The notes under the pieces were generated by a model that was given only the letters and a program-made list of their open reading frames with translations, did not search any database and was not told where the DNA came from. From positions 1 through 46,578 of the forward strand of contig NZ_BLYC01000028.1 of assembly GCF_019721995.1 (NCBI RefSeq): DNA of 46,578 nt. The letters run 5' to 3'. A program made the translations under genes and the position numbers. Within the stretch, counting starts at the first letter, position 1; each line of letters begins with the position of its first letter. This DNA is from Bathymodiolus japonicus methanotrophic gill symbiont (GTDB lineage: Bacteria; Pseudomonadota; Gammaproteobacteria; Methylococcales; Methylomonadaceae). Positions 1 to 46,578 of this stretch are shown in pieces.

Positions 1-224
1 CGTATTTATTTAAATGAATATGGTTCAATTAGAGCGTTAATAGAAGATGTTGATGACTATATTGAGTTTTATAATCATCAACGGTTTCATGAAACCCTGG
101 ACTATAAAAAACCAATGAATGTATATAGAGAAAGTATTTTAGCTAATGAACAGCAGAATGAAGCGGCTTAGGAATATGGAATAAGGATTGTTGAAAAATC
201 TGTCTTGACTCTTTGGGGTGATAT
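1..224 (+). mobile_element. IS3-family element, 3' end only (copy 1)
   Basis: The first 171 bases encode the last part of the same IS3 transposase found whole at 25067-26233, ending at TAG 169-171. They are followed by the element's right end (ctttggggtg). The last bases read gatat where the other copies read gctat, so this end is slightly altered. The window begins inside the transposase gene. Because four further copies or fragments occur here, the left edge is probably an assembly break at a repeat. Confidence 0.9.
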
Positions 225-235
225 AGGCTAAAATT

Positions 236-793
236 TTATCTTGACAGGCGCGCCTGAAGTATGGTGTAAATAGTTTGTCTCGTAACACCAAAATGTTTTG
301 CTATATCAGATTTCAATGCACCGCCGTTGAACATCGTTATTGCCATTTCCTTTTGTTGTTCATCAAGAGCTGAGGGCCTTCCTCCAATTCTTCCTTTTTT
401 TCTAGCCGCCTCTAAGCCGGCTTTTACTCTATCTTTAATTAATGAGCGTTCGAATTCTGCAAGTGAGCCAAATATATTAAAAACAAGTTTGCCTGTGCTT
501 GTAGTCGTGTCTATTGATTCAGTTAATGAAGTGAAACCGATTCCTTTATTTTCAAGATCATTTATAACTTCAAGTAAGTGTTGTAATGATCTTCCTAACC
601 TGTCTAGTTTCCAGACAACCAGCGTATCAGCTTTCCTTAAAGACTTTAAACATTGTTCAAGTTCGGGTCTGTCTTTTTTACTTCCTGACGCTTTTTCCTT
701 ATAAATTATTTCGCAACCAGCTGCATTAAGCGCGTCTATTTGTAGTGATGTATCTTGAAATGTTGTTGAAACCCGGACGTAACCTATTTTCAT
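236..793 (-). CDS. Serine recombinase (resolvase/invertase family)
   Basis: A 185-residue small serine recombinase that would cut and rejoin DNA through a covalent serine intermediate at paired sites. The N-terminus YVRVST carries the catalytic Ser9 and Arg7. WKLDRLGRS near residues 61-69 holds the conserved active-site arginines, and GSLAEFERSLI lies in the region leading to the long E helix. The last 45 residues form a helix-turn-helix (SDIAKHFGVTRQTIYTIL). Length and domain order are normal for Tn3 resolvases and plasmid multimer resolvases. It could serve a Tn3 transposon (a Tn3 transposase remnant lies at 24617) or plasmid dimer resolution; the sequence does not decide. Its 3' end contains the palindrome caggcgcgcctg, half of which also begins the R2 repeats. 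Confidence 0.93.
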   Translation of the reverse strand: MKIGYVRVSTTFQDTSLQIDALNAAGCEIIYKEKASGSKKDRPELEQCLKSLRKADTLVVWKLDRLGRSLQHLLEVINDLENKGIGFTSLTESIDTTTSTGKLVFNIFGSLAEFERSLIKDRVKAGLEAARKKGRIGGRPSALDEQQKEMAITMFNGGALKSDIAKHFGVTRQTIYTILQARLSR

Positions 794-1191
794 TTGTTTA
801 CTTCTTTAACATGGGGTTTTATTAACGATAACACATGATATGTTTTTTAACAGCCTTTTTTAACTCTATTTGCGAAGAATCAGGGCGACTTGAAGGTGAT
901 TATTGGTGCGGATGGTGATGTAAAAAATACACTTGTTTTTTTTACATCGCCATCAGTGCATCTACCCCCACTCTCCTCTAGTGAGTGTCGAATTGTTAGG
1001 ATTGCCAAGGGGATGCGTGGTTAAAGAATGAATAAACTAGGTGCGGTGGCAAATGGTACGTATCACCAGTCAAGAATATTGTTGAATGATAAAAGGAAAT
1101 AAATAGTCTTAGCGTAGCTATCTCGATAACCTCTACGACTCTATCGAGAGCGGTCCACGAATCTTTGAAGCATACTTTATGTATTCCCCCT
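794..1191. other. Intergenic region upstream of the resolvase, with a hairpin
   Basis: No convincing gene. It holds the resolvase promoter side and a long inverted repeat with 17-base arms at 911-927 and 938-954 (gatggtgatgtaaaaaa and its near-perfect complement, one mismatch, 10-base loop). A second, shorter inverted repeat (tctcgata/tatcgaga) lies near 1112-1146. Resolvase recombination (res) sites normally lie just upstream of the resolvase gene and contain inverted subsites, so this is where a res site would be. No three-subsite structure could be proved by eye. Confidence 0.4.
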
Positions 1192-1295
1192 GTAACTACT
1201 CAGCGTAAATAATTAAAAAAGTTCTTGACATGGTTTTAGCCTGGTTTTTGTGATTTTTAGTGAACTGCCCAACAGTCGATTAATCCACGCTTTAT
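1192..1295. repeat. 104-bp direct repeat, copy A
   Basis: Bases 1192-1295 (gtaactactcagcgtaaat ... aatccacgctttat) recur with no visible difference at 7191-7294, where the repeat sits exactly between the IS66 remnant and the IS6 left end. Read on the minus strand it ends in a short open frame (IKRGLIDCWAVH, then stop), so it may be the 3' end of a lost transposase gene. The family is not recognised. Confidence 0.8.
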
Positions 1296-1449
1296 TGCTT
1301 CTATCGCTATAGTCATCACAAAATGTCCCCTTAAACATCTACGACCTCGAAGAACTTTTTTATTCGCCTTACAATCGCTTAAAACAAGGAAAACTCGGTA
1401 TTTAAAACCCAATTGCTTAATATAACATGGCTTTTTATGCGGCTTTATT

Positions 1450-2130
1450 TCATGCGTCAGGGCTAACAAAGCGGTGGTTATCTTTTCGTTTTGATTCTGG
1501 AAACTGGTGATTGTAATAGTCAATAAGCCAGATATGTTTACTCCTAATTGAAGGGTTGTCACTTAATTCATCGGGAATTACTTTACATATTGCTTTCCAA
1601 CTATCATCAGCATTACCATTTTTCATATAGTTTATGAAATACAACCCATCACTCTCGAGTATCAAGTGCTCGTTTTTTGACAGCTCACTAGCAGGGTAAA
1701 CTAAATCTATTAACTCTTTGCTAATTATAACTCTTGGAGTTAATGCAATGGTAGATTCAATCTTATAAGCATCAATCATTCCATTGCTAAACAAGAAATC
1801 TTCAGTTGAAAAATGTTTTCCGTATGAGGCACCACCACGGCATAATATTCCATCATTAAGCAAATCATATTGGTAGTTTGAAATAACGTCTACGACCTTT
1901 TTGTAGTTCTCTTGGCTATATGGTATAGCCAGCACGACGGAATCAGAGAACTGTGTTATTTCTAGGCCAATTATTGTCTTTTTCAGCTCTTTAGTTTTAA
2001 GGTGAATTGTATATAAAACTTTAATGTAACGATGTTCTTTTTTTGGTCTTTCGCAATCATGTTGTACCATTGCCGAAAACCCTAATAAATCTATAAAAGC
2101 GACTATATATTCCTTGAGTTCAATAGCCAT
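1450..2130 (-). CDS. Nucleotide-cyclase-like protein, possibly a signalling or defence enzyme
   Basis: A 226-residue protein. Three blocks resemble the class III nucleotide cyclase fold: FIDLLGFSAMV near residue 12, where the Asp would be the first metal ligand; QFSDSVVLA near residue 60, with a second Asp in the position of metal ligand two; and CRGGASYGKH near residue 97. The pattern FIDLLGF / FSDS / RGG..YG is typical of the divergent bacterial cyclase-like proteins that include Pycsar-type cyclases. Its ATG overlaps the stop of the ParA-like gene (TAATG), so the two are translationally coupled. I see no membrane segment and no recognisable effector such as a TM, TIR or patatin protein next door. 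Cyclase activity is inferred from motifs only; it could be a catalytically inactive homologue. Confidence 0.5.
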   Translation of the reverse strand: MAIELKEYIVAFIDLLGFSAMVQHDCERPKKEHRYIKVLYTIHLKTKELKKTIIGLEITQFSDSVVLAIPYSQENYKKVVDVISNYQYDLLNDGILCRGGASYGKHFSTEDFLFSNGMIDAYKIESTIALTPRVIISKELIDLVYPASELSKNEHLILESDGLYFINYMKNGNADDSWKAICKVIPDELSDNPSIRSKHIWLIDYYNHQFPESKRKDNHRFVSPDA

Positions 2131-3197
2131 TACTTAATTAAGTCCAAATTCGTTGCTATTTCTGATATAGATTGGCGGTATGTTGCCATCCTTTCTTGGG
2201 CTCCTTCCCAAGGAGCACCACTCCAAGCTTTACCATTAGAGGCTGAAATAATTTTTGTGTCATTTTGTGATATATCAAACATGGCTTTACCACACTCTTG
2301 CATTATTGGAATTAACCCTTCAAAGTCACGAATTTTTGATACAACAATTTTATCTTTAGCCAATCCGCTTGTAATATCTTTTTCATCAGTATTAAATTCA
2401 CTAATTGAAGGAAGTAATGAGGATGATACTTTTTCTGGGATACGCTCCATCCACATTTGATAAGTTGCTTTTGGCTTACCACCTCTAATTTTAAAATTTT
2501 GAAGAATTACACCTAGAAATTGTGGCAGCCCATGCCGAATAGGTAGTTTTAACTCATAAAAATCATTATATATTTGAGAATGATCTTGCATCCATTTTTT
2601 AATTATTGTCGATAATGTTCCAATTGCTTGCACATTAAATCGATCAGGTGCTGTTGGTACAAAGTACCCATCACATATCAAAAAGCATGACCTTGTTAAT
2701 GCTCCTGAACTTGGGCCTACATCGATAAGAATATAGTCAATTTTATTTTCAGCACCATATCTTGTTAAGATATCCCCCATCGCTACGTATGTTCGTTTTT
2801 CATGGGTTTTATTGGAAAATCTTTGTATATGAGCTTCTGCCAAAGAATCTTCTATAATACTTAAATTAACATCACCTTTGAGTAATTCAAGCCCTTCAGC
2901 TATTTTAATTGTCTTTACACTTTCGATAGATATTTCAGATATATCACCATCTATTCTGGGTTTTAGTAAATCTAATAGACTGCTTCCTTCAATTTCTGTT
3001 TCACTTCCTGTCCTTTCCTTTTCATCAAGATCAGCAATTATGGGAGACATCATTAACTCTGTTAAGTTTGATTGGGGATCAGCATCTACCGCTAAAACTT
3101 TTTTTCCATTTTGTGCCAAAAAATGAGCAAGATTGAAGGTCGTTGTTGTTTTTGACACACCACCTTTGTGGTTATATAGAGTTACAATTTTTGTCAT
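2130..3197 (-). CDS. ParA-like ATPase, coupled to the cyclase-like gene
   Basis: A 355-residue P-loop ATPase of the ParA/MinD superfamily. The deviant Walker A motif is KGGVSKTT at residues 11-18, with Ser where Gly is usual; Walker A' is VLAVDADPQSNL near residue 35; the Walker B region is IDYILIDVGPSSG near residue 155. At 355 residues it is longer than a typical plasmid ParA (about 210-260), with extra C-terminal sequence. A good Shine-Dalgarno (aaaggatg) precedes the ATG at 3197. No ParB-like gene follows it. The next gene is the cyclase-like protein, which argues against simple plasmid partition and for a dedicated two-gene system, although partition cannot be excluded. Confidence 0.8.
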   Translation of the reverse strand: MTKIVTLYNHKGGVSKTTTTFNLAHFLAQNGKKVLAVDADPQSNLTELMMSPIIADLDEKERTGSETEIEGSSLLDLLKPRIDGDISEISIESVKTIKIAEGLELLKGDVNLSIIEDSLAEAHIQRFSNKTHEKRTYVAMGDILTRYGAENKIDYILIDVGPSSGALTRSCFLICDGYFVPTAPDRFNVQAIGTLSTIIKKWMQDHSQIYNDFYELKLPIRHGLPQFLGVILQNFKIRGGKPKATYQMWMERIPEKVSSSLLPSISEFNTDEKDITSGLAKDKIVVSKIRDFEGLIPIMQECGKAMFDISQNDTKIISASNGKAWSGAPWEGAQERMATYRQSISEIATNLDLIK

Positions 3198-3244
3198 ACC
3201 GAAGTCATCCTTTATTTGTTAGCTTTTTAGTTTGAATTCACCAT

Positions 3245-3328
3245 CGCTGAAAATCAGGGAAACGGAGCTAAAGCGAAGTGATGATTTTTAGTCCGTGGTA
3301 GGCGACAGGGCAATTCGCCAATCCGAAG
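3245..3328 (-). repeat. R2-family repeat, truncated copy
   Basis: The shared R1/R2 terminus (cgctgaaaatcagggaaacg) and the adjoining tract down to ggcgacagggcaattcgc match the reverse complement of the full R2 copies at 6620, 11748 and 12399. The copy stops at 3328, where an IS6 terminal repeat begins, so an IS6 event removed the rest. Confidence 0.75.
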
Positions 3329-3516
3329 GGTTCTGTCGCAAAAATTATCAAAAAGCGTAGTCCTCCTGCTCTTCAGACATAACTATCCTGCTAAAGCCAT
3401 AAACTACTTATAAGCAGGAATATTTTCCTCAGATAATTGCCCCTTTCGGATGATATGTGCCGTTTCAATTCCATCAATTGTTGCTTGGGCGGAGTGAAAC
3501 GCTTTAAAGCCCATCA
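3329..3516 (-). pseudogene. IS6-family transposase remnant (C-terminus and terminal repeat)
   Basis: It starts with the terminal inverted repeat ggttctgtcgca, typical of the IS6/IS26 family, followed on the minus strand by codons for the transposase C-terminus (FKAFHSAQATIDGIETAH..RKGQLSEEN). A TAG stop replaces one codon before FMALAG, so even this piece is degenerate. The homology ends near 3516, in front of AT-rich repeat sequence. Compare the longer copies at 7295-8401 and 12294-12867. Confidence 0.85.
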
Positions 3517-3529
3517 ACTATTTTTTGCT

Positions 3530-3795
3530 TTTTTTCTTTTAAGAAATCAATATATATATATATACAATGAGATATAAAACCTTTGTCATTTACGTTGTTT
3601 TTATTTTTGTTTTTTTATATTTGTATATAATGCATTTATAGCTGAGAATATTCCACTTAAGATATTGTTTTTAATAAGGTTTTAAGGGTTTAAGGTTTTG
3701 ATTTTTTTGGTTTTTTTTCTTTTGTTTTTAAGATATATATCTCTACTGCTAACGTGATATGCGGATACGAAACATCAGGTCTCTTTCTTTTAGGC
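3530..3795. repeat. AT-rich repeat block, copy A
   Basis: A very AT-rich stretch containing ttaagaaatcaatatatata, tcatttacgttgtt, ttccacttaagatattg and ggttttgattttttt. The same blocks recur directly at 6452-6619 and, in inverted order, at about 5366-5408 plus 6263-6345, where IS1 splits them. A short piece recurs at 6908-6955. No gene is seen. It could be a decayed MITE or an old replication or partition region. Confidence 0.6.
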
Positions 3796-5216
3796 CACCT
3801 CCTTACACACAAGTCCTAAAATACGCCTTTTAGCTTTCTGGCCATTTGAATACCATATACGCAGTCCTGAATCCTCTGAAAACCGATCCAAATACTTTTC
3901 GCACCAGGGTCACCATCTGATTTACGCCCTAAAAAACCACCCAATGTCGCTAAATTTCTTAACACGGCATTCAGTGTAGGCACTTTTTTGGGTATCTTTT
4001 TGTCCAATAAACCATAAGATGATTTCCATTCTAAAGGATCAAAGATTAATTCAGCAGGCAAGTCAGGACAGATGCGACCTAAGCGCATAAGATACATCAC
4101 CCGCCAAGCAATAACCATGGCCATGACTAAGGCTTTTTCAATGCGCTCTTTACTGGATAATTGAAGCTTTTCAACCTTGCAGCCCACTTTCAAAATATCA
4201 AAAAACATTTCTATTTCCCAGCGACAGCGATACCAGTCAATCAACTCACAGGCTTGATCTTCACTTTCTACCCTTCGATTGCTTAATAAGCGCCATATGA
4301 GCGGTGACTTCCCTTTAGGCGGGTTGATTTCTTTTGCCTGAACCAAAGTTACTTCAATACCTTCTTTCCCTTTTACGGGGAAAGTGCAGCGTAACACTTT
4401 AATTTCTTGCTGAACTTGTCGCGATTTTTCGCCTTTTTTTCGTGGCTTAATAAAACTAACGCGACTCATAACCTCTTGCTTATCGACGCTATCCCACAGT
4501 GTTTCATCCGCTGATAATTTACGGTTATGCCTGGCTCTTACTAGCCAGTCAGCAGGCGTATTTAACGCCTTACTTCTCTGCATAAGACTTAAAATATCAC
4601 CTTCTCTATCGGCCACATAAACGAGCCGACTTTTAGGGCAACGTTCGGCCATTTCAGCGACACGTTCATAACCTTCTATCCAGCGATCACTTTCTTTTAT
4701 CGTGGGATTATTTTGATCTTCTGCTTTGCTTTTTCCTCTTGCCCACATCCACGCATCACTAACCCCTAAAGGGAGCCGGTCTGGTGTAATGCAGAGTGTC
4801 GGATGCAAGTACATGCCTCTTTGGGCATCGTAAGATAAGCGACCTAAATCCTCAGTTTCTTGTCCATTAAAATCTAATTCTGTCGTATCTTGTAAGCATA
4901 AAATAACGGGCTCTTCACTGACTATAATGCGCTGTTCAACTTGATCTGTATGGGCGACTAACAACTTTTCCCATGTCACATTTTCATTTGCATAAAATCG
5001 ATAAGTCGCTTGTGTTTCAGCCCAGCCTTGGCAAGCCTGAGGAATGCTTAGTTTAGGCGCTTTTACAAAAGTTTCTATCAATTTAACTGCTCTTTTATTA
5101 AGCCGTGAATCACCTAAATCTAAATTACAAAATTCCATTTCTGCCCAAGTCTCAGTCATCGTTACTAAAATAATGAGATTTTACACTCTTATATCAGACT
5201 TGTGTGTAAGGAGATG
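3796..5216 (-). mobile_element. IS4-family element (IS50/Tn5-like), intact copy 1
   Basis: A 1421-bp element bounded by inverted repeats containing ctccttacacacaagtc. It is flanked by a perfect 9-bp target duplication cttttaggc (3787-3795 and 5217-5225), as expected for the IS50 group, so this copy transposed here intact. Copies 2 (20086) and 3 (33957) encode an identical transposase but lack a matching duplication. Confidence 0.95.
3816..5159 (-). CDS. tnpA: IS4-family transposase (copy 1)
   Basis: A 447-residue DDE transposase with the Tn5-like N-terminal domain (WAEMEFCNLDLGDSRLNKR), a catalytic Asp in LCLQDTTELDF near residue 97, a second in YVADREGD near residue 186, and the IS4 signature Y-x2-R-x3-E-x6-K (YRCRWEIEMFFDILK near residue 312) carrying the catalytic Glu. 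Full length, no frameshift. It nearly fills the element, as is usual. Its product is identical to those at 20143 and 34014, showing recent spread. Confidence 0.96.
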   Translation of the reverse strand: MTETWAEMEFCNLDLGDSRLNKRAVKLIETFVKAPKLSIPQACQGWAETQATYRFYANENVTWEKLLVAHTDQVEQRIIVSEEPVILCLQDTTELDFNGQETEDLGRLSYDAQRGMYLHPTLCITPDRLPLGVSDAWMWARGKSKAEDQNNPTIKESDRWIEGYERVAEMAERCPKSRLVYVADREGDILSLMQRSKALNTPADWLVRARHNRKLSADETLWDSVDKQEVMSRVSFIKPRKKGEKSRQVQQEIKVLRCTFPVKGKEGIEVTLVQAKEINPPKGKSPLIWRLLSNRRVESEDQACELIDWYRCRWEIEMFFDILKVGCKVEKLQLSSKERIEKALVMAMVIAWRVMYLMRLGRICPDLPAELIFDPLEWKSSYGLLDKKIPKKVPTLNAVLRNLATLGGFLGRKSDGDPGAKSIWIGFQRIQDCVYGIQMARKLKGVF

Positions 5217-5408
5217 CTTTTAGGCTAAGAGTTAACCTTCGGTTTTTTAGTTGTTCAAGTACTAGCTTCATCATAGGAAGCTATACTACATTTTTGATAT
5301 AAGCAATGATGGGTAAGTTTCTTTTAAAGAGTAGACGCCTCAACTACGCAAAAAACCCCCTAAACAACGTAAGTGATAATTGGTTTATATCTCATTGTAT
5401 ATATATCT
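5217..5408. other. Intergenic region between IS4 and IS1
   Basis: No gene is seen. The right half (about 5366-5408) is an inverted copy of the AT-rich block at 3530-3620. The last eight bases (atatatct) are the target duplicated by the IS1 insertion. Confidence 0.55.
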
Positions 5409-6262
5409 GGTAGTGGGTTAAACCTGTGTTTAGCATGAGAGCAATAGAATAAGAAAGTGATTTATTGCATAATTCCCTCATGAAATATTATCAAGAAATC
5501 ACCTGCCCTAACTGTACTAATTCCAACCTGATGAAATCAGGTAGTAGCGATCGTGGTGTGCAGCGATATCGTTGCCAGACCACAGCTTGCTCAACCAACA
5601 CCTTCATGTTGGAATATTGTTATAAAGCATGTGAATTTGGAACCAAAGAACACGTTGTCGAAATGGCTATCAATAGTAGTGGCACTCGAGACACGGCTAG
5701 GGTTCTTAAAATCAATAAAAATACGGTGACTCGTACTTTAAAAAACAAAGAAAACAGTCTTGTTCAAGTGAACCCTCTTTTTCAGACCTTTGATCAAGGG
5801 AAACCATTGGAAGTCAGACTAGAACAGGTCTGCTGTGATGAAGCCGAAATGGATGAACAGTGGTCTTTTGTAGGAAATAAAAGCAATCAACGCTGGCTAT
5901 GGCATGCTGTTGATCATAAAACCAACACGGTACTCGCTTATGTTTTTGGCAAGCGTAAGGACATTGTTTTCAAAGAATTAAAAGCGTTACTTTTGCCTTT
6001 AAATATCAGTCGTTATTACACCGATGACTGGGGCGCTTATGAACGTCATCTCGATGCTGAGAAACATGAAATAGGTAAGAAAAACACCCAAAAAATTGAA
6101 CGTAAAAACTTGAATTTTAGAGCATGGATAAAACGATTAACTCGTCGAACAATCTGCTTCTCTAAGTTAGAGAAAATGCATGATATTGTGATTGGTCTGT
6201 TAATAAATAAGGTGGAATTTGGCAGGGATATTCATGCAAAAACACAGATTTAACCCACTACC
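5409..6262 (+). mobile_element. IS1-family element, intact copy 1
   Basis: An 854-bp element with terminal inverted repeats ggtagtgggttaaa / tttaacccactacc and a perfect 8-bp target duplication atatatct (5401-5408 and 6263-6270), matching IS1 behaviour. It is inserted in an inverted copy of the AT-rich repeat. Confidence 0.93.
5480..6253 (+). CDS. IS1-family transposase (InsA and InsB regions in one frame)
   Basis: A 257-residue protein. The N-terminus has the InsA-type zinc finger (CPNCTNS...GVQRYRC) and a helix-turn-helix (RDTARVLKINKNTV). The C-terminal half is InsB-like: DEQWSFVGNKSNQRWLWHA with the first catalytic Asp, YYTDDWGAY with the second, and QKIERKNLNFRAWIKRLTR with the Glu. Classical IS1 needs a -1 frameshift to join insA and insB; here both lie in one frame, as in several IS1 subgroups. 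The ATG at 5480 is preferred over an upstream TTG at 5465 because it matches the start of the homologue at 36886. Confidence 0.94.
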   Translation: MKYYQEITCPNCTNSNLMKSGSSDRGVQRYRCQTTACSTNTFMLEYCYKACEFGTKEHVVEMAINSSGTRDTARVLKINKNTVTRTLKNKENSLVQVNPLFQTFDQGKPLEVRLEQVCCDEAEMDEQWSFVGNKSNQRWLWHAVDHKTNTVLAYVFGKRKDIVFKELKALLLPLNISRYYTDDWGAYERHLDAEKHEIGKKNTQKIERKNLNFRAWIKRLTRRTICFSKLEKMHDIVIGLLINKVEFGRDIHAKTQI

Positions 6263-6619
6263 ATATATCTATTGATTTCTTAAGAAAAAAAACCAAAAAA
6301 AATCAAAACCCTAAACCTTTAAAACCTTATTAAAAACAACCCATTAAATGGATTGTCTTTAACTATAAATGTATTTTAGACAAGCTATAGAGGGTATAGA
6401 TTAAGTTTTCTTCTAAAGCCTTCTCCTTATTAATTTGTTTTGTTTTTTCTTAAGAAATCAATATATATATATATATACAATTAGATATAAACCCTTTGTC
6501 ATTTACGTTGTTTTGCTTTTTGTTTTTTTTATATTTGTATATAATGCATTTATAGTTGAGAATATTCCACTTAAGATATTGTTTTCAATAAGGTTTTAGG
6601 GTTTAGGGTTTTGATTTTT
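6263..6619. repeat. AT-rich repeat blocks, inverted then direct
   Basis: 6263-6345 is the reverse complement of the far part of the block at 3660-3740. 6452-6619 repeats that block in direct orientation (ttaagaaatcaatatatata, tcatttacgttgtt, ttccacttaagatattg, ggttttgattttt). No coding capacity is seen. The direct copy is interrupted exactly at a T run by the R2 element at 6620. Confidence 0.6.
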
Positions 6620-6899
6620 CAGGCGCGCCATGCTACCTCACGAAATTCCGGGACTCCTGTCGCCATAATTCGTTCACCTACGCAGCGAATAGGAGATGCC
6701 CTGAACGCCCTGCGTCCGCAACGACTACGCACAAAAGCCGCTTCGTCATTACTACCTCACTGGCTGGACGGCTATTCGGAATGCAATTCTTGCTCCTCTC
6801 GCGTGCTGCTAGCACACGTCGAATCAGCGAATTGCCCTGTCGCCTATCAGGGACTAAAAATCACCACTTCGCTAAGCTCCGTTTCCATGATTTTCAGCG
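6620..6899 (+). repeat. R2 repeat, full copy 1 (280 bp)
   Basis: A 280-bp non-coding element starting caggcgcgccatgctacc and ending tttccatgattttcagcg. The last 45 bases can fold into a hairpin (ctaaaaatca ... tgattttcag). The flanks reconstruct the AT-rich block: five T before plus two T after equal the seven T of the uninterrupted copy near 3695, so there is no target duplication. Two other full copies (11748, 12399) have the same length. Confidence 0.8.
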
Positions 6900-6950
6900 T
6901 TGGTTTTTTTTCTTAAGAAATCAATGAATATAAATTACTTATCATTTACG

Positions 6951-7190
6951 TTGTTAGGTAAAGCCATTCGTTACACTATTAACCAGTGGGGTAGCTTGAT
7001 CCGCTATATTGATGACGGTAATATACAAATTGATAATAATGCAGCTGAACGGCATATCAAACCGTTTGTGATTGGACGTAAAAACTGGCTGTTTAACCAG
7101 ACACCACGCAGTGCAAATGCCAGCGCACTACTTTACAGTCTTGTGCAAACAGCCGTTGCTAATAACCTGGAACCTTTTGATTACCTGAAA
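6951..7190 (+). pseudogene. IS66-family transposase (TnpC) C-terminal remnant
   Basis: About 80 codons match the C-terminus of IS66 TnpC: INQWGSLIRYIDDGN, IDNNAAERHIKPFVIGRKNWLF with the conserved Glu of the catalytic triad, then SANASALLYSLVQTA and NLEPFDYL. The upstream part of the gene is missing and no tnpA or tnpB is present. The frame runs out of IS66 sequence at 7190 into the 104-bp repeat. Confidence 0.88.
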
Positions 7191-7294
7191 GTAACTACTC
7201 AGCGTAAATAATTAAAAAAGTTCTTGACATGGTTTTAGCCTGGTTTTTGTGATTTTTAGTGAACTGCCCAACAGTCGATTAATCCACGCTTTAT
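7191..7294. repeat. 104-bp direct repeat, copy B
   Basis: Matches 1192-1295 base for base as far as I can read. It abuts the IS66 remnant on the left and the IS6 terminal repeat on the right. Its presence at a second site about 6 kb away suggests an IS6-driven duplication or deletion. Confidence 0.8.
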
Positions 7295-7347
7295 GGTTCT
7301 GTCGCAATAATTATCAAAAGCACAGACCTCCTGGTCTTCAGGCATAA

Positions 7348-7908
7348 CTATCCTGCTAAAGCCATAAACTGCTTATAAGCAGGAATATTTTCCTCAGACA
7401 ATTGCCCCTTTCGGATCATATGTGCTGTTTCAATTCCATCAATGGTTGCTTGAGCGGAGTGAAACGCTTTAAAGCACATCATTGGCTTTGTTATTTTTTT
7501 GATAAATCGATGATCCTGTTCGATGATGTTATTCAAATATTTAACCTGTAATATGTCGATCATAGTGGCAAACCCAGCGAGGATTAACAAGAGGTTAATA
7601 TTGGCTAATCCTGCATAGTTAGCGCCACTTTTATCCATAACGACCTTATCAGGAAAGCCATTATTGTTAATCGTTTGTTTGAAAAATTCGGTTGCAGCCT
7701 CTTCATCACGGTACTCAGAAAGCATGAAATCAAGCGTATCCCCGTGACTATCAACAGCTCGGTATAAATAGGTCCACTGACCCTTAACTTTGATATACGT
7801 TTCATCCATGCGCCACGATTTATTGGTTTCTCGTTTCTGAGATTTAGCTTTCACAGCAATGGCAGGAGAATAACGGATAACCCAACGATTGAGCGTAGCA
7901 TGATCCAC
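7348..7908 (-). pseudogene. IS6-family transposase, catalytic part (split by R1)
   Basis: About 186 codons covering the catalytic core: WRMDETYIKVKGQW with the first Asp, VVMDKSGANYAG with the second, and NNIIEQDHRFIKK with the Glu, then the normal C-terminus. The N-terminus lies beyond the 295-bp R1 insert at 8204-8326, so no full transposase can be made from this copy. An internal ATG could yield an N-terminally truncated protein. Confidence 0.88.
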
Positions 7909-8203
7909 CGCTGAAAATCCTGGAAACGGAGCTTTAGCGAAGTGAAGATTTTTAGTCCGCGATAGCCGTAGGGCCGTTGTTTTGTCGGAGTCTGAGCGTT
8001 AGCGAAGGTGGAGACAGAATAAAAGGCCATCCGACACGGCGTCAAGTCATTTGGAGCCTATGTTCCGACCCCTTGTTGGGTCGGGACGAGGTGACGAGGA
8101 CGAATCGGGGCCGCCGGAGGCATAAGTGGTCGCGTTAAGTTTTTGCTGCTTGCTTGGGCTGGGATGCCCAAAACAAGCTTTCGCAAAAATAGCGACTCCC
8201 CGA
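7909..8203 (+). repeat. R1 repeat, full copy 1 (about 294 bp)
   Basis: Starts cgctgaaaatcctggaaacg and ends gcgactccccg. The first 50 bases match the R2 terminus (reverse complement); the remainder is different and carries a hairpin (ccgaccc...gggtcgg). The IS6 reading frame resumes on both sides (MEERGVE / DHATLNRW) with at most one base of ambiguity, so the insertion was clean and left no target duplication. No gene is seen inside. Confidence 0.82.
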
Positions 8204-8326
8204 TTCAACACCTCTTTCTTCCATAATTTCTTCTAGGTCGCGATACGAAACGCCATACCTGACATAAAAGAAAACAGCATAAAGAATGACATCTTTTTGA
8301 AAGTGAGTGCCTTTGAAGCTGAGCAT
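8204..8326 (-). pseudogene. IS6-family transposase, N-terminal part (split by R1)
   Basis: Encodes MLSFKGTHFQKDVILYAV and onward to MEERGVE, the N-terminus of the transposase that continues at 7908. The open frame running on to 8135 beyond this point is R1 sequence and not part of the gene. Confidence 0.85.
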
Positions 8327-8401
8327 ATGATCTACCTTTTATTGAAATTGAGAATTATGATAGCAGATAACGTCGGAAAGGGGGATTTATGCGACAGAAC
8401 C

Positions 8402-8459
8402 GTAATTGCTCACATGCGGCATTTACCACGGCTTGTATTACCTTGGGTTTGCGTTCCAT
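8402..8459 (-). pseudogene. 5' fragment of a plasmid gene (possibly KfrA-like), cut by IS6
   Basis: An ATG at 8459 opens a frame reading MERKPKVIQAVVNAACEQL before the IS6 end. It is transcribed divergently from parA and shares its upstream region, a position often held by regulators. The short piece is compatible with the N-terminus of a KfrA-type DNA-binding protein, but 19 residues are too few to be sure. Confidence 0.35.
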
Positions 8460-8692
8460 AGTTTCACCTGATTTATGTAGTATGGAGTAGTAGTAATATT
8501 ACTACAAACTACTACTTAAACAATAAAAGATATACAGATAGCTATATAAATATACTACTAACAATTAAGCTATCCGTTTACTTTAGATAGCTATCCTGCT
8601 ACTCTCTTAATAAGATAGCTTAATAGCTATCTATCTTTATTTGATAGCGTTCTAGCTATCTATATATCTTTTATTATTTAGGAGTTTAAAAA
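8460..8692. promoter_or_regulatory. parA upstream region: palindrome and GATAGCT repeats (candidate operator/centromere)
   Basis: Contains a perfect 16-bp palindrome gtagtaatattactac at 8490-8505. Between about 8530 and 8680 there are at least seven occurrences of gatagct or its complement agctatc in both orientations, several joined as gatagctatc. The array ends just before the Shine-Dalgarno (ttaggag) of parA. Iterated sites upstream of parA normally serve as the partition centromere and as the operator for autoregulation, here probably bound by the small protein at 9396. Function is inferred from position. Confidence 0.65.
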
Positions 8693-9403
8693 ATGACTAC
8701 AATTGTTTTTGCATCCTCGAAAGGAGGGGCAGGGAAGACAACCGCCGCCGTTGTTTTAACTGGGGAGCTTGCCAGACTTGGGGCAAGTAAAAATATTAAA
8801 GTGACATTAATAGACGCAGACCCGAATCAGCATAGCGCGGAATGGGCTTTAAAAGATGGATGCCCCGCTAATATTGCTTTAAAAAGCTCTGATGAAGATA
8901 CTTTGTTAGATGATATAGAACAAGCACAAGAGCAAAGCGGCTTTGTGGTTGTTGATCTTGAGGGGACGGCTAATATAAGCGTTACCCATGCCATTCATTG
9001 CGCTGATTTGGTTGTTTTACCGTGTCAGGGTTCGCATTATGACGCTAAAGAAGTGGTTAAAACTATTAAGTTGATTAGATCACAAAGTAAAATTGCGCGG
9101 CGTAATATTCCTTTTTCTATCTTAATGACCAGAACAAACCCAGCCATACAGCCGCGAGGATTAAAGGATATATTAAGCAAATTCGATCAAGCGGGATTTG
9201 ATATTTTTAAATGTAGCCTGATTGAGCGCGAGGCGTTCCGCGCTATTATTTCTTTTGGTGGTATTGTGAATGATTTAGATAAAAAGCAAGTGTCAGGAAT
9301 TGAAAAAGCCGCGCAAAATGCCTTTGCTTATGCTCATGAGGTAATCAATAAAATTAAGGGCTACAATCAGGATGAAGAAAAAAGGAGTGCTAAACATGGG
9401 TAA
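8693..9403 (+). CDS. parA: ParA plasmid partition ATPase
   Basis: A 236-residue ParA-family ATPase that would drive plasmid segregation on the nucleoid. The Walker A motif SSKGGAGKTT is at residues 8-17, Walker A' is VTLIDADPNQHS near residue 41, and the Walker B region is FVVVDLEG near residue 84. It lacks an N-terminal helix-turn-helix, as in the short (type Ib) ParA proteins, so repression would be done by its partner. A clear Shine-Dalgarno taggag precedes the ATG. The next gene starts 8 bases before its stop, indicating an operon. Confidence 0.92.
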   Translation: MTTIVFASSKGGAGKTTAAVVLTGELARLGASKNIKVTLIDADPNQHSAEWALKDGCPANIALKSSDEDTLLDDIEQAQEQSGFVVVDLEGTANISVTHAIHCADLVVLPCQGSHYDAKEVVKTIKLIRSQSKIARRNIPFSILMTRTNPAIQPRGLKDILSKFDQAGFDIFKCSLIEREAFRAIISFGGIVNDLDKKQVSGIEKAAQNAFAYAHEVINKIKGYNQDEEKRSAKHG

Positions 9404-9764
9404 AGAAAGAACAGGGCTAGGGATAGAGGAAATAGACCCAGAGGATACTTTAGACCTTGAGGAAGTTATAAGCAGCTCTAAAGGACATTCACGAAGCAAT
9501 GCAAGTGAGGCAGAAATTAAAACCGCATCCGAAAAAGCAGGATTTACCAGTAGACAGCCCAGATCAAAAAGGGTACGGCCTAAGTCACCTTATACGGTAC
9601 AAAGCAATTTAAAAACGCGGGCAGGGGTTAAGGAATTATTTCAAGAGATAGGCGCAAGGCTGGAAATTTTCGATCAAGAAACTTTTGAAAGGGCTTTAGT
9701 TGCCTTACTTGAAAAAGAGAAAATGAAGGACTTAGAAAAAGAATTTAGGGGGCTTATCAAATGA
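9396..9764 (+). CDS. Small ParB-like partition partner
   Basis: A 122-residue, charged protein between parA and rep, the place of a type Ib centromere-binding ParB. The ATG at 9396 is chosen because aaaggag lies 8 bases upstream; an in-frame ATG at 9372 lacks such a site. The N-terminal half is acidic and likely disordered (GIEEIDPEDTLDLEEV). A basic stretch SRQPRSKRVRPKSPYTV follows, and the C-terminal third (SNLKTRAGVKELFQEIGARL ...) is predicted helical and may be a ribbon-helix-helix or helical DNA-binding fold. No canonical ParB domain is seen; the role is inferred from context. Confidence 0.7.
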   Translation: MGKERTGLGIEEIDPEDTLDLEEVISSSKGHSRSNASEAEIKTASEKAGFTSRQPRSKRVRPKSPYTVQSNLKTRAGVKELFQEIGARLEIFDQETFERALVALLEKEKMKDLEKEFRGLIK

Positions 9765-10846
9765 CCGTAATTAAGAAAAAATCAGTTAAAAAGGCGGTTA
9801 AAAACCCCCCAAGTAAGGCCATTAAAAGTCTTCAATATGATTTGTTTTCTCAATTTTTAGCTAAGGATGAAAGCAAGGTTTCCAACACGGTTGAATATTG
9901 GGAACGTATCCCTAAATATTTTCTGTCAGCGCAGGAGCAAAATAAGCTTAGAACGACGGAAGGACTAGCACAGCTCTATAGTTATGAATATAAAGTAAAA
10001 GATAAGCACGGTAATATTTTACCTTATTCAATTGATATTCAACCCGCTTTAATTAAGCAGTCTGATGGAAAAGGAAAGGCATTTTTCCCAACTAAAGCCG
10101 AGGAAATTATAGAGGAAGTTTTAAAAAAAATATTCACTGAGCAAAATCTAGGGGTGCATGACCCTAGAAAGGTTGAAAGCTGGGTGAAATTCAGTTACTC
10201 GATGATTCGCCGAGAATTGAAAAATAAAGGCTGTGAGCGGAAATATTCACAGATTAAGCATAGCCTTGAAGTAATGAGCAAATGCGTTTTAACAGTCTAT
10301 GAGGATGGAAAAGAAATTTATATAGGTTCTATTTTACAAGATTATTGCAGTGTGGATAGGGCGGAATATTTAGCCGATACAGAGGCGTTACACGTTGCTA
10401 GATTTCCTATTTTTATTTCCCATGCAGTTAATACCTTACAAGCAAGACAGTTTAATTATGCGCGTTTTTTGGGCTGTGAGGAACAGCTTACACGATGGAT
10501 TTATAAACGGCTGATAAATCGTTTTGTAAATGCTAATTATATGAATACTTATCATTTTTTATATTCGGATATGAAGCAAGCAAGCGGTCTTTTGCGATTA
10601 AAAGATGAAAAAGACAATAGAAAAAAAGTTTTATCTTCATTGGAAGAGCTTAAAGAAAAAGGGGTGATTTTGACCTATGAAACAGAGGAACGAAAAGAAG
10701 GGCGCAAGATAGCAGAGGTTAAATATACTTTGACCGCACATTCTGAATTTATAGCCGAACAAAAAGCCGCTAATAAACGCGAAAATTTACAGGCGGTTGA
10801 AGCAAAAAAACAAGGTTTACTTGTGGATAAGTCAAGCCCAAGGTAG
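9761..10846 (+). CDS. rep: Plasmid replication initiator protein
   Basis: A 361-residue protein whose ATG overlaps the stop of the preceding gene (ATGA). The body has the helical and winged-helix texture of iteron-binding initiators (LLRLKDEKDNRKKVLSSLEELKEKGVI, a wing-like segment near residues 280-305). The block NTVEYWERIPKYFLS near residues 43-57 recurs in the broken homologue at 30854-30997. Its stop codon lies inside the first of eight iterons, the usual arrangement for an origin placed just after rep. It was not assigned to a specific Inc group. The basic N-terminus (VIKKKSVKKAVK) may be a flexible tail. Confidence 0.82.
   Translation: MTVIKKKSVKKAVKNPPSKAIKSLQYDLFSQFLAKDESKVSNTVEYWERIPKYFLSAQEQNKLRTTEGLAQLYSYEYKVKDKHGNILPYSIDIQPALIKQSDGKGKAFFPTKAEEIIEEVLKKIFTEQNLGVHDPRKVESWVKFSYSMIRRELKNKGCERKYSQIKHSLEVMSKCVLTVYEDGKEIYIGSILQDYCSVDRAEYLADTEALHVARFPIFISHAVNTLQARQFNYARFLGCEEQLTRWIYKRLINRFVNANYMNTYHFLYSDMKQASGLLRLKDEKDNRKKVLSSLEELKEKGVILTYETEERKEGRKIAEVKYTLTAHSEFIAEQKAANKRENLQAVEAKKQGLLVDKSSPR
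10822..10830 (-). promoter_or_regulatory. DnaA box (within rep 3' end)
   Basis: tgtggataa, the complement of the consensus TTATCCACA, perfect match, 12 bases before the first iteron. Confidence 0.65.
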
Positions 10847-11106
10847 GGGCATAACCTCCCGGTTAAGCCAAATAAGTAGGGGCATAACCTCCCAGTAAGT
10901 AGGGGCATAACCTCCCAGTTAACAAAATAGCCACTATTATGACAAAAAATACGTGTTTTTATGTCTAGCAAGTAGGGGCATAACCTCCCAGTTAGCCAAA
11001 AAAGTAGGGGCATAACCTCCCGCAAGTAGGGGCATAACCTCCCAGTTAGCCAAAAAAGTAGGGGCATAACCTCCCAGTTAAGCCAAAGGTAGGGGCATAA
11101 CCTCCC
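10843..11106 (+). repeat. Origin iterons, eight copies
   Basis: Eight perfect copies of the 18-base core gtaggggcataacctccc start at 10843, 10876, 10899, 10972, 11004, 11026, 11058 and 11089; most continue with agtt. Start-to-start distances are 33, 23, 73, 32, 22, 32 and 31, close to multiples of a helical turn, so bound initiators would lie on one face of the DNA. They follow rep directly and are the likely replication origin and copy-control sites. Spacers are too short and similar for a CRISPR array. Confidence 0.93.
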
Positions 11107-11631
11107 AGTTAAAACAGAAAAAACAACTTAATACCTTAATAAATAAAGGTTTTTTGTATTGTCAAAAATCCCTATTCTTTTCTTATATTATTCTTTAAAT
11201 ACTTATTCTTGTATTTTCCCTTTGTGGATAACTTCAACCTTCCTTAATTTTCCCCCTCTATCATCGTTCTAAAAATATCCAAAAAAACAGCAAGCGATTT
11301 TAAAAGGTTTTGAATAGGGTTGCTAATCTCTTGTGTATGTTTGTACATTTAAGCGATAAAAACGCACCAGCGGGCAACCTCAAGCGATTACGGCCTATAT
11401 TTTCATGCTTTCAAAGGGAAAAAGCTCAAGAGCCAGTTAATTAGGCCGAAAATGAAACTTTCGTTTTATCTATTAAAAAAACAAAATAAATTCTTTAGAT
11501 CTTAATTTTTTCTTTTCTAATCAGATGTATTTTTTCCTGACTGAAAGAATAATATTTTTATGAAAGCGCATGTTTTCGGTTTTCCCCTGTTTTCGTAAAT
11601 AAGCGGCTCTTTCTTCAATATTCAATCGCTG
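11107..11631. other. AT-rich origin flank with DnaA box
   Basis: No gene is seen. A second perfect DnaA box (tgtggataa) lies at 11223-11231, after an AT-rich stretch that could serve as the unwinding element. This matches the iteron / AT-rich / DnaA-box layout of iteron plasmid origins. Confidence 0.6.
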
Positions 11632-11747
11632 TCAGCCCCGGACGGGCTGATAGTCTCCAGAAGGCGCAGGGAAATTTGCCAATCCGAAGTGCGCGATAGC
11701 GCGCGAGGGAGGCTAAAATTTTATCCCGAATAGCCGTAGAGCCATTT
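11632..11747. repeat. Repeat-like non-coding block before R2
   Basis: Begins with a hairpin (tcagccc 11632-11638 / gggctga 11644-11650). It contains ggcgcagggaaatttgccaa, which resembles the ggcgacagggcaattcgccaa of the repeat at 3300-3320, and aggctaaaattttatc (11710-11725), which also occurs at 225-240 beside the resolvase. It is probably another decayed member of the R1/R2 group. Confidence 0.45.
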
Positions 11748-12027
11748 CAGGCGCGCCATGCTACCTCACGAAATTCCGGGACTCCTGTCGCCATAATTCG
11801 TTCACCTACGCAGCGGATGGGAGATGCCCTGAACGCCCTGCGTCCGCAACGACTACGCACAAAAGCCGCTTCGTCATTACTACCTCACTGGCTGGACGGC
11901 TATTCGGAATGCAATTCTTGCTCCTCTCGCGTGCTGTTAGCACACGTCGAATCAGCGAATTGCCCTGTCGCCTATCAGGGACTAAAAATCACCACTTCGC
12001 TAAGCTCCGTTTCCATGATTTTCAGCG
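11748..12027 (+). repeat. R2 repeat, full copy 2 (280 bp)
   Basis: Same ends (caggcgcgcc ... ttttcagcg) and same length as the copy at 6620, with only scattered substitutions. It interrupts the 3' part of a minus-strand gene fragment (12028-12293). Confidence 0.82.
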
Positions 12028-12293
12028 GTGGGATTACCGTCCAGTATTTCAAATTCTGCTTGCATCTTTACAAGGGGGTAAAGTCTCCCCATGATGCCTA
12101 GTGCAACCTCAATTGTAAGCGGTTTCTTATGGCCTGTTATCAATGAATACCAAAGCCCCGCTCGGTAAATTGCCAGATTTTCCGCTTTTTCCTTATCTGG
12201 AAAATGTGCCGTGTAAGCTTGACGGGCGCAGCGCATTAAAAAAGGGGCAATCTTCTTTTTTTCCATTGCCTGAAAAAGAACAGGCTTTAATCT
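12028..12293 (-). pseudogene. Internal fragment of an unrecognised plasmid gene
   Basis: About 88 codons in one frame (KPVLFQAMEKKKIAPFLMR, CARQAYTAHFPDKEKAENL, AIYRAGLWYSLITGHKK). It is cut at its 5' side by the IS6 terminal repeat (12294) and at its 3' side by R2 (12027). Composition looks coding and the frame is open throughout. No family is recognised. It might belong to the same lost gene as 8402-8459, since IS6 ends adjoin both pieces, but this cannot be shown. Confidence 0.5.
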
Positions 12294-12867
12294 AGTTCTG
12301 TCGCATAAATCCCCCTTCCCGACGTTATCTGCTATCATAATTCTCAATTTCAATAAAAGGTGGATCACATGCTCAGCTTCAAAGGCATTCACTTTCCACA
12401 GGCGCGCCATGCTACCTCACGAAATTCCGGGACTCCTGTCGCCATAATTCGTTCACCTACGCAGCGGATGGGAGATGCCCTGAACGCCCTGCGTCCGCAA
12501 CGACTACGCACAAAAGCCGCTTCGTCATTACTACCTCACTGGCTGGACGGCTATTCGGAAGGCAATTCTTGCTCCTCTCGCGTGCTGCTAGCACACGTCG
12601 AATCAGCGAATTGCCCTGTCGACTATCAGGGACTAAAAATCACCACTTCGCTAAGCTCCGTTTCCATGATTTTCAGCGGATGATGGTCTTTAAAGCGTTT
12701 CACTCCGCCCAAGCAACAATTGATGGGATTGAAACGGCACATATCATCCGAAAGGGGCAATTGTCTGAGGAAAATATTCTTGCTTATAAGAAGTTTATGG
12801 CTTTAGCAGGATAGTTATGCCTGAAGACCAGGAGGTCTGTGCTTTGGATAATTATTGCGACAGAACC
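12294..12867 (+). mobile_element. IS6-family deletion derivative carrying R2
   Basis: Both IS6 terminal repeats are present (gttctgtcgca at 12295, tgcgacagaacc ending 12867). Only about the first ten transposase codons (MLSFKGIHF) and the last 40 or so (MVFKAFHSAQATIDGIETAH ... FMALAG) remain; the catalytic core is replaced by R2 (12399-12678). It is non-autonomous but could still be moved by an IS6 transposase acting on its ends. Confidence 0.88.
12399..12678 (+). repeat. R2 repeat, full copy 3 (280 bp)
   Basis: Same ends and length as the other two R2 copies. Here it stands in place of the missing middle of an IS6 transposase, so either insertion was accompanied by a deletion or two R2 copies recombined. 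Confidence 0.82.
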
Positions 12868-12930
12868 GGAAGGAGTCCAAGGTTATCGCTAATGAAGTAA
12901 GTAAGGATATGGATAGATAGTCTTATACTC

Positions 12931-13050
12931 GATGTTCAAGTTTTTCCATCCCATTGCCAATTATTGAACAGTGGGAAAACACAAGCCGAAGTAGGAGAGT
13001 TGTTAGGTGTTTCAGCTAATACTATTGATCGGGAATTAAAAAGAAAATAG
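12931..13050 (+). pseudogene. Possible 3' fragment with helix-turn-helix
   Basis: A frame ending at TAG 13048-13050 encodes GKTQAEVGELLGVSANTIDR followed by ELKRK, a textbook helix-turn-helix (TQAEVGELLGVS-NTI). No start is evident and the upstream part is probably lost through the IS6 derivative that ends at 12867. It precedes the helicase gene by 12 bases and might be the end of a regulator of that operon. Confidence 0.45.
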
Positions 13051-13062
13051 GGCATTATCATT

Positions 13063-16000
13063 GTGATAGAAAGTTTTAATAACAAGACCGATAAAGTTGG
13101 CGATGATTTTAAGAAAACCTTTACTACGGGTAGTAAAGTTGATATTGCAGCAGGTATATTTTCTATTTATGGGTATGCAGCATTAAAAAAAGAACTCGAT
13201 AAAATTAAGCAACTCAGGTTTATATTCACCGACCCTACCTTTATAGAACTGGATAAAAACAAAAGAGAGCAAAGACAGTTTCAAATCAATTCTAATCATC
13301 GAAAAAAAGCAATCAGTGGTTCTGATTTTGAGATAAATTTAAAAAATGAACTTACAGGGAAAGCTATTGCACAAGAATGTAAAAAATGGATTGAACAAAA
13401 GGCTTCCTTCAAAACAAATGCTGTAAATCAATACATACAACCGCATTTAAGATTAAAAAATGATAAAAGTAACTTTGTTTATATGGGGATCAATGAATTC
13501 ACCAGTGCAGGACTAGGTTATCAAAAAGACAATACTATTTTAAATCAAATCATCAAAACGGATGATTTAGATACAACCCAGCAATATTCCCAAAATTTTG
13601 AAGATGTATGGAATGATGAAAAAGTATTAAAGGATGTTACAACAGAAGTCATTGACTACATAGCGGAGCTATATAAAGAAAACTCACCCGAATTTGTTTA
13701 CTATGTAACCCTACATAATATTTTCAATGAATTTTTAGAAGATGTCTCTGAAGATGAACTTGCCAATGAAAAAACAGGCTTTAAAGAATCTGTTATATGG
13801 AACAAGCTCTATGATTTTCAGCGTGACGCTGTTTTAGGCATTATTAACAAATTAGAACGTCACAATGGCTGCATTTTGGCTGATAGTGTTGGTTTAGGTA
13901 AAACATTTTCAGCGTTAGGGGTTATTAAGTATTATCAAGAACGCAACCGCACTGTATTGGTACTCTGCCCTAAAAAACTAGGCGATAACTGGAAAACATT
14001 CTTAAATAATTATGATGACAACCCATTAATTAAAGACCGCTTTAATTACGATGTTTTGTATCACACCGATTTATCAAGAAACAGAGGATTTTCAAATGGC
14101 ATTGATTTATCAAGAATTAACTGGGGAAATTATGACCTCGTGGTAATTGATGAGTCCCATAATTTCAGGAACAATGACCCGAAAAAAGATAAAATCACCC
14201 GTTACCAAAAATTACTTCACCAAGTCATGCAAGCAGGCGTTAAAACAAAGGTTTTAATGCTTTCAGCCACACCAGTAAATAATAAGTTTACTGACCTTAA
14301 AAACCAGATTGCGCTAGCTTATGAAGGGCAAACCCAAGTCATAGATAACCACATGGATGTTAGCCAATCAGTCGATAGCATTCTCAAGAACTCACAAAAA
14401 ATATTTAATGGCTGGTCTAAATTAGATGATAAAGAACGTACTAGCCAACAACTTTTAAGCCGTTTAAATACAAATTTTGACTTCTTTAAATTACTCGATA
14501 GCGTCACCATTGCCCGAAGCCGAAAACATATCGAAAAATATTACGATATGGAGAAAATTGGCAAGTTTCCAACACGATTAAAGCCCATCACACACCGCTC
14601 GTATATTACAGAACTCAAAGGCTTTATTGGCATAGCCGAATTATACCAAGAACTATCCAAGCTGAACTTATGCACTTACTCACCTATGAACTATATTTTG
14701 GCTAGTAAGGTACAGTTTTATAGTGATTTATATGATACTGAAACCCATCAAGGCTCTAGCTTTAAGCAATCACATAGGGAACAAAGCCTGCAAACGCTTA
14801 TGCGAGTCAACCTACTTAAACGGTTAGAGAGTTCAGTAGATTCCTTTAGAATTACCCTAGAAAAACTGGTTAATAGAATAGAAAGCAATATCAATAACAT
14901 TGAAGACTTTGAACAAAATGGCACCAAAAGCTATGCCGATGAGCCACAGGTTAATGATATTAATTTAGATGTTGAAAGTGATGATTGGCTAGACACTGAG
15001 TTTAGTATTGGCGATAAAGTAAAAATCAACCTCGCGGATATGAATACATCAGGCTGGAAGATAGACTTACAAGAAGATTATGAAATAGCTAATGCTCTGC
15101 TCAATGAAATAAAACAAGTCACACCTGAGCATGATAAAAAACTACAAGACCTAAAACAATTTATAACCAATAAGACCAACAACCCCATTAATGACGTCAA
15201 TAAAAAAATCATCATCTTTAGTGCCTTTTCGGACACCGTAGATTACCTATATAAAAACACAGCACTCTATAGCAAAGAACAGCATAACCTTGAGAGTGCG
15301 AAAATAACGGGATCAGATAAAAATAAAACCACATTAGACATTGCCAATGAATTTAATAATATCCTTATCAACTTCTCACCACGTTCTAAAAGTAGGGGCA
15401 ACACAACCGCCCCAGAAATAGATATATTAATTGCCACCGACTGTATTTCAGAAGGGCAAAACCTGCAAGATTGTGACACCTTAATCAACTACGATATTCA
15501 CTGGAATCCTGTAAGAATAATTCAACGCTTTGGGCGAGTGGATAGGATCGGGTCACAAAACGAAGTTATCCAGCTTATTAACTTCTGGCCGCAACTTTCC
15601 TTAGATGATTACATTAATTTAAAAAATAGAGTTGAAAGTAAAATGTTCATGGTGGATATGACTGCCACAGGTGAAGACAACGTATTAACTAATCAATCTT
15701 CTGATTTATTATTCAGGAAAAAACAACTGCAACAGCTACAAGATGAAGTTGTTGATATAGAAGATGTAGATACAGGCGTGTCTATTACGGACTTAGGGCT
15801 TAATGATTTCCGCATGGACTTAGTGAATTACATTAATGAAAATGGCAGTTTAGAGAGCGTCCCAAGTGGCATACATACTGTGTGTAATAAAATCATTGAA
15901 AAAGGCATCCATGAAGGGGTTATTTTTGTTCTAAAAAATATTAATAGTGACGTTAATATTGATAGTATCAACCAGCTACACCCGTTCTATCTTGTCTATA

Positions 16001-16311
16001 TTAAAGAAAATGGGGAAATACTTTCTAATCACCTCAATGTAAAGCATACCCTTGATATATTAAGACTGCTCTCAAAAGGCAAAGATGAGCCAATTAGAGA
16101 CGCTTACGAATACTTTAACTTAGAAACAGACGATGGTAATAATATGGATGCTTACTCAGACATGCTCGGTGATTCCATAAACGCTATATTAAATACCAAA
16201 GAAGAGAGTGATGTAGACAGCCTTTTTTCAGAAGGTGGAACTAGCGCATTAGTCAATAGTATTAAAGGGCTAGAAGACTTTGAATTACTCACCTTTACGG
16301 TCATAAAATAA
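13063..16311 (+). CDS. SNF2/superfamily 2 helicase with PLD-like N-terminus, type III RM-associated
   Basis: A 1082-residue protein starting at GTG. Residues 1-170 resemble a phospholipase D-like module (HLRLKNDKSNFVYMGINEFTS), although a clean HxK motif is not visible. Then come the SF2 helicase motifs: ILADSVGLGKTFSA (Walker A, near residue 275), VVIDESHNFRN (DESH box, near 363), MLSATPVNN (near 405), and in the second RecA-like lobe IATDCISEGQNLQ and NPVRIIQRFGRVDRIGS (near 790-825). Such helicases with DUF4391 and a type III Mod/Res pair form a recurrent four-gene defence cluster. It is presumably a DNA translocase acting with the restriction-modification proteins. The stop overlaps the next ATG (TAATG), so the genes are coupled. 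Confidence 0.85.
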   Translation: MIESFNNKTDKVGDDFKKTFTTGSKVDIAAGIFSIYGYAALKKELDKIKQLRFIFTDPTFIELDKNKREQRQFQINSNHRKKAISGSDFEINLKNELTGKAIAQECKKWIEQKASFKTNAVNQYIQPHLRLKNDKSNFVYMGINEFTSAGLGYQKDNTILNQIIKTDDLDTTQQYSQNFEDVWNDEKVLKDVTTEVIDYIAELYKENSPEFVYYVTLHNIFNEFLEDVSEDELANEKTGFKESVIWNKLYDFQRDAVLGIINKLERHNGCILADSVGLGKTFSALGVIKYYQERNRTVLVLCPKKLGDNWKTFLNNYDDNPLIKDRFNYDVLYHTDLSRNRGFSNGIDLSRINWGNYDLVVIDESHNFRNNDPKKDKITRYQKLLHQVMQAGVKTKVLMLSATPVNNKFTDLKNQIALAYEGQTQVIDNHMDVSQSVDSILKNSQKIFNGWSKLDDKERTSQQLLSRLNTNFDFFKLLDSVTIARSRKHIEKYYDMEKIGKFPTRLKPITHRSYITELKGFIGIAELYQELSKLNLCTYSPMNYILASKVQFYSDLYDTETHQGSSFKQSHREQSLQTLMRVNLLKRLESSVDSFRITLEKLVNRIESNINNIEDFEQNGTKSYADEPQVNDINLDVESDDWLDTEFSIGDKVKINLADMNTSGWKIDLQEDYEIANALLNEIKQVTPEHDKKLQDLKQFITNKTNNPINDVNKKIIIFSAFSDTVDYLYKNTALYSKEQHNLESAKITGSDKNKTTLDIANEFNNILINFSPRSKSRGNTTAPEIDILIATDCISEGQNLQDCDTLINYDIHWNPVRIIQRFGRVDRIGSQNEVIQLINFWPQLSLDDYINLKNRVESKMFMVDMTATGEDNVLTNQSSDLLFRKKQLQQLQDEVVDIEDVDTGVSITDLGLNDFRMDLVNYINENGSLESVPSGIHTVCNKIIEKGIHEGVIFVLKNINSDVNIDSINQLHPFYLVYIKENGEILSNHLNVKHTLDILRLLSKGKDEPIRDAYEYFNLETDDGNNMDAYSDMLGDSINAILNTKEESDVDSLFSEGGTSALVNSIKGLEDFELLTFTVIK

Positions 16312-16958
16312 TGAGCTTACACCTACCTGATAGCGCATTAGTTAATCGATTTATAGCCAAAACCAAGTTCTATGAGAAAGCAGCTATAAGCTCTAAATTA
16401 AAAGATGATTTTGTTAATAAAATACAAAAAATCACTTGGCAATATAAGCTCTCAGAAAATACGTTAGGTATCAATAAAACAGCCGCCGTGACAGAAATAC
16501 AAGTCTTTGAGATTGAATTAAAAGAGCAGCTTATTCCTAAAAACATTCTTGCGCTGATTGATAAAGTCATTCCTTATCAAATTCTTTATCAATTCAGATT
16601 TAATGAACATATTGCTTATGCTATTACTTTAAAAGGTTTAAGTGATATTGAAAAACCAATGCCAACAGATTATTACTTTTCAGAATGGAATGAGCCTGTT
16701 CAGTTTGATTTTACAGGCACAGACTTAGAGCAAGTCTACCAAAAGCTGATTAAAGCTTTTATTAAAAATCAAACAACAAAACAAAAGGATTTTAAGGTGG
16801 TTATCGAAACTGACCATAAAACCAAACAGCTAGAAAAAGACATTGCCTTACTGACTAAGAAAATCAGTAAAGAAAAGCAAATGAATAGAAAAGTCGAGTT
16901 GAACAAGACATTTTTAGATAAACAGCAGCAATTACAGCTTATAAAGGACGTATCGTGA
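16311..16958 (+). CDS. DUF4391 protein, RM-associated
   Basis: A 215-residue protein matching my memory of the DUF4391 pattern: FIAKTKFYEKA near the start, FVNKIQKITWQYKLS, VTEIQVFEIEL, ALIDKVIPYQILYQFRFN, then a C-terminal coiled coil (QLEKDIALLTKKISKEKQMN). Biochemical function is unknown. The invariable location between a helicase and a Mod gene suggests an accessory or adaptor subunit. It is coupled on both sides: its ATG overlaps the helicase stop and its TGA overlaps the GTG of the methyltransferase gene. Confidence 0.75.
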   Translation: MSLHLPDSALVNRFIAKTKFYEKAAISSKLKDDFVNKIQKITWQYKLSENTLGINKTAAVTEIQVFEIELKEQLIPKNILALIDKVIPYQILYQFRFNEHIAYAITLKGLSDIEKPMPTDYYFSEWNEPVQFDFTGTDLEQVYQKLIKAFIKNQTTKQKDFKVVIETDHKTKQLEKDIALLTKKISKEKQMNRKVELNKTFLDKQQQLQLIKDVS

Positions 16959-18883
16959 TCGAAAAATTAAAAATGCAAACCCCGAATATTACTGAGCAGA
17001 ACATGGAACAGATTGCCAAGCTATTTCCTAATGTAATGACAGAGACCCAAGATGAAAATGGCAACAACAAAAGAGCCATTGATTTTGACCTATTAAAACA
17101 AAGTTTATCCAGTGTCTTAGTTGATAATGTCGATGAGCGTTACCGCTTAGATTGGCCTGGAAAGAAAGCCGCTTTATTAAAGGCCAATACACCTATCACT
17201 AAAACTCTACGCCCGTGCCGAGATGACAGCGTGAACTTTGATAGCACAGAAAACGTGTATATCGAAGGCGATAACTTTGAGGTATTGAAGATTTTACAAG
17301 AGTCATATCTAGGTAAAATCAAAATGATTTATATTGACCCGCCTTACAACACAGGCAAGGATTTTATTTATAAAGATAATTTCGCCGCTAAAAAAGCAGA
17401 TTATGAAGAAGAACTAGGCACAACGGATGAGGAAGATAACAAGCTGTTTAGAAATACCGATACCAATGGCCGTTTTCATTCTGATTGGTTGAGTATGATG
17501 TATGAACGCTTGGTAGTTGCTAGAGATTTATTGAAAGAAGATGGGGTTATCTTTATCAGTATTGATGATAATGAGGTGCATAATTTAAGGAAAATTTGTG
17601 ATGACGTTTTTGGGGAAGAGAATTTTGTAGCAGAAATTATTTGGCAATCTAAAAGTGGCGGCGGGCATGATGAAAAATGCATAGTTAAAGAATCGGAATA
17701 CATAGTTTGTTTTTCTAAAACCAAAAATATAACTAAATTTGGCAGAAGGATTATTGAAAACCCAAACTATAAGTTGTCAGACCAAGACGAACCAATTCGA
17801 GGAAAGTACCTGACAAATAAATTAGATCGAATGATGAGGGGAGAGCACTATAGCGATGCTCTGAATTATTCAATTTTATCTCCTGATAATACAGAAATAT
17901 GGCCTGGAAATACAGGAAAGAAGACTGGAGACTGGAACTGGCGGTGGAGTAGAACAAAAGTCGATTGGGGAATAAAAAATAATTTTATTGTAATAAAAAA
18001 AGGAAATAATAATAACTGGGCTGTATATTCCAAACAGTATGAAAAGATGGATCATCATGGGAAAGTGGTAGAAAGAAACTACCCATATAGAAATGTAGTG
18101 TTGTCTTCAGAATATAACACTACACAAGGAGGTAACGAGTTGCAGAAAATATTCATGGCTAATATTTTTGATTATGCAAAACCATCAAAATTTGTTGGGC
18201 ACATATTAAAAATGAGTGGCGTAATGGATGACGATATTATAATTGATTTATTCTCAGGTTCTGCCACCACATCCCATGCCGTTATGCAACTCAACGCGGA
18301 AGACAAAGGCACGCGAAAATTCATCATGGTACAGCTCCCTGAAGCAACTGATGAAAAATCTGAAGCCTATAAAGCGGGCTACAAAAACATTGCAGAAATA
18401 GGTAAAGAGCGTATCCGACGAGCAGGTACTAATATAGTAGAAGACAACCAAAATAAAATAGGCATTGATAAACTGGATATTGGCTTTCGTGTCTATAAGA
18501 CAGACTCAAGCAATATGGAAGAAGTCTATTACCACCCTGAACAGCTATCTCAAGATAACTTATTTTCTTTAGCAAGCAATATTAAGGAAGAGCGAACCCC
18601 TGATGATTTACTCACCCAAGTTATTTTAAATTTAGGGCTAGAGCTTAACCTACCGATAGAACAAAAGAAAATGCACGGTAACAGCGTATTTATTGTGCAA
18701 ACTAACGCCTTAGTCGCCTGTTTTGATGACAATATCAACATACAAATCATTGATGAAATAGCCCAGTTACAGCCGTTTAGAGTGGTGTTTAAAGATGGTG
18801 GTTTTTCTGAAAGCAAAGACCGTATTAATCTTGAAGAACGTTTTAAAAGGCTTTCACATGAAACATTAATTACGGTGATATAA
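16955..18883 (+). CDS. mod: Type III restriction-modification DNA methyltransferase (Mod)
   Basis: A 642-residue beta-class amino-methyltransferase. The catalytic motif DPPYNTGKDFIY is near residue 126 and the AdoMet-binding motif IIIDLFSGSATTSHAV is near residue 430, the beta-class order. The N-terminal segment YRLDWPGKKAALLKANTPITK is typical of type III Mod. The central part is the variable target-recognition domain and reads differently from the rest (more A-rich codons), as usual. GTG start with Shine-Dalgarno aaagga. Expected to methylate adenine at N6 in an asymmetric site. It may still act alone although its Res partner is broken. Confidence 0.93.
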   Translation: MIEKLKMQTPNITEQNMEQIAKLFPNVMTETQDENGNNKRAIDFDLLKQSLSSVLVDNVDERYRLDWPGKKAALLKANTPITKTLRPCRDDSVNFDSTENVYIEGDNFEVLKILQESYLGKIKMIYIDPPYNTGKDFIYKDNFAAKKADYEEELGTTDEEDNKLFRNTDTNGRFHSDWLSMMYERLVVARDLLKEDGVIFISIDDNEVHNLRKICDDVFGEENFVAEIIWQSKSGGGHDEKCIVKESEYIVCFSKTKNITKFGRRIIENPNYKLSDQDEPIRGKYLTNKLDRMMRGEHYSDALNYSILSPDNTEIWPGNTGKKTGDWNWRWSRTKVDWGIKNNFIVIKKGNNNNWAVYSKQYEKMDHHGKVVERNYPYRNVVLSSEYNTTQGGNELQKIFMANIFDYAKPSKFVGHILKMSGVMDDDIIIDLFSGSATTSHAVMQLNAEDKGTRKFIMVQLPEATDEKSEAYKAGYKNIAEIGKERIRRAGTNIVEDNQNKIGIDKLDIGFRVYKTDSSNMEEVYYHPEQLSQDNLFSLASNIKEERTPDDLLTQVILNLGLELNLPIEQKKMHGNSVFIVQTNALVACFDDNINIQIIDEIAQLQPFRVVFKDGGFSESKDRINLEERFKRLSHETLITVI

Positions 18884-18884
18884 C

Positions 18885-19942
18885 ATGGCTAACGATATTA
18901 AATTACAGTTTAAACAGCAAGGCTACCAAAGTGATGCTACGCAAGCCGTGGTCGATTGTTTTGCAGGACAAACCAAGGGGCATAGAAAAGAAATAACGGA
19001 GCGAACAGAGCTGTTAGTCCATGAAATATTTGCCAATAAAAAGTTTGATTTGAATGACAAAGAACTGATTAAAAATGTTCAAGCCCTACAGAAAGAACAA
19101 GGGCTTAATACTAGCAAGCAACTAGAAACCTTAGACGGCACACCGAACTTCAGTATTGAAATGGAAACAGGGACGGGTAAAACCTATGTTTACACTAAAT
19201 CCATGTTCGAACTGAATAAGAAATATGGCTGGAGTAAGTTTATTATTATGGTGCCATCGGTTGCAATCCGTGAAGGTGTGCATAAATCCCTAGAAATAAC
19301 AGCAGATCATTTTCAGGATTTGTATGGCAAGAAAATCCGCTTTTCTATCTACAATACACAAAATAAATCCAATATTGTTAATATTAAAAGTTTTGCCAAT
19401 ACTGCAAATATTGAAGTGTTGATTATGAATTATCAGGCTTTTAATGCAAAGAAAAAAGATAAAGAAATTAGAGGGGAATCCGCAAGAAAAATTTATCAAA
19501 AACTTGATGCTCTTCAATCAGAACGCCCGATTGATATTATCAGCAGAGCCAGACCTATTCTAATTATTGATGAGCCGCAACGCTTTGGTAAGTCCGAAAG
19601 TTTATTTAAAGAATTTAACCCCTTGTGTGTGTTGCGCTATTCAGCAACCCATAAAAAAGACAAAAAATATAATGAAGTTTACAGACTAGATGCGATAGAT
19701 GCTTATAACCAAAAGCTAGTTAAAAAAATCAAGGTAAAAGGCATTGAAGTACTGGGAAACAGCGGCACGAACAGTTATATTTTTTTAGATGCGATTAATA
19801 TCCACCCTAAACTCTACCCTACTGCCAGCCTTGAATTTGAAATAAAGCAAAAAACAGGCATAAAAAAAGGTACTTAGAAAAATAACAGAAAAAGATAACT
19901 TGTTTAACTTATCCAATGAGTTGAAGCAGTATCAGTATTTTA
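18885..19942 (+). pseudogene. res: Type III restriction endonuclease (Res), 3'-truncated
   Basis: Begins one base after mod. The first 320 codons hold the helicase domain start: METGTGKTYVY (Walker A, near residue 86), LIIDEPQRFGKS (motif II, near 225) and LRYSATHKK (motif III). At a seven-A run (19862-19868) the frame breaks: the annotated frame stops at 19877, but a shifted frame continues the family-typical text as KVLRKITEKDNLFNLSNELKQ until 19942, where an IS3 remnant begins. A whole Res is about 900-1000 residues, so the second RecA lobe and the nuclease domain are gone. Restriction by this system must be lost. Confidence 0.88.
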
Positions 19943-20085
19943 GTTAATAGAAGATGTTGATGACTATATTGAGTTTTATTAATCATCAACGTTTTCATGA
20001 AACCCTGGACTATAAAAAACCAATGAATGTATATAGAGAAAGTATTTTAGCTGACATGAACAGCAGAATGAAGCGGCTTAGGAAT
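19943..20085 (+). mobile_element. IS3-family 3' remnant, diverged
   Basis: 143 bp matching the last codons of the IS3 transposase (from gttaatagaagatgttgatg to aagcggcttaggaat), but with small insertions (tattaatc for tataatc, gctgacatgaac for gctaatgaac) that break the frame. Other copies in the window encode identical proteins, so this is an older copy. IS4 copy 2 begins directly after it. Confidence 0.85.
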
Positions 20086-21489
20086 CATCTCCTTACACAC
20101 AAGTCTGATATAAGAGTGTAAAATCTCATTATTTTAGTAACGATGACTGAGACTTGGGCAGAAATGGAATTTTGTAATTTAGATTTAGGTGATTCACGGC
20201 TTAATAAAAGAGCAGTTAAATTGATAGAAACTTTTGTAAAAGCGCCTAAACTAAGCATTCCTCAGGCTTGCCAAGGCTGGGCTGAAACACAAGCGACTTA
20301 TCGATTTTATGCAAATGAAAATGTGACATGGGAAAAGTTGTTAGTCGCCCATACAGATCAAGTTGAACAGCGCATTATAGTCAGTGAAGAGCCCGTTATT
20401 TTATGCTTACAAGATACGACAGAATTAGATTTTAATGGACAAGAAACTGAGGATTTAGGTCGCTTATCTTACGATGCCCAAAGAGGCATGTACTTGCATC
20501 CGACACTCTGCATTACACCAGACCGGCTCCCTTTAGGGGTTAGTGATGCGTGGATGTGGGCAAGAGGAAAAAGCAAAGCAGAAGATCAAAATAATCCCAC
20601 GATAAAAGAAAGTGATCGCTGGATAGAAGGTTATGAACGTGTCGCTGAAATGGCCGAACGTTGCCCTAAAAGTCGGCTCGTTTATGTGGCCGATAGAGAA
20701 GGTGATATTTTAAGTCTTATGCAGAGAAGTAAGGCGTTAAATACGCCTGCTGACTGGCTAGTAAGAGCCAGGCATAACCGTAAATTATCAGCGGATGAAA
20801 CACTGTGGGATAGCGTCGATAAGCAAGAGGTTATGAGTCGCGTTAGTTTTATTAAGCCACGAAAAAAAGGCGAAAAATCGCGACAAGTTCAGCAAGAAAT
20901 TAAAGTGTTACGCTGCACTTTCCCCGTAAAAGGGAAAGAAGGTATTGAAGTAACTTTGGTTCAGGCAAAAGAAATCAACCCGCCTAAAGGGAAGTCACCG
21001 CTCATATGGCGCTTATTAAGCAATCGAAGGGTAGAAAGTGAAGATCAAGCCTGTGAGTTGATTGACTGGTATCGCTGTCGCTGGGAAATAGAAATGTTTT
21101 TTGATATTTTGAAAGTGGGCTGCAAGGTTGAAAAGCTTCAATTATCCAGTAAAGAGCGCATTGAAAAAGCCTTAGTCATGGCCATGGTTATTGCTTGGCG
21201 GGTGATGTATCTTATGCGCTTAGGTCGCATCTGTCCTGACTTGCCTGCTGAATTAATCTTTGATCCTTTAGAATGGAAATCATCTTATGGTTTATTGGAC
21301 AAAAAGATACCCAAAAAAGTGCCTACACTGAATGCCGTGTTAAGAAATTTAGCGACATTGGGTGGTTTTTTAGGGCGTAAATCAGATGGTGACCCTGGTG
21401 CGAAAAGTATTTGGATCGGTTTTCAGAGGATTCAGGACTGCGTATATGGTATTCAAATGGCCAGAAAGCTAAAAGGCGTATTTTAGGAC
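20086..21489 (+). mobile_element. IS4-family element copy 2, right end deleted
   Basis: The left inverted repeat is intact (catctccttacacacaag). At the right the element stops after ttttaggac, lacking the final 17 bases of the inverted repeat, and is joined to the middle of pglZ at 21490. The bases ac at the joint are shared by both parents. There is no target duplication. Without the right end this copy should not transpose. Confidence 0.93.
20143..21486 (+). CDS. tnpA: IS4-family transposase (copy 2)
   Basis: A 447-residue product identical to the transposases at 3816 and 34014, with the full set of catalytic residues (see copy 1). The gene is complete although the right end of the element is missing, so the protein could still act on the other copies in trans; Tn5-type transposases prefer cis action. 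Confidence 0.95.
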   Translation: MTETWAEMEFCNLDLGDSRLNKRAVKLIETFVKAPKLSIPQACQGWAETQATYRFYANENVTWEKLLVAHTDQVEQRIIVSEEPVILCLQDTTELDFNGQETEDLGRLSYDAQRGMYLHPTLCITPDRLPLGVSDAWMWARGKSKAEDQNNPTIKESDRWIEGYERVAEMAERCPKSRLVYVADREGDILSLMQRSKALNTPADWLVRARHNRKLSADETLWDSVDKQEVMSRVSFIKPRKKGEKSRQVQQEIKVLRCTFPVKGKEGIEVTLVQAKEINPPKGKSPLIWRLLSNRRVESEDQACELIDWYRCRWEIEMFFDILKVGCKVEKLQLSSKERIEKALVMAMVIAWRVMYLMRLGRICPDLPAELIFDPLEWKSSYGLLDKKIPKKVPTLNAVLRNLATLGGFLGRKSDGDPGAKSIWIGFQRIQDCVYGIQMARKLKGVF

Positions 21490-22908
21490 GCCCTTATTTC
21501 TACTGAATTAGTAGCTAAATTAGAAAGTTTTCAAGATAAAAAAGCGAGCCAGTTAGCGGTAGAAATAACTGAACAATTAGAGCGTAGTAAATTTTCAGTG
21601 TTGCCCGAAAGTGCGACTACAGATGAAGTATTGGCGTGGAGTACAGATTATTTTGAGCTAATGCGACAAAAATTTTCATCCGATGAAGCCATTGAAGAAC
21701 ATCTTAATTTAAGTTTTACCGAATGGTTACTTAAAAAATCAGCTCGAATTGCGCGTTCTGATGCTGATTGGCGACAATTTTCTAAGCGTGTTGAATCCTT
21801 TTTAAAACAAAACTACCTTGTCATTGTTTGCATGGTGGATGCTTTATCCGCTTTAAATACCGATTTATTATTAGAAAGCAGTTCTAAAATTGAACACTTA
21901 ACCCGCTCTAGCGAAACCCTGTTTGCGCCCATCCCGACCTTAACCGAAATTGGCAAAATGGCATTAATTACAGGTACAGAAACCTGTGATTTACCTAGCG
22001 ATAAAGAAACCGCCATTCGGCAACGCTATAAAAAATATTTACCTGAAGAGAAGTCTTTAAAATTTATCACCAGTTGGAAAGCCACAGATAAAAAATTTAA
22101 TGAAAAAACAAATTTACTGGTGTTTTTTGAAAACAGAATCGATGAGCAATTACATAAATGTATTGAATTTAAAAATCATCGAAAGGATGTTAGCAATATA
22201 TTAAGTCAAATGATGTCGTCTGTTGAGAAATGGAAAAAAGATGCAGGCTCTATGAATAGGGATGTGGTGTTTTTAATTACCGCCGATCATGGCATGACGG
22301 TTACCCAAGCAAGCTATGAGGGGGGTAATTTAGGTGACGTTAAAGAGCGAGTTTTTGAAGTGGCTAAATCCTATCAAAATAAAAACGAGGCTTTTTCTTA
22401 TGTCCCTAATGCTGATAAAAATGCGTTTTTAATTCCTAAAAAACGCCTTAGGTTGACGAGAAAAGCCTTGTTATCACATGGCGGTTTAACCCCCGAAGAA
22501 GTGTTAATTCCTTTTGTTACCTTGACCTCTAAAATTCCTGACAGTATTAAAACGCCCTTAGAACTCAAAGTATTAAATGAAAAATGCCAGCGTGTTGCAG
22601 AAAAGTCATGGGAATTAAGTGTTGAATTAGTCGCCAGTGTTCGCGTAGATAATATCTGCATAAAATTTGAAGCTCCGTTTATAGGTGAAGCTTCTTTAAC
22701 GACAATTGCCGAAAATAGTACTCAAAAATTACTGTTAAGTTTTTCAGCTCCTGTAGAGCAATCAGGATTAAGAACCTTATCGCTGCAATTAACTTATGAC
22801 CGTACAGGTGCGCATGAAGTTAATAACAAACTAATAAATTGCCTTTTCACCAAACCCTTACTTGAAAAAGATTTTGCAACACAAAGTTATGAGGATATGT
22901 TTAGCTAA
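21490..22908 (+). pseudogene. pglZ: pglZ duplicate, 5'-truncated
   Basis: Equivalent to residues 288-759 of the PglZ encoded at 43407. The open frame starts at the IS4 junction with no native start; the GTG at 21598 is an internal codon. The alkaline-phosphatase-type motifs are retained (VIVCMVDALSALN and FLITADHGMTVT), but about 287 N-terminal residues are missing. It ends at TAA overlapping the brxL ATG, exactly as in the full operon. It could be translated from a read-through transcript from the IS4 element, but is probably non-functional. Confidence 0.93.
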
Positions 22909-24305
22909 TGAATAAAGAACAATTAGATTATAAAATTCGAGAAACCTTTAGCGAATTAATTATAGATAAAGCCTTAGTTAGACAATTGAAAATCCGTGAT
23001 AATCGCAGTATTCCGAGCTTTGTTGAAGAATGGATGGTTTCAAGGTTTCAAACAGGTAATAAATCTGAGGCAGAAGTTCATAAAGAGATTACCGACTTTA
23101 TGAGCAAGCATTTACCCTCTAAAACGGAAAAAGATAAAATTAAACGCCGTTTACAATTAGGTGAATCGGTTGTTTTGTTAGATCGTTTTGAAGTGCGGAT
23201 TGATTTAGCGAATAACCGACAATTATTAACTATTCCTTGCTTAGATGAGCGTAACGCTACTATTACTCATGAAGTATTAGATACCAACGAATCCATGTTA
23301 GAAGGCGGACAATGGGGGGCGGGGCGTTTATCTTTGCGTGATGAAGGTAAGAAAAAGATTATTGAATTAAGTGAATTTCATCCTATGCAATCGGGTAAAG
23401 TCAATTTAACTCATTTAATCAAAGCGCGTGAACAATTCACTACCCGCGAATGGATTTATTTGTTATTGCGAACGATGGGGTATGAGCCTTTTGCCTATAC
23501 TGAAAAACAGCAAAATCATTTGTTATTGCGTCTTTTACCGATGATTCAAAATAACTTGAATATGATGGAATTAGCCCCTAAAGGCACGGGTAAATCGTTT
23601 ATTTTTTCTAATTTAAGTCGTCATGTTTGGTTGAACAGTGGTGGCGCATTAAGCAACGCGCAATTATTTAAAAATTTAACCACTAAAGAGATTGGTTTAT
23701 TAGGCAAGCATGATGTGTTGGTGTTAGATGAAGGGCAGTCGATTAGTTTTAAAGGCGCGGATGATATTCATGCGAAGTTTAAGGATTATTTAGAGTCGGG
23801 GCATTACAGTATTGGTAATGACAAAATCACCAGTGAATGTGGTTTGATGATTTTGGCAAATATTGATTTATATGAGGATGGTGAGCCAAGGCGAGTGGAT
23901 TATATTCGTCATTTGCCTGAGATGTTTCATGATAGTGCGTTAATAGATAGGTTTCACGGCATTATTGCGGGGTGGGAGATTCCGCGTTTTAGTACCGATA
24001 GTGCGGCGGATGGCTTAGGGATTAAGGCGGATGTGTTTGGTGAATATTTACATCAGTTACGCACGGTAAGTCATACGGAATTTCCTTTTGGTGATGTGCC
24101 TGAGTTGCATCTTAAAGATATGCGCGATTCTAATGCGGTGACACGTTTGGCGACAGCATTATCTAAGTTGTTATTGTTGAATCCTGAGCATCCTGATTAT
24201 GAGGCTTATGTGTTGAATCCTGCTAAAGATTTGAGAACGCGAGTGAGGACGCAGTTAGCAGAGTTAGATCCGCATGAGTTTGAGGCGGGGTTGAAGGTGA
24301 GTTAA
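22908..24305 (+). CDS. brxL: BrxL, Lon-like AAA+ protein of BREX (duplicate, complete)
   Basis: A 465-residue AAA+ ATPase of the short BrxL form (the class of about 450 residues, not the 670-690-residue form with a clear Lon protease domain). Walker A is APKGTGKSFIFSN near residue 224, Walker B is VLVLDEGQSIS near residue 275, and VDYIRHLPEMFHDSALIDRFHGIIAGW near residue 330 carries sensor and arginine-finger-like positions. BrxL forms DNA-binding ring complexes in other BREX systems. This is the only complete copy visible; the one at 45686 runs off the window and is identical as far as it goes. The ATG is coupled to the truncated pglZ. Confidence 0.88.
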   Translation: MNKEQLDYKIRETFSELIIDKALVRQLKIRDNRSIPSFVEEWMVSRFQTGNKSEAEVHKEITDFMSKHLPSKTEKDKIKRRLQLGESVVLLDRFEVRIDLANNRQLLTIPCLDERNATITHEVLDTNESMLEGGQWGAGRLSLRDEGKKKIIELSEFHPMQSGKVNLTHLIKAREQFTTREWIYLLLRTMGYEPFAYTEKQQNHLLLRLLPMIQNNLNMMELAPKGTGKSFIFSNLSRHVWLNSGGALSNAQLFKNLTTKEIGLLGKHDVLVLDEGQSISFKGADDIHAKFKDYLESGHYSIGNDKITSECGLMILANIDLYEDGEPRRVDYIRHLPEMFHDSALIDRFHGIIAGWEIPRFSTDSAADGLGIKADVFGEYLHQLRTVSHTEFPFGDVPELHLKDMRDSNAVTRLATALSKLLLLNPEHPDYEAYVLNPAKDLRTRVRTQLAELDPHEFEAGLKVS

Positions 24306-24616
24306 GTAGCTTGAAGTATTAGGCTTAATGAATAGAGCGTTTTAATTTTTAAAATAATATAGACTTTCAGAAAAATAACTTCCAAAAAAGCGAAGGTGAT
24401 TATTGAAAGCTGGTTTATAATTTCCGCACCGACTGGCCTCATTCATAAGGAACATTTAAAGTGGGGGTTTGTGCATAAACGCGATATTTTTCGCTTAATG
24501 CGCTGCAATCCTTACAATACGCACTATGCAGAGGCCCTACGTTTTTACAAAGCCTAGCTTCACTTCTTCTCCTCCGTAATTTACGGCTGCAAAAAATCAC
24601 CTCAAATTTAGATTTA
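24306..24616. other. Non-coding region after brxL
   Basis: No gene is seen. The codon-like bias of brxL stops at 24305. The tail may contain the end of a Tn3-type element, given the transposase remnant that follows, but no 38-bp Tn3 inverted repeat was recognised. Confidence 0.4.
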
Positions 24617-24955
24617 TTATGCTTCTAAATGAACTGTTCTGGCTAGCGCTGAGAAATCATGGCTATTTTCAGAGTCAGCAAAGGAATAAAATCCCGAAAA
24701 ATTAATATGAAACCAGGCTACAGGCGATATTCGTTTTAACGCCTGTAGGTTTTCCGAGCGCCCTTCGTGCTCATTGAATTCTTTGAGTTCTGAGAGAATT
24801 TGAGCGTTATAGTGAATAACACAATTGGCAATCAAGCGCGCGCACACTCATTCCACAGTGTTAACTCTGCATGATGACTGCCTCTGAATTTCTTACCGTT
24901 CGTTTCAGCTATTACACGCCTTAACTGGTGGAATGCTTCGCCTCGATTGAGTCGG
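24617..24955 (-). pseudogene. Tn3-family transposase C-terminal remnant
   Basis: Reading leftwards: RLNRGEAFHQLRRVIAETNG, KKFRGSHDAELTLWNEC, then CARLIANCVIHYNAQILSEL and ALKRISPVAWFHINFSGFY, all hallmarks of the Tn3 TnpA C-terminus including the late Glu (WNEC). A two-base excess at gcgcgcgc (about 24837-24844) shifts the frame between the two parts. The N-terminal bulk of the roughly 1000-residue protein is absent. Confidence 0.85.
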
Positions 24956-24981
24956 GTAATTTTTTTCCTAAAGGGATATTT

Positions 24982-26286
24982 TATAATCCCCCAGCAAATC
25001 CAGACAAGAAATCAAAGCAATCTTATTCCAAATTAGTTACTATTTGTAAAAAATTGGAGTATTAAAATGAGCAGAAAAAGAACGGTCTACAGTGCTGAAT
25101 TTAAAAGCAAGTTGGTATTAGAAGTTTTAAAGAATGAAAAAACACTGCAAGAAATTGCCAGTGCAAATAACATCACACCTAAGAACCTACAAAACTGGAA
25201 AAAAATATTCTTAGACAATGCAGAAATAGCAATGGAGCCCTCCAAAGCCGTTAAAGATTACAAAGAGGATCTATTAGCAGCTCAAGAACAAAATGAGATG
25301 CTCACAAAAATCGTAGGAAAAATGACGGTTGAAAAGGAGTGGCTCGAAAAAAAGCTAAAAAGCTTGGACTCATCTGATAGAAAACAGTTGATTGAGCCCA
25401 AGCTTAACACTCTACCTCTAACACAGCAGTGTGCATTATTAGGATTAAATAGAAGCAATCTCTATTACAAAAAAAGAGAGAATAAAAAGAAAGAAGAGAT
25501 CAAAACTCAGATTAATCACATTTTTAAAGACATCCCTATTTATGGTGCGGCTAAAGTACACCAGCAGTTGCTTGAAGGTGGTTTTAAAGTCAGTTTAAAC
25601 ACGGTGGCGAGTTATCGGCAGCAGATGGGCTTGAAAGCCGTATTAGCGGTAAAACAAGTCAATACAACGATCCCCATAAAAGAACATAAAAAATATACTT
25701 ATAAGCTTAGAGATCTTGATATATCACACGCTAACCAAGTTTGGAGTACAGATATAACCTATATTAAAACCAAAGAAGGGATGGTTTATTTAGCGGCGAT
25801 TATTGATTGGCACTCAAAAGCAGTGCTCGCCCATAAAATATCAAACACAATGGATTCTTTTTTAGTTATGGATGTATTAGATGAAGCGCTTTCTCTCTAC
25901 GGAACACCTGAAATTTTTAATACGGATCAAGGCAGTCAATACACCAGTGAAATTCATACCCAACGACTAAAAAACAAAGGCATTACTATTTCTATGGATG
26001 GAAAAGGACGAGCAACGGATAATATTTGTATTGAACGGTTTTGGCGAAGTGCAAAATGTGAGCGTATTTATTTAAATGAATATGGTTCAATTAGAGCGTT
26101 AATAGAAGATGTTGATGACTATATTGAGTTTTATAATCATCAACGGTTTCATGAAACCCTGGACTATAAAAAACCAATGAATGTATATAGAGAAAGTATT
26201 TTAGCTAATGAACAGCAGAATGAAGCGGCTTAGGAATATGGAATAAGGATTGTTGAAAAATCTGTCTTGACTCTTTGGGGTGCTAT
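24982..26286 (+). mobile_element. IS3-family element, intact copy 2
   Basis: 1305 bp with imperfect terminal repeats (tataatcccccagcaaatcc at the left; ctttggggtgctat at the right). Flanked by a 4-bp duplication attt (24978-24981 and 26287-26290). It is inserted between the Tn3 remnant and the cysteine desulfurase gene. Confidence 0.93.
25067..26233 (+). CDS. IS3-family transposase (copy 2)
   Basis: A 388-residue transposase in one frame, where many IS3 elements need a -1 frameshift between orfA and orfB. The N-terminus has a helix-turn-helix (KTLQEIASANNITPKNLQNWKK) and a leucine-rich coiled coil (residues 75-105). The integrase core has the DDE residues in WSTDITYI, FNTDQGSQY and DNICIERFWRSAK. 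A Shine-Dalgarno ttggag precedes the ATG. The products at 28414 and 31051 are identical. Confidence 0.95.
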   Translation: MSRKRTVYSAEFKSKLVLEVLKNEKTLQEIASANNITPKNLQNWKKIFLDNAEIAMEPSKAVKDYKEDLLAAQEQNEMLTKIVGKMTVEKEWLEKKLKSLDSSDRKQLIEPKLNTLPLTQQCALLGLNRSNLYYKKRENKKKEEIKTQINHIFKDIPIYGAAKVHQQLLEGGFKVSLNTVASYRQQMGLKAVLAVKQVNTTIPIKEHKKYTYKLRDLDISHANQVWSTDITYIKTKEGMVYLAAIIDWHSKAVLAHKISNTMDSFLVMDVLDEALSLYGTPEIFNTDQGSQYTSEIHTQRLKNKGITISMDGKGRATDNICIERFWRSAKCERIYLNEYGSIRALIEDVDDYIEFYNHQRFHETLDYKKPMNVYRESILANEQQNEAA

Positions 26287-26333
26287 ATTTTTAACTAAAA
26301 CTTTATATTCAAGATAGTCCATAAACAACCTCT

Positions 26334-27494
26334 TTAAGCTAATGCTAATGCGCGTAAACGCTGAACCTGTTCACAAATTTTCCGCCCAGCTTGTTTGATT
26401 TCTGCTTCGGTAGTATAACGACCAAAACTAATTCGCACCGCATTATAAAGCCTATCGCCTTCAATCCCCATCGCTCGTAATACATGCGAAGCTTCCATTG
26501 CACCACTGTTACACGCTGAACCTGAGGCAATCGCCACGGTTTCACGCAAAGCAATTAATAAAGCCTCTGAAGGTACATCCTCAAAACTCAGGTTAATAAT
26601 ATGCGGAACACTGTGTTGCGTATCACCATTAAGTTGTACACCGTCTAATTGACTCAAAGCCTCTAATAAACATTGTCTTAATTGCGTTAAATAATCCCAG
26701 TCCATTTGCAAGCGTTGTTGTTGTAAATTTAACGCCGTTGTCATTGCCACAATTTGATGTACGGGTAATGTGCCAGCGCGTAAACCTTGCTCCTGCCCTC
26801 CACCATGTAATAACGGCATTAATGCGGCTTTAGTTCGATGACGAATATACAAACAACCGATACCTTTAGGGGCGTAAAATTTATGTCCTGAAACGGAAAG
26901 AAAATCAATCGAGATTTGGTTTAAATCAATCGCCAATTTACCCGCACTTTGCGCTGCATCGATATGAAAAAACACCTGTTTTTGTTGGCATATCTCAGCA
27001 ATAGCGGCAATATCTTGAATCATACCTGTTTCATTATTAACCTGCATCACTGAAACCAATAACGTTTCATCGCTGATTGCCGTCTCCAATTCATGCAAAT
27101 CTAGCAAACCTTTACGATTAGGTCTTAAATAAGTCACCCGAAAACCTTGCCGCTCTAATTGTTTACAACAATCCAACACCGATTTATGTTCCGTTGCCGA
27201 CGTAATAATATGCTTTTTGTGATGTGCTTGACTGTGAGCCAAACCTTTTAATACTAGGTTATTAGATTCAGTTGCCCCAGAAGTAAAAAAAATCTGTTTA
27301 GGCTGTGCATTGAAATGTGCCGCTATTTCAGAACGTGCATTTTCCACCGCTTGCTCTGCTTGTTCCCCTAACTGATGTTGTATTGAAGCAGGGTTAGCAA
27401 AAATTCCTGTGTGATTTAAGTAATGCAACATTTGCGAAACAGCTTCTTCAGCAACAGGTGTTGTTGCGGCATAATCAAGATAAATTGTCGTCAT
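26334..27494 (-). CDS. Cysteine desulfurase (IscS/NifS/DndA type)
   Basis: A 386-residue PLP enzyme that takes sulfur from cysteine as a protein persulfide. Key features are YLDYAATTP at the start, TSGATESNN near residue 71, HKSV near 103 for PLP stacking, FHIDAAQSAGK near 178, the PLP lysine in SGHKFYAPKG near 204, and the active-site cysteine in ASGSACNSGAME near 328. A long loop around the cysteine places it in group I (IscS/NifS). No iscU, iscA or iscR homologue is beside it, unlike a housekeeping isc operon. With sulfur-dependent BREX genes in the same window it is a candidate DndA/SspA-like donor, but a general iron-sulfur role is also possible. Confidence 0.9.
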   Translation of the reverse strand: MTTIYLDYAATTPVAEEAVSQMLHYLNHTGIFANPASIQHQLGEQAEQAVENARSEIAAHFNAQPKQIFFTSGATESNNLVLKGLAHSQAHHKKHIITSATEHKSVLDCCKQLERQGFRVTYLRPNRKGLLDLHELETAISDETLLVSVMQVNNETGMIQDIAAIAEICQQKQVFFHIDAAQSAGKLAIDLNQISIDFLSVSGHKFYAPKGIGCLYIRHRTKAALMPLLHGGGQEQGLRAGTLPVHQIVAMTTALNLQQQRLQMDWDYLTQLRQCLLEALSQLDGVQLNGDTQHSVPHIINLSFEDVPSEALLIALRETVAIASGSACNSGAMEASHVLRAMGIEGDRLYNAVRISFGRYTTEAEIKQAGRKICEQVQRLRALALA

Positions 27495-27544
27495 AAAAAT
27501 TAAATAGGGTTATTTCAAGTTTAAAGCATAGCCTGAATAAGTTT

Positions 27545-27637
27545 AAATACACAATAAAAATCTACTTCTAATTACTATATAGTTCTATACTATAACCCCA
27601 CATACTATAGAGTTTTATAGTTACCTATAATGAGGCT
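27545..27637. promoter_or_regulatory. Repeats upstream of the second parA (candidate centromere/operator)
   Basis: Lies between the divergent cysteine desulfurase and parA genes. It contains ttctatactataa and ctatagagttttatag (27605-27620) plus further tatag/ctata units. Both motifs recur as exact complements at 30776-30811, upstream of a broken rep gene. Shared sites at parA and rep of one module suggest binding by the same regulator. Confidence 0.6.
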
Positions 27638-28243
27638 ATGTCTATGAAAAATATAAAACTTGTGAGTATTTGGAATCCAAAGGGAGGACAAGGTAAGTCA
27701 ATGCTTGCGATTAATTTAGCAGCGGCATCTATAGAAATTGGTATTAAACCAATGGTTATTTGTCAGGATCAGCAGGGAACATCAATAAACTATTTCAGAG
27801 AAGGAAACCTTAATTTTGAAGTCTTAGGTGAAATTCCCCAAGAAAAGCCCGATGTAGATATTGTCTTTTTTGACCATCAAGCTAGTGACTGGGAAGTTCC
27901 TAGTACCCATTTGCTCGTCATGCCTTTAAAACCTGCGCGTGACCAATATGCAACTTATATTGACGCGCTTAAACGTGCAAAAACTAAAAATAAAGAAGTT
28001 ATTACCGTAGTAACTGGTGGACAGGCACACAGAAAAAGCGAAAAAAGCACCACTGCCTATTTAAAAGAGCAAGGTGCATTCGTTATTCCTTCTAGTGGCG
28101 TTTTTAGTCGCGCATCAGAAGACTATAGAAGTATTTTTGATAGCAGTATGAACAAAGCTTATAAGGTGGGTGAACGGCGACGTGAAATTTCAAAAATTCT
28201 TGGCGCAATTCTCCTCAAACAATCAGACAACTCTCAAAACTAA
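27638..28243 (+). CDS. parA: ParA-like partition ATPase of a second replicon
   Basis: A 201-residue short ParA. The Walker A motif is PKGGQGKSMLAI at residues 13-24. The A' region is altered: MVICQDQQGTSINYF where VDxD is usual. The Walker B-like stretch is DIVFFDHQASDW near residue 75. An iterated upstream region and a following small basic/acidic gene (28256) give the usual par layout. Start ATG 27638 has tgagg upstream; ATG 27644 is an alternative. Confidence 0.82.
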   Translation: MSMKNIKLVSIWNPKGGQGKSMLAINLAAASIEIGIKPMVICQDQQGTSINYFREGNLNFEVLGEIPQEKPDVDIVFFDHQASDWEVPSTHLLVMPLKPARDQYATYIDALKRAKTKNKEVITVVTGGQAHRKSEKSTTAYLKEQGAFVIPSSGVFSRASEDYRSIFDSSMNKAYKVGERRREISKILGAILLKQSDNSQN

Positions 28244-28255
28244 AGAAGAAAAGCC

Positions 28256-28333
28256 ATGAACAATAAACCTGCTTGGATGAACCAAGAAGAACAGCGTGCT
28301 GACGAATTAACAGAAAATGAAATCAAACTATAA
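28256..28333 (+). pseudogene. parB-like gene, 5' fragment cut by IS3
   Basis: An ATG 12 bases after parA with Shine-Dalgarno-like aaagaagaaaag opens MNNKPAWMNQEEQRADEL and a few more codons, ending at a TAA supplied by the inserted IS3. The likely 3' end of the same gene survives at 30719-30781, beyond 2.4 kb of IS3 and R1 sequence. Confidence 0.6.
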
Positions 28334-29633
28334 TCCCCCAGCAAATCCAGACAAGAAATCAAAGCAATCTTATTCCAAATTAGTTACTATTTGTAAAAAA
28401 TTGGAGTATTAAAATGAGCAGAAAAAGAACGGTCTACAGTGCTGAATTTAAAAGCAAGTTGGTATTAGAAGTTTTAAAGAATGAAAAAACACTGCAAGAA
28501 ATTGCCAGTGCAAATAACATCACACCTAAGAACCTACAAAACTGGAAAAAAATATTCTTAGACAATGCAGAAATAGCAATGGAGCCCTCCAAAGCCGTTA
28601 AAGATTACAAAGAGGATCTATTAGCAGCTCAAGAACAAAATGAGATGCTCACAAAAATCGTAGGAAAAATGACGGTTGAAAAGGAGTGGCTCGAAAAAAA
28701 GCTAAAAAGCTTGGACTCATCTGATAGAAAACAGTTGATTGAGCCCAAGCTTAACACTCTACCTCTAACACAGCAGTGTGCATTATTAGGATTAAATAGA
28801 AGCAATCTCTATTACAAAAAAAGAGAGAATAAAAAGAAAGAAGAGATCAAAACTCAGATTAATCACATTTTTAAAGACATCCCTATTTATGGTGCGGCTA
28901 AAGTACACCAGCAGTTGCTTGAAGGTGGTTTTAAAGTCAGTTTAAACACGGTGGCGAGTTATCGGCAGCAGATGGGCTTGAAAGCCGTATTAGCGGTAAA
29001 ACAAGTCAATACAACGATCCCCATAAAAGAACATAAAAAATATACTTATAAGCTTAGAGATCTTGATATATCACACGCTAACCAAGTTTGGAGTACAGAT
29101 ATAACCTATATTAAAACCAAAGAAGGGATGGTTTATTTAGCGGCGATTATTGATTGGCACTCAAAAGCAGTGCTCGCCCATAAAATATCAAACACAATGG
29201 ATTCTTTTTTAGTTATGGATGTATTAGATGAAGCGCTTTCTCTCTACGGAACACCTGAAATTTTTAATACGGATCAAGGCAGTCAATACACCAGTGAAAT
29301 TCATACCCAACGACTAAAAAACAAAGGCATTACTATTTCTATGGATGGAAAAGGACGAGCAACGGATAATATTTGTATTGAACGGTTTTGGCGAAGTGCA
29401 AAATGTGAGCGTATTTATTTAAATGAATATGGTTCAATTAGAGCGTTAATAGAAGATGTTGATGACTATATTGAGTTTTATAATCATCAACGGTTTCATG
29501 AAACCCTGGACTATAAAAAACCAATGAATGTATATAGAGAAAGTATTTTAGCTAATGAACAGCAGAATGAAGCGGCTTAGGAATATGGAATAAGGATTGT
29601 TGAAAAATCTGTCTTGACTCTTTGGGGTGCTAT
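28329..29633 (+). mobile_element. IS3-family element, copy 3
   Basis: A full 1305-bp element with both ends (tataatccccc ... ggggtgctat). The flanking tetramers (aaac and catc) differ because the right side abuts the interior of IS3 copy 4 in opposite orientation, so a rearrangement or nested insertion with loss occurred. Confidence 0.92.
28414..29580 (+). CDS. IS3-family transposase (copy 3)
   Basis: 388 residues, identical to copy 2 at 25067, all DDE residues present. Its element is complete and could be active. Confidence 0.95.
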   Translation: MSRKRTVYSAEFKSKLVLEVLKNEKTLQEIASANNITPKNLQNWKKIFLDNAEIAMEPSKAVKDYKEDLLAAQEQNEMLTKIVGKMTVEKEWLEKKLKSLDSSDRKQLIEPKLNTLPLTQQCALLGLNRSNLYYKKRENKKKEEIKTQINHIFKDIPIYGAAKVHQQLLEGGFKVSLNTVASYRQQMGLKAVLAVKQVNTTIPIKEHKKYTYKLRDLDISHANQVWSTDITYIKTKEGMVYLAAIIDWHSKAVLAHKISNTMDSFLVMDVLDEALSLYGTPEIFNTDQGSQYTSEIHTQRLKNKGITISMDGKGRATDNICIERFWRSAKCERIYLNEYGSIRALIEDVDDYIEFYNHQRFHETLDYKKPMNVYRESILANEQQNEAA

Positions 29634-30450
29634 CATCTAATACATCCATAACTAAAAAAGAATCCATTGTGTTTGATATTTTATGGGCGAGCACTGCTTT
29701 TGAGTGCCAATCAATAATCGCCGCTAAATAAACCATCCCTTCTTTGGTTTTAATATAGGTTATATCTGTACTCCAAACTTGGTTAGCGTGTGATATATCA
29801 AGATCTCTAAGCTTATAAGTATATTTTTTATGTTCTTTTATGGGGATCGTTGTATTGACTTGTTTTACCGCTAATACGGCTTTCAAGCCCATCTGCTGCC
29901 GATAACTCGCCACCGTGTTTAAACTGACTTTAAAACCACCTTCAAGCAACTGCTGGTGTACTTTAGCCGCACCATAAATAGGGATGTCTTTAAAAATGTG
30001 ATTAATCTGAGTTTTGATCTCTTCTTTCTTTTTATTCTCTCTTTTTTTGTAATAGAGATTGCTTCTATTTAATCCTAATAATGCACACTGCTGTGTTAGA
30101 GGTAGAGTGTTAAGCTTGGGCTCAATCAACTGTTTTCTATCAGATGAGTCCAAGCTTTTTAGCTTTTTTTCGAGCCACTCCTTTTCAACCGTCATTTTTC
30201 CTACGATTTTTGTGAGCATCTCATTTTGTTCTTGAGCTGCTAATAGATCCTCTTTGTAATCTTTAACGGCTTTGGAGGGCTCCATTGCTATTTCTGCATT
30301 GTCTAAGAATATTTTTTTCCAGTTTTGTAGGTTCTTAGGTGTGATGTTATTTGCACTGGCAATTTCTTGCAGTGTTTTTTCATTCTTTAAAACTTCTAAT
30401 ACCAACTTGCTTTTAAATTCAGCACTGTAGACCGTTCTTTTTCTGCTCAT
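29634..30450 (-). pseudogene. IS3-family transposase (copy 4), C-terminus lost
   Basis: Identical to the full transposase up to SFLVMDVLD near residue 273, then replaced by unrelated residues read from the end of copy 3. The second Asp and the Glu of the catalytic triad are missing, so it cannot transpose; it retains the DNA-binding part and could act as an inhibitor. Confidence 0.9.
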
Positions 30451-30535
30451 TTTAATACTCCAATTTTTTACAAATAGTAACTAATTTGGAATAAGATTGC
30501 TTTGATTTCTTGTCTGGATTTGCTGGGGGATTATA
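29634..30535 (-). mobile_element. IS3-family element copy 4, 3'-truncated and inverted
   Basis: Carries the left end (near 30535) and the first 273 or so codons of the transposase on the minus strand, then breaks at catctaatac, where copy 3 ends. About 400 bp including the right end are missing. The open frame continues as a chimera into copy 3 down to 29548, which is not a real gene end. Confidence 0.92.
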
Positions 30536-30718
30536 CCTCGTCCCGACCCAACAAGGGGTCGGAACATAGACTCCAAATGACTTGACGCCGTGTCGGATGG
30601 CCTTTTATTTTGTCTCCACCTTCGCTAACGCTCAGACTCCGACAAAACAACGGCCCTACGGCTATCGCGGACTAAAAATCTTCACTTCGCTTAGGCTACG
30701 TTTCCCTGATTTTCAGCG
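30536..30718 (-). repeat. R1 repeat, truncated copy
   Basis: Reverse complement of R1 from its shared terminus (ending ccctgattttcagcg at 30718) to the ccgacccaacaaggggtcgg hairpin, where IS3 copy 4 begins. About 110 bp of the distal end are lost. Confidence 0.82.
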
Positions 30719-30781
30719 TTAGCTGAGGAAGCTATCAAAATGCTCTTAATAAAATACGGAGAGAATACTAAAAATTTATAG
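30719..30781 (+). pseudogene. parB-like gene, 3' fragment
   Basis: The frame from 30719 reads LAEEAIKMLLIKYGENTKNL and stops at TAG. It lies just upstream of the repeats and the broken rep gene, as the intact ParB-like gene lies upstream of rep at 9761. It is probably the end of the gene that begins at 28256, separated from it by R1 and IS3 insertions. Confidence 0.5.
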
Positions 30782-30811
30782 TATAGAATTTGATACTATA
30801 AAACTCTATAG
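30776..30811. repeat. Repeats upstream of the broken rep gene
   Basis: ttatagtatagaa (30776-30788) and ctataaaactctatag (30796-30811) are exact complements of the two motifs found upstream of parA at 27.6 kb. Confidence 0.65.
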
Positions 30812-30853
30812 TTTTATTTGTACGTTATATATTAACTTTAAAAATATAAATCA

Positions 30854-30997
30854 ATGACAGCTAACAAACAACTTAAAAAGCCTCCAGTCGACAATAGCGA
30901 GTATTCAACATGATTTGTTTGCTCAATTTTTAACAAACATGAAAATAATGTTTCTAATACAATTGAATATTGGGAACGCATACCAAAATACTTCATT
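30854..30997 (+). pseudogene. Replication initiator gene, 5' fragment, frameshifted
   Basis: Starts MTANKQLKKPP and then, over shifts of frame, reads SIQHDLFAQFLTN and NVSNTIEYWERIPKYF. These match SLQYDLFSQFLAK and KVSNTVEYWERIPKYF of the intact initiator at 9761. At least two frameshifts are present. IS3 copy 5 removes the rest at 30997. It is therefore the corpse of a second, related replicon. Confidence 0.85.
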
Positions 30998-32302
30998 ATA
31001 GCACCCCAAAGAGTCAAGACAGATTTTTCAACAATCCTTATTCCATATTCCTAAGCCGCTTCATTCTGCTGTTCATTAGCTAAAATACTTTCTCTATATA
31101 CATTCATTGGTTTTTTATAGTCCAGGGTTTCATGAAACCGTTGATGATTATAAAACTCAATATAGTCATCAACATCTTCTATTAACGCTCTAATTGAACC
31201 ATATTCATTTAAATAAATACGCTCACATTTTGCACTTCGCCAAAACCGTTCAATACAAATATTATCCGTTGCTCGTCCTTTTCCATCCATAGAAATAGTA
31301 ATGCCTTTGTTTTTTAGTCGTTGGGTATGAATTTCACTGGTGTATTGACTGCCTTGATCCGTATTAAAAATTTCAGGTGTTCCGTAGAGAGAAAGCGCTT
31401 CATCTAATACATCCATAACTAAAAAAGAATCCATTGTGTTTGATATTTTATGGGCGAGCACTGCTTTTGAGTGCCAATCAATAATCGCCGCTAAATAAAC
31501 CATCCCTTCTTTGGTTTTAATATAGGTTATATCTGTACTCCAAACTTGGTTAGCGTGTGATATATCAAGATCTCTAAGCTTATAAGTATATTTTTTATGT
31601 TCTTTTATGGGGATCGTTGTATTGACTTGTTTTACCGCTAATACGGCTTTCAAGCCCATCTGCTGCCGATAACTCGCCACCGTGTTTAAACTGACTTTAA
31701 AACCACCTTCAAGCAACTGCTGGTGTACTTTAGCCGCACCATAAATAGGGATGTCTTTAAAAATGTGATTAATCTGAGTTTTGATCTCTTCTTTCTTTTT
31801 ATTCTCTCTTTTTTTGTAATAGAGATTGCTTCTATTTAATCCTAATAATGCACACTGCTGTGTTAGAGGTAGAGTGTTAAGCTTGGGCTCAATCAACTGT
31901 TTTCTATCAGATGAGTCCAAGCTTTTTAGCTTTTTTTCGAGCCACTCCTTTTCAACCGTCATTTTTCCTACGATTTTTGTGAGCATCTCATTTTGTTCTT
32001 GAGCTGCTAATAGATCCTCTTTGTAATCTTTAACGGCTTTGGAGGGCTCCATTGCTATTTCTGCATTGTCTAAGAATATTTTTTTCCAGTTTTGTAGGTT
32101 CTTAGGTGTGATGTTATTTGCACTGGCAATTTCTTGCAGTGTTTTTTCATTCTTTAAAACTTCTAATACCAACTTGCTTTTAAATTCAGCACTGTAGACC
32201 GTTCTTTTTCTGCTCATTTTAATACTCCAATTTTTTACAAATAGTAACTAATTTGGAATAAGATTGCTTTGATTTCTTGTCTGGATTTGCTGGGGGATTA
32301 TA
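30998..32302 (-). mobile_element. IS3-family element, copy 5
   Basis: A full 1305-bp element with both ends. The neighbouring tetramers (catt and cctt) differ, so the insertion site has been rearranged. It joins the broken rep gene of one replicon to the truncated repA of another. Confidence 0.92.
31051..32217 (-). CDS. IS3-family transposase (copy 5)
   Basis: 388 residues, identical to copies 2 and 3. Complete and potentially active. Confidence 0.95.
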   Translation of the reverse strand: MSRKRTVYSAEFKSKLVLEVLKNEKTLQEIASANNITPKNLQNWKKIFLDNAEIAMEPSKAVKDYKEDLLAAQEQNEMLTKIVGKMTVEKEWLEKKLKSLDSSDRKQLIEPKLNTLPLTQQCALLGLNRSNLYYKKRENKKKEEIKTQINHIFKDIPIYGAAKVHQQLLEGGFKVSLNTVASYRQQMGLKAVLAVKQVNTTIPIKEHKKYTYKLRDLDISHANQVWSTDITYIKTKEGMVYLAAIIDWHSKAVLAHKISNTMDSFLVMDVLDEALSLYGTPEIFNTDQGSQYTSEIHTQRLKNKGITISMDGKGRATDNICIERFWRSAKCERIYLNEYGSIRALIEDVDDYIEFYNHQRFHETLDYKKPMNVYRESILANEQQNEAA

Positions 32303-33267
32303 CCTTTATCCTGTTCTAGAACATAATTAATGTTACCTATAATTCTGTCGGAATCATAGCTGCTTACTAATTCTTTTATTATTATAGGGCCAATACCATG
32401 ATACTGAAGTAACTCTATTACCTCATTGTTTTTGCTATCCATTTTCCCTTGAGAAACTTCAGATGTTTTACGAGTAAAAGTTACTATGTTCCCAAGAATT
32501 GATATTGTGTATCCTGGTAAATGGTTAGATTCTGATATCCTATTTAAATTATATTTAAGCTTTACAATAGGAGCTGTTGCCCCCAATTTGTTACGCAAGG
32601 TTTCTAATCCAATACTCCAAGACTTCTGTTTTCCACAGTGCTTTCTAGCTAATTCATACAACCTTCTTTCTGTCGGTTTTCTAAGCCTAAAATATTCTTT
32701 ATCGATAGTAAGAATTTCTTTACCTATTATAGAGTTATAAAACCAATCAGAAAGTTTTACCTCAATGCCAATCATTCGTCCGTTGTCTGGATGCTTTTCA
32801 ACAATCTTAAATGATTCCAAAATAGCAAAATTTTCTATAACTCTCGTACCATTTGTTACAATATTTGTTTCAATTCTAGTCCCCACAAGGCGAGCTAAAG
32901 CTTCTCGTAATATTTGATAGCCTTTACCACCAGTTTGTCTATTGGTTGATACTAGAAAATCATATGCAACAAACCTAACATTTTGAGCAGGAATATCTCC
33001 TTTATTTACATTGCTTATTAAGCTACTCGCAATATAAAGCAAAACATCCTTATCATGAATAGTAGCTAACCCATCTACATAACTTGGTGTTATCTTAATT
33101 CGGTCTCCATTATTACTTTCATACTCAAGCACTCTAAAGTCAGTTTTTGTAGATAAGCTGAACACAGGATGTTCCATAGAGGCTAAATCATCTTTATATG
33201 TATCAAAAACATCACAACTAAAAAAATTTTGTTGTTTATGCCTTATAGGAAGTAGAGGATTGGCCAT
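32303..33267 (-). pseudogene. repA: Replication initiator protein A (RPA family), C-terminus cut by IS3
   Basis: The N-terminal 320 or so residues match plasmid replication initiator A proteins: LPIRHKQQNFFSCDVFD, DDLASMEHPVFSLSTKTD, FVAYDFLVSTNRQTGGKGYQ, LREALARLVGTRIETNI. The winged-helix region follows. From 32302 downward the frame reads IS3 sequence and stops at 32248, adding 17 foreign residues. The conserved initiator part is mostly complete, so residual function cannot be excluded. Iteron-like repeats lie upstream, as expected. Confidence 0.82.
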
Positions 33268-33274
33268 TGATATT

Positions 33275-33337
33275 CGTGCTTCTAGGAATTATTGATAATG
33301 ATTTTAATGCAAAAAGTGTCGTGCTTCTAGGAATTTA
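33275..33337 (+). repeat. Two 16-bp repeats before repA (candidate operator)
   Basis: cgtgcttctaggaatt at 33275 and 33320, starting 8 bases upstream of the repA start codon. The position suggests binding by RepA for autoregulation. Confidence 0.65.
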
Positions 33338-33427
33338 TATAAAATATCATTAAAACTATTAAAAATGAGTGTATTTTAATTTTGGCGAAGGTATTGAGAC
33401 TCCTCATATCCTTCTAAATATAGGAGT

Positions 33428-33528
33428 GTTACTTTACGGATTAACGTTCGTTACTTTACGGATTAAAGTGTTACTTTACGGATTCAGAGTTGTTACTTTA
33501 CGGATGTTTATTTCGTTACTTTACGAAT
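33428..33528 (+). repeat. Five origin-type iterons upstream of repA
   Basis: gttactttacggatt starts at 33428, 33450, 33470, 33492 and 33515 (the last one is gttactttacgaat). The spacing of 20-23 bases, about two helical turns, is typical of plasmid iterons. It is likely the replication origin of the repA replicon. Confidence 0.85.
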
Positions 33529-33819
33529 CTCTTATATTTATAAGTTCATAATAAATATAAATTTTATTAGAAAAAGTCCTCCTCTAACAAATAAGTATTA
33601 ACTATATTTAACTACAACAGATTAGAAATGAGATGAAAACAATTATCACTGGGGTGTTCTTTTGGAAAAAAGCAAACCTGCCTATGGCTAAAAAAGTAAT
33701 GGAAGAACGTTCACGTAAGCGTCAATTACAAGGTTTACCGCCTCGCGTGGAAAAACTACTGGTGGCTTTCGCTTGAGTGGTAGTGCCTTAAGTTGGCGCA
33801 TATGGGGCGAATAGCCCTG
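33529..33819. other. Mostly non-coding stretch with a short open frame
   Basis: A short frame at 33684-33776 reads MAKKVMEERSRKRQLQGLPP and ten more residues, ending at TGA. It has no clear family and may be a gene fragment. The rest shows no gene. Confidence 0.35.
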
Positions 33820-33933
33820 TTATGTTGATTCTCCAAACTCCGTTTTAAAATTATCATTTGGATTTGCTTCAAAATGGTGTTCAAGATAGTTCTTTATCAT
33901 TTCCTCTGTCATTTGACCCACCGTCACACAAAA
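33820..33933 (-). pseudogene. IS200/IS605-family TnpA C-terminal remnant
   Basis: The minus-strand frame reads VTVGQMTEEMIKNYLEHHFE and then NPNDNFKTEF before a stop at 33820-33822. This matches the C-terminal helix of IS200/IS605 HUH transposases as I know them. The HUH motif and the catalytic Tyr lie upstream and are missing. IS4 copy 3 follows 23 bp further on. Confidence 0.65.
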
Positions 33934-33956
33934 TTACAGTTGATAGACCTTTAAGA

Positions 33957-35377
33957 CATCTCCTTACACACAAGTCTGATATAAGAGTGTAAAATCTCAT
34001 TATTTTAGTAACGATGACTGAGACTTGGGCAGAAATGGAATTTTGTAATTTAGATTTAGGTGATTCACGGCTTAATAAAAGAGCAGTTAAATTGATAGAA
34101 ACTTTTGTAAAAGCGCCTAAACTAAGCATTCCTCAGGCTTGCCAAGGCTGGGCTGAAACACAAGCGACTTATCGATTTTATGCAAATGAAAATGTGACAT
34201 GGGAAAAGTTGTTAGTCGCCCATACAGATCAAGTTGAACAGCGCATTATAGTCAGTGAAGAGCCCGTTATTTTATGCTTACAAGATACGACAGAATTAGA
34301 TTTTAATGGACAAGAAACTGAGGATTTAGGTCGCTTATCTTACGATGCCCAAAGAGGCATGTACTTGCATCCGACACTCTGCATTACACCAGACCGGCTC
34401 CCTTTAGGGGTTAGTGATGCGTGGATGTGGGCAAGAGGAAAAAGCAAAGCAGAAGATCAAAATAATCCCACGATAAAAGAAAGTGATCGCTGGATAGAAG
34501 GTTATGAACGTGTCGCTGAAATGGCCGAACGTTGCCCTAAAAGTCGGCTCGTTTATGTGGCCGATAGAGAAGGTGATATTTTAAGTCTTATGCAGAGAAG
34601 TAAGGCGTTAAATACGCCTGCTGACTGGCTAGTAAGAGCCAGGCATAACCGTAAATTATCAGCGGATGAAACACTGTGGGATAGCGTCGATAAGCAAGAG
34701 GTTATGAGTCGCGTTAGTTTTATTAAGCCACGAAAAAAAGGCGAAAAATCGCGACAAGTTCAGCAAGAAATTAAAGTGTTACGCTGCACTTTCCCCGTAA
34801 AAGGGAAAGAAGGTATTGAAGTAACTTTGGTTCAGGCAAAAGAAATCAACCCGCCTAAAGGGAAGTCACCGCTCATATGGCGCTTATTAAGCAATCGAAG
34901 GGTAGAAAGTGAAGATCAAGCCTGTGAGTTGATTGACTGGTATCGCTGTCGCTGGGAAATAGAAATGTTTTTTGATATTTTGAAAGTGGGCTGCAAGGTT
35001 GAAAAGCTTCAATTATCCAGTAAAGAGCGCATTGAAAAAGCCTTAGTCATGGCCATGGTTATTGCTTGGCGGGTGATGTATCTTATGCGCTTAGGTCGCA
35101 TCTGTCCTGACTTGCCTGCTGAATTAATCTTTGATCCTTTAGAATGGAAATCATCTTATGGTTTATTGGACAAAAAGATACCCAAAAAAGTGCCTACACT
35201 GAATGCCGTGTTAAGAAATTTAGCGACATTGGGTGGTTTTTTAGGGCGTAAATCAGATGGTGACCCTGGTGCGAAAAGTATTTGGATCGGTTTTCAGAGG
35301 ATTCAGGACTGCGTATATGGTATTCAAATGGCCAGAAAGCTAAAAGGCGTATTTTAGGACTTGTGTGTAAGGAGGTG
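33957..35377 (+). mobile_element. IS4-family element, copy 3
   Basis: A full 1421-bp element with both inverted repeats (catctccttacacacaag ... gtgtgtaaggaggtg). The flanking 9-mers (cctttaaga and ccttttatc) agree only at the first five bases, so there is no proper target duplication; recombination between IS4 copies is likely. It sits directly upstream of the BREX operon. Confidence 0.94.
34014..35357 (+). CDS. tnpA: IS4-family transposase (copy 3)
   Basis: 447 residues, identical to copies 1 and 2, complete. Transcribed toward the BREX operon; read-through could contribute to its expression. Confidence 0.95.
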   Translation: MTETWAEMEFCNLDLGDSRLNKRAVKLIETFVKAPKLSIPQACQGWAETQATYRFYANENVTWEKLLVAHTDQVEQRIIVSEEPVILCLQDTTELDFNGQETEDLGRLSYDAQRGMYLHPTLCITPDRLPLGVSDAWMWARGKSKAEDQNNPTIKESDRWIEGYERVAEMAERCPKSRLVYVADREGDILSLMQRSKALNTPADWLVRARHNRKLSADETLWDSVDKQEVMSRVSFIKPRKKGEKSRQVQQEIKVLRCTFPVKGKEGIEVTLVQAKEINPPKGKSPLIWRLLSNRRVESEDQACELIDWYRCRWEIEMFFDILKVGCKVEKLQLSSKERIEKALVMAMVIAWRVMYLMRLGRICPDLPAELIFDPLEWKSSYGLLDKKIPKKVPTLNAVLRNLATLGGFLGRKSDGDPGAKSIWIGFQRIQDCVYGIQMARKLKGVF

Positions 35378-35669
35378 CCTTTTATCCTGCGCATTATTTC
35401 ACTCGGGGCTATATTCGGTGGCGCAGAAACTACTATACTTCGTTACCCAGACAAAATGATATTCGATGTTGTAAACTGTGTGACTGCCGTAGCGATAATC
35501 CATTCACTGATTATAACATTTGAGATAAATCTGTTCGCCTGAAAGGCGAAGGTTTTAACCTTGCGAATGGAAAATAAATGGATTGTTAATTCTCAAAAAG
35601 CAACGACTTTAGACGATGTTTTTAAATAACTTTTAGCTCTGGTGATGAGTTGAATAGATAGGAGGTTTA
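35378..35669. other. Leader region of the BREX operon
   Basis: Contains a perfect hairpin with 7-base arms (ttcgcct 35534-35540 / aggcgaa 35544-35550) followed by ggtttt, a weak terminator candidate. A 20-codon frame at 35567-35629 (MENKWIVNSQKATTLDDVFK) may be the end of a lost gene. A membrane-protein-like stretch open from IS4 into this region (RIISLGAIFGG ... IIHSLIITFEIN) may be a gene fragment. The last bases hold a strong Shine-Dalgarno (taggagg) for brxP. Confidence 0.45.
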
Positions 35670-36461
35670 ATGGTTAAGGAAAAAAAGGTGCGGCATTTAT
35701 TAGGGATTTCAGGCGGTAAAGATAGTGCGGCATTGGCTATTTATATGCGTGATAAAGAGCCAGATATGGAATATTTTTTTGCTGATACAGGTGCAGAACT
35801 TCCTGAAACTTTAGCTTTTGTTGATTTAATGGAAGATTATTTAGGTAAAGAAATTACTCGTCTTAATGCGGGGCGTGATTTTGATTATTATTTAAAATTA
35901 AATGGAAATTTTTTACCTACTGCGCGTTCTCGCTGGTGTACAACAAATTTAAAACTCAAACCTTTTGAGGAATTTGTAGGTAATAACCCTGTTATTAGTT
36001 ATGTGGCTATTCGTGCGGATGAAGCTTACAGAGAAGGTTATGTTTCCACAAAGTCAAATATTAGTGCTGTTTACCCCTTTAAAGAAGATGGTTTAAATAA
36101 AGATGATATTGTCAAAATTCTTGATGAATCAGGTTTAGGGATGCCTAAATATTACGATTGGCGTAGTCGTTCTGGATGTTATTTTTGTTTTTATCAACGT
36201 AAAGTTGAATGGATGGGGTTACATGATAATCATCCTGAGTTATTTGAAAAAGCGCGACAATTTGAGCTTTATCATAAAAATAAAGGACGAAATCATACGT
36301 GGTCAGAAAATGAATCGTTAGATGAAATGTTAATGCGAAAAGATGAAATTAAAGCGCAAGCATTAATTAAAGAACAAAATACCCTTAAAAAGCCTAAAAA
36401 ATTAATGGATTCTTTATTGGATGATGATTCTGATGATGGCTGTATGATTTGTTTTAAATAA
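35670..36461 (+). CDS. brxP: BrxP, PP-loop PAPS-reductase-like protein of BREX type 4
   Basis: A 263-residue protein of the PAPS reductase / ATP pyrophosphatase family. The PP-loop SGGKDS is at residues 14-19. Further features are EYFFADTGAELPET, RSRWCTTNLKLKP near residue 88, and the cysteine pair SGCYFCFYQRK near 170, with CMICF at the C-terminus; the cysteines could bind an iron-sulfur cluster as in DndC/SspD. DndC-type proteins activate DNA for sulfur insertion. The gene is known as brxP in the BREX type 4 order brxP-brxC-pglZ-brxL. Strong Shine-Dalgarno; its stop overlaps the next ATG. Confidence 0.82.
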   Translation: MVKEKKVRHLLGISGGKDSAALAIYMRDKEPDMEYFFADTGAELPETLAFVDLMEDYLGKEITRLNAGRDFDYYLKLNGNFLPTARSRWCTTNLKLKPFEEFVGNNPVISYVAIRADEAYREGYVSTKSNISAVYPFKEDGLNKDDIVKILDESGLGMPKYYDWRSRSGCYFCFYQRKVEWMGLHDNHPELFEKARQFELYHKNKGRNHTWSENESLDEMLMRKDEIKAQALIKEQNTLKKPKKLMDSLLDDDSDDGCMICFK

Positions 36462-36629
36462 TGACTTCCGACTCTTTGTTTTCACTCTTTAAAAATATTT
36501 CAGTCCGAAAGGTTAATGGAGTTTATTCACTTTATAAACCTTTAGTTCTTCTTTACGCCTTATCTAAAGTTTCTCATGGGGAAGATAGACTGATTTATTA
36601 TTCAAATATTGATGAAAGTTTAAATCAAC
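36461..36629 (+). pseudogene. Sulfur-binding-domain (SBD)-like protein, N-terminal fragment
   Basis: The ATG overlaps the brxP stop (TAATG). The text LFSLFKNISVRKVNGVYSLY followed by KPLVLLYALSKVSHGEDRL resembles the start of the SBD of phosphorothioated-DNA-binding restriction enzymes (ScoMcrA type), where a KPLLLLxALxR block is typical. The match is lost near 36629, where the inverted repeat aaactatgcac begins, and the frame ends at 36643. The remainder appears at 38101. The original gene probably encoded about 150-160 residues, that is, an SBD with no room for an HNH nuclease before the DUF4007 gene. The family assignment comes from memory of the motif. Confidence 0.55.
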
Positions 36630-36813
36630 AAACTATGCACTAAAAGATACATAGTTTGACTTACGACTGAAAGTCGTTCATCGGCTAAAGCCGACTAAAG
36701 AAAAACATACTTGGAGATTTATATAACTCAGGAGAACACCAACGCTCTCATTCGTTTAACTTTCAACCAATGAGTTGTTTACTTTAATATCTCAATAATT
36801 TGGATTTAAATTT

Positions 36814-37665
36814 GGTAGTGGGTTAAATCTGTTATTTCACTTAAATAATTAGGAGAAGTAAAAGGTTTACATCATAATTCCTCGAATGAAATGTTATCAA
36901 GAAGTAAGTTGCCACAATTGTCGCTGTAGCACTATCATGAAATCAGGAAAGAATGCTCAAAATATACAGCGGTATCGCTGCAAAAATAGTGCCTGCCCAA
37001 CTCAAACATTTATGCTGGACTATCGCTATAATGCATGTGTGCCTGGAGTCCAAGAAAAAGTCGTCGAAATGGCTATTAATAGCAGGGGTATTAGAGACAC
37101 CGCACGGGTTCTGAAAATCAATAAAAATACAGTCATCAGCATCCTGAAAAGCAAAGAAGATAGCCTTGTACAGGTAAATCCTGTTTTTCTATCTCAAAAA
37201 TCAGAAACACCTTTAGACGTCCGGCTGGAGCTTGTTTGCGAAGAAGTTGAGATTGATGAACAATGGTCATTTGTAGGTAAAAAGTCGAATCAGCGATGGT
37301 TATGGCATGCTGTTGATCATGCGACTAATACAGTCATTGCTTATGTATTTGGCAAGCGTAAAGATGATGTTTTCAAAGAGCTAAAAGCCTTACTGACTCC
37401 TTTTGAAATAAGCAGATATTATACAGATGACTGGGGGGCTTATGAGCGAAACTTAGATGTAAATGAACATGAAATAGGCAAACAAAACACTCAAAAAATT
37501 GAACGAAAAAACCTAAATTTTAGAACATGGATTAAACGCTTAACGCGTCGAACAATCTGTTTTTCCAAAATAGAACAAATGCATGATATTGTCATTGGAC
37601 TATTAATTAATAAAGTCGAATTTGGACGAGATATTCATGCCTAATAACAGATTTAACCCACCACC
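36814..37665 (+). mobile_element. IS1-family element, copy 2
   Basis: About 852 bp with terminal repeats ggtagtgggttaaatct / agatttaacccaccacc. The flanks (ggatttaaattt and caaaatttaaatc) are near-complementary to each other rather than duplicated, so it lies at the centre of a palindrome-like AT sequence. The element is diverged from copy 1. Confidence 0.88.
36886..37644 (+). CDS. IS1-family transposase (copy 2)
   Basis: 252 residues, clearly homologous to the one at 5480 but with many substitutions (e.g. MKCYQEVSCHNC for MKYYQEITCPNC). The zinc finger, DEQWSFVGKKSNQRWLWHA, YYTDDWGAYE and QKIERKNLNFRTWIKRLTRR are intact, so it is a full transposase with InsA and InsB in one frame. Confidence 0.94.
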   Translation: MKCYQEVSCHNCRCSTIMKSGKNAQNIQRYRCKNSACPTQTFMLDYRYNACVPGVQEKVVEMAINSRGIRDTARVLKINKNTVISILKSKEDSLVQVNPVFLSQKSETPLDVRLELVCEEVEIDEQWSFVGKKSNQRWLWHAVDHATNTVIAYVFGKRKDDVFKELKALLTPFEISRYYTDDWGAYERNLDVNEHEIGKQNTQKIERKNLNFRTWIKRLTRRTICFSKIEQMHDIVIGLLINKVEFGRDIHA

Positions 37666-37804
37666 CAAAATTTAAATCAAAATGAAACCTCATAAATGAG
37701 AGTTTACTAAAAGTCTTGCACTAAAGTGCATAGTTTTTACTAACGATTAGGACAATAAAATCATTGATAAAAATTCCATTAAATTAAACCATAGAAATTT
37801 TCAT

Positions 37805-38098
37805 TGCTGAAAATCAGGGAAACGTAGCCTAAGCGAAGTGATGATTTTTAGTCCGCGATAGCCGTAGGGTCGTTGTTTTGTCGGAGTCTGAGCGTTAGGG
37901 AAGGTGGAGACAAAATAAAAGGCCATCCGACACGGCGTCAAGTCATTTGGAGCCTATGTTCCGACCCCTTGTTGGGTCGGGACGAGGTGACGAGGACGAA
38001 TCGGGGCCGCCGGAGGCATAAGTGGTCGCGTTAAGTTTTTGCTGCTTGCTTGGGCTGGGATGCCCAAAACAAGCTTTCGCAAAAATAGCGACTCCCCG
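37805..38098 (+). repeat. R1 repeat, full copy 2 (about 294 bp)
   Basis: Nearly identical to 7909-8202, from gctgaaaatcagggaaacg to gcgactccccg, including the ccgaccc/gggtcgg hairpin. SBD-like coding sequence resumes directly after it at 38099. Confidence 0.85.
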
Positions 38099-38345
38099 CG
38101 AATGCTTTTGGTCGTTTAATAAATGATAATTTATGGGAAGTGGAAAATGGACAAACTTTAAAATCATTAAGTTCTGGCGATTTAGAAAAATTAGAACTTT
38201 TTAAGAAAAATATACGCAGTGGCTTTTCAGAAGATGTTTATAAAGCACTGATAGACGATAAAAAAACGTTAAAAGAATATATGATTATCTTGAGAATACT
38301 TATTTTGAAAAAACTATAAAATTTAATTTTTTACCCTTAGTCAAC
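38099..38345 (+). pseudogene. SBD-like protein, C-terminal fragment, probable frameshift
   Basis: Resumes as ANAFGRLINDNLWEVENGQT followed by GDLEKLELFKKNIRSGFSED and VYKALIDDKKTLK. The pattern PFxRLxNDxLWEV ... GGFS ... L is what I expect of the second half of an SBD. The frame then stops at 38319, but a shift near the A-rich run 38261-38274 gives IYDYLENTYFEKTI, the more typical end. So the gene is interrupted by IS1 and R1 and may also be frameshifted. Confidence 0.5.
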
Positions 38346-38369
38346 GAGTCAAAGCATAAAGGAAGAAAA

Positions 38370-39242
38370 ATGGCGTTAATGAGTAATGAAGGTGAACCTG
38401 TAACCAGATGGTGGGTTAGCCAAGGTCTTGAAATAGTAAAATCTGAAAGAGATATTTTTACAAAAGCTAAAATGAGAGCCGCTCGACTTAAATTTATAGC
38501 TGGAGCAAATCGTTTAAATACTATTAAAGGCTGGATGGCTTCCGCTCAACTTATAGATAACCAAAGGACTTCAAGAGAGTACGAACTCACAGATTTTGGC
38601 TATGCTATTTTGACTAATGACCCAAAATTAGCAAAATCGTCAACGTGGTGGGCTTTTCATTTATCTTTATGTTTTTCAAAAATAAGTGAACCCTATCCTA
38701 GCTTTTTTTTAGGTCTGGAATCTATTACTAAGGACTGGATTGATTGGAATAAATTATTTACTAAAATACAAACTGATTTAGTTGATGAAACTGGAAAACA
38801 ATATAAAGATTCAACCATTGAATCGTTATCAAGTAGTGTTCGGAAAATGCTTATTAATGGTAATCCTTTAGCTGAATTAGCCTTAATAGAATCTAAAAAA
38901 TCACCCGATGATAAACGGCTTTCAATACGCTTAGGCTCGCCAATACTCTCAGATGAAATCATCATTCACGCCCTAGCAATGGCTAAATTCAGCCACTTTA
39001 AAAGCCGTGATAGCATTGATTTTTCAAAACTCATACAAGAAACAGGCTTGCCACACTTCTTATGCTGCCCTAAAGACCAACTACGCCAACACCTACAACG
39101 CATGAGCCAAATGCACAAATGGCAAAGCTACTTCAGCTTCGACCATGCCGTTGACCTAAACTCCATATCCTTCAAAGAAAACTACGACCCTAACAAAACC
39201 ATCCTCTTGCTATTGCAAAAAGGTCAAGATACTTGGTTATAA
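38370..39242 (+). CDS. DUF4007-like protein (SspB-type candidate)
   Basis: A 290-residue protein. GEPVTRWWVSQGLEIVKS near the start matches the DUF4007 opening, although the usual FSGHE motif is absent. It is followed by GANRLNTIKGWMASAQLID, REYELTDFGYAILTNDPKL and SSTWWAFHLSLCF, the middle block of that family (lT-lG---DP-L---W-lH). DUF4007 proteins accompany phosphorothioation genes; SspB, a nicking component of Ssp systems, is the one I recall. Shine-Dalgarno aaggaag supports the ATG. An open frame upstream without a start joins the SBD-like fragment, so an ancestral fusion is possible but less likely. It is followed by the next gene after 12 bases. Confidence 0.6.
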   Translation: MALMSNEGEPVTRWWVSQGLEIVKSERDIFTKAKMRAARLKFIAGANRLNTIKGWMASAQLIDNQRTSREYELTDFGYAILTNDPKLAKSSTWWAFHLSLCFSKISEPYPSFFLGLESITKDWIDWNKLFTKIQTDLVDETGKQYKDSTIESLSSSVRKMLINGNPLAELALIESKKSPDDKRLSIRLGSPILSDEIIIHALAMAKFSHFKSRDSIDFSKLIQETGLPHFLCCPKDQLRQHLQRMSQMHKWQSYFSFDHAVDLNSISFKENYDPNKTILLLLQKGQDTWL

Positions 39243-39254
39243 GGAAAAATAACA

Positions 39255-39722
39255 ATGGACTTAAACTACTTACAAAACACCCTAAAAACCAACCTAGAGC
39301 AATACCACCAAAAAGAAAACATCCGCTATCGCAATATAGGTATCTCCAGTAAAAACCTCCATGACCTAGACGACGTAACCCAAACATTAAGAGGACTATT
39401 GCCAAACTACGAACTCTGGCAATACTCAGGCATACAAAATGCCCCAGAAGCACGAACCAACAAAAAAAACCTAGAAAAACAAATCCTAGCCGTCCAAAAA
39501 GAAGGCATTATCATTCACCAACCCGAACAATGGACAAGCTACTGGAGCTTAGCCGATAAATCCGCCTTCTGGTCAACCCTCGCCATGTGGCACGACAACA
39601 TAAAAATAGTGCTGGTCTTCACCGCAAGCAATGAATTTCAACAAATAAACCATAACTACTTTAAACCACAACCGCTTGATGGCTTATTCATACAAATTTG
39701 GCGACCCACTCGTGCAGAATAG
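39255..39722 (+). CDS. Small BREX-operon protein, function unknown
   Basis: A 155-residue soluble protein with a good Shine-Dalgarno (aagga). No Walker A, catalytic triad or membrane segment is seen. Recognisable blocks are DDVTQTLRGLLPNYELWQYS, GIIIHQPEQWTSYW and IKIVLVFTASNEFQQI. The last part has the look of a P-loop-fold core beta strand without the nucleotide-binding loop. Position and size recall BrxF of BREX type 3, also a small protein just before BrxC, but BrxF is expected to have a P-loop and this does not. Co-transcription with brxC is near certain. Confidence 0.7.
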   Translation: MDLNYLQNTLKTNLEQYHQKENIRYRNIGISSKNLHDLDDVTQTLRGLLPNYELWQYSGIQNAPEARTNKKNLEKQILAVQKEGIIIHQPEQWTSYWSLADKSAFWSTLAMWHDNIKIVLVFTASNEFQQINHNYFKPQPLDGLFIQIWRPTRAE

Positions 39723-39741
39723 CTCTCTATAAGGAAAAAGA

Positions 39742-42700
39742 ATGAATCTACATGATGTAATTCAAATCAACCCAGAACAAACCAGTGCTGCAATCATACT
39801 TGAACAAGGCATTTCTAATAACGCCTTAGTCGCGCATTACACCCCCACCCAAGCCGCCATTCAAGTCTTTAAACATCTAGCAGAAGCCGTATTACCTAGC
39901 GCAAAATTTGAACAACGCGCTTTAAATCTATATGGAAGCTATGGCTCAGGAAAAAGCCATCTAGCCGTTGTGTTAGCACAACTGTTGCGCGATGGCGCAA
40001 GCACCAAAGGCTTTTCTAAACTAATTGAGCGACTTTGCCTTGCAGGTGAAAATCAACTCGCGGATAAGCTTAAAGAAGCTTTTTTACCTAAAACAGATAA
40101 GGAAGCTAAACCTTATTTGTTAGTTTCACTTTATGCCTCAGGTACAACTTCATTAGGTGCGAAACTCATGGAGGGTTTGTTTGATGCCCTACAAAGAGAA
40201 AGCGAACTTGATATAAAAGCGATTCTGCCGTCTACAGAATACGAAGTATGCGTGAAACGCTTTGAAAAAATGATTGATGATAATGAAGCCTTTAGTGATG
40301 CTGATTTATCACAATGGACATTAAAAAGATCGCATCATTATATTTCAACCGAAGACCTGTTATTTAATTTAAAAGGTCATCAACCGTTAGCATTAGAGGT
40401 GTTTTTAGATTGGCATGAAGCGGTGTGTTTTGGTCAAGCTTTTGATATTTCACAAGCAGGCGGTAAAAATTATATTGATGCCTATTTAGAAGCAGGTAAA
40501 AACCTTGCTGAAAAATATAACTATGGCGGCATTGTGGTTTTATGGGATGAATTTGGTAATGCACTGGAAGATTTAATTGGTAATACTGCGCGAAATGCAG
40601 GACAAGAAATCATGTCTTTACAACAGTTTATCGAAACCGTCTGTGAACCCGATACAGGACATACTTTGTTCTTTGGGGTGACGCATGTTTCTTTTCAAGA
40701 ATACGGCGATAGAACTCATGCCTCAGAAGTCATTAAAGAAAGTTTAGAGAAAATTTCAGGACGCTTTAATAAAGCCTTTAAGATTGAACTGAATGCGGCT
40801 GAAAGTGATGGTTATCATTTATTAGGAATGCAAAAAACGTGGTCAGAACAAGGAAAACAATTATTAAGCCAAGATCAACCAGCTAAATTAAAACTATTAG
40901 AAGCCTGTAAATCTTTACCCTTATTCCAATCTTTAAATGAACATTTAGAACAAGTCTTTGAAGATGTCTATCCTCTCCACCCTGTAATGGCTGTCGGTTT
41001 ATTTAACTTATCAAAACTAGCACAAGCAAACCGAACCGCCTTAACTTTTTTTCGTGATAATGCAGGTGAAATTTTAAATGCTGAATTAAATGACCATCAT
41101 TTATGGCAAAAAGAATTAGTTCGTCTACCTCAGTTATTACACTATTACGCCGATAATCTTAAAAAAGAATCACCAAGCGATTGGCGACGTTATGAGCAGG
41201 CTATTTCTAATGTGAATGGCGACTCAGCCGAAGAGATTAAAATACGAAAAGATATTTTAAGTGTCTTGCTATTAGCGCAATTATTAGAAAATGTTAAAGC
41301 CAGCGATGAGCTATTAGCTTGTGTACTTTATGATGATGAGCCTAATACTGCCCACTCAGAAGCCTTAAATCAACATTCAGCCTATTTAAAAGATGCAGGC
41401 TTAATTTGGAAAAATCCTGTTACCCATTTTTGGCTATTTGCAGGGGAAAGCGGTGTTGATAGTGAATCCTTAATTGAAAAAGAAATAGATTCGTTTTCGG
41501 AACACAGTTATCAATATTTATTAGAAACTTATCCTGATATGCAGGAAGATATTCTGCCAATACTCGGAGAGCATGATTTAGAACCCTCAGCTTGCGGAAT
41601 TATTCGTTCCTATGCGGTGAATCTTTTAACCCCATCTCTTTTGTCCGAACAACTTAAAACAAAAGGGTTATCTTTATCGGCACAGGTTTTTTTAGTTTTA
41701 GCCGATACTCAGCAAGAGGCAAATACCCTAAAAACACAGATTCAAGAAATGCCTAGTGCTAATCATTTCTTTTGGATTCCTGTGTTAGGGATTCAATCAG
41801 AAACCACCATTGAAAATGATATTAGCTTTAAGTTTAATGATTTATTATGCCGCTATTTAGCGATTAATGTGCAGCTTAAAAGTTCAGCCTCCTCAGAAAA
41901 TGTAAAAAAACAACTAGAAGCAAAATGGGAAAGTAATCGTCAAGCGATTAAGCAGCTTTTACAAAAATTTTATGGGCGGTCGGGGTTAAATTCGGCTAAA
42001 TGTCAGATTTATCAAGCAGGTTCAAGTGAACTCTTAAGCTGTGAAAGTTGGCATGGTTTTAAAGAATTGTTAGCGGTTGATGTTGCCGCGACTTATCCTC
42101 AAGAAATTACTATTCGAGCCATGAATATGAATGGTTTAAGAAATGAAAAATATACAGGCTATAAAAAAATTATAAATATAGTTGAACGTATTCTTAAATT
42201 TGATGAAAACCCTTCTTATCAAAAGGATTTATTAGGATTCACTGATACCAGTGAAGAAGGGTCTTTAATTGATGGGGTTTTAGGTGCTAATCAATTATTT
42301 ATTGAGCGTTCGGGTGGTTGGGATATAAAGTTAATCACTGAAACCGAAGGGCATTTAAAAACGGTCTTAAAACTTCTGCATGATAGTTTGTTAAGAAAAA
42401 ATCGTAAAGATGCTTATGTGGTGAGTGAATTACGAAAAAAATTGATGGCTGCTCCTTATGGTATTCCTGCTTGTACATTACCTATATTTACAGCAATAGC
42501 CATTCGTCAAGAAGTAAAACGCTTGCGTTGGGTTGGCTCTGACAATAGTTTTTCTAAGAATTTAACCTTAGCCTTTAAAGAAGGTAGTAAGTTAAAAATT
42601 CGTTTATCTGAGTTTGGTGGAAAACAATTTGCAATGTTGTTTTTGATGGGGAAATCTCTTGGTATTGAAAAGGATGAAGCTCTCACTAACGAAGAGTACG

Positions 42701-43404
42701 CAACCGTTTGTGCCGCTAAATTAAGGAAATTTGTTAATACTAAGCCTGAGGGCGTTAAAGCATCAAATCAATTGGATTTTAAAACGCAAAAACTGGTTGC
42801 TTTTTTAAATACTGTTGGCAAAAGTTCGCAAGAATTAGCCGATTTTTTAATAGATATTTTAGATGTCAAAAAGGATTTACCTTCTCATGATGTTTCTAAA
42901 GTCATTGCTGCGGTACAAGCCTTATTCAATGATTTTTTAAAAGTTGAAGATGCTAAATTACATGAAATAAAATTGTGTTGGGATGATGCTTTTCCTGTTA
43001 ATAAAGATGAAAAACAAACCATTGTCACGCGCTTAAAACAAATTGGCACAGGACAAGCCCAGCAATTAGCAGACTTGTTAGTAGAAACTAATGATGCAGA
43101 AGATATAGAACCTAAAACAGTGATAGAGAAAATGCTATCGCGTTCATTTGATGAATGTTCTGATTCAGATATAGGACGTTGCACAGGTGCAATTGAACAG
43201 TTAATTGAGCAAGCTGTATTAACCCCTGAACCTATCGCTCCTCCCATTACCCCACTTCCTATTATTCCACCTCCTATTATCACTCCAAACCCAGAGCTTG
43301 AAGGGATCGTCAATGAAATTCGTTATATTTTTTCTGCATCTAAACTACCCAAAGAAAAAATTATCAACGTGCTAAACCAAGTGTTACAGCACTATAGGGA
43401 TTAA
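39742..43404 (+). CDS. brxC: BrxC/PglY-type large ATPase of BREX
   Basis: A 1220-residue P-loop ATPase. Walker A is LYGSYGSGKSHLA near residue 68 and a Walker B-like stretch GGIVVLWDEFGNAL lies near residue 267. The rest is largely helical and typical of the BrxC/PglY family (about 1100-1250 residues). Near the C-terminus is a proline-rich linker (PEPIAPPITPLPIIPPPI) before a last helical segment. Shine-Dalgarno taaggaaa. BrxC is an essential BREX core protein, thought to be a DNA- or nucleotide-dependent assembly ATPase. It starts 20 bases after the preceding gene and ends 2 bases before the pglZ ATG. Confidence 0.9.
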   Translation: MNLHDVIQINPEQTSAAIILEQGISNNALVAHYTPTQAAIQVFKHLAEAVLPSAKFEQRALNLYGSYGSGKSHLAVVLAQLLRDGASTKGFSKLIERLCLAGENQLADKLKEAFLPKTDKEAKPYLLVSLYASGTTSLGAKLMEGLFDALQRESELDIKAILPSTEYEVCVKRFEKMIDDNEAFSDADLSQWTLKRSHHYISTEDLLFNLKGHQPLALEVFLDWHEAVCFGQAFDISQAGGKNYIDAYLEAGKNLAEKYNYGGIVVLWDEFGNALEDLIGNTARNAGQEIMSLQQFIETVCEPDTGHTLFFGVTHVSFQEYGDRTHASEVIKESLEKISGRFNKAFKIELNAAESDGYHLLGMQKTWSEQGKQLLSQDQPAKLKLLEACKSLPLFQSLNEHLEQVFEDVYPLHPVMAVGLFNLSKLAQANRTALTFFRDNAGEILNAELNDHHLWQKELVRLPQLLHYYADNLKKESPSDWRRYEQAISNVNGDSAEEIKIRKDILSVLLLAQLLENVKASDELLACVLYDDEPNTAHSEALNQHSAYLKDAGLIWKNPVTHFWLFAGESGVDSESLIEKEIDSFSEHSYQYLLETYPDMQEDILPILGEHDLEPSACGIIRSYAVNLLTPSLLSEQLKTKGLSLSAQVFLVLADTQQEANTLKTQIQEMPSANHFFWIPVLGIQSETTIENDISFKFNDLLCRYLAINVQLKSSASSENVKKQLEAKWESNRQAIKQLLQKFYGRSGLNSAKCQIYQAGSSELLSCESWHGFKELLAVDVAATYPQEITIRAMNMNGLRNEKYTGYKKIINIVERILKFDENPSYQKDLLGFTDTSEEGSLIDGVLGANQLFIERSGGWDIKLITETEGHLKTVLKLLHDSLLRKNRKDAYVVSELRKKLMAAPYGIPACTLPIFTAIAIRQEVKRLRWVGSDNSFSKNLTLAFKEGSKLKIRLSEFGGKQFAMLFLMGKSLGIEKDEALTNEEYATVCAAKLRKFVNTKPEGVKASNQLDFKTQKLVAFLNTVGKSSQELADFLIDILDVKKDLPSHDVSKVIAAVQALFNDFLKVEDAKLHEIKLCWDDAFPVNKDEKQTIVTRLKQIGTGQAQQLADLLVETNDAEDIEPKTVIEKMLSRSFDECSDSDIGRCTGAIEQLIEQAVLTPEPIAPPITPLPIIPPPIITPNPELEGIVNEIRYIFSASKLPKEKIINVLNQVLQHYRD

Positions 43405-43406
43405 AA

Positions 43407-45686
43407 ATGACTGTTATATTTGTTATTGACCGCTTTAATATTGATACGGAAGAAGCGATAGTTGCCGAAACATCAATCCATGCGATTGAGCAATTATGGC
43501 AAACCATTAATCAACATTTAAGGCATGAAGATAGCAATTTGTTACGCGTTCGCTTTAATAATTTAGCTTTATTTGAACGCTTTAGATATTTTGACGGCGT
43601 AGAGGGGGTGTTGCCAATACAGCAACTAATTCCGCGTACTGTTTATAGAAAGCGCGTTGATGAAAATCTGCCGTTATGGTTATCAGACGAATTAATTATT
43701 CAGTTAGGCTTGCTCACTCATCAACACGCTACTAGCTTAGATATTCCGTTAATCGACACGATTATTAAAAGCTGTGATGCTGATTTATTAAGTGAAAAGT
43801 TTCCAGCCTTTACCAGAGCATCAATTAAACATTCAGAAACGTTTTCGCATTTATTAAAAATAGCAGATATTCAAGCGCGTTTTGTTAATAATTTTCAGCT
43901 TGCCTTTGATTTTTCAGAAGACTTAGCCTTACTTTTAATAGAGCAGTTACTTGTAAGTTCATCGCTTAATGATTTTTTTATCACACTTGCTTATGAGCAA
44001 CATCAACAGTTATTACAAGCACAGCTTACACAATTTAAGTTACCTTTATTAGGTGAATCATTACCCGCTTTGTTATTAACCGTACCTTTATTAACCTTAG
44101 AAGAACAGGATGCAAAAGAATTACCGATTCACTGTTTAACCGCATTAGACTTAATAAGCCTTGAAATTAAAAAAGGCAACATAAACGCGAGTGATATTGC
44201 TGATTTAATAGTTGCACCTTGGACAACGGTTTTAGATAAATTGCTATTACTAATTTTGGAAAATAACGCCCTTATTTCTACTGAATTAGTAGCTAAATTA
44301 GAAAGTTTTCAAGATAAAAAAGCGAGCCAGTTAGCGGTAGAAATAACTGAACAATTAGAGCGTAGTAAATTTTCAGTGTTGCCCGAAAGTGCGACTACAG
44401 ATGAAGTATTGGCGTGGAGTACAGATTATTTTGAGCTAATGCGACAAAAATTTTCATCCGATGAAGCCATTGAAGAACATCTTAATTTAAGTTTTACCGA
44501 ATGGTTACTTAAAAAATCAGCTCGAATTGCGCGTTCTGATGCTGATTGGCGACAATTTTCTAAGCGTGTTGAATCCTTTTTAAAACAAAACTACCTTGTC
44601 ATTGTTTGCATGGTGGATGCTTTATCCGCTTTAAATACCGATTTATTATTAGAAAGCAGTTCTAAAATTGAACACTTAACCCGCTCTAGCGAAACCCTGT
44701 TTGCGCCCATCCCGACCTTAACCGAAATTGGCAAAATGGCATTAATTACAGGTACAGAAACCTGTGATTTACCTAGCGATAAAGAAACCGCCATTCGGCA
44801 ACGCTATAAAAAATATTTACCTGAAGAGAAGTCTTTAAAATTTATCACCAGTTGGAAAGCCACAGATAAAAAATTTAATGAAAAAACAAATTTACTGGTG
44901 TTTTTTGAAAACAGAATCGATGAGCAATTACATAAATGTATTGAATTTAAAAATCATCGAAAGGATGTTAGCAATATATTAAGTCAAATGATGTCGTCTG
45001 TTGAGAAATGGAAAAAAGATGCAGGCTCTATGAATAGGGATGTGGTGTTTTTAATTACCGCCGATCATGGCATGACGGTTACCCAAGCAAGCTATGAGGG
45101 GGGTAATTTAGGTGACGTTAAAGAGCGAGTTTTTGAAGTGGCTAAATCCTATCAAAATAAAAACGAGGCTTTTTCTTATGTCCCTAATGCTGATAAAAAT
45201 GCGTTTTTAATTCCTAAAAAACGCCTTAGGTTGACGAGAAAAGCCTTGTTATCACATGGCGGTTTAACCCCCGAAGAAGTGTTAATTCCTTTTGTTACCT
45301 TGACCTCTAAAATTCCTGACAGTATTAAAACGCCCTTAGAACTCAAAGTATTAAATGAAAAATGCCAGCGTGTTGCAGAAAAGTCATGGGAATTAAGTGT
45401 TGAATTAGTCGCCAGTGTTCGCGTAGATAATATCTGCATAAAATTTGAAGCTCCGTTTATAGGTGAAGCTTCTTTAACGACAATTGCCGAAAATAGTACT
45501 CAAAAATTACTGTTAAGTTTTTCAGCTCCTGTAGAGCAATCAGGATTAAGAACCTTATCGCTGCAATTAACTTATGACCGTACAGGTGCGCATGAAGTTA
45601 ATAACAAACTAATAAATTGCCTTTTCACCAAACCCTTACTTGAAAAAGATTTTGCAACACAAAGTTATGAGGATATGTTTAGCTAA
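43407..45686 (+). CDS. pglZ: PglZ, alkaline-phosphatase-superfamily protein of BREX
   Basis: A 759-residue PglZ-family protein. The N-terminal third (residues 1-290) is helical and specific to the family. The phosphatase-like core follows, with VIVCMVDALSALN near residue 397 (metal and nucleophile region) and FLITADHGMTVT near residue 549 (metal-binding Asp-His). GGLTPEEVLIPFV near 628 is the conserved C-terminal part of the core. PglZ is the BREX hallmark and acts as a nuclease or phosphodiesterase-like component. It overlaps brxL by TAATG. Residues 288-759 are duplicated without change at 21490-22908. Confidence 0.93.
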   Translation: MTVIFVIDRFNIDTEEAIVAETSIHAIEQLWQTINQHLRHEDSNLLRVRFNNLALFERFRYFDGVEGVLPIQQLIPRTVYRKRVDENLPLWLSDELIIQLGLLTHQHATSLDIPLIDTIIKSCDADLLSEKFPAFTRASIKHSETFSHLLKIADIQARFVNNFQLAFDFSEDLALLLIEQLLVSSSLNDFFITLAYEQHQQLLQAQLTQFKLPLLGESLPALLLTVPLLTLEEQDAKELPIHCLTALDLISLEIKKGNINASDIADLIVAPWTTVLDKLLLLILENNALISTELVAKLESFQDKKASQLAVEITEQLERSKFSVLPESATTDEVLAWSTDYFELMRQKFSSDEAIEEHLNLSFTEWLLKKSARIARSDADWRQFSKRVESFLKQNYLVIVCMVDALSALNTDLLLESSSKIEHLTRSSETLFAPIPTLTEIGKMALITGTETCDLPSDKETAIRQRYKKYLPEEKSLKFITSWKATDKKFNEKTNLLVFFENRIDEQLHKCIEFKNHRKDVSNILSQMMSSVEKWKKDAGSMNRDVVFLITADHGMTVTQASYEGGNLGDVKERVFEVAKSYQNKNEAFSYVPNADKNAFLIPKKRLRLTRKALLSHGGLTPEEVLIPFVTLTSKIPDSIKTPLELKVLNEKCQRVAEKSWELSVELVASVRVDNICIKFEAPFIGEASLTTIAENSTQKLLLSFSAPVEQSGLRTLSLQLTYDRTGAHEVNNKLINCLFTKPLLEKDFATQSYEDMFS

Positions 45687-46578
45687 TGAATAAAGAACAA
45701 TTAGATTATAAAATTCGAGAAACCTTTAGCGAATTAATTATAGATAAAGCCTTAGTTAGACAATTGAAAATCCGTGATAATCGCAGTATTCCGAGCTTTG
45801 TTGAAGAATGGATGGTTTCAAGGTTTCAAACAGGTAATAAATCTGAGGCAGAAGTTCATAAAGAGATTACCGACTTTATGAGCAAGCATTTACCCTCTAA
45901 AACGGAAAAAGATAAAATTAAACGCCGTTTACAATTAGGTGAATCGGTTGTTTTGTTAGATCGTTTTGAAGTGCGGATTGATTTAGCGAATAACCGACAA
46001 TTATTAACTATTCCTTGCTTAGATGAGCGTAACGCTACTATTACTCATGAAGTATTAGATACCAACGAATCCATGTTAGAAGGCGGACAATGGGGGGCGG
46101 GGCGTTTATCTTTGCGTGATGAAGGTAAGAAAAAGATTATTGAATTAAGTGAATTTCATCCTATGCAATCGGGTAAAGTCAATTTAACTCATTTAATCAA
46201 AGCGCGTGAACAATTCACTACCCGCGAATGGATTTATTTGTTATTGCGAACGATGGGGTATGAGCCTTTTGCCTATACTGAAAAACAGCAAAATCATTTG
46301 TTATTGCGTCTTTTACCGATGATTCAAAATAACTTGAATATGATGGAATTAGCCCCTAAAGGCACGGGTAAATCGTTTATTTTTTCTAATTTAAGTCGTC
46401 ATGTTTGGTTGAACAGTGGTGGCGCATTAAGCAACGCGCAATTATTTAAAAATTTAACCACTAAAGAGATTGGTTTATTAGGCAAGCATGATGTGTTGGT
46501 GTTAGATGAAGGGCAGTCGATTAGTTTTAAAGGCGCGGATGATATTCATGCGAAGTTTAAGGATTATTTAGAGTCGGG
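45686..46578 (+). CDS. brxL: BrxL, Lon-like AAA+ protein of BREX (runs off the window)
   Basis: The first 297 codons, identical to the copy at 22908 as far as visible, including APKGTGKSFIF and VLVLDEGQSIS. The window ends within the gene at the position matching 23800. Last gene of the visible operon; what follows cannot be seen here. Confidence 0.9.
   Translation, partial: MNKEQLDYKIRETFSELIIDKALVRQLKIRDNRSIPSFVEEWMVSRFQTGNKSEAEVHKEITDFMSKHLPSKTEKDKIKRRLQLGESVVLLDRFEVRIDLANNRQLLTIPCLDERNATITHEVLDTNESMLEGGQWGAGRLSLRDEGKKKIIELSEFHPMQSGKVNLTHLIKAREQFTTREWIYLLLRTMGYEPFAYTEKQQNHLLLRLLPMIQNNLNMMELAPKGTGKSFIFSNLSRHVWLNSGGALSNAQLFKNLTTKEIGLLGKHDVLVLDEGQSISFKGADDIHAKFKDYLES

Follow-up and report, generated by a model that had tools for sequence, protein, structure and literature searches.

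How BREX-type complexes without a methyltransferase discriminate self from non-self DNA is an open question, and it is posed directly by an operon of the Bathymodiolus japonicus methanotrophic gill symbiont. The window, i.e., the whole stretch of DNA that was analyzed (46,578 nucleotides), is the entire contig C28 of a 4.97-Mb genome (G000). The operon runs on the + strand from position 35670 to the contig end, where brxL is left incomplete because the window is the whole contig. A first-pass annotation had described a BREX type 4-like operon in the order brxP, SBD-like gene, DUF4007-like gene, small gene, brxC, pglZ and brxL, without a PglX-type methyltransferase and with DNA phosphorothioates (PT) suggested as the basis of self-recognition. 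The ORF map agrees with its coordinates, strand and gene order, and no methyltransferase family was matched among the ORFs scanned in 35670-46578 with Pfam, PADLOC and NCBIfam. The profile matches given below cannot be put down to chance, those of PglZ being weaker. Several gene identities had to be revised, and the window holds a damaged copy of a likely phage-defence operon.

The first gene (35670..36461, +), formerly read as brxP, is sspD. Its product, a PAPS-reductase-like sulfur transferase of 263 aa, matches the PADLOC SspD model with 4.5e-108 and the BrxP model only partially, with 2.2e-6; for comparison, the BrxP of Methanosphaera scores 1.6e-246 with the BrxP model. The profile searches proposed with the first-pass annotation gave matches for PF01507 (sspD, 1e-8), for the SBD (NF045808, 4.1e-6) and for DUF4007 (PF13182, 1.3e-17). 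A cysteine desulfurase gene (26334..27494, -; IscS/DndA-like, PF00266 8.9e-92) on the same contig is a candidate sulfur donor, scoring 2.3e-146 with IscS and 1.1e-130 with DndA, both under the cut-off. In the genome of the Bathymodiolus platifrons methanotrophic gill symbiont (G006) a cysteine desulfurase gene lies downstream of brxL. SspA is reported to bind SspD, its proposed sulfur acceptor, and SspB to nick (PMC7188994).

The stop codon of sspD overlaps the following ATG by one base. The ORF starting there (36461..36643, +) encodes 60 aa, of which residues 9-56 correspond to positions 6-53 of the 284-position model of NF045808, a PT-DNA-binding family; in an SBD profile made here it corresponds to positions 2-54 of 147. 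The homology proposed for this SBD-like gene is thus borne out, but it is not a gene of its own: it represents the first 60 codons of a longer one. In G017 and G027 a single ORF of 455 or 459 aa encodes the SBD (5.9e-20 and 3.8e-25) together with DUF4007. The 60-aa piece shares 50% identity with residues 6-61 of the G017 fusion (455 aa), and the DUF4007 ORF of the window (38370..39242, +; 290 aa), correctly recognized in the first annotation, is 70% identical to its residues 167-455. Between the two pieces lie an IS1-family transposase gene within the SBD part (36886..37644, +; NF033558 4.1e-55, PF03400 7.1e-48), a 293-nt repeated element of the same interruption (37806..38098; repeat families D7, I9 and I10) and a second SBD remnant (38104..38295, +; profile positions 70-134, 5e-26), which is in a different frame from the DUF4007 ORF. 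The "SBD-like gene" and the "DUF4007 gene" are therefore one SBD-DUF4007 gene split by an IS1 insertion and a frameshift. The same broken gene is found in G006, with 100% protein identity in the SBD and DUF4007 pieces and 98% in the IS1 transposase. The reader domain is lost from the window copy, and the idea that this copy still reads PT is not supported; the DUF4007 frame, whose product is called SspB2 here, is still open and has its own ATG.

The next gene (39255..39722, +) encodes a small conserved protein of 155 aa with homologues at the same position in relatives. It has no Pfam or NCBIfam match and a single poor PADLOC match (0.021). Its predicted alpha/beta fold (pLDDT 89) gives weak AAA+/ORC matches (best E 0.017), so that it perhaps belongs to the P-loop (AAA+/STAND) class, although a P-loop motif is not visible by eye. 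It aligns with its counterpart of one Gemmataceae locus (E 1.3e-4, probability 54%) and not with that on an Abditibacteriota plasmid. An identification as BrxB was rejected, as hhalign gave a probability of 0.1% against three BrxB proteins, and the fold class alone is only weakly suggestive.

The putative brxC (39742..43404, +) indeed encodes an SspC/BrxC-type ATPase, of 1220 aa, but it scores far better as SspC (6.1e-53) than as BrxC (1.1e-13, both PADLOC) and forms a clade of its own apart from SspC and BrxC in our tree; we call it SspC2. It is absent among the matches of PDLC02472, the best model of the Methanosphaera BrxC, and weakly matches PDLC02477 (1.3e-5) and PDLC02490 (6.6e-4), both of which the Methanosphaera BrxC matches too. 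The assignment of pglZ (43407..45686, +; 759 aa) holds with weaker scores (PADLOC PglZ 1.5e-7): the nearest NCBIfam model is the type-4 one, NF033445, matched with 1.6e-11 and 43.6 bits, below its cut-off of 140. The residues D404, T437, T439, D553, H554 and H617, which we take to be catalytic, are invariant in all eight aligned proteins; a comparison with solved structures gave no useful match. BrxL (45686..46578, +; PADLOC 2.5e-70) was also correctly named, but only its first 297 residues precede the contig end. The full length is 465 aa, both in G006 and in a second copy in the window (22908-24305), and the G006 protein reaches 382.5 bits against a TIGR02688 cut-off of 329.3.

This second copy belongs to an exact direct repeat of 2313 bp, in which the end of the window (44266-46578; 3' part of pglZ and start of brxL) recurs 22,778 bp away at 21488..23800 (+). 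The inner copy begins beside a Tn5-type IS and contains a truncated pglZ and the complete brxL. The repeat may reflect a partial duplication, or it may point to a 22.8-kb circle or an assembly join. The 293-nt element also recurs at 7910-8202 and, inverted and incomplete, at 30535-30717. The contig looks plasmid-like, with ParA-like proteins at 2130-3197, 8693-9403 and 27638-28243 (named by eye), a RepA-like ORF that is cut short (32248-33267) and whose full form in G006 matches PF10134, and numerous identical IS copies. Between 13063 and 19877 ORFs for a helicase, a methyltransferase and truncated restriction subunits, likewise named by eye, resemble an IS-cut restriction system.

Canonical SspB and SspC are encoded outside the window in the same genome, on contig C95, which carries sspB1 (cut by the contig end), a full sspC1 (1283 bits) and then a YhgA-like gene. 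In G623 sspB1, sspC1 and a YhgA-like gene immediately precede sspD, and in G006 sspB1 and sspC1 are both of full length. For the distribution of this arrangement an SspC2 alignment was searched against 237 genomes of the host's family (E 1e-40), and matches were obtained in 30 genomes from 11 of 29 genera. Among 369 genomes drawn from the class only two matched, both of the host's family. A scan of genome contigs gave 21 loci, from methanotrophs (Methylococcales), MAGs labelled bacterium or proteobacterium and two Gemmataceae. The locus was absent from all 67 candidate stretches on viral contigs, none of the five matches of the window SspC2 in plasmid records covered 80% of the query, and a search of 246 Planctomycetota genomes (E 1e-60) returned only one already known locus. 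BrxP was found in none of 249 Pseudomonadota genomes at E 1e-40.

The upstream side of sspD is readable in 19 of the 30 family genomes. In 13 of them sspC1 lies upstream on the same contig, sometimes with small genes in between; sspB1 is also covered beside it in 11 (G021, G017, G623, G427, G459, G428, G454, G622, G510, G600 and G456), and in G500 and G027 sspC1 stands at the end of the stretch read. The remaining six (G000, G006, G605, G606, G597 and G603) have no sspC1 at this place. A search for SspC1 in 16 genomes gave a match in 13. In G000, G006, G605 and G606 sspC1 and sspD are on separate contigs; it is also on another contig in G013, G586, G566 (one stop), G598 and G609 (two pieces), where the contig with the second gene set ends at or near sspD or sspB2. 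G603, whose operon is largely eroded, retains an sspC1 fragment, and no SspC1 was found in G597, G004 and G014 (assemblies of 190 to 340 contigs). On the other side, sspD lies upstream of SspB2 in all 22 genomes in which this place is readable, with other genes in the interval in G600 and an inserted gene in G027.

In the trees SspB1 and SspC1 group with the proteins of ordinary Ssp loci. The SspC2 proteins, from Methylococcales and Gemmataceae, cluster in a clade with support 1.0. A clade with the same support unites the SspB2 proteins of Methylococcales, both Gemmataceae and Thermomicrobium and excludes SspB1. The original layout is thus likely sspB-sspC-sspD, as a PT writer (set 1), followed by a diverged set of (SBD-)DUF4007, small protein, BrxC-like ATPase, PglZ and BrxL (set 2).

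Individual loci depart from this layout. In L067 (G564) the N-terminal part of sspC1 runs directly into sspC2 from profile position 61, and sspD, sspB2 and the small gene are missing, as if by deletion. In Methylotuvimicrobium buryatense 5G (L015/L035) sspD is split by an inserted gene, transposase-like by eye, and this copy was rejected as a working model because of that split. G006 encodes a second, more distant SspC-like protein with 28% identity (G006:C392:1694-4315). The gene after brxL varies in L012, L016, L029, L013, L014 and L011 and encodes a GmrSD_N/DUF262-type protein, a protein kinase or a PLD-helicase. The GmrSD_N/DUF262-type protein follows brxL in G013, G014, G017 and G586, and that of G013 has SspE among its weaker matches; an SspE-type effector was not seen in the window operon.

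The junction between SBD and DUF4007 is readable in 23 of the 30 genomes (all except G004, G011, G013, G014, G564, G609 and G621). The SBD is fused in frame to DUF4007 in eight (G017, G027, G427, G459, G566, G428, G510 and G623, the last without a usual start codon before the SBD) and intact but separate in two (G606 and G598). In four it is broken or partial (the window genome, G006, G454, and G601 at a contig end), and in nine it is absent (G021, G586, G622, G605, G597, G600, G456, G500 and the eroded G603). An intact SBD thus stands at this place in 10 of the 23; conserved synteny with an intact SBD is what the first annotation would have taken as support. The proposal of a PT-based system with a sulfur reader is in this sense backed by homology for the family (SspD, DUF4007 and the SBD), although not for the reader of the window copy.

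A predicted structure of the M. buryatense 5G fusion is confident in its SBD part and poor in its DUF4007 part (mean pLDDT 60.6). The modelled SBD matches the PT-DNA-bound SBD of ScoMcrA (5zmo) with E 8.8e-8 and TMt 0.79 (by sequence 1.1e-5). The sulfur pocket of ScoMcrA is reported to consist of H116, R117 (K in most), Y164, P165 and A168, with P165 among the most conserved and a P165N mutant giving no DNA shift (PMC6224610). Three of the eight fused SBDs have H-K-Y-P in the pocket (L015, L036 and L066), whereas five have Y-K-Y-A (L017, L028, L032, L034 and L037), i.e., H116 is changed to Y and P165 to A relative to ScoMcrA. The first SBD piece of the window has Y-K, and the remaining two pocket positions fall in the gap between the remnants. 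The two pocket types sort into two SspB2 clades (support 0.81 and 0.92), so that SBD and DUF4007 appear to have moved as a unit, the SBD being lost repeatedly. That SBD presence as such follows the SspB2 tree was rejected: it requires 8 changes on 23 tips (21 family loci and the two Gemmataceae, omitting the identical G006 and the eroded G603) against a shuffled mean of 7.7. Only two pairs have dS < 1, and for these the SBD gives dN/dS values of 0.20 and 0.25; in the remaining 26 pairs, with dS > 1 or no value, the SBD ratios range from 0.18 to 0.64.

Distant loci show related gene orders. Both Gemmataceae loci have two sets, as far as they are covered. The large plasmid of Thermomicrobium roseum carries sspB-sspC-sspD-DUF4007-small-large-PglZ-BrxL; the large protein (1401 aa) matches the SspC1 profile only, weakly, and no PADLOC model, and PglZ is a full-length match to the PADLOC PglZ model (1742.5 bits), so that this locus is probably already counted as BREX. 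An Abditibacteriota plasmid (L089, AP024153.1) has a similar run of genes for DUF4007, a small protein, a BrxC-like protein, PglZ and BrxL, in which the DUF4007 is weak and the small protein gives AAA-type matches. In place of sspBCD this run adjoins a DrmMI/PglX-like methyltransferase, and no SspD match was found in the stretch read, which fits a restriction module able to take different writers. However, its DUF4007 falls outside the SspB2 clade, among other SspB proteins, and SspC2 does not group with the BrxC-like proteins of this plasmid or of Thermomicrobium; the likeness is therefore one of order rather than tree. No SBD was matched in the two Gemmataceae loci or in Thermomicrobium. Of nine other plasmid regions compared, that of Methanosphaera is a single-set BREX type 4 and eight are Ssp or Ssp-like loci, in which neither annotation nor the profiles used gave PglZ or BrxL, the PglZ profile being insensitive since it missed the PglZ of Methanosphaera. 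After or near sspD, other Ssp loci carry other genes, such as those for an FtsK/SpoIIIE-type or a DUF262 protein.

We consider a two-set, PT-based defence, damaged in this symbiont, the best explanation, with a probability of about one half. Set 1 (cysteine desulfurase, SspD, SspB and SspC) would mark host DNA with phosphorothioates in the manner of known Ssp systems, and set 2 would form a BREX-type restriction complex. DUF4007 would bind DNA, with its SBD docking at PT-marked sites. The small protein and the BrxC-like ATPase would relay the signal, and DNA of the wrong PT status would be acted on by PglZ as nuclease and by BrxL as DNA-binding ring. PT binding would either hold the set-2 complex off or license it, as with SspE. 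In type-1 BREX, PglZ is reported as a metal-dependent nuclease complexed with BrxB (PMC12205998). Several observations argue for this explanation, in which PT would mark self: two sspB-sspC sets surround a single sspD, set 2 occupies the place of the other genes of Ssp loci, SspB2 and SspC2 form clades distinct from set 1 in the trees, and a set-2-like run exists beside a methyltransferase. The modelled likeness of the 5G SBD to PT-bound domains and the dN/dS of the two pairs with dS < 1 also speak for it. On the other hand, sspD stays with set 2 even where sspC1 is elsewhere or not found, six of 19 genomes lack sspC1 upstream, SBD absence is scattered over the SspB2 tree, most fused SBDs have the altered pocket, the Abditibacteriota DUF4007 and the BrxC-like proteins of that plasmid and of Thermomicrobium fall outside the set-2 clades, and the DUF4007 half of the 5G model is poor.

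The locus differs from each of the known systems. With Ssp (SspABCD with SspE or SspFGH) it shares the sspB-sspC-sspD order, the SspD family and a nearby cysteine desulfurase, but it has PglZ, BrxL and a second DUF4007/BrxC-like set as the adjacent module, with an SBD fused to this DUF4007 in many relatives. With type-1 BREX (BrxA, BrxB, BrxC, PglX, PglZ and BrxL) it shares the BrxC-like ATPase, PglZ and BrxL, and DUF4007 is described as BrxA-like in architecture (PMC12839542); here, however, there is no methyltransferase, and the small protein has no sequence match to BrxB. The PT-dependent restriction endonucleases ScoMcrA and SprMcrA have an SBD as well, which is joined to DUF4007 here and not to SRA/HNH. 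More tentatively, the locus may be a BREX machine in which an entire PT-writing Ssp operon took the place of the methyltransferase and the BrxA-like DNA-binding subunit itself bears the sulfur reader, so that the backbone mark is read directly; its core would be old (three phyla), with the reader gained in methanotrophs and then lost many times.

The retention of sspD upstream of SspB2 in every readable genome, also where sspC1 is on another contig or not found, keeps a reading with two writers and one SspD in play, although we regard it as doubtful. Set 2 would then also write PT, at another motif, and the locus would be a split-gene BREX type 4, with SspD and DUF4007 standing in for BrxP and with an added ordinary SspBC pair. 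Single-set BREX type 4, with one SspD, SspB and SspC, is reported to make PT (PMC12839542, PMC11931770). The loss of the HETF motif in SspB2 is no objection, and was rejected as proof that set 2 does not write, since the Methanosphaera BrxP also lacks the H and the Thermomicrobium SspB2 keeps it. However, SspC2 and SspB2 are far from both SspC/SspB and the BrxC/BrxP of BREX type 4 in the trees, in most readable genomes sspD follows sspC1, as is usual for it, and the Abditibacteriota run has no SspD match.

An ordinary BREX type 4 (the first-pass annotation called the operon type 4-like) is disfavoured, and its combination with an SBD nuclease as accessory is improbable. The type-4 loci (brxP-brxC-pglZ-brxL, as on Methanosphaera pNP174) have a PAPS reductase, DUF4007, a BrxC-type ATPase, PglZ and BrxL and no methyltransferase, as here, and the PglZ of the window is nearest to the type-4 model. 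In those loci there is a single set, in which one protein combines the PAPS reductase with DUF4007. Here SspD is separate, DUF4007 proteins and ATPases each occur twice, and a small protein is present, joined in many relatives by an SBD; BrxP is missing, PglZ scores under the type-4 cut-off, and SspC2 does not match the best model of the Methanosphaera BrxC and matches two others weakly. The fusion in type 4 is described as occurring 'frequently' (PMC12839542), so a single-protein BrxP is not an absolute criterion. Nucleases of the wHTH/SRA-HNH type are described beside BREX loci (PMC12839542), but the SBD as part of a separate PT-dependent nuclease was rejected, as the two SBD-DUF4007 fusions scanned with Pfam and NCBIfam have no HNH or SRA match.

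A decayed relic without remaining function in the host is very unlikely: the interrupted SBD-DUF4007 gene, sspB-sspC on another contig, the many IS, the partial second copy and the eroded operon of G603 would fit it, but the ORFs of sspD, DUF4007, the small protein, the BrxC-like ATPase and PglZ are open over the length of their homologues, the near-identical G006 retains full sspB and sspC, and SBD-less relatives with otherwise full sets exist. With its SBD destroyed and sspB-sspC on contig C95, the window copy at best works like the nine SBD-less relatives.

A PT-based BREX type 4 has already been published, with DUF4007 corresponding to SspB, BrxC to SspC and the PAPS reductase to SspD (PMC12839542), and the link is also made in PMC11931770. 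The terms SBD and sulfur-binding do not occur in the main text of PMC12839542, and a single set is described in its section on type 4. In the literature searched, whose scope leaves out most subscription papers, we found no report of the two-set layout or the SBD-DUF4007 fusion. A BREX-type subunit with a built-in PT-binding domain makes the question of self-recognition without a methyltransferase testable by a simple binding assay, for which the SBD-bearing and SBD-less relatives offer a natural comparison. The two-set layout would separate on the DNA the functions that are merged in one set in type-4 BREX.
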